NCBI RefSeq assembly: GCF_910592395.1
Contig: NC_088313.1
Span: forward strand, 7,688,501 to 7,752,500
Direction: 5' to 3'
Length of the DNA: 64,000 bases
Source of the DNA: Lineus longissimus
Lineage: Eukaryota > Nemertea > Pilidiophora > Heteronemertea > Lineidae
The first letter of the stretch is position 1; each line of letters opens with the position of its first letter. Positions 1 to 64,000 of the stretch are shown here, piece after piece. A program made the translations under genes and the position numbers. Below the pieces are notes generated by a model, which made no database searches, was not told the origin of the DNA, and was given only the letters and a program-made list of their open reading frames with translations.

Positions 1-1
1 C

Positions 2-340
2 TGACGGGCAAGCACCGCGCTAGTAATCGAACACGCTAAAAGACTTCAACGAAGGAATACACTGAAGTACCGGCAGCGTCTGGAGCAAGTTGCAGCGGCG
101 GCGGGGAGGAAATTCCAAAGAGAGGGAAGAAAAACTTCGACACAAGACGAGACGAAAAAGGTCAATGTTGGTCTATTTGCCCGAGGTTTACATTGTTTTA
201 TTGTTGGATTGATCATAATAGAATATATACTAATCAAAAGTCAAATTATTGAAATGATAATCTCTTTTATTGACAATATTTCTGTTTTTTTACAAATTCG
301 TTCTGGTAAAAAACAACAACAATACCTTGTTTTGAAATTG
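2..340 (+). CDS. Possible 3' end of an exon, unidentified
   Basis: An open frame enters from the left edge (frame 2) and runs about 110 codons. The first 60 codons are rich in Lys, Arg, Gln and Glu (HAKRLQRRNTLKYRQRLEQ, then an alanine run) and look helical. The rest is hydrophobic and AT-rich and is probably non-coding read-through. No domain is recognised and no start is visible in the window. It could be the last exon of a gene lying to the left, or chance. Confidence 0.2.
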
Positions 341-429
341 AGGATTTGGTGTCGGTGAATGTTCGGTTTCATTCTGTACTACTGGGTGTCTCCCAAAAAT
401 AGTATTCCCACCTCATTTATTTTCGATGA

Positions 430-667
430 AAAGGATGGTAAACAAAGGTCATGGTTGTGTTAGCTATAGCATATGAGAAGGATGGGTTGGGGTTAGCTAT
501 AGCATGAAAAGGCTGGGTCATGGTCAGAGAAAGCTCTAGCATGTATGACTGTGAAAGGGGTGTCATGGTTGAGGCTTTCAATAGCATGATGGAAGGACGC
601 GTTATGGTTGGGATTAGTAATAGCATGAAAAGAAAGGGTAAAAGGCCTAATGATGGTTGAGGTTAGC
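430..667. repeat. Degenerate tandem repeat, about 45-55 bp unit
   Basis: Five to six imperfect units share the core GTCATGGTTGAGGTTAG followed by AATAGCATGAAAAGG. The unit length varies. ORFs read across it are repeat translations and not genes. Confidence 0.6.
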
Positions 668-999
668 GCACCACTATGAGGTGTCAGAAGGACTCGAGAT
701 GGTTTGGAGGTTCCACTCCATCGCCTTGGGATAAGCGTCATGTCAAACAGTAAGTTGTGTGACTGTGAGTTCACTAGAGCTTGCACTTCACATATTATAG
801 CATCGATCCGCTATGCTATGCTGTACATCGAGCCTATGTGCTACCTCGAAAAAAAGCCAGGGATTCCAGCCCAAACGCTGATTTCGTTCCTTACATCTGT
901 TTTTTTGGAATTTCGGCACTTGGGGCGAGTTCGGCATTTAAGCTTAAGCCATGAGGCTCCGCATCACTAATTGATCAATTAGCGTAGGTAGCACTTTAA

Positions 1000-3900
1000 G
1001 AAATCAATGCGTGGCCTCACTGTCCAGTGGGGGTGCTATCAGTGCAATTAGAATAGTTTCTCTGATATCATGTAAGTTGTTTCTGGCGAACATTCTGATG
1101 AACTTTGAGCCTCATCTGTTCACTGGCGTGGATTTGGGGATCCAATTAACCCGCTCAGCCGTGAAACGTGGTGGACCCGTGAAATTAAGACAAAAACGAC
1201 CCCACAAATTTCAGATACCCTAAACCCTGAAATTATCATGGTCATGACCAGTCAAAAATTCTATGGATTTATGCCCTAGGTGAGGTCTTTCTGCCTTGCA
1301 AATATTAGGTTCAAGTGAGATATTGGAAAAATGTTATTGCAGTTGATGTCGAAAGGAAAATGGCTTAAAATATGTTAGTTGTGTGTAGCCATGATGAAAG
1401 GGAAGTTCTAATTTATCGTCACGTGGTGCGGTTCGGAAATTTCCGATGATTACTGAAGCAATTGACCGATGAGAGAGTTTAGTCATCAACCAATGAGAGG
1501 GTTTGCTTTCATTTACATCAAGCACATGGCCTAGAACAATCTTGACACTAGTGGCGCTGATTTGTGTTCCTCACAACGTATCTAGAACTAGTAAGGGCTG
1601 ATATCACTATTAACTGTTCAGTGGTACCGTGGTAAAAAAGCCCTGTCATGCCTAAAAAAAGCCCTGTCATGTCTGGAATGTTAGTTATTTGGTTTGCAAA
1701 CATCGTTTTAGGCCTTTTTGATTTTGAATGATATCAACTAACACGATTCAGGTCGCTTTTGAAATAGGAACTCCTTTTCTAGATTTTACGGGGTCGGAAA
1801 GATATTCTCTCACAGGCAGTAAACACGGCACCGCATCGTGTCATATTCTGGCATGTCTCACGAAAACGCTAATAAAACGATTTAGAATCATTGGAACTTT
1901 CTAAAAGGCACTTATGACATTGACAAGATATAGGGCTACACTTCTGCAAAGTTTGATGAAAATGGCAGCATCGAATGATTTTTTTTTAAATCACGAAAAT
2001 GTATGTTCAAAAAATGTACACGAACCCTATAGCAGATTTAATTGTGAGACAATACCACCAATGAATATTCATCATAGGTTGGAGGGTCGAGACCTATCAA
2101 TTAGACGCGAGTATGTTTTCAACTATCAAGTACATATTTGGAGAGGTATTGAAAACATATTTGCAGTGGCAAGTCTACAGATATAAAGAAATTATTTGAT
2201 GAAAAAAAAATTAATTTTGAATTTTGCTAATTTGGCAATAGGGGGCGTGTTTTGAGATTTTTCTGCTCGTTGGCTGAAAAGAGTGGAAATATCAATGTCT
2301 GTCCAATTTGTCGATTATCAAAAAATTTCCGTGGTCAACCAGTTTACTTTTCACCATTTACTTGACCGACTGTTCAGATTCACAACCCCACGCAGTATTT
2401 GATGCGTCGCGGTCAAACATTGACAATTTAACTGCTAAAAGGCTTAAAAAATCGATGGTGGTCTTGTCTCTTGTGTACTGAGCCCGTAAGTTGCCACCAT
2501 CTTTAAAAGCAGTGCCGCGGATGTAGATCAGGAAAGAATCTTTCTTATTACTGTGAGGCTATCGCATCACCACGAAGCCCGCGAAAATGATTGCTGCCCA
2601 ACGCTGCGTATTTGGTTCTCAATACAATCATCTTAAAACCGACTAGTAAGTGTCAAATTTTATTTATAAAGATCATATTTTGTTATTTTGAAATAAAATC
2701 TAACGTTTTATGAGATAAAGTAGCACTAATTCGGCCTGAATAAGATTAACAGTCCGAAGTGGTGATGCAGTGGATGACGTAGGATTATCAAAACCCTGAA
2801 TCTTAGGATGCCGACATTTAAGATGGCGGCAATTGATCAATTCCAGTGTCTGAAATTTTAAAATTTCGGCACTGGGGCGAGTGGGATTGCCCCTCCAAAA
2901 AACCTGTTCCTAAAGTGAGATCCCGCGGATCCCAGATAATAGACAGTTGAAGTTACTTGCCCCTAATGCAGCAATAATAAGATAATTATAGGACAGTAAT
3001 ATACACCCCATTCCCCATCCCCAACCCTATCCCTCCTTAAGCACGGGCACTAACCAGGCGGGTTAACTTGACTCTCTTATTCATGACCACATCTTACGCA
3101 GTACAAATTATTCCCGGTTTGTCCAGCACCGATAGAGGCGCTCCTCGCTTCCGAAGTTGCATTATGATAGTGAGCCGCACCACGCAACGGTAAATTAGGT
3201 TTCATTATGGAGGGTTTTTTTTATTGTATTCATGCGCAGGCAACCTGTATATAGTTCCTAAAAATCATTGATTTCTTGGTCTTCACAGTATGCCAGTGTA
3301 GATTTAGCGGTTGCTTTGGCAAAGCTATGTTTTGGCGTTTTTGAAATCTAGAGCGCTGCTCAATAGGAGGCTAACAAGAAACTACGCATTTTACAGTTGT
3401 TGCCGACGTGTATGTGTACACTGAACTTGGGATGTACTTTGGACCCGTGTTGAAATGCAGTCCAGTGCCAGTTGGTGCGTTTTTCCCTGATTTGTGCAAA
3501 ATTCAACATATCTCAAAAGTTCAATGGTTGACCCTCAATTTTTTAAAAATTTTTTGTGGCGTAAGCAATTGTCCTTCACAGGACAAATGGCAATATTGCC
3601 ATTTAGGGTGGTGAACAGAGCTAGGAGCCAATGCGACGCTTATGATTTATTCAAAGAAATAAAATGCCCGATTTCACAGCCAGCAGAATCAGGGAAATCG
3701 GGCGTTTCCAGTGATACACGACACAAATGGGTTGTCCTCATGTAATCACATTGGAAACGCATTTTAAAATAGATGTTACGTCTTGTTAACGTGGCACATC
3801 ATCATCGCGTACATTCGGGAAAAACTCCCTAACGAGACCTTAGAACTTCCCATGATGAAGAACAGGAAACCCCTCGGCGTAAAAAAGTTTGACGTCACAA

Positions 3901-4620
3901 AGGTCTCACTAGCCAGTGGTGATCAGGTCGGGATTGTACCCTCGCAAAAAAACTATTTCTTCAATCTCGAGTGATTACCATGGATAAAGATGGGCCTACT
4001 CTATCCCTATTGCTACTTGTTCAAGTGAAAATGTCCGACGTTTTTTGTGAAGGGGTAGCTTTGACGATTATTTGAGGAAGATACCAGTTTCTTCTGTGCA
4101 CTTACGCGTTGAACATGCCCCGCATGCTATTTATAGTTCAACAGGATGTTGACATCGACTGGTTCCTGTGAGATTGCACATGTTCTCAAGGTAAAATTTC
4201 GAGGGCAAAAAAATCCAACAAAAGCCGCAACGACAGCCTATTATTATATAGTCGTCAGTTGGCTTTCTCCAGGTGATGAGTAGATGTGTATGAAAATATG
4301 TTTTCACCATCCTTGTTGATCTTGAAGTTATAGGCCTAAGGCATAAACTTGATGATAAAGCTGAAATTTTTCAAATTTGCGTTAACATACAGGGTGTCTC
4401 ATTCATTGTGCTGTATCAGTCTATACATGACTGTAGACGACGTTGAAACTTGGCCAGACGTATTCTACAAGTGACAGGCTATTCAGAAATGTATAAATTT
4501 GTGTGAGAGTAAGGCACTGCCAAGTCTACAGCCGCTGGAACAGGGGAATGCCTTTAATGACGGACAAGGGGGAAAAAGTTAGTTCCAATGCAAGCCACCA
4601 ATTTCGGGAAGCATGCATAG
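1000..4620. other. No gene recognised
   Basis: AT-rich unique-looking sequence. The longest ORFs (60-90 codons) have no recognisable domain or coding bias. A motif AAGATGGCGGC at about 2822 fits a YY1-type site but is isolated. Confidence 0.4.
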
Positions 4621-4627
4621 GTGCCCA

Positions 4628-4712
4628 TTTGACCCAGGGCCGTTTTGACTCGGGGCCGTTTTGACTCTATTAAAGCGGGGGCCGTTTTGACCAGGGGCCG
4701 TTCTGACTGGTA
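4628..4712. repeat. Short tandem repeat GGGGCCGTTTTGAC
   Basis: Four imperfect copies of a GGGGCCGTTTTGAC unit lie within about 85 bp. No function is inferred. It may be the edge of an unrecognised element. Confidence 0.55.
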
Positions 4713-5121
4713 AGCCATGAAGTAACGTCATTTTTGGAGGCAGGCAGACCTGGCCTCCTCACCGGCTGGTGAGACCAAGGCTAGCCAACCAATCAGGCCA
4801 TTGTTTCATCAACCAATCATTTTCGCTGTCTGAGGGCGAGCGGCCAAGACGGAAACACATCCACGCCGATAGCCCGGCCCAAAAATGTGCGTGAATTTCA
4901 TCAATTTACCGGTTAATTTGTTGTAATAAAGGAAAGTATTCATCATGTACGTATAAAATGAATCACACATAATGTGTAGTGGTGGCCTACGATGTGTGTT
5001 ATGTCAGTGAGCGCGTGTAAACTGTTGTGTATAGGTAGGTCTTATTGAACATGTTGCTGCACGGTTGAAGGGCAGTTGGCCCTAGGCTACAGTATGTATA
5101 ATCCATGAATCGGTCATCCTC

Positions 5122-6087
5122 TATGGCAAGCCAAAGCGGAATTTATTCAAGACTTTAGAATTACCATTCAAGAAGTTAAATATAAGTTCAAGAAGGAAAT
5201 ATATGTTCAAGACTAAAATATGTTCAACCTTGAATCAAATGTTTTCAACCTTGAATAAAATATGTTCAACCTTGAATAAAATATGTTCAACCTTGAATAA
5301 AATATGTCCAACCTTGAACAAAATATATTCAACCTTGAACAAAATATATTCAAGACTCACGTGACCATATTCAAGACGCACGTGACCACAGAATTGATGA
5401 CGTAGAGCGTAGAATCTGTGGTACTTCTGATGTGTTCTGTTTCACGACATGATTGCTTGCCTGTATAGCCTAAACACTCAAACATGTCAAAAGACAACGA
5501 GAATCCGATACAGTGGTGTCGGCCTTAAGAATGAAAGGTGAGAGGCATTGCGCATTTTGAACCTAATAATTTGCCTGATATGTCTGTGAAACATGTATCG
5601 ACTCTGACATTCACTCGGCATCCATGTCATGATGTGTAGGATTACAGTACATGTCAGGTGTAGGCGGCTAGGTACGTGTACAACCATGTGTCAAAACCTC
5701 GTGCGAACAATTCGAGCTCCGAAACGCAACACAAGTACCATGGGTTCGGGAAAGTCCGGACGCGGGTTCGGGAAAGTCCGTAAAGCATCAAAACATGAGC
5801 AACTACGTCATCAATTTTGTGGTCACGTGCGTCTTGAATATGGTCACGTGAGTCTTGAATATATTTTGTTCAAGGTTGAACATATTTTGTTCAAGGTTGG
5901 ACATATTTTATTCAAGGTTGAACATATTTTATTCAAGGTTGAACATATTTTATTCAAGGTTGAAAACATTTGATTCAAGGTTGAACATATTTTAGTCTTG
6001 AACATATACATTCCTTCTTGAACTTATATTTAACTTCTTGAATGGTAATTCTAAAGTCTTGAATAAATTCCGCTTTGGCTTGCCATA
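5122..6087. mobile_element. Foldback element with ~284 bp inverted arms
   Basis: The left arm (5122-5405) and right arm (5803-6087) are near-perfect inverted repeats around a 397 bp loop. The outer ends are TATGGCAAGCC and its complement. A 6 bp direct duplication ATCCTC flanks the element (5116-5121 and 6088-6093). Inside each arm a ~22 bp unit built on the palindrome TTCAACCTTGAA is repeated about six times. The loop has two copies of TTCGGGAAAGTCCG. There is no transposase; the ORF across the right arm is a translation of the repeat. Non-autonomous foldback elements are known in animals; this family is not one I recognise. Confidence 0.85.
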
Positions 6088-6502
6088 ATCCTCCATGCCT
6101 GAACAGCTCGGAGCACAGTGAGATGATACTTTATTGGTAGTGAGGTTTCGCTATCCCGTTCCGATAACTGATCCTCCGAGATTTTCTCGATCATGTTCCT
6201 GTTCCCTAGTTCTATTAAACAGCACTTACTAAGCCGCTTTCTTCTATATTTGGGTTTCTGTTGGTCGCATTAGTAAGTGCTGTCGGTCACCTGTGTATCA
6301 TGAACAGGTATGTACATTGAAAAAGGACACCTATTTTCAAGCTAAATACAAGTGGTATTGGCTCATAATTATACTACACGTATTCTATGTTGTTGGTTCT
6401 ATGAACTGAACATCCAAAAATCGGGGATTCCAAGACGATTGGGAATGAAATCCATGTGATTGTTTGTTGACATGAAACGGCACTCGCCACTAAGAAAACA
6501 TC

Positions 6503-6661
6503 ATGGCCGCTCCTTGCTCATATTTCGAGATCGGTAGTGCTACCCAAGTACCGGGCAGAAAGGAAATCTACGGTGGCTCATCGGAAGACGGAAAAAGGTG
6601 GCGAGGTTTGAACACAGGAATAAATTATATTTACATCGGACCTAGCGACGCTATCACCTGA
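6503..6661 (+). CDS. Small ORF, possible first exon
   Basis: A 52-codon ORF starts at ATG 6503 in the context CATCATGGCCGCT. It begins MAAPCSYFEIGSATQ, continues with a Gly/Arg-rich stretch (GGSSEDGKRWRGLNTG), and stops at TGA 6659. The composition is protein-like but I recognise no domain. An AAAAG|GTGGCG donor near 6597 could shorten it. It lies inside the candidate 6105-8208 element. Confidence 0.25.
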   Translation: MAAPCSYFEIGSATQVPGRKEIYGGSSEDGKRWRGLNTGINYIYIGPSDAIT

Positions 6662-6678
6662 ACGCCTAACAAAAGAAT

Positions 6679-7005
6679 TTGCTTATGCTTCCCGGCCACC
6701 ATAGTAATTTCTCGGCGTGTTCCCTCTTTCGGAGGCTATTGACACTAGCTAAAAGCGGCCATGATTTGTTGGATACACGGCAGCTGAATGTCATCTCCGA
6801 TTTAGATGAGGGATTACAAAATATCAAGCACTCGGATGAAAGTAATAAGGTGTTGTTCTTAAAGCGTAGTAACAGTAGAATTACTACATATCCATGCATT
6901 GGGCTCAATGTTCCGTTGTCAGGTGTTAATTTGGGGGCGAACTGCAACGTATTCGGCCGGTCTTATACACTACGATCTACTGTGAGCTGGTACGTTGATG
7001 TATAG
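6679..7005 (+). CDS. Hypothetical ORF, 108 codons
   Basis: This open frame lies just after the 6503 ORF but in another frame. It contains a plausible helical segment (LFRRLLTLAKSGHDLLDTRQ) and a second half without low complexity. No family is recognised. It could be a second exon of the 6503 ORF or a chance frame; the overlapping minus-strand frame is equally long, which argues for caution. Confidence 0.2.
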   Translation: MLMLPGHHSNFSACSLFRRLLTLAKSGHDLLDTRQLNVISDLDEGLQNIKHSDESNKVLFLKRSNSRITTYPCIGLNVPLSGVNLGANCNVFGRSYTLRSTVSWYVDV

Positions 7006-7391
7006 TCCAGAAGATGTCATGTGTTGATGAGGACTTGCATCACGTACCAGTTACTAGGACTACCTGTTCCCGTCTGAACGAGAGGTTTTCGCAATCCCAT
7101 TGACTAATGACTTGCTCACGCCGAAAAACAGGCTGAATGCACCGGGTGCATTTGCATTGTCTGGAGGACGTCATTGCGTCGCGTCTGACCTAACACAGAA
7201 AACCTTGAATTTTCATTGAGCAGTCCGCCATTTCCTGAGTTCCCGATCCCGAAATTGCGGCCGAGATATAGCGGAGAGTTCACGGAGTTCGAGAGTTCAC
7301 GGAGAGAAAATTGATGACGTCATGTCATACGCAGGAATGGGTTCTTTCTTGATTGATTTTATGGCGGTACAGGTTGAGACTTGGTCGGCTC

Positions 7392-8152
7392 GACTCTGGA
7401 ATGGTGAAATTTGAGCGACTTCAACAGGCACAGTGCATGCAAAAATTCCATAATCTAAAAACTATTCTATACCGAGCTACTTACTCTCAAGTTACTATTC
7501 ATGCATGCATATCAATATTGTTCTCCAAATCGGATCACAAATAGTCATTGAAAGTGCACAAAAAAACCCAATCACCTAATGAGCCCCACTGACGTGAACA
7601 CAGCCTGCCATGAGGTCACAATCAACCAAATATAGATATTGCACACTCTCTTTCGGTACTTGTAGTAAACTCCAAACTGGCGGGACATTTCGAATCCAGT
7701 CAATGCCTAAGGCTTAAGCTATCGTTGCGACATCTGCCATGTCTGCGGTGAATGGCGATTAGACAAGGTTCGTTTCTTTATCCGAGTGCTAGAACGATCG
7801 AATTACTTGCCGAACTGCCCAACTGTGCTTGCGAACATCGACTCTAACCAGTCACGCATCAAAGACTAGTTCTTAGGCGGGTGATGTTTGGCTGATTGTG
7901 ACATCACAGCATGCTGTGTTCACGTCGGATCTTACAGGATGAAAAAGCTTTTCGCCATTTTGTCGCATCAGTGGTGCTCGTTGGGTGGTTGGGTTTTTTG
8001 CACGCTTTTAATGACTATTTGTGATCCGATTTGGAGAACAATGGATGAGGAGTAACTTGAGAGTAAGCAGCTCGGTAAAGAATAGTTTGTGGAATTTTTG
8101 CATGCATTGTCTGCTTGTTGAAGACGCTTAAAAATTTCACCATTCCAGAGTC
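7392..8152. mobile_element. Long inverted-repeat element, non-autonomous
   Basis: Arms of about 240-270 bp (7392 to ~7632 and ~7884 to 8152) are diverged inverted copies. They share GACTCTGGAATGGTGAA at the outer end and GTGAACACAGC...GGTCACAATCA nearer the loop. The arms differ by many substitutions and small indels, so the insertion is old. No coding capacity is seen. Confidence 0.6.
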
Positions 8153-8208
8153 AACACTTTATTACCATTCTCTAAGACATCATAGATCATCTCACTGTGC
8201 TCGGAGCT

Positions 8209-9129
8209 AAAGACATGAAAGAGCTAGCATCCACCAGGTATTAAAGTCATCAAAATAAAATTTAGTAGCCATAAACGAAAGAAGTACACCGTAAAACGCA
8301 TTTCCTGAAAATTTCATGACATTTGGGTGTAAGATAACTGATAAGGGAGAAGATGTCTAAAATAACAGTCACAAGGCTCCTGCCCGGCCGGGGAGGCGGG
8401 GGGGGGGGGTCACTATCCATAACATGTGTAGAGCATCCTTGGTGGCCCCCCCTACTGAGAAATGTGTGCGTGATGGGGTGTTTTTTTGGACTTGAATGCA
8501 GGACCCACGCAGGGCACAGAGAGCCCCTGATTTCAGTCTGACCCAACAGGGTTAACTTTGCCAACATCCCACACCACAAGGCCATAGACCTCGAAATTAC
8601 CGTGCACTGCATGGTCACACATTAGGCTTCTCGCTTTCCCACTATGCCTGCTGGCCGCAGTCCAGTCCCAAGAGATCTTATGGAAATTCAGAAATATAAA
8701 CATACTCCGACAAGTGTCTACTATCGAGGTCAGACCATACTCGCTCATCCAAACTTCCCATCGGATTTCACAACAAAATGGAAGCATGGGGGGAGGCGAT
8801 GAAAAACATGCCAGCAAGATGGGAGATTGGGAAAGGTTGGGCCCAGCAGCCTGGAGTGGGTCTTTTGAATTTGAAAATTACAAGTATGCTCTAAACATGT
8901 TGGAGAGTGACCCCCTGTAGTATTGGGAAGCCCAATCATTCTTGTAGTTGAATCCAACATGGCCGCTGACTGGGTGGTGGACGCTGGTACATTTTAGACA
9001 ACAACTCGCTAAGGTCTCATTAGGGAGTTTTTTTTTGTATTCATGCACGGCCAGCCCCTAACCGTAGTTCCTAATAAACTTTGAATTTGTCAGTTTTCGG
9101 GTCAAATGGTCGTGCAGGACCATCTGTTA
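8209..9129. other. No gene recognised; G-rich tract
   Basis: Nothing is supported here except a G tract near 8388-8410 (GGGGAGGC followed by about a dozen G). A 110-codon minus-strand frame across it depends on the homopolymer and is not credible. Confidence 0.4.
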
Positions 9130-9131
9130 TA

Positions 9132-10203
9132 CAGTGGAACCCCGGTAACACGACCACTCATGGAACCGTGGTCGGAGTGGTCGAGTAACCGGGGTGGTCG
9201 TGTTAGCGAGGTTCGGAATCCCCAGACGAAATACAGGATTATTTTTCCCGCCAAAATTGCCGACTGCATGGCGTGTGTACGCTGTACTACCATAGCAACG
9301 CTGCCTGATTGAGATGATGCACGCTCCAAAGTTTTGTTATCATGCCTCGCAAGAACAGTTCGTCGATAAAATTACATGTTACATTCTCAGAATGAGTTAG
9401 AAAAGGTAATTTTGTAACTCATTTTATCCACAAAGTTTCATTATCTGCCCGACGTGACGCATTTGCGGGCAATTTGGTGAATCATCCTCCATGTACCCGA
9501 CTGTTTGTGACGATTGAAGTAAACTTGTCGTATGATTCCACGTGAATGATGAGTTGAGTAATGCTACAGTTTTAATCAAATCTATTTTCAGTCAAAATAT
9601 TTAAAGAAATATAGTAATGATACTGTAGTAAATCAACCAAGTTCTCCATATCATAAAACATTCAAACGTCTCGCAAGCTTGTTATTGTCATAAGTGTGGT
9701 CTTCAAACTACCCGCCGTTTATTATAAGTTCATATGCAAATCACGCAAATCACATGATTTTGCTGCTGCTGAGTGCGCATGTCTGGTACTGAACTGGCTC
9801 AGTAATGAAAACAAACCATGAAAACGTTAGAAAAGGAAAGTTTATTTATTCATTTACACTAATACAATTAATCATACCTGCAAAATCACATTGTATTTTT
9901 TGTTTTCATATGTATTCCCATGGCCATTGTCCCCGTCTCAACAAAGCTTGGCAGCGAGGTGCTAATTACTATGCCGCGGTCGCGACCGATTACGGCAATT
10001 AGGCCTGGTGGTCGGGTTAGCGGGGTTGATTTTCAGTTTGGGACCGGCCAAGCCAGTGGTCGCAGTCGGGGTACCGGGGTGGTCGTCTTAGCGGGGGGTC
10101 TCTTAATGGTAATTAGAGAGGAAACCATTCGGGACCGGAGAATCGTGGTCGCGTTAGCGGGGTGGTCGCGTTACCGGGGTGGTCGCCAACCGGGGTTCCA
10201 CTG
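9132..10203. mobile_element. pogo/Tigger-like non-autonomous element
   Basis: The terminal inverted repeats begin CAGTGGAACCCCGGT and are flanked by TA on both sides (9130-9131 and 10204-10205), the usual target of Tc1/mariner-pogo elements. Further inside, both ends carry several GTGGTCG(C/T)GTTAGCGGGG units. The 1,072 bp body encodes no transposase that I can see. A pogo/Tigger assignment rests on the CAGTGGAACC start and the TA duplication. Confidence 0.75.
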
Positions 10204-10399
10204 TACTAGGAATGGGGTCATCCAGCCTATTTTTGTAAATGAGAAGCTTTGGCAATTTGGCCGATATCAAGATATTTTGAATAATTTCCTGGAAAAAATG
10301 GTGTTGTGACTCATCGAAGTCATGGTGTGCAAAATGGAGTCGGGTTAAGAGTTGCCATTTTTAGGTTTTCTGCAAATTTTCCTCAATATTAGAAAAACC

Positions 10400-10554
10400 A
10401 GATGGTTGATATCTCTCTTATAAGAGACTCGTTTTCAATAAAAATTCTATGGTAGGTTCTCCTAGCAAGGATACATCACATATCGTACAGGTGTTTGATT
10501 TGACCTAGTTTTCAAGGTCACAGAGGTCAAATGGCGTAAATTGTCCCTTTGAGT
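10400..10554 (+). repeat. R1 repeat, left piece
   Basis: This matches the R1 unit (GGTAGGTTCTCCTAGCAAGGATACATCA, then AAGGTCACAGAGGTCAAATGG). It is interrupted by the Harbinger derivative at 10555 and resumes at 12488. The join agrees with uninterrupted R1 copies elsewhere in the window (TTTGAGTGTAAC). Confidence 0.75.
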
Positions 10555-12484
10555 GAGTGCGTTCGATTACTTGTCTAGGACATGTCCAAGTGTGGTAGTT
10601 TGCCGGAAGTCAGTAGTCGGACCTGGTCCATCATCGTTCGAAAAGTGGTGTTGGACATATCTAGGACATGCCCTTCTAACCCTCCTCGCTGATGGGGTTA
10701 CTTGGGCAAGTGTCCCACAATGCATTGCAGCAACATGGCGTCGATGGCGAAGAAGCTGATGGTTACGGGCGATAAATTCATCTTCGGAATCGATTTATAC
10801 GATCCGCCCAGAGTGTATTGTTTGCTGTAGCAATTGAAACAAGGATGTTTTAGCAAAATTTAGTTTATAAATTGACAGTTCAATCAATTGAATTATTGTT
10901 AGCGGATCGATGATGTATTTTTTTACATATTGTACTTTTACAACAAGTGAAAAGTCCAAGAGAAAAGAACCTGGAGTGTAAATAGATAACTTCGTCTCAC
11001 AGGCATCATTGATGGGCACTGTGTCATTCCTCCCTGACGTAAGGAAGGAAAGGCCCAAAAATTGATTGGATTTCCGGTGATGCCTCTGTCAGCAGGTTCT
11101 TTCCTATGGGACCTCCTGGTACATGTTTATTTTTATACAACTTTTAATTGTTGATTGTTCTCAACAATATATTTTGTTACTTCGATTTTGTTGCAGAACA
11201 GTGTTCGTGTCCGTCATTGGATAACTTGTACTGGGAACATCTCAAAATTGAACTTATCTCAGAAAAGACAGAACTGTTGCATGCATCTCTTTTTGAAGAG
11301 GGACTATAGGGTTGCTGTGGGCATGGTGGGAGCTTGTAAAAGTCTTAGAGTGTTAAATTCGAAAAATCGCTTTTGAGGCTTTTTAAATGTCAGGCGAATC
11401 CACTTCTTGTTTGCGTCTTTTGGAAATTGTGTTTTTCCATTTCATGCATTGGAGAAGTTCTGTCTTTTTTCACATAAAACACTTGTGAGATGCATCCCAA
11501 TCAGTAGTCACATTAAGTCTCTCCTGGCCAACAGCATTTCTAGTTCCCTACGTTTTTCAATTCCGCTGGTCCTGTGGTGGTGTGGCCTAGGCATAGCGGC
11601 ATTCTCTTCATCTAATTGAAGTTCTTCTAGTGTATCGTCATTGTTCTTCAGACAAAGGTTGTGCATGACACATGCCGCCAAAATAGAGTGGCACAACAGT
11701 TCGAAGTCGGAACAATCAAAGTCCCTTAGCCTTCTGAATCGTCCTTTGAGTTGTCCAAAAGCTCTCTCAATGACGACCCTAGCAGAGTTATGTCTCTTGT
11801 TGTACCTCTTTTGATCCCTTGTGATATCCCATAATCCTTATATGGGGTCATAAGCCATGGTTGTATCGGGTACGCCGAGTCTCCCAGGAGGAATTCATCC
11901 GTTTCAAACTTGGCTGCAGCCTCTTCGAACACTGAGGAGTTATTGAAAACACGGGCATCATGTGTGCACCCTGGCCAGCCAGTATAGACGTGGGTGAAGG
12001 CCAGGGCATCGTCACAGACACCCTGTAGCACAACCGAGTGGAATTTCTTACGGTTTACATATGAAATCATCTAGAGACTGAAGTGGGACCGTCACCTCAG
12101 CATAGTTCTCAGTCCTTGGGACTTTGGCACGTCTTTCTTCAGGGAGGTGTCTCTCTAACGATAGGCCTGGTGTCTCAAGGCTCTCACTGACAAACCTATT
12201 CTGTATTATTTGGGTATTTCCCCGGAAAAGGGCTATAGACATGGCCACCATCGCCCTTTTGCGGTTCGCCTCCATCATGTCCATTTAGGACAACCAGGAC
12301 AATGCAGGAGACCAGGACAGACGTTTAGTTACAAAAGAAGACCATAGACGGCGACCATGAAGCGCCCGGCTACGCCATGACACTTTGCCCTACAGAAACC
12401 TCACATGCGTTCGTTTAGTGACTCATGTCTTGGGAGCCCCAGATCGAGGTCGGACATGTCCTAGACAAGTAATCGAACGCACTC
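10555..12484 (-). mobile_element. Internally deleted PIF/Harbinger element
   Basis: The two ends are identical inverted repeats for 33 bp, beginning GAGTGCGTTCGATTACTTGT. AGT is duplicated at 10552-10554 and 12485-12487. The empty site can be read from other R1 copies and fits a 3 bp duplication, the Harbinger hallmark. The 1,930 bp interior carries a partial transposase on the minus strand. The perfect repeats suggest fairly recent movement, presumably with help from an intact relative. Confidence 0.88.
11508..12284 (-). pseudogene. Harbinger transposase, internally deleted
   Basis: Read leftwards from 12284, an N-terminal piece (MDMMEANRKRAMVAMSIALF) joins directly to YVNRKKFHSVVLQ and GWPGCTHDARVF. 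The segment that normally holds the first catalytic Asp (DGTHI-like) is therefore absent. LGDSAYP (second Asp) is present. A frameshift near 11830 separates this from RHNSARVVIERAFGQLKGRF (catalytic Glu) and the C-terminal ILAACVMHNLCL. The family is HARBI1/PIF DDE transposase. The product cannot be catalytic, which fits a non-autonomous deletion derivative. Confidence 0.85.
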
Positions 12485-12487
12485 AGT

Positions 12488-12760
12488 GTAACTATAGCAC
12501 GTTTCTTAACCGATAAAGCTATGAACCTGAATTTTGGTACACATGACTCCCTACGTCACACCAAATTTCGGTCTGATTTGATTCTCGACTTGGCCACCAG
12601 GAAGCCAAAACTAAAAAGGTAAAAAAGTGCAATATCTCCGTTATTAATCTCCGCCGTAGGGTGAGACTTTTGTACTACTACTCTAGGGCATTTATTCTCA
12701 CCAAGAAAATTATTCCAGCACACTCGTCTACAGTTGGAAGTTGTCTTTCCATATAGTGTT
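12488..12760 (+). repeat. R1 repeat, right piece
   Basis: Continuation of the R1 copy split at 10554. It has GCACGTTTCTTAACCG, CTCGACTTGGCCACCAGGAAGCC and a tail (TTCCAGCACACTCGTCTACAG) shared with the copy ending near 17430. Confidence 0.75.
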
Positions 12761-13037
12761 TCAGCTCAAGCAGAATAACAGAGCGCACACCCTGTCGCCC
12801 TTTTAAAAAAAATTATGCTCTGGCTTCAAAATTAAATAAAAAAGTAGTTTTTTTGTCGTACCGAAAAGTGTTTCCTTGGTCTTCCTCCTAAACTTAGTTG
12901 AATGGAGTACTTTGTCTGATGCAAATAATATGTTCATGTGAATCTTCAACTAACACCTTGATGGCAATGGTCATTAGTTTATGTGTATTATGCACCCTGT
13001 GCCCGTAGTAAATTTATTTATACAGAATTACAATGTA

Positions 13038-13215
13038 CAGTAGAACCTCTTTATTAAGGACACCCTCGGGACTGACAAGTGCTGTCCTTAATAGAGAGGT
13101 GTACTGATTAGAGAGGTCAAATTGAATGGAAATAACCAATTTAAGACCAAAACTAGTGTCTTTGATAGACAGGTTGTCCTTATAAGAGAGCTGTCCGCTA
13201 AGAGAGGTTCTAATG
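13038..13215. mobile_element. Small Tigger-like MITE
   Basis: It starts CAGTAGAACCTCT after a TA and ends in the degenerate inverse AGAGAGGTTCTAATG. The interior alternates GTGCTGTCCTTAATAGAGAGG-type units. It is non-coding. A second, shorter relative lies at 13411. Confidence 0.6.
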
Positions 13216-13410
13216 AATTGCTCAATTTAGAATCACCTAGAACAACTGGCTGGTCCATTTAGCAATGATCCCGGTGCAATATCTCTGTCAGAGAAAAATC
13301 CTTTTGAAGGCGAAAAAACACCCCAAGTAGGTCATCATTTGAAGGAAATTGCATTGGTTGACAAGGTTATTGTCCTTCATGATATGGTTTGTTTTGAGTC
13401 TGTACATGTG

Positions 13411-13550
13411 CAGTAGAACCTCTCTATTAGGAGTCCCTCGGCACTGACAAGTGCTGTCCTTGAGGTGTACAGATTAGAGAGGTCAATTTGAATGTCAGCA
13501 ACCAATTTGGGTCCAAAACTAGTGGTGGAGAGGGTGTCCTTTTATAGATA
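13411..13550. mobile_element. Truncated Tigger-like MITE
   Basis: It begins CAGTAGAACCTCTCTATTAG and follows the 13038 copy through GACAAGTGCTGTCCTT and CCAAAACTAGTG. The right end is lost. Confidence 0.5.
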
Positions 13551-13649
13551 TTGGTGGCAGAATATTTTCGTGTGCAAGACCTTAACGCGAAATTAGTGCA
13601 CACAATTCTTTTCTGTTCTATTCTACGGTAGAACTTTCAAAAACCGAGG

Positions 13650-13840
13650 TCATGCTATTTTCTGCAATCAAGTGGCTTGGTGTCATGCCAAGCAGCCAAG
13701 AGGTCCCTGGTTCAAACCCTAGGCAAGACCTTAGGCCAGTCTCTTTGTCTAACTTGCCGTGCTCCACCCATGGGAATTGGGTATCAGTCAAGTGCTAGAG
13801 CTAGCTGCCTGTTGATCATGCAACTAATCATGTTCTTCTA
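13650..13840 (+). repeat. Possible tRNA-derived SINE fragment
   Basis: Contains a B-box-like GGTTCAAACCC near 13708 and the SINE-like segment CTCCACCCATGGGAATTGGGTA near 13760. No clean A box or cloverleaf was found, so it is not called a tRNA. Confidence 0.4.
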
Positions 13841-13846
13841 AATGTT

Positions 13847-16373
13847 TTTAGCTCAGCTGACAAAGTCAGCGGAGCTAGTCAAATAGCTATTCAATTGGTG
13901 TCCGTCCTTCCATCCTTCCATCCAGCCATCTGTAGACAAAGTTGGGCATTTTGTAATCATACAACCGAGGCACTTCAAATCTAGTCTTGCTTATAAACAC
14001 CGCAGAAAATGTTGCTTACGGAAAAAAAATTTGGGCGATTCGACTCAAATTCAGCTCCCCAGGGGGCAAAATGCGTAAATGAAAAAACAATTTTTTGATG
14101 CTCTATTCCAGCAGATAAAAGCTTGAAATAAAGTTGAAAAGGTCTTCATGATACAGAAGTTTTGATATAAAATAGATTAGTGTCGATTTATATCACCAGT
14201 TGGCGGTAGTGAGCAAAACTGTTGTTTGACCCCGGATGACCCCGCTTTAAATTTTGCGCTGAGGTTACCTGGCGAACTATCATCAAGAAAATGGCGGCGA
14301 CCTTTTTATTTCTACCGGAGCGATGATTTGTAAGTGACAAATTTTCTTATTGAAGCCTTTACGGTAATGTATTTTGGTACGAAACTTCACACGTTTATAG
14401 AAAAGATCAACGAGAATGTGTTCAAATGCCCTCATAACGATGAGTTCAACGGAATTTGGTCAAAACAACCTTCGAATGGAGTCCACTTTCTTTGCGAAAT
14501 TGAAGCAACGACCTCATTATTTATCGTAATTTATGCAGATCTGAGTCCAGCTGATGGGTGATGTTCTGATTTGTGTTCAAACAATTGGAAACTTCGTAAA
14601 TTAGTTCTATTAATTCTACTATTCTGCAGGAGTATATTATAGCCATTGTTGTTGACAGCTAAAAGCACGAAAACTTTGTTGTTGATCGTCGGGGCGGATT
14701 GATATGTGGTTGTGCGTCCAAGGCGATTAGGTCATTCAGTTAGTTTGAGAAAGATCATGAACATAAAGATGCGTGTTGTGTTATCATAACCGGAAAATAA
14801 GTTTAAGTTATTATTAGTACTACGATTCTTACATGAGTAAAAAGTAGACGTTTTAAGCAACACAATTATGTTACTCCCGTAAAAAACTGTCAATTCTCCT
14901 TACCACAGAAGCCAAGCCATTGCTGTTATAGTGTTAAGTTATGCAGGGGCTTAATCAATTACCTGCACTCCCTGTGGGGTGAATAACATTACCTTTTGAA
15001 CAGCTGGCTGTAGGGGGATGATTGGAACAGCCGGTATACCTGCTGACCTGCTGAACCCAGGTTAATGTTATTTTCAATCCACGATTGCAGGTCACCTGAT
15101 TTTCGAGATTTCGCGGGAAATGAAATTGTAAACAAACGCATGTGTGCAGTTCAAATGTAAAAAAAATGTATTTTTGGTACTTTTGGTTGCTGGACTTGGG
15201 TTTTCCCACAGTTAGGAGCTGGGGTCAAATTGGTGGTCAATTGTTTATGGGTGCTGTTTTAGTCAGAGGTAGCCCTTGATTATGAAGGGATTTTCAAATT
15301 AAGGTGACCATGGTCTTTTTTATGTGCTCACCACAGCTTTCAATACTTGATGTATCTGAAGAGGCGTGCGGAACCTGACATGGCCTTACCAAGGAGCTGC
15401 TCACGGTGCTGAACTTCTAGCTTGCCTGTCGACTAAGTGCCTTTTTGGCCGAGACATTGCTACATGTAGGAGGAGCACGCATTTTAAATTTATAGTAGTG
15501 ATAGTACAGTTGGTTCGAGCCATTTGGAAGCCGACATTTGAAGGCCTATCTGGGTTCTCCTTCTTCTTCGTATAAAAAGGGGCATATTGCTGACTAAGGA
15601 ACAAGGCATATTGACATTGCCTCATCATCTCTATCGGACCAATTGATATACTTTTATATGCACGCATACATCACGCCATTTCAGGGTCCGAGTCTGTGGA
15701 CAATTGGTTTGATTAATTTGTCTCTTCGATATTGCTCCTTTATTGCATTAGATTTTCATCGCAATTCAATCTATTCAAGATGTAGCCAATTTGAACCTGT
15801 CTGCGCCAAGGATAGATCGACTCACTAGGGATACGCAGTAGAGCACAATGTCATGACCCTTTGTATTGTAAATTCCAACCACCTGCAGGACAGGTCAATT
15901 TCTCTCAATAAAATTAATTTTGTTGACTCCTGTAATCTTTACCTTATTAAAAAAGAGACAGTGGTGTTAGTCCCAAACTGGTCATTTCTATTCATTTTGA
16001 CCTCTGTTAAATCAGGATACCTCTCAATTACAGACAGCATTTTGTATCCTTGTGCTGTACAACCCAGCCTGGACATACCACAGCTGTCCATAGAGAAGTC
16101 TCATCCTCTCTGACACTTCTTTTCTGTAAAGCTACCGATACAACATACTGAACTAGGGATATATTCCGTTGCCTCTTGTAATATTTACATACCATGGCTG
16201 ATTAGTTCAATCATATTTCATCCAGCTGGCAGCTCTGCATTGGAAATTTTAGTGGTATAACGTGTTCTCTTGACCTTCAAACAGTAGTATAAAGCCGATA
16301 TTTACTACTTTACACCCTCAGTCCTATGTTATTAGGTCATCCAGCTGAGCGCCAGGCCCTTGGGCCTCTTGTT
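13847..16373 (+). repeat. R2 repeat, long copy
   Basis: The left end TTTAGCTCAGCTGACAAAG forms a stem-loop with the following GTCAGCGGAGCTAG. The right end CAGGCCCTTGGGCCTCTTGT carries the palindrome AGGCCCTTGGGCCT. The same two ends bound the R2 copy at 24743-27497. The first ~835 bp (to 14680) is nearly identical to 55307-56151. At 14290 GAAAATGGCGGCGACC is followed by TTTGTAAGTG, an ATG and a splice donor that recur in all copies. That the two ends belong to one element is inferred from the nested copy. Other ORFs inside look like noise. Confidence 0.55.
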
Positions 16374-16849
16374 CCAATATGCCAGGGTTAAATTGTGAGT
16401 TCTGATAAAAACGTCTTCAATAATTTCATCAAGTCCCAAAAACCCAAAACTTAAGCTTCTCTTTCCAGGTATATTTGGGTGGAGCATTATCGTTGTACCT
16501 ACACCAAGTGAGGGAGCAAGGATGCCAAAAAAGGGCGTCAGTGGAAACAGAAACATATTGGAAACTATCTACCGCTGATCAGCATACCGGAAATAATGGA
16601 CTACCTGCGTCAGATGGGCTGGCTGATACCAAGGTTACCTAAGTAGAAAAAGATTGAGACATTTTAAATTTCTCATAGTAACCGTGCAGATGATGTGAGT
16701 GCCATATGATGGTGCATCAATTTGACAGTGTGTTCCAATAACCCATGTTTTGCCCACAATGGTAAGTAGTTTACCATTTTATGCATGCACCATGTCACTA
16801 AATTACAGGTTGTCCTAGAAAATATAACTGCCAAATTTTAGCACCTTTT

Positions 16850-17430
16850 TGGCTCTACAACACCGCAGTGTCCGTCGTCACTGTATCCTATTTCAAAAAC
16901 AGTGGCATGTTTCTTAACTGCCAAAGCTATGACATTTAAACTTAGTGCAAATGACCCCCTGGGTGAGATGACCTCTGACAATGAGTTTCGGTCTGATCTG
17001 ATTCTTGACTTGGCAACCAGGGTCCAGAAATGTGTGATATCTCTCTTATGAGTGACTCGCTTTCAATAAATTTTTTATGGAAGCAAGGATACATCTCATA
17101 TAATACGGGTTTTTGATTTGACTTTATTTTCAAGGTCACTGAGATCTGCGTAAATTGGCCGTTTGAGTGTAACACTATTACAGCACGTTTTTTAACCGCT
17201 AAAGCTATGAATCTGAAATTTGGTACACATGACTCCCTACGTCATATAACCGCGGACACTAAATTTCGGTCTGATTTGATTCTCGACTCCGCCACCAGGA
17301 GGCCAAAACTAAAAAACATAAAAAAGTGCAATATCTCGGTTATTAGTCGCTGTAGGGTGAGACTTTTGAACTAGGGCATTATTCTCACCAACAAAATTAT
17401 TCCAGCACACTCGTCTACAGGTGGAAGTTG
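16850..17430 (+). repeat. R1 repeat copy
   Basis: It contains two R1 units: GGCATGTTTCTTAACTGCC ... CTTGACTTGGCAACCAGG, then GCACGTTTTTTAACCGC ... CCGCCACCAGGAGGCC. The tail TTCCAGCACACTCGTCTACAG is shared with the 12488-12760 copy. Its CTCF-like and nuclear-receptor-like sites are mutated. Confidence 0.7.
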
Positions 17431-17754
17431 TGTATGTAGGTAAAGACAGCAATGCATGGGAAAACATCAATAAAGCAGTCTTGTCCGTATTTCAATCGAG
17501 GAAATCTGGGCTCCAGTGCCAGTGGCAGTGTGAAAGTGCTATGGCAATACACAGAGGAGTACATAGAGGCAAGACATAGAACAAACCTCTATTTCAACCG
17601 GTACCACGGTACCTAAAAAGCAGGTACACATGCTTACGATGTATACAATGTATGCTATTTTGCGGTCTATCTGCTGACACTGAGTTTGTGTACATTAATG
17701 CATGGTATCTATACAGCGATGATTTACAATGTAACTACAATAGTCTACATCGAT

Positions 17755-20019
17755 AGTCTACATCAATTTTGTCGATTTTGTAGTCCTCATTTTGACACAA
17801 GCAAACTCTCTAAAGCTTTCAAAAGACTGGACATATTGTGCCATCTTTGTTCCTAATAATTTTATTGGGGTATGTGATCCCCACCCTCTCTGTCGATGCT
17901 GTTTTGACCATGTCAGCCATGCTGCAGAAATTGACTTTTTGAGACGCGGCATGGCTCAGTGTAAATTACTGTAAACCCTTTCACCTTGCAGGATAACTTA
18001 CCTTGAACCGTTTTATATGGATAGTTGTTGGGGCCCCCAGAAACAAATATATTAATGCTATCCCCATCCAATTCATCGGTGAGATCGCCTAGATAACGAC
18101 CACATTCAGGGTTCCACTGATCCTCTCGGTGAATATATATGCAGCTATCCGTATCATAATAGAGTACCCTCACCTAGCGGCTCTAGGATGCTTAACAATT
18201 TCAGCCGCGCATGCGCAGTGGTGTAGCAGGCTATAGCTATGTTGGCAGTTTTCAGCGGCTCAACGAAGGCATCCACGGTGGTTTACTGAACCCTGACCAT
18301 TTCATCATTCACAAAGTACACGTCGCTTATTTGGGATGCGGGGTCCAGAAGCAAATTTATGAGTACATCTGGGTCTTTCACGTAGATTGTCTGCCCAAGG
18401 TTAGAGCGCTGGCCAAGTTTTCCCAAGAATCCGTTGAGCATTGTCTTCGCTAATGACCGCATCCCTAGGTTGTGTTCAATGGCCTTGGGATCAAGGGCGA
18501 TCCCTTCATGCTCCTCATAATCTCGCAAATATTCCTTGCGGGCCTCCTCAGAGTCGCAGCCGCAGGGCCAGACAGAGGCCTGCTGCTTCAGCTGCAAAAC
18601 GTATTGATGTACTCCTTAAAAAGGGCTGTGGAGGTTATTTTGTAGTGTCAGACTTCGTGCACAGCCACCGCCACATAAACCATTTCAATAGCCTTGTGCA
18701 ACTCCACTGACACCCACGAATCGTGAAGGGCACACGCTCCTCAGCCGAGTGGTTGCACTCGGCCTGCTGAAGGGTGTCAGCGCAGGTACTACACAGAGGG
18801 AACAGTAATTTACCATTGCTCCTGTAGGGTAAGACAGGGTAAAATAAGTGTACCGTATTCCTGGTTTATCTTATACGGTAACGTAATGCTTGGTGAATAA
18901 CTAATAACGCCGGTTATAAACACACACAACTTTACTCTCGTGAACTCGAAACACCCACCTCAGATGTTGTACATATAGATGGCACCACCAACTGGTGTGC
19001 TTCAAACTTAAAGGGCCAGTGGCCTCACGATACAATAAGTTACGCGGTGGTAACACAATGCACTTTATCAAACCTTGATATTTTGACACATCTGTACTCA
19101 AATTATCCGTGAGTATTTCGGGATGACCAGTGGGATACTTACAGTATTTGTTTACCCACGGATAAAGTGAGCACACGTCCACATACTTAACACTTTCACC
19201 AATACCTGCCTCATAATAGAGACGCCCCGCATTTGTCTGACCTCTGTAAAAGGCGTCGCGTGGCTCCTGCGGGTCGACAATATCCAACTTTGAAATGTAC
19301 TAGGCCATTTCAGGATTTTTTTTTAGCTGGGGCTCGTAATCACACTCCAAAATTGTTTCCAGCTGGAAATCGCGTTTTGCCAACTCCTCCTCGCGCACGA
19401 CGTTACGCATCTTCAACTCGTGCATCGTCATATCCACAAAAGGGGAACACATCTGCCGGAACCGAAAACACCGTTCACACCCGTGGAATAGACATCTATA
19501 AAATTCGAACACCGTGTTACCGGCAAAGCCGTCAACTTTGAACCGACCAATGGCTTTCTCACCGCCGTTCCGTGCATGCTGGATAGCAACACCGCATGAG
19601 TGACTTACCCATTTCAGCCATTTAATGGCCTTAACTGAGCACTTATCCTTCGGCGCATATCCTTGTGGTGAGATTATGGCGATTGCTTCCTCTTGCAGGA
19701 ATTTCGACCTGTACACCAGGTTGCAGGCGGAGGCAATCGTCAGACAAGTTTTGAAAAGGTCGATCCCGGCCTCCGGCTTACCATTGCCTGTAACTGTGAG
19801 AAATAAATTCCTAAATTTACCGCAAGCCCTTCTTAGCACTTCCACATCGGATATGCAGTAGGAAAGAAGCTTCTCCTGAAGATCGAAATGGCCGTCTTTA
19901 TGGTCTTCATACCAGCCCAGGAAAGCTTCACGATCCTTCGGCTGCATTCCATCAGGGTCGTAGTACTGGTGTAGTCCTGGGTCCATATTCATAAACGTAC
20001 TTAAGTCAAAGTAAGGCAC
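17755..20019 (-). pseudogene. Family B DNA polymerase remnant, Polinton-type
   Basis: Reading leftwards from 20019, the order matches a viral/Polinton-type family B DNA polymerase. There is an exonuclease-III-like YCISDVEVLRRAC (~19850), a cysteine segment FHGCERCF (~19480), polymerase motif A VDVCSLYPWVNKY (~19160), a zinc-like C-x2-C...CNHS-AEER segment (~18740), motif B AKTMLNGFLGKLGQR (~18440), ACYTTAHARLKLL (~18210) and motif C YYDTDS (~18160). The tail reads GITYPNKIIRNK (~17870). It is broken by an extra ~170 bp near 18840-19010, in-frame stops (for example near 18270 and where a Trp would stand near 18660) and several frameshifts. The N-terminal exonuclease motifs I and II are missing. 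I see no capsid, integrase or terminal repeats nearby, so this is a lone fragment. Confidence 0.85.
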
Positions 20020-20197
20020 TTAAACGCCATCTTAATCTAAGCAACATACTTAAGTGAAATTCTATATGATACTTAACCTTAGTGACTTGCTCAAACATAC
20101 CCTTATATTTGAGACACCTCTGGGTCTGTCTTAACTTTAAGTTGTTTGGAGAAGTCACAAAACACAACGTTCATTTTGCGGCAAACCACCGTGAGAG

Positions 20198-21261
20198 ATG
20201 GCTGCGTTAATGTTGGCAGTGCAAATGGATTTGGATGCGAGGCGTGCTGCTATGCGTCGTGAGAGAATTTTTCGAGACAGAGTCCACCCACTTGAGATCT
20301 ACAACGACTTGCAATTATATCAACGCTACAGATTGGATAGGCAAACGATTCTTGACTTGGTCGATGCTGTCAGGAATTATATCGAGCCACAAACAGACCG
20401 AAACCATGCTTTGCCAGCCGACCTGAAGGTGCTTGCAACATTAAGATTTTATGCCTCGGGTTCATTCCAGGAAGTCACCGGGGATACGGTACACATTTCC
20501 CAACCCAGCATGAGCCGCATTATAACGCAAGTGACGGATGCACTGATTCATTTGCTACACAACATTAAATTAACATTAAATTCCCTGCGCTTCAAGACAT
20601 CCCTCGTATTTCTGCAGCATTTTATGAAATAGCGAACTTCCCTGGCATTATAGGGTTGATTGATGGTACGCATGTTTGGATCATTGGCCCTACTCATCAC
20701 GAATGGAGATACGTCAACAGGAAAAACTATTATTCTATCAACGTACAGGTGGTCATGGATGCTCATTATCGATTCATATACGTTGTAGCGAGATGGCCTG
20801 GAAGCACCCATGATTCGATCATTTTGAGAGAAAGTGGGCTAGCCGAAGTGATGGAAGTCTGGCAGGGTAATGAAGTCCTTCTAGGCGACAGCGGGTATCC
20901 AGTAAGACCATCGCTGATGACACCCTTCCTAAACCCAAACACCCCGCAGCAGCGACGATACAACCGTTCCCACAAAAGAACTCGATGCTTGGTAGAAAGG
21001 GGAATAGGCCAGTGGAAAAGGCGTTTCCATTGCCTCCATGGACAACTCCGCTATACACCGTCAAAAGCTTGCGGCATCATTTCTGCATGCGCAATGTTGC
21101 ATAATATTCCCATCGACAGAGGTCTCCCTGATTTTGACGAACAGCCAATCGAGCTACAGCCACAGCCTGACGACGATGATGACGATGTAGAAAATGTTGT
21201 TGCCTTTGGTCGACTTAACGGAGCAGCTGCGAGGAACCAAATAGTCAACCAACACTTCTAA
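20198..21261 (+). pseudogene. HARBI1-like transposase, one frameshift
   Basis: A PIF/Harbinger DDE transposase starts at ATG 20198. The N-terminal half has the helix-turn-helix region (LPADLKVLATLRFYASGSF, ISQPSMSRII). The C-terminal half has all three catalytic positions: DGTHVW (~20660), LGDSGYP (~20882) and LVERGIGQWKRRF (~20995). It ends with a poly-Asp tail. A tandem duplication of AACATTAAATT (20561-20571, 20572-20582) adds 11 bp and shifts the frame between the halves; it appears to be the only lesion. A Myb/SANT-partner-type exon converges from the right. Terminal repeats were not found, so it could also be a decayed domesticated copy. Confidence 0.9.
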
Positions 21262-21363
21262 GGTGAGTAAAAGCGAAGAAAAAAGGAGAGATTATAATGA
21301 TAAATTTATTTCAAGAGACCATCAAACAGAACATCCTTTAGGGGCCTAGATGTACATGCACTT

Positions 21364-21796
21364 CTACAGAGAGGTGTATGCGTAATTTCCAAATGATTGA
21401 CCATCATTTCTGTGTGAAAATGAATAAATTTCAGCTGGCTGTTTTTCTAACTTATTCTTTTTTATCTTCAAAACATCAATTTCTAAATTTAATTTATTTT
21501 TTTCTAATTTCAGTTTTTCAATCTCCAAGTTAGCCCTTTCCTTCTCAAGGATCAATGGCTCCTTTTGCATGCTCACTAATTCATTCTTATCTTCTTCCTT
21601 CTTTCCTTTTTTTTGTTTTTCATTCTCTGATTCGGGCACAGGTGGACATGGATTTGGCAACGCTGAAGGAGGAGCACGTTTTTGCATAATTCGTTGTAAT
21701 CTGCTTGGGGGACCAACGGCACCCGAGACTTGCCTGTGCTCTTGTGTACAGGACGTATAATTGAGACGTAGAGTTTGCTCATCATCGGTGATGGTA
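21364..21796 (-). CDS. Coiled-coil exon, likely Myb/SANT partner C-terminus
   Basis: A polypyrimidine tract and AG (TGTTATTTCAG) precede this exon at 21797. The frame then runs DDEQTLRLNY ... PPSRLQRIMQKRAPP, a Pro-rich spacer, then a long Lys/Glu/Leu coiled coil (LEKERANLEIEKLKLEKNK), ending YAYTSL. Charged coiled-coil C-termini like this are usual in the Myb/SANT-like proteins that accompany Harbinger transposases, and it converges on the transposase at 20198-21261. The DNA-binding exon was not found; the BEL insertion at 22007 and the zinc-finger gene tail lie directly upstream. Confidence 0.5.
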
Positions 21797-21893
21797 CTGA
21801 AATAACAATGACAGTTTTTCACAAAATATGGTTCAAGAAACACCAACCTTGACTTTTCAGCAATGTTAATTTGGAAATATTTGCCAATAATGG

Positions 21894-22001
21894 CTAAAGA
21901 GTTATGAAATTAAATTGATGTAGCAGTGAACATTTCAAACTGTTAAAATTGTCAGAAATCTGCAGCTCCACCTCTGTTTTGATAGAAGACATAACTGAAA
22001 T
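21894..22001 (-). pseudogene. Displaced C-terminal codons of zinc-finger gene
   Basis: Directly across the BEL element from the zinc-finger ORF, this segment continues that ORF's frame through one AGCAT copy and stops at TAG (21894-21896), giving 35 residues. It includes IKTE, a sumoylation-type motif common in zinc-finger proteins. This is what the gene would have ended with before the insertion. A spliced ending is an alternative. Confidence 0.65.
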
Positions 22002-22006
22002 AGCAT
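22002..22006. repeat. BEL target-site duplication, left
   Basis: AGCAT, repeated at 31908-31912. Five bp is typical of BEL/Pao. Confidence 0.85.
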
Positions 22007-22197
22007 TGGTTATTAGACTCTTAGACGATATAAAACATAACAGTTCTTCCGCTTTATTCAGGAATTCTTTGCTACAAAATTCGATCTCCGTCCTTCTTCT
22101 TCAGCGCGCCATTCGACCCCCGCGGACCAAGTCCGTACCAGCCGGATGTGAGCCGAAGACAGTCACATCCTACTGGGAAACTATTAACTCCTATCCA
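22007..22197 (-). repeat. BEL 3' LTR
   Basis: TGGTTATTAG...CCTATCCA on the plus strand, ending in TGG/CCA inverted triplets. The minus strand contains AATAAA, a candidate polyadenylation signal. One base differs from the 5' LTR (T against C in AAGTCCG(T/C)ACC). Confidence 0.95.
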
Positions 22198-22949
22198 TCC
22201 TCCCTTCCCCGTTAAAACCTTAACGGTAATCAAATCTATTAAACTTATGTACATGTGTATACTATTGATAATCAATGTCCCAACTGATAGAACCCCAAAT
22301 TTAACCTATTGAGTACTGGACTCACAGTTGTTCAAAAACTATGCTTAAAAGGCTTATGCCGAGTTTAAAGTGAAATGAAGTTTTGTTAACAAATACCAGC
22401 TGAACCCGGAATATTCATAAAATGACAGTCCATAATAATTTCCGGTAACGTATCCTGACTGACTTTACAGTAGGTTCAGCTTGACTAATGCAGATCAACT
22501 GTCTATAGAATATATCCAATAGTGAATCACTATTCCATCTATACTCTTTGAAAATGCCAATTTTTGTCCGTCTGTCCATCTGTTATGGAACACAGAATTC
22601 TCAACTTCCACAATTATGCACAAAGAATGAAACGGTTGAAACTCTGAATACTGTCATCCACAAAAAACTGTAACGTGTTGGTTGATATGGTTTAATGAAA
22701 AACAAGTAACCCCAAGCAATTTTGCTCCCAATTTTAATTATCAACCCATTTTGATTAAGTCTAAACAAACTGATTGTTAGCATTCAGAATTTCTGTTGTT
22801 TCATTAAGTTCACCATTGTCCGGATAGTGACTGATAAGCACTATTTCAAAAAGGTCTCTACACGTATCCAAGTGTCCATTTCACAAAAAGGATATCCATA
22901 ATGATAAGTCTATTAAATGTCACTGTCCTCGAGCAAGGCACTTCTCGAT

Positions 22950-23185
22950 GATGGTTAACATGGCTTGGGCACTATGCACGAACGATCTGCGACCAGCATG
23001 GCTTGGGCACCATGCACCACGAACGATCTGCGACCAGCATGGCTTGGGCACCACGCACCAATAACGACAGCAAGCATGGACTGGGCACCATGCACCAATA
23101 AGCGACAGCAAGCGTGGCCTGGGCACCACGCACCAATAAACAACAGCAAGCGTGGCCTGGGCACCACGCACAAATAAAATGAAAG
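22950..23185. repeat. Tandem repeat, ~41 bp unit, 5-6 copies
   Basis: Units read CATGGCTTGGGCACCATGCACC plus a variable AACGATCTGCGACCAG-type or AATAAGCGACAGCAAG-type spacer. It lies at the 3' side of the BEL pol frame. Long frames on both strands here are repeat artefacts. Confidence 0.8.
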
Positions 23186-23197
23186 CAAGCAAACATG

Positions 23198-24737
23198 TCA
23201 GCACTGCAGGGGGCACAACCTGACGATTGGCCTTATCATAGTCTTCTCGCCAACCTGGACTTTGACCACTCGACGATGACCATCTCTGCCGGTAAACACT
23301 TCTGTTACTCGTCCCATTGGCCAATCTCCTCTCACTGATCCAGGATCTGCCACCAGTACAACGTCTCCTACTTCTAAATCCTTCTTGACATCTCTCCACT
23401 TGTGGCGCTGACGCAACAGAGGGAGCCACTCCTTTAACCACCGGGACCAAAATTCCTTCAGTAGCTCCTGAACTCTCCTCCATCGTCGTCTTGGGTTGAA
23501 ATCTGAGCTATCTATCTCTTCTGGGGCAAACTGTCCGCCGCACTGACCAAATAGAAAGTGGTTAGGTGTTATAGGGGGAGTATCCTTGGAATTTGCTGAC
23601 TGGTAAGACAACGGCCTGGAATTGAGCAGGGCTTCAGCTCCAGTGAATGCAGTGCTCAGCTCTTCATCTGTGATGTCTGCTTTCTGAAGTACAGCATATA
23701 TCGCCTTCTTTGCACTCTTCACCAGACTTTCATGAATTCCACCAAAGTGAGGTCCATGTGGCGGATTAAACCTCCATTTTATTCCTCGCGCTGCTCCATC
23801 TCTAGTTACTCTCACTTGGTCCAGCTGGGTGACCAATTCCATCAATTCTCGGTTAGCCCCAACGAAGTTCGTGCCATTATCTGAAGTAACTTCTACTGGG
23901 ACGCCTCTACGGTGAGTCAATCTGTTGAAGGCATTCAGGAACGAGTTGGTATCTAAAGCATATGCCATCTCCAAGTGTACCGCCCTCGAGGCATGGCAAG
24001 TAAATAGGCACAGGTATCTCTTAGTTTGTACTCTCCCTCGTCCTTGCTTAGTAAGAAACGGTCCAGCATAGTCGACTGAAGAAACTGAGAAGGCTCTCAT
24101 TGGTGGACTCACTCTTGTTCTTGGCAGGGGGGCCATCAATTGTGATGTTACTCTTGCCTTCTTACGTTCACAGGCTGCGCACTTAGCCTCCCAATCCCGG
24201 ATCTCCTCTCGACCTCTAATAATCCAATACTTGGCTGACATCTCTGACAAGATCTTGTTTGTCCCAGCTACATGATTCTCTCTTTCATGGTAGAATCTCA
24301 CCAGTAACTGGGTCACGTGGAGTTTTCTCGGTAGTATTATCGGGAACTTGGCTTCATAGGACAGATTATCAGCATAAGCTAGACGACTGTTGCTACGAAG
24401 TAAGAAGTCGGCATCTAATTTTGGCGTCAGGCCAGCTATTTGACTGGACTTGGGCAGCTCCCTTCCATGGCATAACGCGCTATACTCCTCTGCAAAGGCT
24501 TCTTTTTGGCACTGTCTAATCAAGAGTAACTCAGTCGCTTTTACTTCCTCAACTTCTAGTTCTCCTTGTTTCCTCTCAGTGGGGGCTGCCTGACAATTTC
24601 CGATAAACCGCTGCACCCATGCATGAACACGTGTCAATCTCTGCCAGCTGGAGAATCGGGAAGGGTCTAGTCTTGTATCTGCAAGGTTCATCACTTGTTT
24701 TAGACTGTTCTTTTCTTCCAAGCTGAGGTAACTGCTC
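23198..24737 (-). pseudogene. BEL integrase region
   Basis: Pol C-terminus. The zinc-binding HHCC part is visible (HERENHVAG...KYWIIRG...CAACERKK, ~24270-24160). The DDE core has YAGPF after the first Asp (~24070), SDNGTNF (~23880) and GGIHESLVK (~23740). A C-terminal barrel with GDVVLVADPG and RDGHRRVVKV follows (~23370-23250). Stop near 23198. Upstream the frame is cut off by the R2 insertion at 24743, and it is not in the same frame as the segment beyond the insertion. Catalytic residues look intact, but no continuous Pol can be made. Confidence 0.92.
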
Positions 24738-24742
24738 TCATT

Positions 24743-27497
24743 TTTAGCTCAGCTGACAAAGTCAGCGGAGCTAGTAGAATAGCTGTTCAAATGGTGTCCG
24801 TCCTGCAATCCATCCATCCATCCATCCATCTAGGGACCCATCTGTGGACAAAATTGGACATTTCTGACCGGGAAGGCCTAGCCACTTCGTTGACGGTGCT
24901 AAATTAGGAGTTGCCCAAGGGGAACTCAAAAAACGAAAAATCAGCGCGATCCGACCTATATTAAGAGAATGAGGTCATTTCGCGTTTAGATTTCTTTCCC
25001 TTTTTACCTCGGTCCACAGAGCAAATATTGATTTCAAATATGGCTGAATATTTTTAAATATTTTTTACTTTTTTACTTTTAATGGAATTAATATAGTTTT
25101 CACCGCCAGTTGGCGCTGCAGGCACATTGACTGAATTTTGGCGATTTCAAATTTGGCGGTGGCTCAACTTTTTTGCAAGCAGTGCTGCTGATTGGCCGAT
25201 CGATAGAAGAGATGCCACCATTTAAAAATGGCGGTAGTCGCTGCTTCAATGAAGGTGAGTGAACTTTCTCATGTTCAATCGGTTGATACTCTTTTAATCA
25301 ACATGACCATGTACCTGAAATTTGTGAAGGTACTGCAAAGAGTCTATATAATTCAGATTTATCGATAGTTTTTTATAATATTGCGGAAATTTTGTGCACA
25401 AATTAGCGAAAGTTGGTGCTCGTCTCATGTCATTTTAGAGCGAGAAATTTGTTTCCGTCGATCTCTACCACTGAAAAATCGCTTGCATAGCTTCGAATTT
25501 TTGTGAAAATAAGTATCTGAACTTGGTTTCAAATAGTCTAGAGAGTTACCTTTGTGGTGATACATATAGTATGTGATAAATATTTGTGGAATTTGAGAAA
25601 TTCGGCTTTCAAACTTGCCGATGATGCAAGCGATCTCACGTGAATTTTGCAAGTCCTGATTTGTCGACCGGGTGTCAAGAATCACTAGCCTTATTTCAGT
25701 TCAAAGATCGAAAATAATATCTGAACTTAATTTCAAATAGCCTACGCAGTTATCATTTCGGTGATATATAATGCATGCATGTAATAATTGATTAATCTGC
25801 CTAAAACGCGCAATTAAAACGGCGAAAGATCTTGATAAACACTCTGGTGGCGGTCGCACTAAATAACGACCGGTAGGGCCCGAAGTCTGGCGGAGAAAAA
25901 AAGGTAGCGCCCGGAGGTTGAAACGGGATTTTTATGCACTTTTAACTCTATATTTATTGTTTAGATGTATTTCTAACAGTTCTGTAACTTTGATGACCAA
26001 GCTTGCACCCAAAGTTGGTAAAATTGATGCTTGTTTATGAACTGCGCGAGCGACCGGAGAATTCGCCGTCGGCTATTTTGGCTACGGTCCCTGAGTTGTT
26101 GTGGTTGGCAATTTTGCAACAAATCTCGCCATTTACGTTTGTTTTCTCCCTGTCTGGTCATTGGCCGTGAAAAAAATTATTTTGAAAGTCACATTATGAC
26201 ATCGTAGTATGAATTCCACTGCAGTTTCGTTAGGCAGCAATGCTCATGTTTTTGGTTTGCAATCCTGTACTGTCTGTACAGGTTTGCAATCCTGTACTGT
26301 CTGTACACTGCGCTGTGCATGGTTGTACTGTTGGCTGTAAAAAAAGACAAAAACGATAGCCTAAGAGGATAACTCAACAGGCCCTCATGATTCAATTGAT
26401 GGACACCTTATTTGATAGTACCTCATCATTAAGGCCACTAGATCCTGTTCTGTCACATGTCGTAGACGATAGACAATTTTCAAAATGTAGTACACCACTC
26501 GCTCATCTTTAAGCCCAGCTCTCGGCTCACTATGGTTCAGTCTGTGAGACTAATTTAAAGAGGTTACACTTTTATTTTGAATTGGAAAACAGCCCACAGG
26601 ACTGACTTTTCACTGAGTAATAAGTGTGCCCTTCAAAGGTTAAGTCTCTTTCTGGATTTGCTTCCATAGATGCCTTGTTCAGGATATCATCTGACCGATG
26701 CCTGGTCAAGCACAGACTGTATCCGGTGGTGTACATTTCCCCGTCTATGTCACCCTTTTTTATTCAGTCTGTGTTAATTTCTCTTCCCTTTTTTTACAGA
26801 TTTACTGTTGTTGCTTATTGCAAGAGGAGTCGTTGGCACATTTCAAGTCCAGGAAAGCACTTGCTGTTCCCACATTCAGAGTAAGGTGTGCTTACTCGTT
26901 TTACTGCTTTCCATTCCCGGAGAGCGTTATCAAATATCTGCCGCAAGGCAACAAATATCTGCCGCAAGGCGCTTCAAATATCTGCCGAAAGGCATCAAAT
27001 ATCTGTCACACCAATAAAGTTCATTTTGTTAACCAACTCTTTATCTTCTTTTCTTCACATACAAAAAAGACCGTCCCAAACATTTGGCTGCAACCACTTC
27101 ATCAATGTCCAGACAACAGTCGGTTCATTTGACCATTGTAAAGCACCAGGCCCCACCTCACAAAATACACTGTAATGATTATGTACCTTGTGTCCATGTG
27201 CATGTTATTAGTTCCACCTACGCTGCATGAAGACAAGGACTCCACTCTTTGACGTCACCACACAACTCCTTGACGTCATCACACACCCCACTACTGCAAC
27301 GGCAACGTCATATAGCAGGGTGACGTCAACTCAGTACTTCAGCATGCACTGATATAGCAAGAAGGTCTTCGCACCAGCACTTCTGCGTGCTAGACGTTAT
27401 AGCTTCACGTTGCCTCATAATAACGGTACCGACACACACTTGGCCCTTGCCTTCACCTATCCATTTCAGCTGAGCGCCAGGCCCTTGGGCCTCTTGT
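24743..27497 (+). repeat. R2 repeat nested in BEL pol
   Basis: A 2,755 bp non-coding insertion flanked by TCATT on both sides (24738-24742 and 27498-27502). The left end TTTAGCTCAGCTGACAAAG and right end CAGGCCCTTGGGCCTCTTGT both contain stem-loop palindromes. At 25226 AAAATGGCGGTAGTC is followed by AAGGTGAGTG, an ATG plus splice donor that also occurs in the other R2 copies. A CATTTCAG acceptor-like site stands just before the right end. No ORF of substance is present. Confidence 0.85.
26930..27006. repeat. Tandem CAAATATCTGCCGCAAGGC
   Basis: Four imperfect ~20-24 bp units inside the R2 copy. No spacers or array structure are present beyond simple tandem repetition. Confidence 0.75.
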
Positions 27498-27498
27498 T

Positions 27499-28345
27499 CA
27501 TTTCATCCTGGACTTCATCTCCCTGTCCAACAACTCTCTCTGGCCACTCTGAAGAATCCCTCTGTAAAAACTCTGGGCCGTCCCACCATAGGCTGGACTC
27601 TGCTAGGTCTTTTGCTCTTACGACTCTTGAAGGCAGGTCTGCTGGGTTTTCTTTGGTTGGCACATATCTCCACTGTTGAGGGTCTGTATGTTGCTGTATC
27701 AGGCCTACTCGGTTGGCAACGAAAGGTTTCAGTTTTCTGCTAGGTCGCTTTATCCACCAGAGAACGTTTTGACTATCACTCCAAAACACCACCTCCTTGA
27801 CATTGGTGGCCAATGCTGCTACAATGCTCAGACTGAGTTGAAGTCCTAGGACCGCCGCCATCATCTCTAGTCTCGGGATGCTCACTGAGGTTAACGGTGC
27901 AACCTTGGTCTTGGACGCTACAATCCTTGTGGCTACCATTCCACTGGCATAGGTGCTTCTTGCATACACCACAGTCCCATATGCATCTTTTGAGGCATCA
28001 CCAAAGGTGTGAAGTTGGAAACTTGTCATCTCCTCAGCAAGTTGTAGGCATCTAGGGATCCTGGCTTGGGCCAACCCTGTGATTTCAACTATCCAATCCC
28101 AAGCTTTCTTTTCAATCTCCTCTGGCAATTCTTCATCCCATTCCACGCCACACATCCATACATCCTGCATGATGATTTTTCCTTGTATAACATATGGCGA
28201 CATCAACCCAAGGGGATCAAAAATGGTTGCTATTCTTCGCAGTAGGCTCCTCTTCGTAAGCTTGAGATCAGCAGCAGGGGGTGTCAGCCGATAACAGAAC
28301 GCGTCTTCTTCCGCCTTCCACATCACTCCAAGGGCCTTTACTGAT
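27499..28345 (-). pseudogene. BEL reverse transcriptase connection and RNase H
   Basis: This continues in the same frame as the gag-RT segment after one TAG stop (28345-28347). It contains TIFDPLGLMSPYVIQGK (the BEL/Pao A17-type connection), then RNase H acidic positions HTFGDASKDAYG, IPRLEMMAAV, FWSDSQNVLWW and ENPADLPSR. It is truncated by the R2 insertion at 27497; the last residues before the stop (KRPKGLALS) belong to the R2 end. Confidence 0.9.
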
Positions 28346-28347
28346 GG

Positions 28348-31300
28348 CTAATATCCCTCCTCCAAATTAATCTCTGAAGCTCTTTCTTCATCTGGTATGA
28401 TGGCTAAAACTTCGGGTGAGTTGGACAACCATTTTCTGGCATGCATCCCAGCTCCTTTCCACAATGCTGATAACTCTCTGTACAGCTTTTTTCCCTGTTC
28501 ATCATCGTTCACTGAGTCAAGAGTGTCGTCCATGTAAGTTGACTTCAAAATTGCCTCTGCTGCTCTAGGGCACTGTGTCTGGTGGGCTCTTGCATGCTCT
28601 TGAGAAACCAGCTGTGCCAAAAACGGTGAGCTGTTGATTCCAAAAACAAGTCGCTGGAACTCAAACGTCTCTGGATCTCTTGTCCTGTCTTCTAGGTCCC
28701 GCCACAGAAATCGGTGATACCTTTTATCTTCTTCTTCTAAGGATATCTGCAGGTACATCTCCGCTATGTCGCAAACAATAGCAACTGGGTACCTCCTAAA
28801 GCGCAGTAATACCTCGAACAGCTTGTTTTGGATCTTCGGTCCTGTATTTATATTGTCATTCAAACTGACTCCGTCAACTTTCGCCGAGGCATCGAAAACT
28901 ATCCTTGTTTTTGTTGTGCTCTTGTCAGGACGGACCACAGGGAAGTGTGGTAGGTACCACTGATGACTATTTCTCTCATCATCCTTGATCTTCTTAATGT
29001 AACCCTTTTCTTGGTATTGCTGAATGACTCGGGAGTAACTTTTTCCAAGCTCTGGATTTTTCTGCAGTTTGGTCTCTGTTGATATCAGCCGTTTCTCAGC
29101 CATCTCCCGGCTATCTGGCATTGCTGGGTGGTGGTTTCCCTTCCATGGAACGGCCACTTGATATCTGTCCTCTACTATCTTGACTGACGATCTGGCATTC
29201 TGCAGCACTTTCCGATCACTCTCATTCAAGGGGGTTTGTCCTTCATTCACTTTGCTGATGCTCTCTATCTCCCAAAATGCTCTCAGGTTATCATTGATTT
29301 CATGCAGCAATGGCGACTCCTTGGTGAAGAAGCTGTAAGCCATGTTGGTTGCCTCCCTCTTTTGGCCCGAGGGAGTCCCTACCGGACCGATACACGTCCA
29401 TCCCAGTCTTGTCTCTCTCGCTGTTGGTTCACCAGGTCGACCAATGACGTCTCGAATGCTTTGATGTAGCTCACTGTAATCTGCACCTATCAGGAGATCC
29501 ACTGAGGTTCTCTTACCAATCTTTGGAAACTGGATATCTTTCAAATGGCTATATTGATCCTGCTTCAAAGACCAATCTGTTGCTTTTAAATCACCCGTGA
29601 CTTTATCCACTGTCTTTGCCCAAATCTTCATATCTACTCGTCGATTCAAACTTTCTATTCCCACTTCAACTGGCATGGTGGTGAATGTCTTCAGCTTTCC
29701 ATTTAGGACGTTAACTGTGGTTTGTTCAATTTTCCCTTGCACTCCGAGTTCTGCAGCTAAGTTTGCATCTATGTAGGTCGATGTACTCGCATCATCTAGC
29801 AAGGCGTTAGTCTTTATTCTTTTTCCACCATGCTTTATTATGACTGGAACGGTTCTCAGCGCGATTTCACTCGAGTTCTTTGCAGCCAGTGTCACTGTTG
29901 CCATTGTGCTCTCATCTGAGTCTTGGTAGTTACCACTCCCTTCCATGGGTCGACGACTCTCAGCTCTCTTCGCTTTTCCATGCAGCAACCGGTGGTGTGT
30001 CTGTTTGCAGCCATCTATCTTGCATTGACGTGTCCTTGGGCACTTTTCTGCTCTGTGACCATTACCGCTAAGACATCTGTAGCAAAGTTTCTTTTCTTTG
30101 GCTGTTTTCCACTGCAGGTCCACTGACATCGCCTTGAAGCTGTCACATTCCCATGCTCCATGCTCTGAACCGCATACATTGCATGATCTGGTGTATTTTC
30201 CCATGGCTCCGGAGTGTGACTGTGATTGACGGTCTGTGCTACTTTGTGACGTGACAAAGCTCCTATCTTTTCTTGGGTCTTTCTTGGGAAAATCCCTCAC
30301 ACCATTGATGGCTTCCATAGCGTTGACTTGAAACTCTGTTTCTTCATTTACAAATTCTCGAAGGGACATCACAGTTTTCTCTTTTGCTTTATCATAGGCC
30401 CATCTGTGGTAGCGTGCAAGGAGAAGCTCACTCAGTTTCCGCTGTATTGACAGAAACAAACTGCCACTGCCCAATTCAGATTCCTGGTGCGCATCCTTCA
30501 AATTAACTGTGATGACATCTAATAGTTCTGCCAATTTCTCTAAATCCTTTGCATTCCCATCACGGACTTGCTTGAACTTCTCTAACTCATCCAGTCTCAG
30601 GATAAGCTGCCTCCTCTGGCCTCTGTATTTTCTCTCCAGGCGATCCTTAGCAACTTCATATGCAGACGCTGAATACCCCAACCCATCAACAACTTTCAGA
30701 GCTTCACCAGTAAGGCATTCTCTAAGTCTCAACAGCTTGTACTCTGCAGTGATAGTGGTTTCATCGACGCAACTAGTGAAGGCAGCCTTCCATGCTGAGT
30801 AGTTTCTCTTATCACCACTAAACTTGGGGATAGTAACGCGGGTTAAATGCCTTGTAGGATCAAACTCAACGGCCTGAGAACTGAAACTTCCGGATGAGAC
30901 TCTACGGGAACTGCTGGTCGTGACCGCTGCAGCAACTGGTCTTGAGCTTGGGCTGGTACTACTGCTGCTAGTAGTGGTAGTACCACGACTGGTGATAGTG
31001 TCACTGGTAACACTGGCAGTGGTAACACTAGGGGGCGGCCTTCTTGGACTGCTGGTTACTACTGGCGTTTCCTCAACACGCTTTTTCTTCGTTGATACAT
31101 AAAACTCCTCGAGTTTCTTGCTTATGTCGTCATACTCTTGCGCAATCTTCTCCATCTCATCAGAGATTTTGTCGAAATCTTCAAGTTTTCCATTGTCTAA
31201 ATACGCGTAGGTCAGCTTCGACATGGTTCTCATCGCCCTCTCTTGAGCATCATCAACCTTCTTGGCAGCTGCTTCTATTTGATTACGGGCATCTTCACTC

Positions 31301-31653
31301 AAGGATGTATCCCTATCGGTGTCTAGGCCTTACTCTTCCAACACATCGTCCAGCAACGACGCCAGTTTTCTTCTTGTCTTTGTAAAACCTGCTTTATCTA
31401 CAGCTTTCTGTGCTTTCCATTCTCTCACCTCTTTCTCAGAACATTTCTCACGCTCATCATCATCATCAGCATGCAATCCATTGAGGTTATACTCATCCTG
31501 TTCACCGTTTTCTGTATGCGTGCCTTCGCTACGTACATCGTGTACATCGCCACGTGCATCGTGTACATCAACACGTGCAACTTGCATGTCTTGTTCTGAT
31601 GGCGCGTCCTGCGAGCGGCCAGGGCGCGGGAGGTCGGCTCGATCTTTACTCAT
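28348..31653 (-). pseudogene. BEL gag-protease-reverse transcriptase
   Basis: The frame opens at ATG 31653, 51 bp inside the primer-binding site. A 107-codon acidic start is followed by an in-frame TAA (about 31330-31332); the same frame then runs 984 codons. Gag shows a coiled N-terminus, a Ser/Thr linker and cysteine knuckles (CNVCGSEHGAWEC, CYRCLSGNGHRAEKC) at ~30200-30050. The protease is LLDDASTSTYI (~29800). The RT includes PVAIVCDIAEMYLQI and YMDDTLDS (~28535). It ends at TAG 28345-28347. Two stop codons in an otherwise clean frame make a working polyprotein unlikely. Confidence 0.93.
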
Positions 31654-31703
31654 TTTTTCGGAACCTTATGCTTTAAAGTCTCTATACTATATTGATAACT
31701 ACG

Positions 31704-31714
31704 CTCTGCTACCA
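31704..31714 (-). promoter_or_regulatory. Primer-binding site, tRNA-iMet type
   Basis: The minus strand reads TGGTAGCAGAG two bases after the 5' LTR. This is the complement of the 3' end of initiator methionine tRNA (CTCTGCTACCA). Pairing beyond 11 bases is imperfect. Confidence 0.7.
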
Positions 31715-31716
31715 CT

Positions 31717-31907
31717 TGGTTATTAGACTCTTAGACGATATAAAACATAACAGTTCTTCCGCTTTATTCAGGAATTCTTTGCTACAAAATTCGATCTCCG
31801 TCCTTCTTCTTCAGCGCGCCATTCGACCCCCGCGGACCAAGTCCGCACCAGCCGGATGTGAGCCGAAGACAGTCACATCCTACTGGGAAACTATTAACTC
31901 CTATCCA
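31717..31907 (-). repeat. BEL 5' LTR
   Basis: 191 bp, TGG...CCA, one mismatch from the 3' LTR. On the minus strand the zinc-finger ORF reads 42 codons into it before a stop at 31782. AATAAA is present on the minus strand (31763-31768). Confidence 0.95.
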
Positions 31908-33020
31908 AGCATCCTGTGCAATTGCATTTGCAAGGATCCCCTCACTCTGCTTTTCTGCTGACTGAACCAACCCCTTAACCTCCAGGATGTTCCTTGTTTT
32001 ACCACGAGGAGAATTAAGCATTGTCTCTAGGAGTGAGGCTTCCCTTACAGGAGTCTCAGGCAACACACGCTGAATTTTTTTCACAGTTCTGCTTTTGGCC
32101 ACTCTGTCTGACACACTCATCGACGTTTGAACTTCTGCGGCAACTCCCTCACCCTTGCATGAATGTTTTCTGAGTTTACCCTTTCTGCTCCAAGATTTAC
32201 CACAATCACCACAGCTATATTTCTGACTGTCGTCCCTGTGCATCTCCATGTGTCGTTTTAAATTCTGTTTTTGTCTAAACCGTGCGTCACAAATTTCACA
32301 AATACAGAGCCTTTCTTTGGCTTTTCGAGTTAGAACGGCAGGCACGGGTAGTCTCCCACCTTGAAATGGATCACCACAGACTTTAAGATGATCAAACAAG
32401 TTATCCTTTCGCAAAAACAGTTTACCACATTTTTGACACGCGTGCTTTCTGGCTCTGTGCAATTTCATATGCCTCTGAAAACTGTCCTGTCTCAGGAACT
32501 GCAGTTCACAGTATGTGCAACTGAATACGGAACCTTGATTGTGTGTTGCCAAATGTTTCTGGAAGGTATCTGCTCGAATGAACAATTTGCCACATAAGTT
32601 GCAAAGTTTAGGTCTATCATTTTGGGATGTAGCAGAGGGTGGAGTTTTACTGCCTCTCTGTGACTTCGAATGTCTTTCACAACTGTCATATCTGCTGAAA
32701 TGTTTGTTGCAAACTTTACATGCGTACACTGGAGTTTCCTTGTGTGTATTCTGATGTCTCTGCAAATTGTCTCTCCGATTAAATTGTTTTCCACAAACTT
32801 CACACAAATGTCTTGCACCATCTGTAGTCTCACCAGCTTGGTCAGCATGCAACTTCTCATGTCTGTCCAGGGCCGACTTCCGCGAAAATGACTTTGAACA
32901 AATGCTGCAGCTAAGCTTCTTCCCCTTCGAATCCGATGACATCATGGTGAAGCTTGACCTGGTCATTAAAGTGAAATGAGTTACTGATCTATTTTGGCTG
33001 GCTGCTGTTTTGTTAGACAA
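31908..33020 (-). CDS. C2H2 zinc-finger protein, 3' end replaced by LTR
   Basis: Eight zinc-finger units run from ~32915 to ~32170: CSICSKSFSRK...H, CEVCGKQFNRRD...H, CKVCNKHFSRYD (weak last His), CNLCGKLFIRAD...H, CTYCELQFLRQD...H, CQKCGKLFLRKD ending CCHC, CEICDARFRQKQ...H, and CGDCGKSWSRKG with a degenerate end. This is a probable nuclear DNA-binding regulator. A basic, Ser-rich tail follows. The start is unsure: MTRSSF or MMSSDSKG are as likely as the first Met at 33020, and upstream exons are possible. The 5' LTR of the BEL element begins one target duplication after the last native codon, so the frame now ends inside the LTR at 31782. Confidence 0.85.
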
Positions 33021-34243
33021 AGCAGGGCTTCAAAGGGTTAAAACAACCAACTTATATGGGAATAATTCAATTACCTTTTCTGTCTTAGCAATAACACACG
33101 TGAAGCAAAACTTTATCACTGGCAACTGCAACAATTCAAGTTTGACCTCAATGGCATGCATGGTGTGCATTGCATTCGCCATTCAAAGATTCTGTGTGTT
33201 GACTGAGCTTCTCATGGTTTGAAATTTTCAAACTGATGGCTTCATTGTACTTGACCAGTTACTTTTCATTTTCATTTACCTGTGAATTTGTCCAGATATT
33301 GATAAAATGCAGTGGGAAAATCCTATTTTCACATCAACAAACACATTTGACCTTGACAATAATGGCTTCCTTTGCTGTGTGGCTTCCCTACAGGGCTACC
33401 TGGTATCAGATTAGTGAACTAAATTGAAAAGACTCCTGTAGAAACAATGAAAAATAGTGTGTGTTGTACATTAACACTCATTGCACCTCCACCGCCGCCT
33501 GCTCCACCCCTGGCTTTTTTTCTTTCTAACCACCCTACACCTTTGTCTTTATTCTGGGGCATTTGAAATTAATCTCATTTGAAAGGCAACAAGATAAGCA
33601 AACAAATGACACCTCACTTTCCTGGATAGCTTTTCTACTTCACAAGAAAATCAGAAATGAATGACGATAAAAAAAGTTGAATGTAACAACTCCACCTTTT
33701 TCTATAGAGCAGTATGTGACGCACGACCTAATAAAGTTAAAATGGGTCCTTCAGATTGGCCGATGCATGCATGAAAAATAAAGCATTTGAACATGCGCTT
33801 CGCTCGGTATGAAGCTGTAGACCTTTAATTGATGATCGGATTTGAATAAAATCGAGAAATTGGTGTGGGAATATAAAATGAAAAATATAAGAAACAGTGG
33901 GGCCGCCTGATAATGGGACTGGTAAGAATGAAATCAAGAAATTGGTGTGGGAATATAAAATGAAAAATATATAATGGACCCTACCTGCAGTGTAGTGATG
34001 AAACCCTATGTTGGAGGGGTCATCATGATATTGATGCATGCAGCAAATGTACACCTGAGCTGAAAGGCCCTAGTTCATTCATTCATACATTTAAGGCGAA
34101 TAAGGGCAGTAAAAATAACGTGAAATTTATAATTTTAAGATTCAAACACCTACCTTCCATTCTTAAAACTTGAGCTGTTGAAATACTCCGTGAAATTCGG
34201 AAATTATGAATTGTAAAGAGGGGAAATTTGAAACAAATTATTC
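33021..34243. other. No gene; short direct repeat
   Basis: AT-rich sequence. A ~40 bp segment (GAAATTGGTGTGGGAATATA followed by AAATGAAAAATATA) occurs at about 33853 and 33937. Nothing else is supported. Confidence 0.4.
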
Positions 34244-35654
34244 TCACACACAAACACAGAGATGCCGCTTAAATGAATGACGATGTGAAAATGATTTTTT
34301 TTTCAAATTCGCTGAGAACAAGCTGTCATAAACTTCATCATGAGGGGGGCTGAACTGTGCAAATAAGCCATTTTGGTCCCTAGCCAGGAGAGATGTTGAA
34401 TCGTTTTCCCACTGCTTGAATTTTGAAAGCATCTCTTGCACATACAGATATTGGTCAACATATTCAACATCTCCCTGAAGCATGAGCCAAAATGGTCCAG
34501 TAACCTTTTAGTACAATATACCAAGGGCCCTTGCAAGAGCCAAAATCTCCTCAGATTCACAATCAAGTTGCACACTCTCAAGTTTCATGTTCGATGTTTC
34601 AAACCATTGGAGAAAATCTAATAAATCAGTCGAATGGTGCACAAGGGTTGCAGCCCTAAGAAAAAAGTTGTTAAAACGATTCATTCGGAAACTGGTGACC
34701 TTGGACTTCTTGCCAAGACTCTCTTCCAGAAATGACAACCATTTCATTCTGCAGCCATTTATTTCATCCCCTCTTGGTCCAAGCACATCACAACCAAGTC
34801 TGACAAATCGACATGAGGCTGAACCGGATGCATTCTTAAAACTTCGGAATTTAGGAAATGCATCACGGCCCAAGGCATGGCCCAGTTCACCAGCCAAATC
34901 TTTTTCTATGACTTTAAGCTTGGCTTCAACAGCTGCGCTCAGACCAAGAAGTAAGTGGGCATTGCAGAAAAGGAAATGAGTGTCCATTTCTGTCCCAAAA
35001 TAATTGGATTTGTACTCAGCCAATTGGCGATTGAATGCTTTATTCACGCTACAGCGATCACTCATGACACTGACAGCAAAAATTTTTTCAAGAAGGCTGT
35101 GGAATACTGAGTCTTTTTCTTTCCCTTCACAATCTGAATATAAGTCACTCAGTTCATCAATCATGTCAATGACATTGTCTAGAAGGCTGGAACTGTCCTC
35201 CACAGCCACTTGCTAGAAACCAACTGATATGGTCTTGCCACTGTCCAGTGTCATTTGTTTCCCAATAACCTTGCGATGGTCCCTTGATGTCCCATCACTA
35301 TGTAAATCCCAAGACTGGCTTTCAGAAGCCTCCTCAGCAACTTGACATTTTGCCAAGACATGTGCTCGATCCACAAAATTGCAAACACTAGAGGCAGAAG
35401 GGAGTGCACTGTCCTTTAAGTTTTTATGATGCAGCCACTTACCATCGCACTGTATAACTTTCTTAACGGACTTAGATGAAACTTCACATTCACCAATGAG
35501 CTCCATTGCGCACATTTCGACTTCATCAGTAAATCTGTTACCATCCCGTGTCTGAAAAGAATCAACATCCCGTAAATGTAGCTACTCCGACTGCAGGACA
35601 ACAATCTCACCCTTCATCGCCCTAATTTCACTGAAACGTTCCTTAGCCTTTAAT

Positions 35655-36747
35655 GAGGTGAGCTTATCCCATACCGTGGCGTCCGTCGTCCGTCGTCGTC
35701 GTCGTCGTCGTCCGTCGTCCGTTAGCAGGGCACGTTTCGTAACTGTTAGAGCTATTGAGTTGAAACTTGGTACACATGTACCCTTATGTAATGACACCTT
35801 GGAGACCAAGTTTCGGTCCGATTCGTTTCATGGTTTGGCCACCAGGGGGCCAAACGTTAAAAGTGAAAATATGCAATATCTCCCTTAATAGTAGTCGGGA
35901 AATTTTGAAAAAAATATGGTAGGTACTTCTAGCAAAGGTGCATCATATATCCTCCGGGTTTTTGATTTGACCTCCTTTTCAAGGTCACAGAGGTCAAATG
36001 GTGTAAATTGGCCGTTAGGATGTAACGATGGCACGTTTCTAAACTGCAATGACTATTGATACCAAATTTGGTACACATTTACCCCTTAGTCAGGTGATCT
36101 CAGGGACCGAAGTTTGGTCCAATATGATTCACCACTTGACCACCAGGGGGCAAAATCCAAAAACCTTAAAAATGTGATTATTCCTTAACTTCTTACCCGA
36201 TTGCCACCAATTTGATATCATGGGTACATCTAACCACCATACAGTATATGTCACACAGGTTTTTAATTTGACCTTCTTGTCAAGGTCACAGAGGTCAAAT
36301 GGCGTAAATTCGCCGTCAGGCCGTAACTATGGCACGTTTCTTAACTGCAATGACTATTGATCACAAATTAAGTACACATGTACCCCTTGGTCAGGTGATC
36401 TCAGGTACCGAAGTTTGGTGCAATCTGATTTGCCGTTTGGCCTCCAGGGAGGGGGCCAAATCCTAAATTCTTCAAAATGCCATTATTCCTAGTAATGACT
36501 TGTCCGATTGGCACCAATTTTATATCATAGGTACATCTAATTCTAACAACCGTTCAATGTGTCACCCGGGTCTTCTTTGATTTGACCTACTTTTCAAGGT
36601 CACAGAGGTCGAATGTACTGTAAATTGGCCATTTTGGGGAAATTGTAATTGCTTGGACCTACATCAAACCTAACACTACATGACACAATACCATGCTCTT
36701 TATCCATCTTTCCTCCACATGAGGTGAGCACAATGGCCCTGGCCATT
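35655..36747 (+). repeat. R1 repeat in gene A
   Basis: Left end GAGGTGAGCTTATCCCATACC (it lacks the first half of the terminal hairpin), then a short (CGT)n tract and three tandem ~305 bp units, ending ATGGCCCTGGCCATT. Units 1 and 2 carry CCACCAGGGGGC at 35839-35850 and 36140-36151. AGGTCACAGAGGTCA occurs at 35982-35996 and ~36282. It is nearly identical to the copy in gene B. No matching target duplication was found, in keeping with a deleted left end. Confidence 0.85.
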
Positions 36748-37107
36748 TCATTCCCGCTCCTCAAGTTCACACAGTTTTCGAAGAGTTCTCTGGTAGGCTC
36801 CACTTGACTTTAACTCATGAACTTGGTCAAAGGAATCTCTGATGTCCCTTTCTTTTTGAATCAATTTAGAGTTCAGTTCTGCACATTTGGCTTCTAGATT
36901 TTTTACATTGTTCTTTTCAGCAAGGCTGGTCATTGTTTTTTTTAATTCATTGTTCTTATCAGTCGTCAGTTCTTTAAGGGCTGATATCTGCACTTTGAAA
37001 AGATCGACATCACTGTACTTCTTTTTTGCAGATGATTGGGGAGTTACTTGTTTCCAGGCTTTTGGTGTAACAGGTGGAGTTCTTGGCACGGGCTGTTCCT
37101 TTCTCAC

Positions 37108-37915
37108 GGTTACAGGAAAATTCGTCCCTGGATAATTCGTCCGCGGAAAATTCGTCCCCGGATAATTCGTCCCCAAGGAAAATTCGTCCCCGGAAAATTC
37201 GTCCCCGAGGATAATTCGTCCCCGAGGATAGTTCGTCCCCAGAAAATTTTACAAAGTTGAAAGTTTCTGACTTTACTTTCCAAGACTCTTAAGTCTTGTC
37301 GAATGGACTGTAGTAATAACTACTACTTTCGATTTTTCTCATTCAGTGTAACATCTCTCTTTACTACCCTACTAGCTAGTTACCTACCCCACTATTTTCT
37401 TAGGTAGAGGTAGGCAGGCAAAATATTTTATTGAAGAATTTAGTTTTTCTTTCATTCTGACCAGTAAAAATACTTATTTGTAGAAAAATTAATTATTTCG
37501 CCTGCCTACCTCTACCTACTATGAAAAGAGTGGAGTAGGTAACTAGCTAGTAGGGTAGTAACTAGAGATATAACACTGAATGTGAAAAGTCGAAAGTAGT
37601 ATAGTAGTTACTACTAGAAAGTAATGTCAGAAACTTTCAACTTTTGTTTAATTTTCCGGGTACGAATTATCCTCGGGCACGAATTTCCCTGGGACGAATT
37701 ATCTTATGGGACATATTTTCCGGGGACAAATATTCTGGGGACGAAATTTTCCTCAGGGACGAATTTTCCAGGGACGAATTATCCGGGGACGAATTTTCCT
37801 CGGGGACAAATTTTCCAGGGACGAATTATCCTCAGGGACGAATTTATGGGGATGAATTTTCCTAGGGGACGAATTTTCCGGGGACGAGTTTTCCGGGGAC
37901 GAATTTTCCCAGAGC
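37108..37915. mobile_element. Foldback element in gene A
   Basis: Inverted arms consist of repeated ~18 bp units (GGGGACGAATTTTCC and GGGGACGAATTATCC). Inner arms (GTAGGTAACTAGCTAGTAGG and its complement, ~37365-37390 and ~37532-37557) are also inverted. A 10 bp direct duplication CCTTTCTCAC flanks it (37098-37107, 37916-37925). Taking out the element and one duplication copy restores the gene A frame (SVVRK then EQPVPRTPP). It is non-coding. Confidence 0.85.
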
Positions 37916-38776
37916 CCTTTCTCACAACACTGAATATCTCCAATTTAAATTGATCTCCAGCATTGTCATTCCGTGACTTACTCAGATTCAGAGTCATGAA
38001 ACGGTTTTTGACTCTGTTCTTTTGATCTCTCAAGCATTTTGTGTCTGACCCCTTTATATCAGAGTCCACATCAAGAGCTTGCAGGAGATGCAACAGATGT
38101 GAAATGGAGAGTTTTTCCACTTCACAAAACCGAGCAAATTCCAGAAGAAGTCCATTTGTTATTCGACACTTAACAGAAAGTTCTGAGAAGTCCAGCACCT
38201 GCTTCCTACCAAGACCAATCTGAGCTGAAAACTCCCCAATGTAATTGAGATGGCAATGGAGTCAAAGAAATCGGTCCTCGATCCTTCTGGTAGTGATAGT
38301 GCCTTGACAACTGCCTCCTTGACATGTTTCGAAAACCTGTGCTTTGGATAGGAAGGACAGATTTTCGAAAGCCAGCCGTTGGCCTTCTCCCAGGATGCAC
38401 CGGTCTCTTTCACAATGTAATTGACTTGAATCAGCAATCGATTTGACAACGGGTGAGGTCAAGTCTCGAGTAAAGTAAAGGTATCCCTGAGATTTTTACC
38501 CTAGGGTAAAGATAACCCCCAGTATACCCGATATTTGACTTCTCAACCGGGCTAAAGTTTACTTCAGGTTTACCTAGAGTAAACTCTGGATTTGTGCAAA
38601 GTTTTACTCAAATTATACCCCAGGGTTTACTCAACATAAGCAGAGCCGCCATCATGGATAAAACTGAATTGAATAATGCATTAGGGTAAACTTAAACTCC
38701 TAGGAGTTAACTCTGAGTTTACTTGGGAAGAAGTCAAGTCTTGAGTAAAGTTCTGTAGGGTGAAAAGTTGTCAGCC

Positions 38777-39173
38777 ATGTTTTTTATGCCTGTCCTAGTA
38801 GCTCTTGCCGACCAAGAAAGACGAGAAAACTTCACCAGGAGGCCGGCTTTTAGCGAAGAGCCTGTACACCGTCACTTGCGACTGACAGATGAACAGTTTG
38901 ATGGCATTTCCCAGGAGTACCATGACTGGAGGATCGAGCGAGCACAGGGAAACAGGAGGTTTGTTTCGACTGCTGAGAAGAGAATGCAGACATTTTTGTT
39001 GTACTTGGCCTCAGGTGGCTACCACCGACAAATAGGATATACCCAGGGCATTGCAAAATCAACAGCCATACTACACAGTAAGGAAGTGTCGGACTTCTTC
39101 ATGGACATATCTGGTGAACACATATCTTTTCCACGGGAGGATCACCTCAATCACTTAAAGGCCATATATCAAG
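38777..39173 (+). CDS. Harbinger transposase, N-terminal part
   Basis: ATG 38777 opens MFFMPVLVALADQERR. The N-terminal helix-turn-helix region follows (TAEKRMQTFLLYLASGGYHR, IGYTQGIAKSTA) and then ISGEHISFPREDHLNHL. After AIYQ a donor-like AAG|GTTTGA stands at 39173/39174. The catalytic half lies 2.3 kb downstream at 41445. The split is either a large intron or the result of insertions (an R1 copy and two ORFs lie between). The simplest donor/acceptor pair does not give the right phase, so splicing is unproven. Confidence 0.75.
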
Positions 39174-39393
39174 GTTTGAAAACATGCTTGATACTCATGA
39201 AATATGTTGAGGGTTAAAAAAACAAGATCCCAGACATTAAAAAAATTCTAATAATAAAGTCATTATTTAGTTATTTCAATTTTCAATTTTAAACTATTTG
39301 AATTTCCCACCACACACAACTTTAGATTAGTTCCACATGTGGCCGCTAGGGATTTTTTGATGACGTAGATCAGGTCAGTCATAACAAAGCAAG

Positions 39394-39765
39394 ATGGCTT
39401 CCGCATACAGTTCAGAGAGTGAGAGCAGTGAATTTGAGGATGTTTTGGTCGATACAGAAGGATATTTAAACGTTGAGCTGTACATGTTCGAGCCATTAAT
39501 ATCACTAGATCATAATGAGAGTGATCATTCGGACGAAAGTGATTAGAATTTGTGGTTAATCAATTTGCATGGCAGACCTGCCGATATAGCAAAGAAGACA
39601 TTGATAGACGGTTGCAGATGCATAACATGTATGATTTTTGAACAGACTAATGTTGCACAATATTGTTTCGCCTCGTCAGTGTTGTATCGCCAGTTATGTC
39701 ATGACGCTGAACTACTATTGAAAAGTGACGGTATTATGCACAATCATCTTGACGTGACGATATAA
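39394..39765 (+). pseudogene. Acidic/Cys-rich ORF, possibly P2X7-tail-like
   Basis: ATG 39394 opens a Ser/Glu/Asp-rich stretch (SAYSSESESSEFEDV, YMFEPLIS) that stops at TAG 39544. The same frame resumes and contains CRCITC followed by C eleven residues on. Acidic YxFEP segments followed by CxCxxC occur in the P2X7-cytoplasmic-tail-like proteins of invertebrates; this match is from memory of the pattern and weak. The in-frame stop marks it as degenerate. It sits between the two Harbinger transposase pieces. Confidence 0.3.
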
Positions 39766-39940
39766 TGCCGTGCAACGTTAGATAGGCCTAGATGTCAGAT
39801 GACAATAATCTGTCATTGACAGTGGCTGTCACTGACACTGACCTGTGTCGCTGTCACCTTGCTATGGCTGGAACACAAGAAGACACTATGCGGTATCACA
39901 AGCCCCAATGGGGCCTACACATTATGTATAACAACCGACC

Positions 39941-40246
39941 TCAGCAGCCTCGGGCATTAAATGCAATTGACATGGTTGGAACAGCTGTTTTTAACAAGTG
40001 GCATTTAATATTCAGTTGGATGCAGATATCCGGCTTCATGTGATAATCCGTATCGATAAAGTGATCACTCGAAAGTTTGGCCGAAGGCCCAGGCTTCCAA
40101 CACTCCAAACGTTTGCACTTCCGAATCCACAGCTTCCTCCTCTCTCGTTCAACTGGCTTTGGAAATTCATGAAAATGGGTCCCATCCGTCATTCGATTGT
40201 TCTTTGTGCTAGCCTTGACACAATTCGGAGCCACACAATACACCAT
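39941..40246 (-). CDS. THAP-domain ORF with altered zinc ligand
   Basis: 101 codons from ATG 40246. The order fits a THAP zinc finger: MVYCVAPNC (first two Cys), THFHEFPKP, RRKLWIRKCKR, KLSSDHF and KTAVPTM. THAP domains are C2CH DNA-binding modules. The third ligand, normally Cys in LCSxHF, is Ser here, so zinc binding is doubtful. The frame ends ARGC-stop, or continues through a donor (GAG|GTCGGT). It may be a first exon of a THAP gene or THAP transposon fragment caught in the Harbinger. Confidence 0.75.
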   Translation of the reverse strand: MVYCVAPNCVKASTKNNRMTDGTHFHEFPKPVERERRKLWIRKCKRLECWKPGPSAKLSSDHFIDTDYHMKPDICIQLNIKCHLLKTAVPTMSIAFNARGC

Positions 40247-40302
40247 AGTGAATGAAACACATTACTTCCAGGTGTGCATAATTAATTAAGGCCCTCCTGC
40301 TT

Positions 40303-41188
40303 TTTAGCTCACCTCTTAGCAGAGGTGAGCTTATCCCATACCGTGGCGTCCGTCGTCCGTCGTCCGTTAGCAGGGCACGTTTCGTAACTGTTAGAGCTAT
40401 TGAGTTGAAACTTAGTACACATGTACCCTTATGTAATGACACCTTGGAGACCAAGTTTCGGTCCGATTCGTTTCATGGTTTGGCCACCAGGGGGCCAAAC
40501 GTTAAAAGTGAACATATGCAATATCTCCCTTAATAGTAATCGGGAAATTTTGAAAAAAATATGGTAGGTACTTCTAGCAAAGGTGCATCATATATCCTCC
40601 GGGTTTTTGATTTGACCTCCTTTTCAAGGTCACAGAGGTCAAAGTTTGCTGATTCACTGAACAGTAGCATGTTTCCTATCTATTTTAGCTAGAAGGTTTT
40701 AAACCAGTGTGGACATGTATCTGGGGATTCTCTATTCCACCCCTAAAATTTCGGCCGTTCGGACATCGAATATGGCCGCCAGGCAGCCATCTTGAAAAAT
40801 AAACACAGTACTATTACTCCGAAACTAATGATCGGATTGCAACCAAATTTGATCTGGATGTATATCTATGTACTCTCTACTAAATCCTTGATTTTTTATC
40901 AAATGTGATAGCCAATATGGGTGCCAGGCGGGCATCTCGAAAAATTCTTAGTTTGGCCACCCGGGGGCCAAATTTAATGTCCAAAGTTAAAATGTTTGAT
41001 TGCTCGTTTAATAGTGGTCTGATTTTCATAACATTTTTATGGTAGGTACTCCTAGCAAGGATACATTTCATAAATGTGGGTTTTTGATTTGACCTACTTC
41101 TCAAGGTCACAGAGGTCAAAGTTTTCCTATGGCACCGCCATTTTACAATGACGGCACGTTAGAGTCGAGCACAATGGCCCTGGCCATT
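40303..41188 (+). repeat. R1 repeat in the Harbinger
   Basis: Complete left hairpin end TTTAGCTCACCTCTTAGCAG, one standard unit with CCACCAGGGGGC (40484-40495) and AGGTCACAGAGGTCA (~40627), a diverged second unit, and right end ATGGCCCTGGCCATT. The (CGT)n tract is unexpanded here. No target duplication is apparent. Confidence 0.8.
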
Positions 41189-41444
41189 TCATATGATTGC
41201 ATGACATGTACAGATGACCTGATCTACATCAGAACTTTTGCTGAACCCGCCGCCTGGCTCTAACAAGCCAGTTGCTAGCCTGATCAGGTAATCAAGTTGT
41301 CAAACACATAATTGGCTATATCTTCAAAATGGATGGAGCTAATTGCATTTGGTTTTCTGTATTGTATAAAGTGTTAGGTACACTTTTGAAATCGTCTTAC
41401 AGCAGAAAATGGCAAAAAACCTTGATATATGACCTTTAAGTACT

Positions 41445-41993
41445 GTTCTTGTTGATGTGAATGGTGTTGAAAAACATGTTGTCATGTACTTGGACGGTGT
41501 CATCATAAAAATTCAGCGGCCGGACCACGTGGGTGATGCCTATTACTGTGGCAGACCTGGCAAATGTTGCGACTCTATCAACGCCCAGTATGTTGTGGAC
41601 AAGTTCGGCCGAGTACGTCATCTCATCACTGGTCTTCCTGGCTCTACCCATGACAAGACAGCTGCTGAATGGGGTGAAGACTTCATGAGATATTTGGATC
41701 AGCTGCCGGATAATCATGTTGTCCTTGGTGATGCTGCGTACAGGAATTTGCATCCTGCTGTTTTGGTCCCGTTTATAGGACGCAACCTTCAACCAGACCA
41801 GAATACTTTCAACAATCGCTGTACCAGAATACGTCAAATCGTTGAAGGCTCTATTGGAGCCACAGAGCTGAAATGGCGCATGAACCAGATGAAGGAGAAT
41901 CGGTACCCTGCAAAGTATGGCCCTCTCTTTGCTTCCCAATGCACTATTGCAACATGTGTGTTGCACAACAGATTCACCAATTTTTTGGACTAA
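41445..41993 (+). CDS. Harbinger transposase, catalytic part
   Basis: The open frame carries all catalytic positions of PIF/Harbinger DDE transposases: VVMYLDGVIIKI (first Asp), GLPGSTHDKT, VVLGDAAYRN (second Asp) and IVEGSIGATELKWR (Glu), ending CVLHNRFTNFLD. It is undamaged. With the N-terminal part at 38777 it would form the transposase of the 38451-54236 element. It may use an acceptor upstream of 41445; the exact exon start is not resolved. Confidence 0.85.
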   Translation, partial: VLVDVNGVEKHVVMYLDGVIIKIQRPDHVGDAYYCGRPGKCCDSINAQYVVDKFGRVRHLITGLPGSTHDKTAAEWGEDFMRYLDQLPDNHVVLGDAAYRNLHPAVLVPFIGRNLQPDQNTFNNRCTRIRQIVEGSIGATELKWRMNQMKENRYPAKYGPLFASQCTIATCVLHNRFTNFLD

Positions 41994-42599
41994 AACCCTC
42001 AAAACTAGAGTTGCCCTGTACTAGGAAACTTGAGAAGGAAAATAAAAGCACAGCTTGTATTAAACTCTGAACTTTGTTTAACAAAAATGTAAAAAAATCT
42101 TAATACAAAATAATCATGTCATGTATATACTAAATTTGACCTGGTTACTCGAGGCTGATCAAGTCCAATTACCCTGAAAATAACTATGAGCAGAGGTGGC
42201 TAATACTTTTAGCAGTTGCAAGAATAACATGAGACTAAGAATGAACAAGTGCAACAATAATTAGTATTCTCTAGGTGCAAAACCTGTCTAAAGCCACCTT
42301 AGATAGGCAGTAAAAGGAACTAGATGTCCAACCTTTCGATCTAGCGCTTGTTACATATTCTTAGTCTCATGTTATTCTTGCTTTTACCAGAGTCTTTCTA
42401 TACAAGGGTCTGGTCACTGGTTTCAACATCAAAGACACCGCCCGTCTCGAACGACGTGTGGTGGGACAGCGCTCTCTCGGATCACATGGTACACCCAAGC
42501 CAACTTTTTACGCCATTCCGCCATTTTGGTTCACTCGGAAAGTCATCGTCTCAATCTCTCTCACAAAAACATGTTTTTACTGCCTGAAGGATATCAAGA

Positions 42600-44362
42600 A
42601 TCGCTTTGAGTTGCTAAAATCAAGATAGACTTTTATCTCACGGACAGTTAGGTATGTTTCAATTTGCGATATATGTTATTAGTTTTGCCCAATTGGTCAT
42701 CTTTGTAGACTGTAGTTTTGACGGCGATTCGAAAAATGTCCAAATAGTTTTTTTTCTTCTCGCAGTTTTCCACATTTTTGTTGTTAGGCGTTCAGTATGA
42801 TGTCGTTGTTGATTTGACTTTTTAAAAGATTCACATTGTTCTTTATGGTTTGATCTAACTTAATAATCGCGTGTGGTTAAAATTGAACCGAACAAACTGA
42901 CGTTAGAGCGGGTTTTATTCGAGTCTCTGAAAAAAAACCTAAAAAACGCCTGAAGAAAACGAAAAATTCTCGGATAGACGAAAAGTTGTTGTTAGCAGTA
43001 GGTACCGGCATCCAATTTTTTTTTTGGGCAGTAGAAGTGGTTTAATAGGCTCAATCAATTCACTTGTGCATCAAATAGAAGCACCAAAAATTTCGGTTGA
43101 TTATCTCCAACGGTTTTCGAGATATGGGGGTCGGGGTACCCCCTTCAGCCCGCCTTCCTTGTAAACAACCAAATAAGTGGTTTTTGAAGAAGAATAACTC
43201 AAGATTTATATCAATTCACATGTGTTTGGTGTTATTACCTCATCAGTTCTACACCATAGTATGCAGAAATGCACACTTGGACATCTCAGTGAAGTACTTT
43301 TCATGAAAGAGGCATTTCAAAATGCTATTTTTGGCAGTGTCACAGGGGGTCAATTGGCCAACGGAGCAATTTTGGAGCCTCATATTTCTGGATTTAGACC
43401 TCTAACCACCCTAAAGCAGCATTTTTACTGTTGACCAGGGTAGGGTTAATCACCCTATTTTTTTGCAGAGTTGTGGAGGACTTGAAAAAAAAAAATAAGG
43501 CTCCAAAAATGCTCGAAATCAATATTTTGACGACGGAAAAAAAATTTCAGAAAAAGGGGAAAATACCCAAAGTTGCATGGTTTTGGAACTGTAATAAATC
43601 GCTCAGTTTCCATCACAATTGAATGAAAATTAGCTATCTAAGAGAGTTTTTCGTACTGAATCCAATAAAACTGTCCTTTTGACATTATCTCAAATGGTTT
43701 TTGAACAACATTGAGATTAAAATATCGAAAAAATGCAAATATCGAAATTCCGATAATTTTCAATTTTTTTCAAAATTCCATAAAAAGTTCAATTTTCATG
43801 GCAGCTGGATCATAATTAGAGATCTAAGGTATGTTTTACTCCTAAATCCAGTAGTACTGTCCTTTTGATGATATATATGGTCATCTTTTGACCATAGCCA
43901 ATTTAAAAACTACCGATTTTTTTAAATTGACAAATTTCCCGAATTTCAAACTGAACTGCAATGACTGCTATTTCATGAAAAATCAACCACAATGTAAGAC
44001 TCTTGGGGTACAAAAGCTTCATAAATTCATTGGAAATGCCATATTTGTGTTATATTTAAGTTTTGATAGTACAGTGGTCACTTGAAATATCTTTTTTAAA
44101 TTTAAATTTTAAAAAAAATTTGCAAGATAAAAATTATTCAAATCCAAAAAACTTGTCACACTCACAGTCACACAGAAGTTAATTTTTCATGGATATAGCT
44201 TGACATACATATAGTACAGTCATGTTCCTGACCTGTACAACTAACAGTTCATCATTCATGTGGTACTTTGTATTACGGATCCTTTCAAAAGCAGTTCACT
44301 GGATATTTGCACAACGTTCGACACTAACAATATTTCACAAATCAATCACACACAATGTTGTT
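42600..44362. other. Non-coding interior of the 10.5 kb element
   Basis: AT-rich with many short A and T runs. Repeated phrases such as CTGTCCTTTTGA(C/T) with ATCATAATTAGA-type context recur near 43672 and 43858. No ORF of quality. It would contain the 3' untranslated region of gene B. Confidence 0.4.
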
Positions 44363-46340
44363 TCAGCAGAACTCCCTCGTGTAGCTCTTGAACCTCTTTT
44401 TAATGTCTTTAATGTCATTGTCAGCAATGTTCCAGGTTCTGCCATTTGCTGTCGTAACAGTAAAGTCAGAGGAAAACACAAATTTAGACTCGACCCAGTC
44501 ATTGTCTTCTGCAGGTGGAAATTTGAAGACAGTCTCTTTCAATCCGCATTGTTGCATGAATTTGACTTTAGCAACACTGTCACTGCGAACGTCTGTCACC
44601 TGACCAATGTAGAATTCCGGCTCCTTGTTTGGGCAGTAGTAAACAGCAACCCACGTTCCTTGTTGAGAGAACTTGAAGCTGAAGGACTGTTTCGGTGTTT
44701 TTGTTGGCATTTCATTTTCAGATTCTGAAATGATAAACAGTCAGATGTTATTAAGTTATTCTCTATGCATACCTGTAGGCTTAACCATCTGGAAATGATA
44801 CAATGTACGTTTCAATTCAATGTCTTCTTTTCTTCTTTCAGGGGATGTTCCTGAAGCAAGGATGAGGGATTTGCGCAATGGAGGAGAACAGCGAGAAGAG
44901 CCACAACATCATGGCAGGATTTTTAATGTTACTCTTTACGTCTTCGTCTTACAATACATGTACATTGTCCTACTCATAGTCATAGTCTAATTATGGTTTC
45001 CATTTTGAATTAAACTGTAAGATAAAAGAACTAATTAAGTTAAAAAATTCAAATCAAGTACGATACCTGAATCGCTTTCCTCATCCTCGGTGTCGTCCTC
45101 CGTGTTGAAGTTATCACTTTCACTACCCGTGTCGTCGTAGTCGTCTCCCTGATCATCGGATGATTCAGCGGTGGTTACAGCATGTACTGGCAGAACATTT
45201 TCGGCTTCATCAGCTTCTGCTGTGGAGTCTTCACCGTCTGACGTTGCTTCTGAAATTATACCATGGGGAAAATTATAAGTTTTTATCTTGTTAAAATCAA
45301 AGAATCACACTAATGTAGCTACATTGTAGCTATTATTTATTCAATTTTCAATTTCAATTTTTATTTTTATTGAATCATTATATGAAAAAAATGAGTGATT
45401 GTTGTGTTCTGATCCATGAACTAAATTTTAAGTAAGAATATATAATCATGATGTGTATGTATTGTAATACTAAGTATCTTGTGGTGAGAAAGTGACAATA
45501 TTGTACATGTACATGTACATCGATCTTTCAAAATAACTCACCTGGGTCATCTTTTTTCCGGAAGAATGTTTTCATGTTCTTGGAAACCGTTTTGAAGCTC
45601 CCAGTCACTTTCAGATGCTTGCTTTTGTGGCCCAAGACAATCTTCTGGTACCGGATCTCAGCTTGGATGGCTTTCGTCTTTGATCCCTTCGACAGATCGT
45701 TCCTCCTCAACAGAGCCTTCAAGTCCTCTGAAGACAGACAAGGGCCACCATGATCCCGTACACTCATCGTCAGTTCCTCCTTTCTTTTTTGAAGGTCTAG
45801 CACTTTCTGATGTGCCTTCCGCTTGTTCTCCCTCAGAGCATTTTGAACTTCCTGCTGAACCTGCTTCGTAGCCGATTTGTGCTTGTCTCTGAGAGAGGGC
45901 CCCAAGGTTACACTTTGCTTAAGTAATCGTTCCTGTGTCTCTGCAGGCTGGTGAGCAAACCATTTGCTCATGGTGTGGTTGCGCTTCATCATATTCACCG
46001 TTGAGTGATGGTGGAGTGAGGCGTTGCGTCTTTTAAAAAGACTAAAGTCTAAGTCCCCAAAACAGGCTTCACCCAGTAAATTGGTGAGTTGGCAGTGGTT
46101 CATCCTCTTCCGAATCTGTTCATCTTCTACATCATGGTATCTACCTCCTGGTAGAAAGTCGGGTAACTGGCGCTTAGTGACGGTGAGGAACCCAGCAGCT
46201 AGAGCCTCGAGGACAAGTTTCACACTTCGCGTGTCGTTGGATGGAGTAGGTAGTTGATCGTACAGGGCTTGCATCACCTCGTCATTTTTAGCTCACCTCT
46301 TAGCAGAGGTGAGCTTATCCCATACCGTGGCGTCCGTCGT

Positions 46341-46432
<92 letters not shown>

Positions 46433-49400
46433 CGTCGTCCGTTAGCAGGGCACGTTTCGTAACTGTTAGAGCTATTGAGTTGAAACTTGGTACACATGTA
46501 CCCTTATGTAATGACACTTGGGAGACCAAGTTTCGGTCCGATTCGTTTCATGGTTTGGCCACCAGGGGGCCAAACGTTAAAAGTGAAAATATGCAATATC
46601 TCCCTTAATAGTAGTCGGGAAATTTTGAAAAAAATATGGTAGGTACTTCTAGCAAAGGTGCATCATATATCCTCCAGGTTTTTGATTTGACCTCCTTTTC
46701 AAGGTCACAGAGGTCAAATGGTGTAAATTAGCCGTTAGGATGTAACGATGGCACGTTTCTAAACTGCAATGACTATTGATACCAAATTTGGTACACATTT
46801 ACCCCTTAGTCAGGTGATCTCAAGGACCAAAGTTTGGTCCAATATGATTCACCACTTGACCACCAGGGGGCAAAATCCAAAAACCTTAAAAATGTGATTA
46901 TTCCTTAACTTCTTGCCCGATTGCCACCAATTTGATATCATGGGTACATCTAACCACCATACAGTATATGTCACACAGATTTTTAATTTGACCTTCTTGT
47001 CAAGGTCACAGAGGTCAAATGGCGTAAATTCGCCGTCAGGCCGTAACTATGGCATGTTTCTTAACTGCATCACAAATTAAGTACACATGTACCCCTTGGT
47101 CAGGTGATCTCAGGTACCGAAGTTTGGTGCGATCTGATTTGCCGTTTGGCCTCCAGGGAGGGGGCCAAATCCTAAATTCTTCAAAATGCCATTATTCCTA
47201 GTAATGACTTGCCCGATTGGCACCAATTTTATATCATAGGTTCATCTAATTCTAACAACCATTCAATGTGTCACCCGGGTCTTCTTTGATTTGACCTACT
47301 TTTCAAGGTCACAGAGGTCGAATGTACTGTAAATTGGCCATTTTGGGGAAATTGTAATTGCTTGGACCTACATCAAACCTAACACTTCATGACACAAGAC
47401 CATGCTCTTTATCCATCTTTCCTCCACATGAGGTGAGCACAATGGCCCTGGCCATTTCATTAACTTTGAAATCATCGAAGAGTACTGTATCAGGCTGAAG
47501 GAGGGTTGTAGCATCCTTTGACCAGGTCTCCAAGGCAGTGTCAAGCTTCACAATGTATTTGAAGAAATCAAGGTATAACACCTTGCTGCGAACAAGTAAC
47601 CAGTATGGGCCAGTGACTTTGTGATACATGATGCCAAGGGCAGTTATGAACACATCAATGTCATCATCTTCAGCATCTAGCAGCACACTCCGAAGTTTCT
47701 GGTTGTTGTTTGTGTGGTACACCGTGAAGTACTGAATGATTGCTGTCCGATGGTAGTGTAAAGCAGTAGCAGCTTGGAAATAGTTGTTGAACCTATTTGA
47801 CTTGAAACTAGTGATCTGATTTGGTTTTGTTATAATGTCACAATAGGCGTACCACGCATCACGACATCCACTCTTCTCGTCACCTCTGGGGCCAAGCGAG
47901 TCACAAGCCAGACGGACATACCTGGCAGCACAATTCTCTGCGGAACTACTGAAGTGACCAAACGATGGATTTTTATCTCTGCCAAATTTTTCACCTTTCG
48001 TAATTTCCTTTAGGACTTTTTCAGTCTCACTACTTAAACCTAGCAAGAAGTGAGCATTGCAGTGTATGAACTCCAATGTTTCTTCTGTTTGAAGCAGGTC
48101 TTTCCTGTGTTGGTCAAACTTTTTATTGAATGACTTCATGACACTAGCGCGGTCACTCATCAGTCCCACCATTTTGCTAAGTGTAGTCCTGTAATGCTGA
48201 TCTGCATCCTCTGCATAGACGTCGGCTATTTCCTGAAACACACCCATTGTCACTTCAACAATTGTGTCTGCGTCCTCCTTTGCAACCGTGCAAAATCCTG
48301 TTGTTAGAGTCTCGCCCGAGTCTAAAGTCAGCTGCTGCCCCATGTAGTGATTGTGGTCCTTGGATGTCCCGTCACTATGAACATCTAAATACTCGCACTC
48401 TTCGATTGCTGACCCAATGTGCATTTTTGCCAACACATGTCCACGATCAGCAAAACGAAGTGAAGTCCTTTCTGATGGCAAGTCCTCCAATGTGGCATTA
48501 AACATATTTCTGGCAACTATGCGAATTATGTCCGAACACCTGCCAGCAGCCACCTCAGCTTCACCTATGAGTTCAATCACAGTCTTTATGACGTCACCAG
48601 TATATGCACTTCCTTGCTTCGTTTGCACTGCAGTAGGCCTATCCAATGTTGTCCCCTCTTCAGCTATGACCTGACTGAAATCCATTTCCATGGCTTGCAT
48701 TTTTTCAAACAACTTCTCCTTTTCTTTCTTACACTTTTCCTTTGCGCATTTTTCATTGGCAACCAGAGTCTGTAGATTTTTCACTTTTTTCTTAAGTTCA
48801 TCAATGATTTCATCACAACCATTCGCCACATGCTGCTCAACTATCTTTCTCTTTTCATTTAAGTCGACCTCCTTTCTTTGTAATCGTTTATAGTACGCAC
48901 TTTGTTCTTTTGAACTGAGTTCCGCCTTCAGATCTGCAATCACTGATTTACAGTCCCGATTCAGTGAAGCCAGCTCAACAACTTCAATCTTTGTCTCTGC
49001 CAAGTCTTGCTTTACATCTGCCAAGTCTTGCTTCAGAACTTTGCACTTACGTCCTTCTTCTTTAAGACTAAAGTTTGATGAGCAATTTGCCTCCTTTATA
49101 GCATCAAGTTGAAGTTTCAAAGTTTCATTCACTGATGAAACTTCAGATATTTTCGCCTCAAGGCCACGTACTTTGCATCCGAGTTGAATGTTGGCAACAT
49201 TTGGGGAGCTGAAGTTGACTGGTGTTGGAGCGACACCAATTTCTGAATCAGATATCTCATCGTCCGGTAGGGGTACCAAAGATACATCATCACCACTCTC
49301 AATAGTCACACTGACACTGAGCGTCTGACATGCATGCGCAACATCCTGAATTTCGAACTTTAAGTTTTTATTTACTGTCTGGACAACAAACAAGTCTGCA

Positions 49401-50775
49401 AGGCCTTTACCATCACTGTTCTTTCGGTAATTGCTCCTGCCTAGCGCCCGATACTTTTTCACAATTGACGCAATTCTTTGCTTTAGCAAATTGTCCGAAA
49501 AATCAAATGCATATCCGAAAGTTTCTAAGATAAGTCGCTTCTTTTTAATGTTTATCCCACGCTTTTTGCATAATTTCTCAATGTCAACAATAATTCCATG
49601 TGTCAAAGGAATCTCTCTCGCAACAACAGATAAATCCTCTATCGGTCCACATAACAACTCCTCTGTCAGTTGACAGGAATGTTCGACAGTAAGGGAAAAT
49701 TCAACATGTTCCTCCAAGAAGGTGAGAAGGTCCGCATCTGTTTTAATCCCTTTTGCACGTTTAACTGTTTGTTCAATCTTCGGACGAACTCTATTCCTTG
49801 TCACAGAGAATAATCTAAGAAACAAGTCAATGATCGTATCCCAATTTTTAGCACATTCGTTAGGGGAGTGTAGCACATGCAGCTGTAGCAAAAGACGATT
49901 ATTGCACCTAAGATCCACCGGTAACGGTCTTCTTCCACGCCCAGATGCCTTTAGATTCTTCTCCAAGACGCTGTAATTCTCATCCCCTGAAAAAAGAAAG
50001 GGAAATATTTGAGATAAAGAATAATAATGATGCATAATGTAATTAATGTGGAGAAGAAAAAAATTGTGATGCAAAGTCTTTATTTTCAGCAATTTTTGTC
50101 AATAAAAGTCACTTATATACCGTCAAAAGATGATATTGTTGTCTAATGATGACAATTCATCTTTGTAGTTTGTTATCATTTCAAAAAACCTTCATAGAAC
50201 TGATAAAACATTTGGAAAAATAAACAGCAGTCATCATCATTGGGACATCCTGTATACTGCCCACGTGGATTTGTTTACCAACACATCGACGAGAACCAAT
50301 CAGAGCTTTGGAATTAGTCACGTGACCAAACAACCTACGTCACAGGATCGTTGACCTGAACAGCTGATTCAAATCCTCAATCAGAGGTCATTTTCAACTC
50401 CCAAACTATGCCAAACCGCAGATAGCAGAACATAAATACCGATATTATCATGATCATGGGGCCTTATACTACCAATATAAACCACGATTGGAGCTGAATT
50501 CATTGAAAACAAAATTAAATCGCCGACTGAGCGCGATACATTTTCTTCCAATATTCTGTTCACTCGCCCTCCATTGATTTCGGAGCGTCGCCTAAAGTCT
50601 CGAATTTAGGTGGTTTCCGTCACTTCAAAATACAAATCATCAACATCTACATCTAAGTTGACATTATATTTCCAAAATATATATGATTGTATGAAGCCTA
50701 CTTACGCAGAATCGGTATAAATTTGGCTAAAAAATCTGAATCGTCGTCAGCTAAATCGGCTATGGGCGCAGCCAT
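44363..50775 (-). CDS. Gene B: large transposase-like protein, four exons
   Basis: Exons: 50706-50775 (begins MAAPIADLADDDSDF, donor GTAAGT), 45542-49986 (acceptor TTTTTTCAG, donor GTGAGT), 45067-45249 and 44363-44724; all phases agree. Exon 2 is interrupted by an R1 copy (46287-47456). Without it and one target duplication the frame is 1,294 codons with no other stop. Domains: an N-terminal helical part; a long coiled coil (~residues 310-480); VHSDGTSKDHNHY (~48380), LMSDRASVMKSFN (~48150), HCNAHFLLGL (~48055), CDSLGPRGDEKSGC, FKSNRFNNYF; then GFLTVTKRQLPDFLPGG; an acidic exon; and an SH3/Tudor-like end (GTWVAVYY, YIGQV, FMQQCG). D...D...CxxH recalls hAT transposases. It is the only evident candidate to move the 42388-52927 element. 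Confidence 0.8.
46287..47456 (+). repeat. R1 repeat in gene B
   Basis: 1,170 bp, flanked by TCATT on both sides (46282-46286, 47457-47461). Left hairpin TTTAGCTCACCTCTTAGCAG; right palindrome ATGGCCCTGGCCATT. Three tandem ~300 bp units have CCACCAGGGGGC at 46559-46570 and 46860-46871 and AGGTCACAGAGGTCA near 46704 and 47007. Its left part carries an expanded (CGT)n tract. Confidence 0.92.
46342..46432. repeat. (CGT)n microsatellite, ~30 units
   Basis: 91 bp of uninterrupted CGT inside R1. The equivalent site in the R1 at 35655 has about 8 units and in the R1 at 40303 none. Poly-Arg, poly-Ser and poly-Thr frames here are artefacts. Confidence 0.97.
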
Positions 50776-52600
50776 TTTGTCTCTAAATCTAGGTCAGAAA
50801 TCGGCGCTACGGGGGTCACTTTTCTTTTGCGCGGCGGACGAACGCCGTTGATTGCGGCAGATAGATAAGTATCTGATTAAAAAGTTTGTTTTTCAAGCTT
50901 TATTTTGGTACCTAGTTTAGTATACTTTTAATTTTGGCTTCATGGAGAAATTTAGCGCTGAAAATGACATTTTACTTCAACTGAGATTCTATAAATATAA
51001 TTTTAAAATTTTGTTTACAAATTTTATACGAATGGAAAGCTTGTGGAATGGGCTAGCTTCTGAAACTATTTTTAGATCGAATGACATCACGGCGTAATTC
51101 CGCAAGGAGTTTTCCCAAACGGGTTCACATGTACTTTCCCAGATCAGCTGATTGAAGGGGATTATAATTGGCTAATTAGGGAAAAAGTGAGGGTGTTTGA
51201 ATGGATTATTTCACTGTGGGTTTAAAAAGGAATCAACACAAGACTTATATGAATGAAAAGAAGAAGGATTAAACTTTATTTCTGTGAAAAAAGTAAGTGA
51301 TTATGATTTACAGATTTAGAGAACAAGCAAGTTGAACATAAGACATTTTGAGCACATTCTCACACTTTCCTATAGGTTTGCCTAGTGGATGCCGGTACCT
51401 ATTAGCAGTTAGCATGTTTATCGTGCAAATTTCATTATCATAGTACATTTGCTAATTAGATATAACTGTCTTCTTACTAAATAATCAACTCTTGTACCTT
51501 TTTAAGTTTTTAATTTTGAGTTATTATTATTACAAATTGGTCCCGTTTTCCTCAAATTGGTTCTGTCATTCAGCGGTTCAGTGTGTAGAGTACCCGGATG
51601 TATATGGCTTCATGCACAGGTCATGACAGATACTAGAAAAGGTTCGATGACAGGTTGAAATAAAATGTCATGCAAAGCATTATACTCAAAAGTACTCAAA
51701 TCCACTGTTGTGTTATGTGTGTGGTTTACATTACCTGCATTACTCATTATTTCTCGGCTCCCTGCAATGTATGTCATGTGTTGATAACTTTTGTAAACAA
51801 TAACACAACAGCTTGTGTTGTATTTGTATTTGTTAATTTGTTTTTTAACCTAACTTAAGTAGGCCTGGGCCTTATAATTGTAATTCCTGATTTGAGTCAC
51901 CTGATGAAATGAACTTATTCACTCTGTTGTTTTATTTACCAGTTGTAATTTTTGTTGTTTTATTTACCAGTTATAAATTATGCTGTTTCACTTCTTCACT
52001 TTAGGTCTGGTTCCATCATGCCGAATAAGAAAAAGGGTTCAAGGTCCAGGTTTACACGTCCCAAGAGCAAGAAAGATGATAGGTTACCGAAGGCGTCAGT
52101 GTTTTTACTTCACTTTATGTTTCTGGTATTACCTGGTAATAAAATGTTTTTATGTAAATCAAATTGTATTGATTTTTTTACTGGTTCTGGTAATGGTACA
52201 CCCGTATTGCTTTTGGATGGCAGATGAACTCGGCAACAAACAGGACGACAACTTTAGTACTCCCTACCAGAAGATGTAAATTCTGTATGACCGGTTGTTG
52301 CTGAGGAGACGGTCACAACCGTGATACTTAGTATTCTGTTGCCTATGATCCCTCCCAGATATACCTGAAGGTTGTTCAATGACCTCGGGAGACAAAGACC
52401 AGTATCATGGTATGTTTGTGTAGAAAGACATTGCCAAAACGGACCTGAGCACAACTCGATTTAGCCAGCTGCTTGGCCTCCCAACAACTGCAAGACTGTA
52501 TACTATGGCACAGCATGTGTTGTCCCATGTTTATCCTGTCCCTCCAATGGAATTAAGAACCACTTGCTATGGGGACAGTCACAACCACGTCTCATTACTT
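50776..52600. other. Upstream region of gene B
   Basis: AT-rich, presumably containing the gene B promoter and 5' sequence. A possible short plus-strand two-exon ORF is listed separately. No other feature is supported. Confidence 0.35.
52018..52278 (+). CDS. Possible small basic two-exon ORF
   Basis: After an acceptor-like TCTTCACTTTAG, ATG 52018 opens MPNKKKGSRSRFTRPKSKKD, a strongly basic peptide reaching a possible donor after PKA (~52098). A second stretch after GGATGGCAG (~52221) reads DELGNKQDDNFSTPYQKM and stops. Together ~44 residues. Basic peptide and splice signals are suggestive only. If real it would be a second gene of the 10.5 kb element. Confidence 0.2.
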
Positions 52601-52631
52601 CAGAAAATATGCCCTTGTCTTCACTAGACAT

Positions 52632-52703
52632 CTAAGGACATCCAATCAGAAGACAGGAACAATTAACCGGAAAATCTTGAAAGACAACTCCCTCGTCCGC
52701 CAT
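52632..52703 (-). CDS. Short ATGGCGG-type first-exon candidate
   Basis: ATG 52703 in the context AAAAATGGCGGACGAGG opens MADEGVVFQDFP, followed by a GTTAAT that could be a donor; otherwise it stops after 23 codons. It lies just inside the right inverted repeat, in the same direction as gene B, so it could be an upstream exon. Confidence 0.2.
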   Translation of the reverse strand: MADEGVVFQDFPVNCSCLLIGCP

Positions 52704-53224
52704 TTTTGTTGTTAGTGTCTTCCTCATTCGGAACGGTTCGGAGAAACTCGGTGAGCTTCGGCGAAAAAGCGCGCCACCATCGGAAGTTGATAGAACTGAC
52801 TTACGACGTTTGCGCAAAATTTAAGAAAAAATTAAAGGGCTTCATCTGGCTCCAGTTAATTGCCCGAGAGAGCCGTGTGATCAAAGGAAAGTTGCCGGTG
52901 ACCAGACCCTTGTATAGAAAGACTCTGCTTTTACTCATCACAAAATGCAAAAATTACTGTTAGGCTAAAAATCAAATTGTCTTAAACCTCACGGTTACAA
53001 CTGCAATACAAGTGCCCTACTACTGGCAACATCAGGACTAGACTTGTCCTTTATGAGAAGTCCCTTCACCATGACTGTATCGAAGCCTAAGTTTTCATGA
53101 CTAATGTTCTGTTGTTTGGTCCCTGAATTTAAAAATTATGATAGTCTATGCTATAAAAGTCTTTCTTCTGATTCACTCTGTTTTAGTCTCTGAATGATTT
53201 CACACTAAATTATGATCATCATCG

Positions 53225-53936
53225 TGAAACTGGAATCCACTAGTATGAGCGACTGCTTCCCTGATTAGGCGAACTTCTCCAACAAGCATCAGAAGGATTT
53301 CGTTCTGCTTCTTGAGTACTTCGATGTATTGCTCTTGTACATTAACAGCCGACTCCAGTACATCTGTTTTGCTTTCTTATTCGATTGGGTAGGGGGAGGC
53401 GTGGAACTGCGGCTACTGCATGCAGCAGAACCAAAGTTGGGTACCTCCATAGGTTCATCGTCATCCTCGAACGCTGTGTCATCTACACCTACTGATGAGC
53501 AGGGACTGATGGATCGTTTGTTCCCCGATTTGAAAAGTTGTACCGGCCTCACAATACCAGAGGTTGGTGTGATAACAACGCCTGGACGGGCTGCTCCTCC
53601 CTTCGGAAAATACAAGTCATAATAAGACTGAAAACATGTAAAAAGTTCCTCAGAATCTCGCAACTTCAAATCTGGTCGTAATTCATCCGTACCAGCCCCG
53701 GACTGCATGCTTTCCTTGATAACTGTACGAAATTCCTTGGCAAGATTCTTTACCATGTTCTCTACAACAGTTCCTGCTACATCAAAGAGAGCACCCACAT
53801 CATTGAAAAAGTCAGTAAGTGTCTGGTGCCTCTTCGCTAGCTTGAACTTGTTATGGTTCTCCCTGAGGTAATTCAAACTGGACAGCATCTTCTTTTCAGT
53901 CCAACGAAATCTCTTTTTCCCCTTATCCATCTTCAA
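53225..53936 (-). pseudogene. Myb/SANT-like Harbinger partner protein
   Basis: From ATG 53936 the protein opens KKRFRWTEKKMLSSLNYLRE, a Myb/SANT-type trihelix. A helical region (VENMVKNLAKEFRTVIKE), a Ser/Pro linker (SSRSSTPPPTQSNKKAKQ) and, after a one-base frameshift near 53370, a coiled-coil tail (EQYIEVLKKQNEILLMLV) follow. Harbinger transposons pair such a protein with the transposase for end binding and nuclear entry. It lies between the nested 10.5 kb element and the right inverted repeat and faces the transposase. The frameshift may be real decay or an assembly error. Confidence 0.75.
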
Positions 53937-54236
53937 ATAAATCTATTGAGTATTGTAGACAGCTCTGTGTGAAGCATGAAACTGGTCTACTGCATGTAGC
54001 CTACTAATACATAGATTCTCAGATTCAGGATTCATGGAATCTGTTCCTGGTAAGGCAATTACTGGGAATTACTCCAGGGTTATATCAGGGTTAACTTTGA
54101 GTATACTCTGGGTTAACTTTGAGTATACTCCGAGTTTACTCAGAGTTAACCTGAACCTGGGGTAAAGAGTTCATGTTAACTAAAAGTAAACTCAACTTTT
54201 ACTCAATCCAATTTTACTCGAGACTTGACCTCACCC

Positions 54237-54330
54237 AATGTGTTGTAAACAGGCAGCTTTGGGGGTCTACCACGACCAGTGTGGAAGAAAGCAGACTTCA
54301 GTCGTTGTAGAGAACCATCATCTTCATTAT
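54237..54330 (-). pseudogene. Gene A exon, upstream of the Harbinger insertion
   Basis: An acceptor (ACACTTTTACAG) precedes 54330. The exon reads NEDDGSLQRLKSAFFHTG and then GRGRPPKLPVYN, aligning without gaps to the start of gene B exon 2 (GRGRRPLPVDLR). It stops at the Harbinger boundary and resumes at 38450. A first exon was not found between here and gene C. Confidence 0.8.
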
Positions 54331-54561
54331 CTGTAAAAGTGTAAGATAGGAAAAAACTGACACCATTCATTTAATATTCTAGCCAATCAATGCGCAGCGC
54401 AAAGAGGTCATAGGGCATGACCTCAAAAGTTCAGCTCCTGAAGAGCTGATTAAAATAACAAAAACGAAGAATTATAGGTGGATTAAACTTAACTTTATCA
54501 TGGGTTATACAAAATCAATGACATAAAGTATGACATCATTGGAAAGGTGAGGAAGAGATCT

Positions 54562-55257
54562 TTATTGTGGTATAAGTTGTATTGCTGATAAACAAATAAA
54601 ACTTTGAATTTCGTGGAGTGGAAAACTACTTTCAGGGTATTCATCAATGCACTTTCCACTAAAACAATAGGTGAACTTGGGGTCGCATTTTTTCCCTGAA
54701 ATCTGGGTCTGACTCTTTTCCAAACTTTCCACCTGGGAGAAAATCAGATAGCTGTCGTTCAGTAACCTCAATGAACCCAATCATCAATCTCTCCAATGTT
54801 GATTTGGTTCTGGCATCCGAGCTTTCAGTTTCTGAGAATAATACATCAAAAATTTCATCTTTCTTGGGAGGGAAATCAGTAAAAATGCCATCACCATCTT
54901 TTGCCATCAACGATTCAGAATCTTCAGCCCACTGTCGAAATTTGGTCAGCATCTGCTGTACATACAGATATTGGTCCACATACTGGACCCCACCCTGCAG
55001 CATTTCCCAGAAAGGTGCAGTAACTTTGTAGTATATAATACCAAGTGCTCTGATAAGACCTTTCAATTCTGAGTATCTACAATCTGCTAGAACACTTTCC
55101 AATTTCTTATTCAAATCATCTCTGTAGTCACTCAGGAACTGCTCTATTTCTTCAGCATGATACAGTAAGGTTGCAGCACCAAGATAAAAGTTATTGAATC
55201 TGTTCATGTGGAAACTAGTAGCAACCACAGGGCAAAATTTTGCCTTTATAATTCATT
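54562..55257 (-). pseudogene. Gene C: paralogue, C-terminal part
   Basis: Aligns with gene B after the CxxH region: ATSFHMNRFNNFYLGAATLL (~55215), IRALGIIYYKVTAPFWEM, VQYVDQYLYVQQML, KKDEIFDVLF, then FIEVTERQLSDFLPGGKF (~54750). A frameshift near 54690 leads to an alternate ending (YCFSGKCIDEYPESS). The preceding exon sequence is separated by ~3 kb of R2- and R1-type repeats. Confidence 0.8.
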
Positions 55258-55306
55258 CATTATTGGAATTTTTCTAAAAAGAGTAAATTGACAGAATTCT
55301 TCTCTT

Positions 55307-56151
55307 TTTTAGCTGAGCTGAAAAAGTCAGCGGAGCTAGTCAAATAGCTATTCGATTGGTGTCCGTCCTTCCACCCACCCTGCCATCCTTCCATCTAGCC
55401 ATCTGTAGACAAAGTTGGGCATTTTGTAATCATACAACCGAGGCACTTCAAATCTAGTCTTGCTTATAAACACCGCAGAAAATGTTGCTTACGGAAAAAA
55501 ATTTGGGCGATTCGACTCAAATTCAGCTCCCCAGGGGGCAAAATGTGTAAATGAAAAAAACAATTTTTTGACGCTCTATTCCAGCAGATAAAAGCTTGAA
55601 ATAAAGTTGAAAAGGTCTTCATGATACAGAAGTTTTGATATAAAATAGATTAGTGTCGATTTATATCACCAGTTGGCGGTAGTGAGCAAAACTGTTGTTT
55701 GACCCCGGATGACCCCGCTTTAAATTTTCCGCCGGTTACCTGGAGTACTATCATCAAGAAAATGGCGGTAACCTTTTTATTTCTACCGGAGCGATGATTT
55801 TGTAAGTGAAAAATTTTCTTTTTAAGCCTTTACGGAAACGTATTTTGGTACGAAACTTTAAACGTTTATAGAAAAGATCAACGAGAATGTGTTCAAATGC
55901 CCTCACAACGATGAGTTCAACAGAATTTGGTCAAAACAACCTTCGAATGGAGTCAACTTTCTTTGCAAAATTGAAGCGACGACCTCATTATTTATCGTTA
56001 TTTATGCAGATCTGAGTCCAGCTGATAGGCGATGTTTTGATTTGTGTTCAAACTATTGGAAACTTCGGAAATTAATTCTATTAGTTCTACTATTCTGTAG
56101 GAGTATATTATAGCCATTGATGTTGACAGCTAAAAGCACGAAAACTTTGTT
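55307..56151 (+). repeat. R2 repeat, short copy in gene C
   Basis: Nearly identical to 13847-14680 from TTTAGCTGAGCTGAAAAAG through the ATGGCGG/donor segment (55759, GATTTTGTAAGTG) to AGCACGAAAACTTTGTT. The R2 right end is not found; similarity stops at 56151. A shared ORF (FKCPHNDEFN...IWSKQPSNGV) is present in both copies but has no supporting evidence as a gene. Confidence 0.8.
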
Positions 56152-56741
56152 CAGGTTTGTTGTCCAATCACGTGACCTCTCCAACACTCGATAATGCACT
56201 CTTTTCGTCCAAGTTTTAGGCCAATCTTCGGCCTGAACATGAAATCTAATAAGCGCAGTACTTAAATCAGATGTTTCTCTCGCCTTGAAAACATTCCTGG
56301 GTAAAATCCATTGAGATTAGCCGAGTTAATCCATTTTTTCCGTGCCTAAAATCTCTGCTGCTGAATTCTATAAATAGAAACTATTAAGATCGCGGCAGTG
56401 TGGTTCCCATTGTGCGCCCTCCCACTTCACACCATGTCAGGAACTTTTACGGAGAGAGAGGGCGTGCGGTAAGAAGAATGGCCAAAATGACGTCACGTTT
56501 TCCTGGCAATGTCTCTTGCCAGACCAGTCAAGCATTGGGAAAGCATCTTTCATTCAGACAACGTTAGAACTAGAAAAACGAATATGTTAATTTGCAAAAT
56601 TAAAAGCAGATTTCACCACTAACCAGCCAAATCGGAATACAACGGCGCAAAATGTTCTCGCTTTCCTCCTGCTAAAAAACCTTGTTCCCGCACTCCTATT
56701 TTAATTTATCCCAAGGAATATGATATGATCTGTTTTCACTT

Positions 56742-58262
56742 TTTGGCTCACCGTAGGGGAGTCTATGCAATACTGCAGTGTCAGTCGTCCGTCGTCGTTG
56801 TTCGTCGTATCCTAGTTCAAAAACAGTGGCACGTTTTTTAACCGCTAGGCCTATGAACTTAAAACTTTGTACACATGACTCCCTAGGTCAGATGACCCGT
56901 GACACTAAATTTCTGTCCGATCTGATTCTCTACTTGGCCACCAGGGGGCCAAATGTGGATATCTAAAAAGTGTGATATCTCGCTTATTAGTGACTTGTTT
57001 TCGATAAAACTTTTGTGGTAGGTACTCGTAGCAAGGATACATCATATATCTTACGGGTTTTTAATTTGATCTACTTTTCAAGGTCGCAGAGGTCAAATGG
57101 CGTGAATTGGCCGTTTGAGTGTAACTATGGCACGTTTCTCAACCACCAAAGCTATGAGCTTGAAACTTGGTACATATAACCCCCTATATCAGATAACCTC
57201 TGGTGCTGAATTTCAGCCTGATCTGATTCTTGACTTTGCCACCAGGGGGCCAAAACAGAAAAAGTAAGAAGTGCAATAGCCTGCTTATTAGCAAATTGTT
57301 TTTGATGAAATTTTTATGGCAGGGACCCCTAGCAAGGTTACCTCAGATGTTGCACGATTTTTCGGATTTGACCTACTTTTTAAGGTCGCAGAGGTCAAAT
57401 GGCGTAAATTTGCCGTTTGAGTGTAACTATGGCACATTTCTCAACCGCAACAGTTATGAACTTGAAACTTTGAACAAATGACCCCCTAGGTCAGTTGACC
57501 TTTTACACTGAATTTTGGTTCGGTCTGATTATTGACTTGGCCACCAGGGGCCCAAACTCAAAACTCAAAAAGTGTGATTTCTCGCTTATTACTGATTTGT
57601 TTTTGATAAAAGTTTCATGGTAGGTACTCCTAGCAAGGATACATCACATATCTTACGGGTTTTTGATTTTACCCACCTTTCAAGTTCACAGAGGTCAAAG
57701 TTGAAAACTTTACCGTTCTTGGTACGTTTTGTCGGTGTTCAATGTAAAGAGTTTTAATTTTGTGTAATGATGCATCTAAGAAGCCACTATTTGTATGCCA
57801 AGTTTCAGCCAGATCGGAATTCAAATATGGCCGAAATTGCATGTTTTGTGGGTTTTTCCTCGTATTGTGGCAATCCAAAGGTCGTGAGTTCAAACCCCGG
57901 TCAAGGACAGCCAAAAATATTTTTATTTTTCATCTTTTCCTTTTTTCTTTTCTGAGTTAAATCTTACATTTTCTTCATTTTTTTATTTATTTGGTGCCAT
58001 AGATTTAATTAGGCGGCCATCTTGGAAATCGTTTTTTGCCGATTGCTGTAGTGTAACAGTGATGAAATTGTTATGGTCGGGTGGATGTGTCTACATCACA
58101 TATCACCCTGGTTTGTTATTTGACCTACCTGTCAGGGTCACTGAGGTCAAAGTTAAAAATATATTCACCATTGTCATGGAGTGGCACGTTTCTTCACTAT
58201 CATTTTCACCTAGACTCTACAAGCTTGGAACCACAAGTCTCGGATTCACCACTTGGCCAGGG
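56742..58262 (+). repeat. R1-family repeat in gene C
   Basis: Starts GGCTCACCGTAGGGGAG and has three clear ~300 bp units plus a diverged tail. Perfect CCACCAGGGGGC occurs at 56938-56949 and 57239-57250, and a one-mismatch version at ~57540. Nuclear-receptor-like sites (AGGTCGCAGAGGTCA) occur near 57080 and 57385. A tRNA-like B box (GAGTTCAAACCCCGG) near 57886 may be a small inserted SINE piece. Confidence 0.75.
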
Positions 58263-59620
58263 ATTTTATATTCTCATGTTGACAGTGTGCCTCCCATTTG
58301 TCACGCAACCTAAGGTAGTCCCCCTCTGGCCCAAATATTTGGGATGCTGACAGTGCTATCCGCTCAACCGCAGGTTTGGATTTCCAGTCTTTGAACATGT
58401 CCTTTCCTTTCATTCCAAGGCCATGACCAAGTTCTTCTGAAATTTCAGCTTCAAGAGGCTTCAGTGCTGCAACTGTATTGGAATGAAACCCCAAGAGCAC
58501 ATGCACACTGCAGTGAAAACTGTGGACAGTCTGCTGGTCCTCCTCCGTTTGTAATGTCTCCTGCTTCCATTCATTAAGAAGTCTATTGCTCTTTTTCTCA
58601 TTAGCGGCTCTGTCACTCATGAAATAGCTAAGTTTGTTTAGTCCATGCTCCTCAATAAAGGATTCTGATGTCAGACCAGTGTCATCATGTGCCTGCATTT
58701 CAGCTATTTCCGTTAAAGCGTCCTTTGAGGTACCAGCAATAGCCTCGCCTGTCTCGTGGGCCACTCTGGTAAAACCAAGGCTAATGATATCTCCGGAACT
58801 CAGAGTGATGGAAGTGTCCAAAATTTTCCTTTTTTTACGAGTCGTTCCATCTTTGCACAAACCCCAATTCGTACTCTCCTTGAGCTGCTCCGCAATAAAG
58901 CGTTTGGCTACATATTGACCTATGGCTCGTACAGTAGTAGGATTTTGGACATCAGCTTTTTGAAGGTGTCGACCTGCAATGTATTGGCTCACACAGATGA
59001 TAACCTGTGGTACTTTGTCATTTGCCACCTCTAAGCCAGTCAACTCCATTACACACATTCGAACATTTTCACTGTAACAACCAGACTTATCCTTCAAGTC
59101 AGGAAATGTCTCGTGCTCAGGATCGTGGACTGATTCAAGGTACATTATCTGATCATCTTTTTCCTTCAATTTTTTTTTCAGTTGTGTGTTAGTTTCTGTG
59201 CTGTGTAGGCCCAATGTTCTGTTTGATTTCAATATCGCTACCTTCCGTTTGAAATGGTTTCTGGATTTACGTGCTTTGATTAGTTTGTTTTTCAACTGTC
59301 CTACAGCATTTATTTGGTCATTTAAAAACTGCTGATGAGCAAGGGCCCCGTCTTCTGTCAGTTGCTCTAACTTTACAGTGAGTCCTGCAATTTCATCATC
59401 TTTTTCACGAAGTTCTTTAGAGGTTATCTTAAACTGTTCAGCCCTAGTTTTCGCTAACTTGTCTCTTTTTCTTACATTCCGAGGATTGAAGTGACCCACT
59501 CTTTTCTTTATTTTGTTGTAGTCCTCCTTTAGTGTTGATATTTTTGTTTCTAGTGTACGAATTCTGCGTTGCTTTTGAATTATTTCAAAGGTCAGTTCAT
59601 TTTTTTGCTTTTTGCTTCAA
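58263..59620 (-). pseudogene. Gene C: paralogue, N-terminal and central part
   Basis: Coiled-coil start (IRTLETKISTLKEDYNKI, then TSKELREKDDEIAGLT) followed by the family core: LCKDGTTRKKRK (~58850), YFMSDRAANEKKSN (~58615), HCSVHVLLGF (~58520), ELGHGLGMKGKD and FGPEGDYLRLRDKW (~58310). All three signature positions are kept. The frame then runs into the R1 insertion. The true start is not found; an ORF at 59597-59821 in another frame (PPGLSFFDFTGEASVLP) could be an upstream exon. Confidence 0.8.
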
Positions 59621-59905
59621 GAAGATGGCATATAAATCAGACCTAACAAAGAAAGGTGCCCGAGGTGAGTGAACTAGGGTCTCAATGATACCCGATGGTA
59701 ACACTGACGCCTCGCCGGTGAAGTCGAAAAAGGACAGACCTGGTGGAATTTTTTCGACACTTTTGTTATACGGGATCGACTTGATGTAAACTACAAATGT
59801 GACTTGAAAAATTGAACACATTTTCAGTGTGTATTAAGAAATTAAGTGAAATGTGAGAGTAAAATTAACTGCAAAAAGAGAGAGAAAACGACGCGAAGCT
59901 GAACA

Positions 59906-61202
59906 ATGTCCAGTCATGTGGCGCCGCCACGTGCGCGGCGACGTAAAGAACCACTGCGACACGTGCAATGTCTAACGGAGGAATATGGTCTATTGAAATC
60001 TTTTTGCCGTTTCTACCAGAAAAATTTCCTATCGATGGTAATAGTAGGCTTATCTGATGTGAGTGTCATATAATCACTATTTTGAAGTGTTCCAGAGTTG
60101 GTGGGTTGTTACTGCTGATTGGACGAAAGGTATCGAGTTCTGAAAACCCCTCTGATTTACATGTATGAGTTAATTTAGTCTAATGTTTGTATCTTTGTCT
60201 CTTCCTCAGCCTGAGATGGTCTCTGTCCACATCTGGTGGTGCCCGCCCGGCAGCTACCTAGAGACATAGTGGCCAGGTAGCAAGCCCAAGGACAAGATCA
60301 ACAGTTATTATACGTCAGACGACCATCTGCTCAGCAGAGGCCTCATCTATGCGGTCATCTTTGAGGCGAGAAACTACTGAAATGTTCAAATACAAGAAGG
60401 TAAGTTATCAAGTAGAGAGGTGATGAGGTCTTAGCTTGTAGGTTGGACTAAGGGTATGGGATCATAGGCGCTACACCTAGTCTCTGTAAAATGCCACTTT
60501 GTTAAAGTTAGACACCAGTTGGGTTATTGGTCACTCCCGGGTAGTAAGCTTTGCTTCTCAGAGAGGTTAGGACAACGGAATGGTCGTAGATCAGATTGAG
60601 GTGTCAAGTACTCTAGAAACCAAAGCAATATGCTCTGGAAACAACAGTGATCATCCCAACTTTTCTTTGTTTACAGAAGAGGGCACCTTTCCACAAGCGC
60701 TTGCCAGACAGACCTTCATCCTAAGTCACCACCAGACTTTTAACCTGGTTGTCAACTCCACCACATGCCATAGCATCCAAGTAGCCTGGTACTTGCCTAG
60801 AGAAGATGGACTCCATGTCGATTGACTCCAGTCTCTCAGACGCATCGCAATCTGCCGTTCTCGCAATACCTGATGTCAGATGTGACAGAGTCAAAAGTGG
60901 ATGAGTTGTGCGAATGCACAGAGAATAGTCGGAAATTCTGATAGCCCAAAGGTGCTCAAACAAACTTAAATTCCAATACTGTTGATCTATGGCACCACGC
61001 TTTTGACGTTAGCCGTGGGGAAGTTGTGTGAAGTTTTAGCATTGAACTGATTATAGATTCAGTCGTGTGATATACATTTCAAGGTCCCATAGGGCAAATT
61101 GCGTGTATGCACTGATAAGCTTGTTGAATGTTGTATTTTGTATTTATTTTACATCAATACAAATAATAATATGAGGCAAAATTATGAATTGTTTTGAATA
61201 AA
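59906..61202 (+). ncRNA. Candidate spliced transcript, divergent from gene C
   Basis: Exon-like segments with consensus borders: 59906-60037 (44 open codons from ATG, then GTAATA), 60210-60399 (after CTCTTCCTCAG, ending AAG|GTAAGT) and from 60677 (after TTTGTTTACAG) to an AATAAA at 61197-61202. Exons 1 and 2 keep one frame for 63 codons (MSSHVAPPRARRRKEPL ... IWWCPPGSYLET) and then stop, leaving two exons untranslated. It may be a non-coding or decayed transcript; no homologue is recognised. Confidence 0.3.
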
Positions 61203-61479
61203 TTGGTTATAACATATATTTCGTTGTTCAACTTACTGATGAAGTAATGGTCATACAATTGACACACCCTCTGGCATGGTATTCACCACACCATTGAGAA
61301 ACCAGACTAAAGCTATCAGTCATTGGATGTAAGATGAATCTCGAGACCAGTGGCATAATTGCTCACAATGAGGAGGTGGAAGGTTCACCGGTTGCAATGA
61401 CAATAACCTCTGGCGTTGTCTCAGTAACATCATTGGGAGGAGGAGGACATCACACAAAGATCCCATGGGCCTCGACTCA

Positions 61480-61987
61480 AAAGGGAATAAGTGCTGATAT
61501 CTGAGCTAAAATAAAGAATGCCTTGAAAAACCACTGAAACCCTATCTAAATTGTATCATTTTAACACATTTTGTTAACAGTACATAGATCTTATAATTGG
61601 ACAACATTCGGTGCCAATCGACTAATAAGAATAGAAGGGTTTAAACAAAGGACTCCAAAGGGAATAAGTGCTGATATTTGAGCTAAAATAAAGAATGCTT
61701 TGAATACCACTGAAACCCTATCCAAATTGTATGATTTTAACACATTTTGTTAACAGTACATAGATCTTATAATTAGACAACATTCGGTGCCAATCGACTA
61801 ATAAGAATAGAAGGGTTTAAACAAAGGACTCCAAAGGGAATAAGTGCTGATATTTGAGCTAAAATAAAGAATGCTTTGAAAAACCACTGAAACCCTCTCC
61901 AAATTGTATGATTTTAACACATTTTGTTAACAGTACATAGATCTTATAATTAGACAACATTCGGTGCCAATCGACTAATTAGAAGTG
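61480..61987. repeat. Tandem repeat, 177 bp unit, 3 copies
   Basis: Units start AAAGGGAATAAGTGCTGAT at 61480, 61657 and 61833. Units are over 95% alike by eye. No ORF. Confidence 0.95.
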
Positions 61988-62490
61988 TTTAAACGAAGTG
62001 TTTTTGTTTTAGGGGTACCCATTTTTGCTATTTTTTCAAAATCTTTTGGTTTTTTTGATAAATTTACCATGCACTTGACTTAAATAACTGTTTTTTATGC
62101 ATATATCATTGTTTTCTCAAATTTCCACCCCAAAAAAATCATTTTACTGTATTCGCCGGTTAATTCATGTGTTAACTCTTTACATACGCTAGACCCGCGT
62201 GCGTCATAGCGTCAAAGTTCTGAATACACAGCGTCATTATTCTGATATAGTTTCCTGGGAGCGCGTCACTGACGCGCGTCACTGACGCGGCCGTATTTCA
62301 GGTAGTGTTTACATAAGTGATATTATCTCCGTTGCTGTTCATAGTACAGGGCTAAAATTTTGGGGAGTAACTTAGAATTAAATTCCGCATAAACTCATGT
62401 AATTTATTTTGAATTCTAACGAACAGTAACTGAGAACAAGGCCTGCAAACTTGGAGAGAAAAAAATTTCTACAAATCGCCGTAAAATTTT

Positions 62491-62685
62491 CTACTTTCCA
62501 TCATCCGGGTCTTCCACTGGCTCAAAGCCAGAGAAATCACTGTCGCTATCGTCCTCATCCGACACAAAATGTTTATAATAAAAATCTAAGTCCCAGTCAC
62601 TATCATCACTTCCTACAGAAACATTGATATCTGAATCTGCAAAACCTTCAAATTCTGATCCGGAGCTCGAATCAAATAAATCCAT
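62491..62685 (-). CDS. Acidic ORF, possible transposase N-terminus
   Basis: From MMDLFDSSSGSEFEGF (~62685) to a stop at 62491, ~65 codons, very rich in Asp/Glu/Ser (SDEDDSDSDFSGFEP). Acidic N-termini like this occur in piggyBac-type transposases and related transposon proteins, but no catalytic domain follows in the window. Frame conservation on a compositionally biased strand is weak evidence. Confidence 0.3.
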   Translation of the reverse strand: MDLFDSSSGSEFEGFADSDINVSVGSDDSDWDLDFYYKHFVSDEDDSDSDFSGFEPVEDPDDGK

Positions 62686-62758
62686 CATAAATAAACCCAG
62701 CTGGTCCCGAACAATGCGGCACGTCAATAAAAAAAAAAGATTAAAGAAACGTTTAAAA

Positions 62759-62914
62759 ATGGCCGACGAGGTCAACTTCCTGGTTCCGGGAACCCCGCCA
62801 ATACATTGTTATTATTCATGCCTCATTGTGGGAGCGGTCAGAGAAAAATCTCTAAGTCGTAGATTCGGCAGCAGTAGCAGCAGATTTACTGTAAATAAGG
62901 AAAAGCACAAATAA
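62759..62914 (+). CDS. Small ORF from ATGGCCGACGAGG
   Basis: ATG 62759 opens MADEVNFLVPGTPPIHCYY and runs 51 codons, divergent from the acidic ORF with only ~75 bp between them. No domain is recognised. The pair may share a promoter, or both may be chance. Confidence 0.2.
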   Translation: MADEVNFLVPGTPPIHCYYSCLIVGAVREKSLSRRFGSSSSRFTVNKEKHK

Positions 62915-62929
62915 ACACAAGTACAAATA

Positions 62930-64000
62930 ATTGACAAAGAATGCAAATCACAAGATGATAACAAGATCTAAATCACAGGACAATCAGAAAGGGGACCAGA
63001 GACCAGTGACAATTATATAGTAAACACTTTCTTGTTTAGATATAAAAGGTGTAAAAGATATAAAGGGTACCAGAGAAGGTTATGCACAAGCCGGAGAAAA
63101 TCTCGTGAACATAAAACAGAAAATCCAAATTTAAATGAAGTTTGAGACCAGAGACAAGATAAGGACACAACGTCCCCTGGCCAGTTTTACAGTATCATAC
63201 AGGACACAAATTCCCCACCACATGTAAACAAAAACATCACCTGACTAAACTATTAGATCAGGGAGACACAATTTAAATAACAAAGAAGGACAGTCCTTCA
63301 GGGCTCACCCCAGTTGACCTTTAAAGCAATATTACATAATACAACATGGTGTGGGCCTACACACAACTGAAAATGCTGGTGAGGACAACAGGCAAGAGAG
63401 GCACTGAATAAATCCTTCCTAACCAAACTAAATACAGTACAAAATATAATTCAAATGGCCTAAATAGCTTCTATTCATATTGTGCAAACTTACCAAGCGT
63501 TAGAGGGCTAAAAATGACTGCTCCTCACAGAAATAAAGACATAGTAAGAAAGATAAATCTAGAAAAGGACTTGAAATGTTGAACTAAAAACAGAATAGAA
63601 GGCAGAAAGGGGTCTTCCCAACCAAAAACAAGGACTAAAGTGACCTGGAATCCAGAGATGGGACAGAGAACCAGTTTAGGGTTCCATGTCCCTTACAAAG
63701 TGCTGAAGTGTGGGAAATTTAAACTGAAAATGTAAAATGGCCATTACATACCGGCTCCCTAATTGTGTAGTGTTACACAATTACAATAATAGCAACAACA
63801 TTTTAAGTTTGCACCAAACAAATATCGACCGGAGACCAGAGACCACTCAAACACCAGAGACCAGAGATCACTCAACATGAAATCTGTAGTTAAGGACAAG
63901 ATACATACAAGTACATGATATTACAAACAGCAAGCTTGCTTAATACTAAAGTGATCTTTAGGAACCAACAACTCACTGAAACCTAGTGAGTGATACAATG
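62930..64000. other. No gene recognised
   Basis: A-rich sequence with scattered GGACCAGAGACCAG phrases (~62993, 63141, 63829, 63854). Could be untranslated or element sequence; nothing more can be supported. Confidence 0.35.

Follow-up and report, generated by a model that had tools for sequence, protein, structure and literature searches.

Probable nesting of an 8.4-kb hAT-like transposon within a P-superfamily element in the genome of Lineus longissimus

Two nested transposons

The window (the whole 64-kb stretch of DNA analysed here, C6:7688501-7752500) holds, with a probability of about 0.9, two nested cut-and-paste transposons: an outer, non-autonomous P-superfamily element and an inner 8.4-kb hAT-like guest. 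An earlier note on this DNA recognised DNA-transposon sequence, which is supported for the region, and read it as one 10.5-kb transposon with the large gene inside as its transposase. That assignment does not hold: the outer element derives from the P superfamily, and the gene lies in the 8.4-kb guest.

The outer element

The outer element spans positions 42388-52927. The earlier note had described inverted repeats of about 33 bp flanked by CTTTTAC, and both are present: the 33-bp terminal inverted repeats at 42388-42420 (plus strand) and 52895-52927 (minus strand) are 97% complementary, far beyond chance, and CTTTTAC lies on either side as a 7-bp target site duplication (42381-42387 and 52928-52934). 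With up to three mismatches allowed, 20 bp of the outer end occur at just these two sites within the window (chance mean 0.01) and give 259 matches in the 391-Mb genome, compared with 49 for a reversed control; the collection of viral contigs has no exact match.

Twenty end pairs, picked by eye among the matches listed as opposed ends lying near each other, were fetched, and six further tiny ones were added. An exact 7-bp duplication is present at 26 of the 27 outer copies examined (the window copy, 19 of the first 20, and all six of the added tiny ones), and the sole exception differs by a single mismatch. The duplication of L027 lies inside an AT run, where more than one length can be read. 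Other copies with the outer ends and with 7-bp duplications, for which the earlier note had proposed to search, are thus present in the genome.

Seven copies of approximately 2.1 kb (L009-L015) are 97.6-100% identical to the two outer parts of the window element in aligned blocks. All seven are without positions 613-9014 of the window element, and several differ also within the right part. Two of the fetched copies are longer. In L018 the same outer ends enclose 6,754 bp, including an 828-aa P-type ORF that matches the Pfam models for the P-type RNase H N-terminal part (PF21787, E-value 3.4e-25), the GTP-binding insertion (PF21788, 4.8e-15) and the RNase H C-terminal part (PF21789, 3.5e-9). 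L017 (8,542 bp) has ORF pieces that resemble, by eye, the ORF of L018; it has one short reading frame in common with the window copy. L018 also has a 365-aa open frame with no Pfam match (988-2082, plus strand), which may be an additional gene or another nested element.

Because L018, with the same ends, carries a P-type ORF, the outer element is assigned to the P superfamily (THAP9/P element), the link being the models for the P-type RNase H and the GTP-binding insertion that match this same-ended copy. It is an internally deleted, non-autonomous copy with 7-bp duplications, compared with the 8 bp of Drosophila P; it lacks the transposase body, and its own DNA, split by the inner element, amounts to about 2.1 kb. 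As such it is ordinary, and the P superfamily is not where the large hAT-like gene belongs.

Ten outer copies (L023, L025, L026, L027 and L079-L084) have shrunk to 35-56 bp, retaining 16-20 bp of each end and little else between exact 7-bp duplications; most are near-palindromes. These look like P-type excision footprints, since they fit the 17-nt staggered cut of P-type transposases.

The inner element

The junction at which the inner element lies was compared in 10 of the 12 fetched outer copies longer than 2 kb, and in all ten shown the sequence TTGTTGTTAGCAGTTAGCATG is unbroken. At that junction the window has TTAGCAG, an 8,403-bp block with ends TAGGTACCGGCATCCA that closes with the inverted end, and a second TTAGCAG. 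The empty site in the ten other copies, the ends and the duplication together place the inner element at 42999-51401, with its hAT-like transposase gene on the minus strand. Its terminal inverted repeats are at 42999-43014 (left, plus strand) and 51386-51401 (right, minus strand), and are corroborated by one-mismatch ends on other family elements. The 7-bp target site duplications occupy 42992-42998 and 51402-51408. The window by itself would also allow an 8-bp duplication, TTAGCAGT, but 8 bp does not fit the seven other two-ended members of the family; of the 7-8 bp that the earlier note had expected, the shorter length is the one that stands.

The transposase gene

A large spliced gene with consistent exon phases can be read on the minus strand, as had been proposed, with splice sites placed by eye from the sequence; it belongs to the inner element, however, and its second exon is broken by a repeat. 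Exon 1 (50706-50775), with a start codon and a GT donor, is a prediction. The first part of exon 2 (47457-49986) encodes a predicted N-terminal helical domain, a coiled coil and an RNase H-like core, including two conserved D codons (48371-48373 and 48152-48154) and a CxxH motif (C at 48059-48061, H at 48050-48052). The second part (45542-46286) encodes the end of the core, with a conserved E codon at 46068-46070. Exon 3 (45067-45249) encodes an acidic linker, and exon 4 (44363-44724) a putative C-terminal SH3/Tudor-like domain and the stop codon, as judged from a barrel in the model of a homologue and a match to homologues.

The two parts of exon 2 are separated by a 1.17-kb repeat (46287-47456, borders by eye) with TCATT on both sides. 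A related copy of this repeat is present at about 35.68-36.75 kb, 97.5% identical over the longest aligned block. The count of 1,294 codons given for the gene in the earlier note skips this insertion, and the window copy is therefore not intact as it stands. The insertion that broke the inner gene is an event separate from the nesting of the two elements. Another copy of the nested repeat (L057, C6:7762130-7765420), approximately 10 kb beyond the end of the window, is 97.8% identical over 1,459 bp and comes with a bit of transposase exon, as if the repeat had carried its flank or the region had been duplicated.

Other members of the inner family

A search of the genome with the family gave at least 57 matches, some of which are pieces of one gene; 54 of 132 candidates were scored. 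The inner end, with one mismatch, also marks elements at C9, C13 and C17, and all three have exact 7-bp duplications. The transposases encoded at C9 and C13 are 40% identical to that of the window, and the element at C17 is a 4.0-kb deletion derivative holding a gene fragment.

Other elements were recovered by a blind search for a duplication together with inverted ends (14-bp ends, up to two mismatches), which gave one chance hit in 200 simple shuffles. A 5,952-bp element with ends TAGGGAGTTCAAGG was found in this way around a copy with 26% identity; a second copy of it elsewhere is 99.88% identical over its full length, and a third is known by its ends only. An 8,729-bp element (L072/L074) surrounds a copy with 54% identity and was found by a blind search that included an added stretch and was relaxed to 12-bp ends with up to three mismatches; at these settings its own ends have no mismatches and those of four other candidates have three. 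All eight two-ended family elements have exact 7-bp duplications, six of which fit nTnnnAn.

The search for ends failed at four of the 12 places examined: L040 and L041, which were chosen for a single end motif, and the two other members within the window. These two further relatives lie on the same strand as the inner gene and are both in pieces: a decayed second member at 34253-38533 (minus strand), with three stops in the matched part (L050), and a third at 54599-59607 (minus strand). Scans of the viral contigs and genome contigs collections with the family returned no relatives. A relative of the sister family (P0165) is filed under a bacterial metagenome-assembled genome of Sedimenticola, and is probably contamination from an animal host.

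Other features were noted in the window. Open frames at 20195-21261, 38759-39217 and 41433-41993 resemble, by eye, Harbinger-type transposases, and those at 23198-31329 resemble a BEL/Pao-type LTR retrotransposon. A large inverted repeat at 5122-6087 has 206-nt arms that are 99% complementary and is built of 21-bp tandem units.

Predicted fold and domains

The predicted fold of a family protein has an RNase H-like core into which a helical domain of the hAT type is inserted. Neither of the two refuting outcomes set out in the earlier note, a genome without another same-ended copy and a structure without an RNase H-like fold, has occurred. Among the fold matches Hermes stands clearly first, with modest Foldseek TM-scores (0.25 by query, 0.46 by target); the match lists concern mainly the catalytic core and barely cover the N- and C-terminal domains. 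The D, SDR and HCxxH series pointed out earlier is found in the protein, and both the coiled coil and the C-terminal barrel appear in the structure models.

A family alignment of 66 rows (P0003, 64 other search matches and the window piece) shows that D, D, CxxH and E are conserved among the family proteins; D, D and CxxH are also conserved in 15 genome copies whose coverage excludes the region with E. Judged by order and spacing, the D-D-E residues are probably the equivalent of the Hermes triad. Full-looking members of the family are approximately 1,000-1,420 aa in length, with the coiled coil and the C-terminal barrel. We read the C-terminal domain as Tudor-like on the basis of the model barrel, one source name (P0066) and the earlier impression from sequence. 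Compared by profile, it and the sister family's C-terminal domain did not align (probability 3.7%); a Spin/Ssty accession is attached to 17 of 102 sister-branch matches.

Pfam was run on the window pieces and 21 family proteins. No transposase family was matched, in keeping with the earlier description of the gene as unplaced, and Pfam, PDB and coiled-coil searches of the family gave generic matches only.

Relationship to hAT

The inner family is best filed as a hAT-like lineage that differs in duplication length and in domain layout; it is possibly a superfamily of its own. By fold and motif order the transposase appears to work like a hAT enzyme, a likeness that does not in itself establish membership in hAT.

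The end consensus of hAT elements starts with TA and their duplication consensus is nTnnnnAn, while the N-terminal BED zinc finger varies among hAT clades. The inner family shares with hAT/Hermes an RNase H core with a helical insertion, the D-D-E order with CxxH after the second D, ends starting with TA, and duplications whose second base is T and whose second-last base is A. It differs in having 7-bp rather than the usual 8-bp duplications, the hAT-type 8 bp being absent from all eight two-ended elements, and in protein length, the coiled coil and the barrel at the C-terminus. No sequence link reached significance: none of the Pfam hAT models, including Dimer_Tnp_hAT (PF05699) and BED, matches the window pieces or the 21 family proteins, a profile search of PDB did not recover Hermes, and hhalign against one Lineus hAT protein gave a probability of 0.4%, with one local stretch pairing SDRAS with YDGAS and CNAH with CRSH. 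As a positive control, PF05699 was located at 36 places in the genome; compared by eye, none coincides with the family places (at least 57).

That the inner family is an ordinary divergent hAT clade, one in which the duplication length has changed and domains have been added, is a reading to which we give slightly better than even odds; the nesting would be the same, and only the filing would differ. The clear preference for Hermes among fold matches and the fit of six of the eight duplications to nTnnnAn argue for it, as do groups in print with other duplication lengths: PMC12730594 describes hAT5, hAT6 and hAT7, with 5-, 6- and 7-bp duplications. The missing Dimer_Tnp_hAT and BED matches in the window pieces and 21 members, and the separation of the 36 Dimer_Tnp_hAT places from the family, argue against it. 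The rust-fungal hAT7 elements share with the inner family 7-bp duplications and a hAT-like character, but according to that source they are classed as hAT by transposase similarity and by clustering with fungal and plant hAT elements, whereas the inner family matches no hAT model. The KDZ group (Zisupton and relatives) likewise comprises DNA transposons with terminal inverted repeats and duplications of similar length, but those of Zisupton are 8 bp as given there (PMC12730594), and the KDZ Pfam model matches none of the 21 family proteins.

More tentatively, the inner element may represent an undescribed animal superfamily, a possibility that we rate as rather doubtful. Its defining traits would be a hAT-like catalytic core, TAGG ends, duplications of strictly 7 bp and an extended coiled coil, together with interchangeable C-terminal modules that resemble chromatin readers: a Tudor-like barrel in one of the branches and a Spin/Ssty domain in part of the sister branch. 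These modules would direct integration to marked chromatin. Among the titles and opening lines of abstracts surveyed in the literature, no transposase family with this layout was found.

In a further reading, the members of the family are domesticated host genes that lie by chance inside mobile DNA. The large proteins, added domains and conserved acidic residues would suit such genes, but the copies lie at different sites within matching ends and exact 7-bp duplications, are up to 99.88% identical and in some cases contain stop codons, and we regard domestication as very improbable. Still less credible is a single autonomous 10.5-kb transposon in which the gene supplies the transposase that acts on the CAGAGTC ends, the 2.1-kb copies having arisen from it by deletion. 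The gene does lie between the outer ends, and both end regions are common to the short copies, but this reading is contradicted by the empty site: all ten copies shown have a single TTAGCAG at the junction, and the window has two, around a block with its own inverted ends. It is further opposed by the ends that the hAT-like family has at other loci, by the absence of any match to family proteins in the 20 outer copies that were fetched, among them L017 and L018, and by the P-type ORF of L018.

Proposed mechanism and implications

With two nested transposons as the preferred reading, the outer element would have been mobilised by the transposase of longer P-type copies, on which the short outer copies presumably depend. 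The inner 8.4-kb element inserted into it, duplicating TTAGCAG and bringing its own hAT-like transposase gene, which would be transcribed and spliced. The coiled coil most likely mediates assembly of the transposase, which would recognise its own TAGG ends; its RNase H centre, of the D-D-E kind and bearing the hAT-type helical insertion, would cut and join the DNA, with a 7-bp stagger at target sites close to nTnnnAn. The C-terminal Tudor-like barrel may tether the transposase to chromatin.

Through its nesting, the locus orders two insertions. The inner family has moved recently in the worm genome, as indicated by near-identical copies at different sites. Mollusc relatives appear in database searches as uncharacterised or hypothetical proteins, with no transposon name among the matches listed, which may affect how genes and repeats are annotated in such genomes. 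The modules at the C-terminus open reader-guided integration by a hAT-like enzyme to direct testing.
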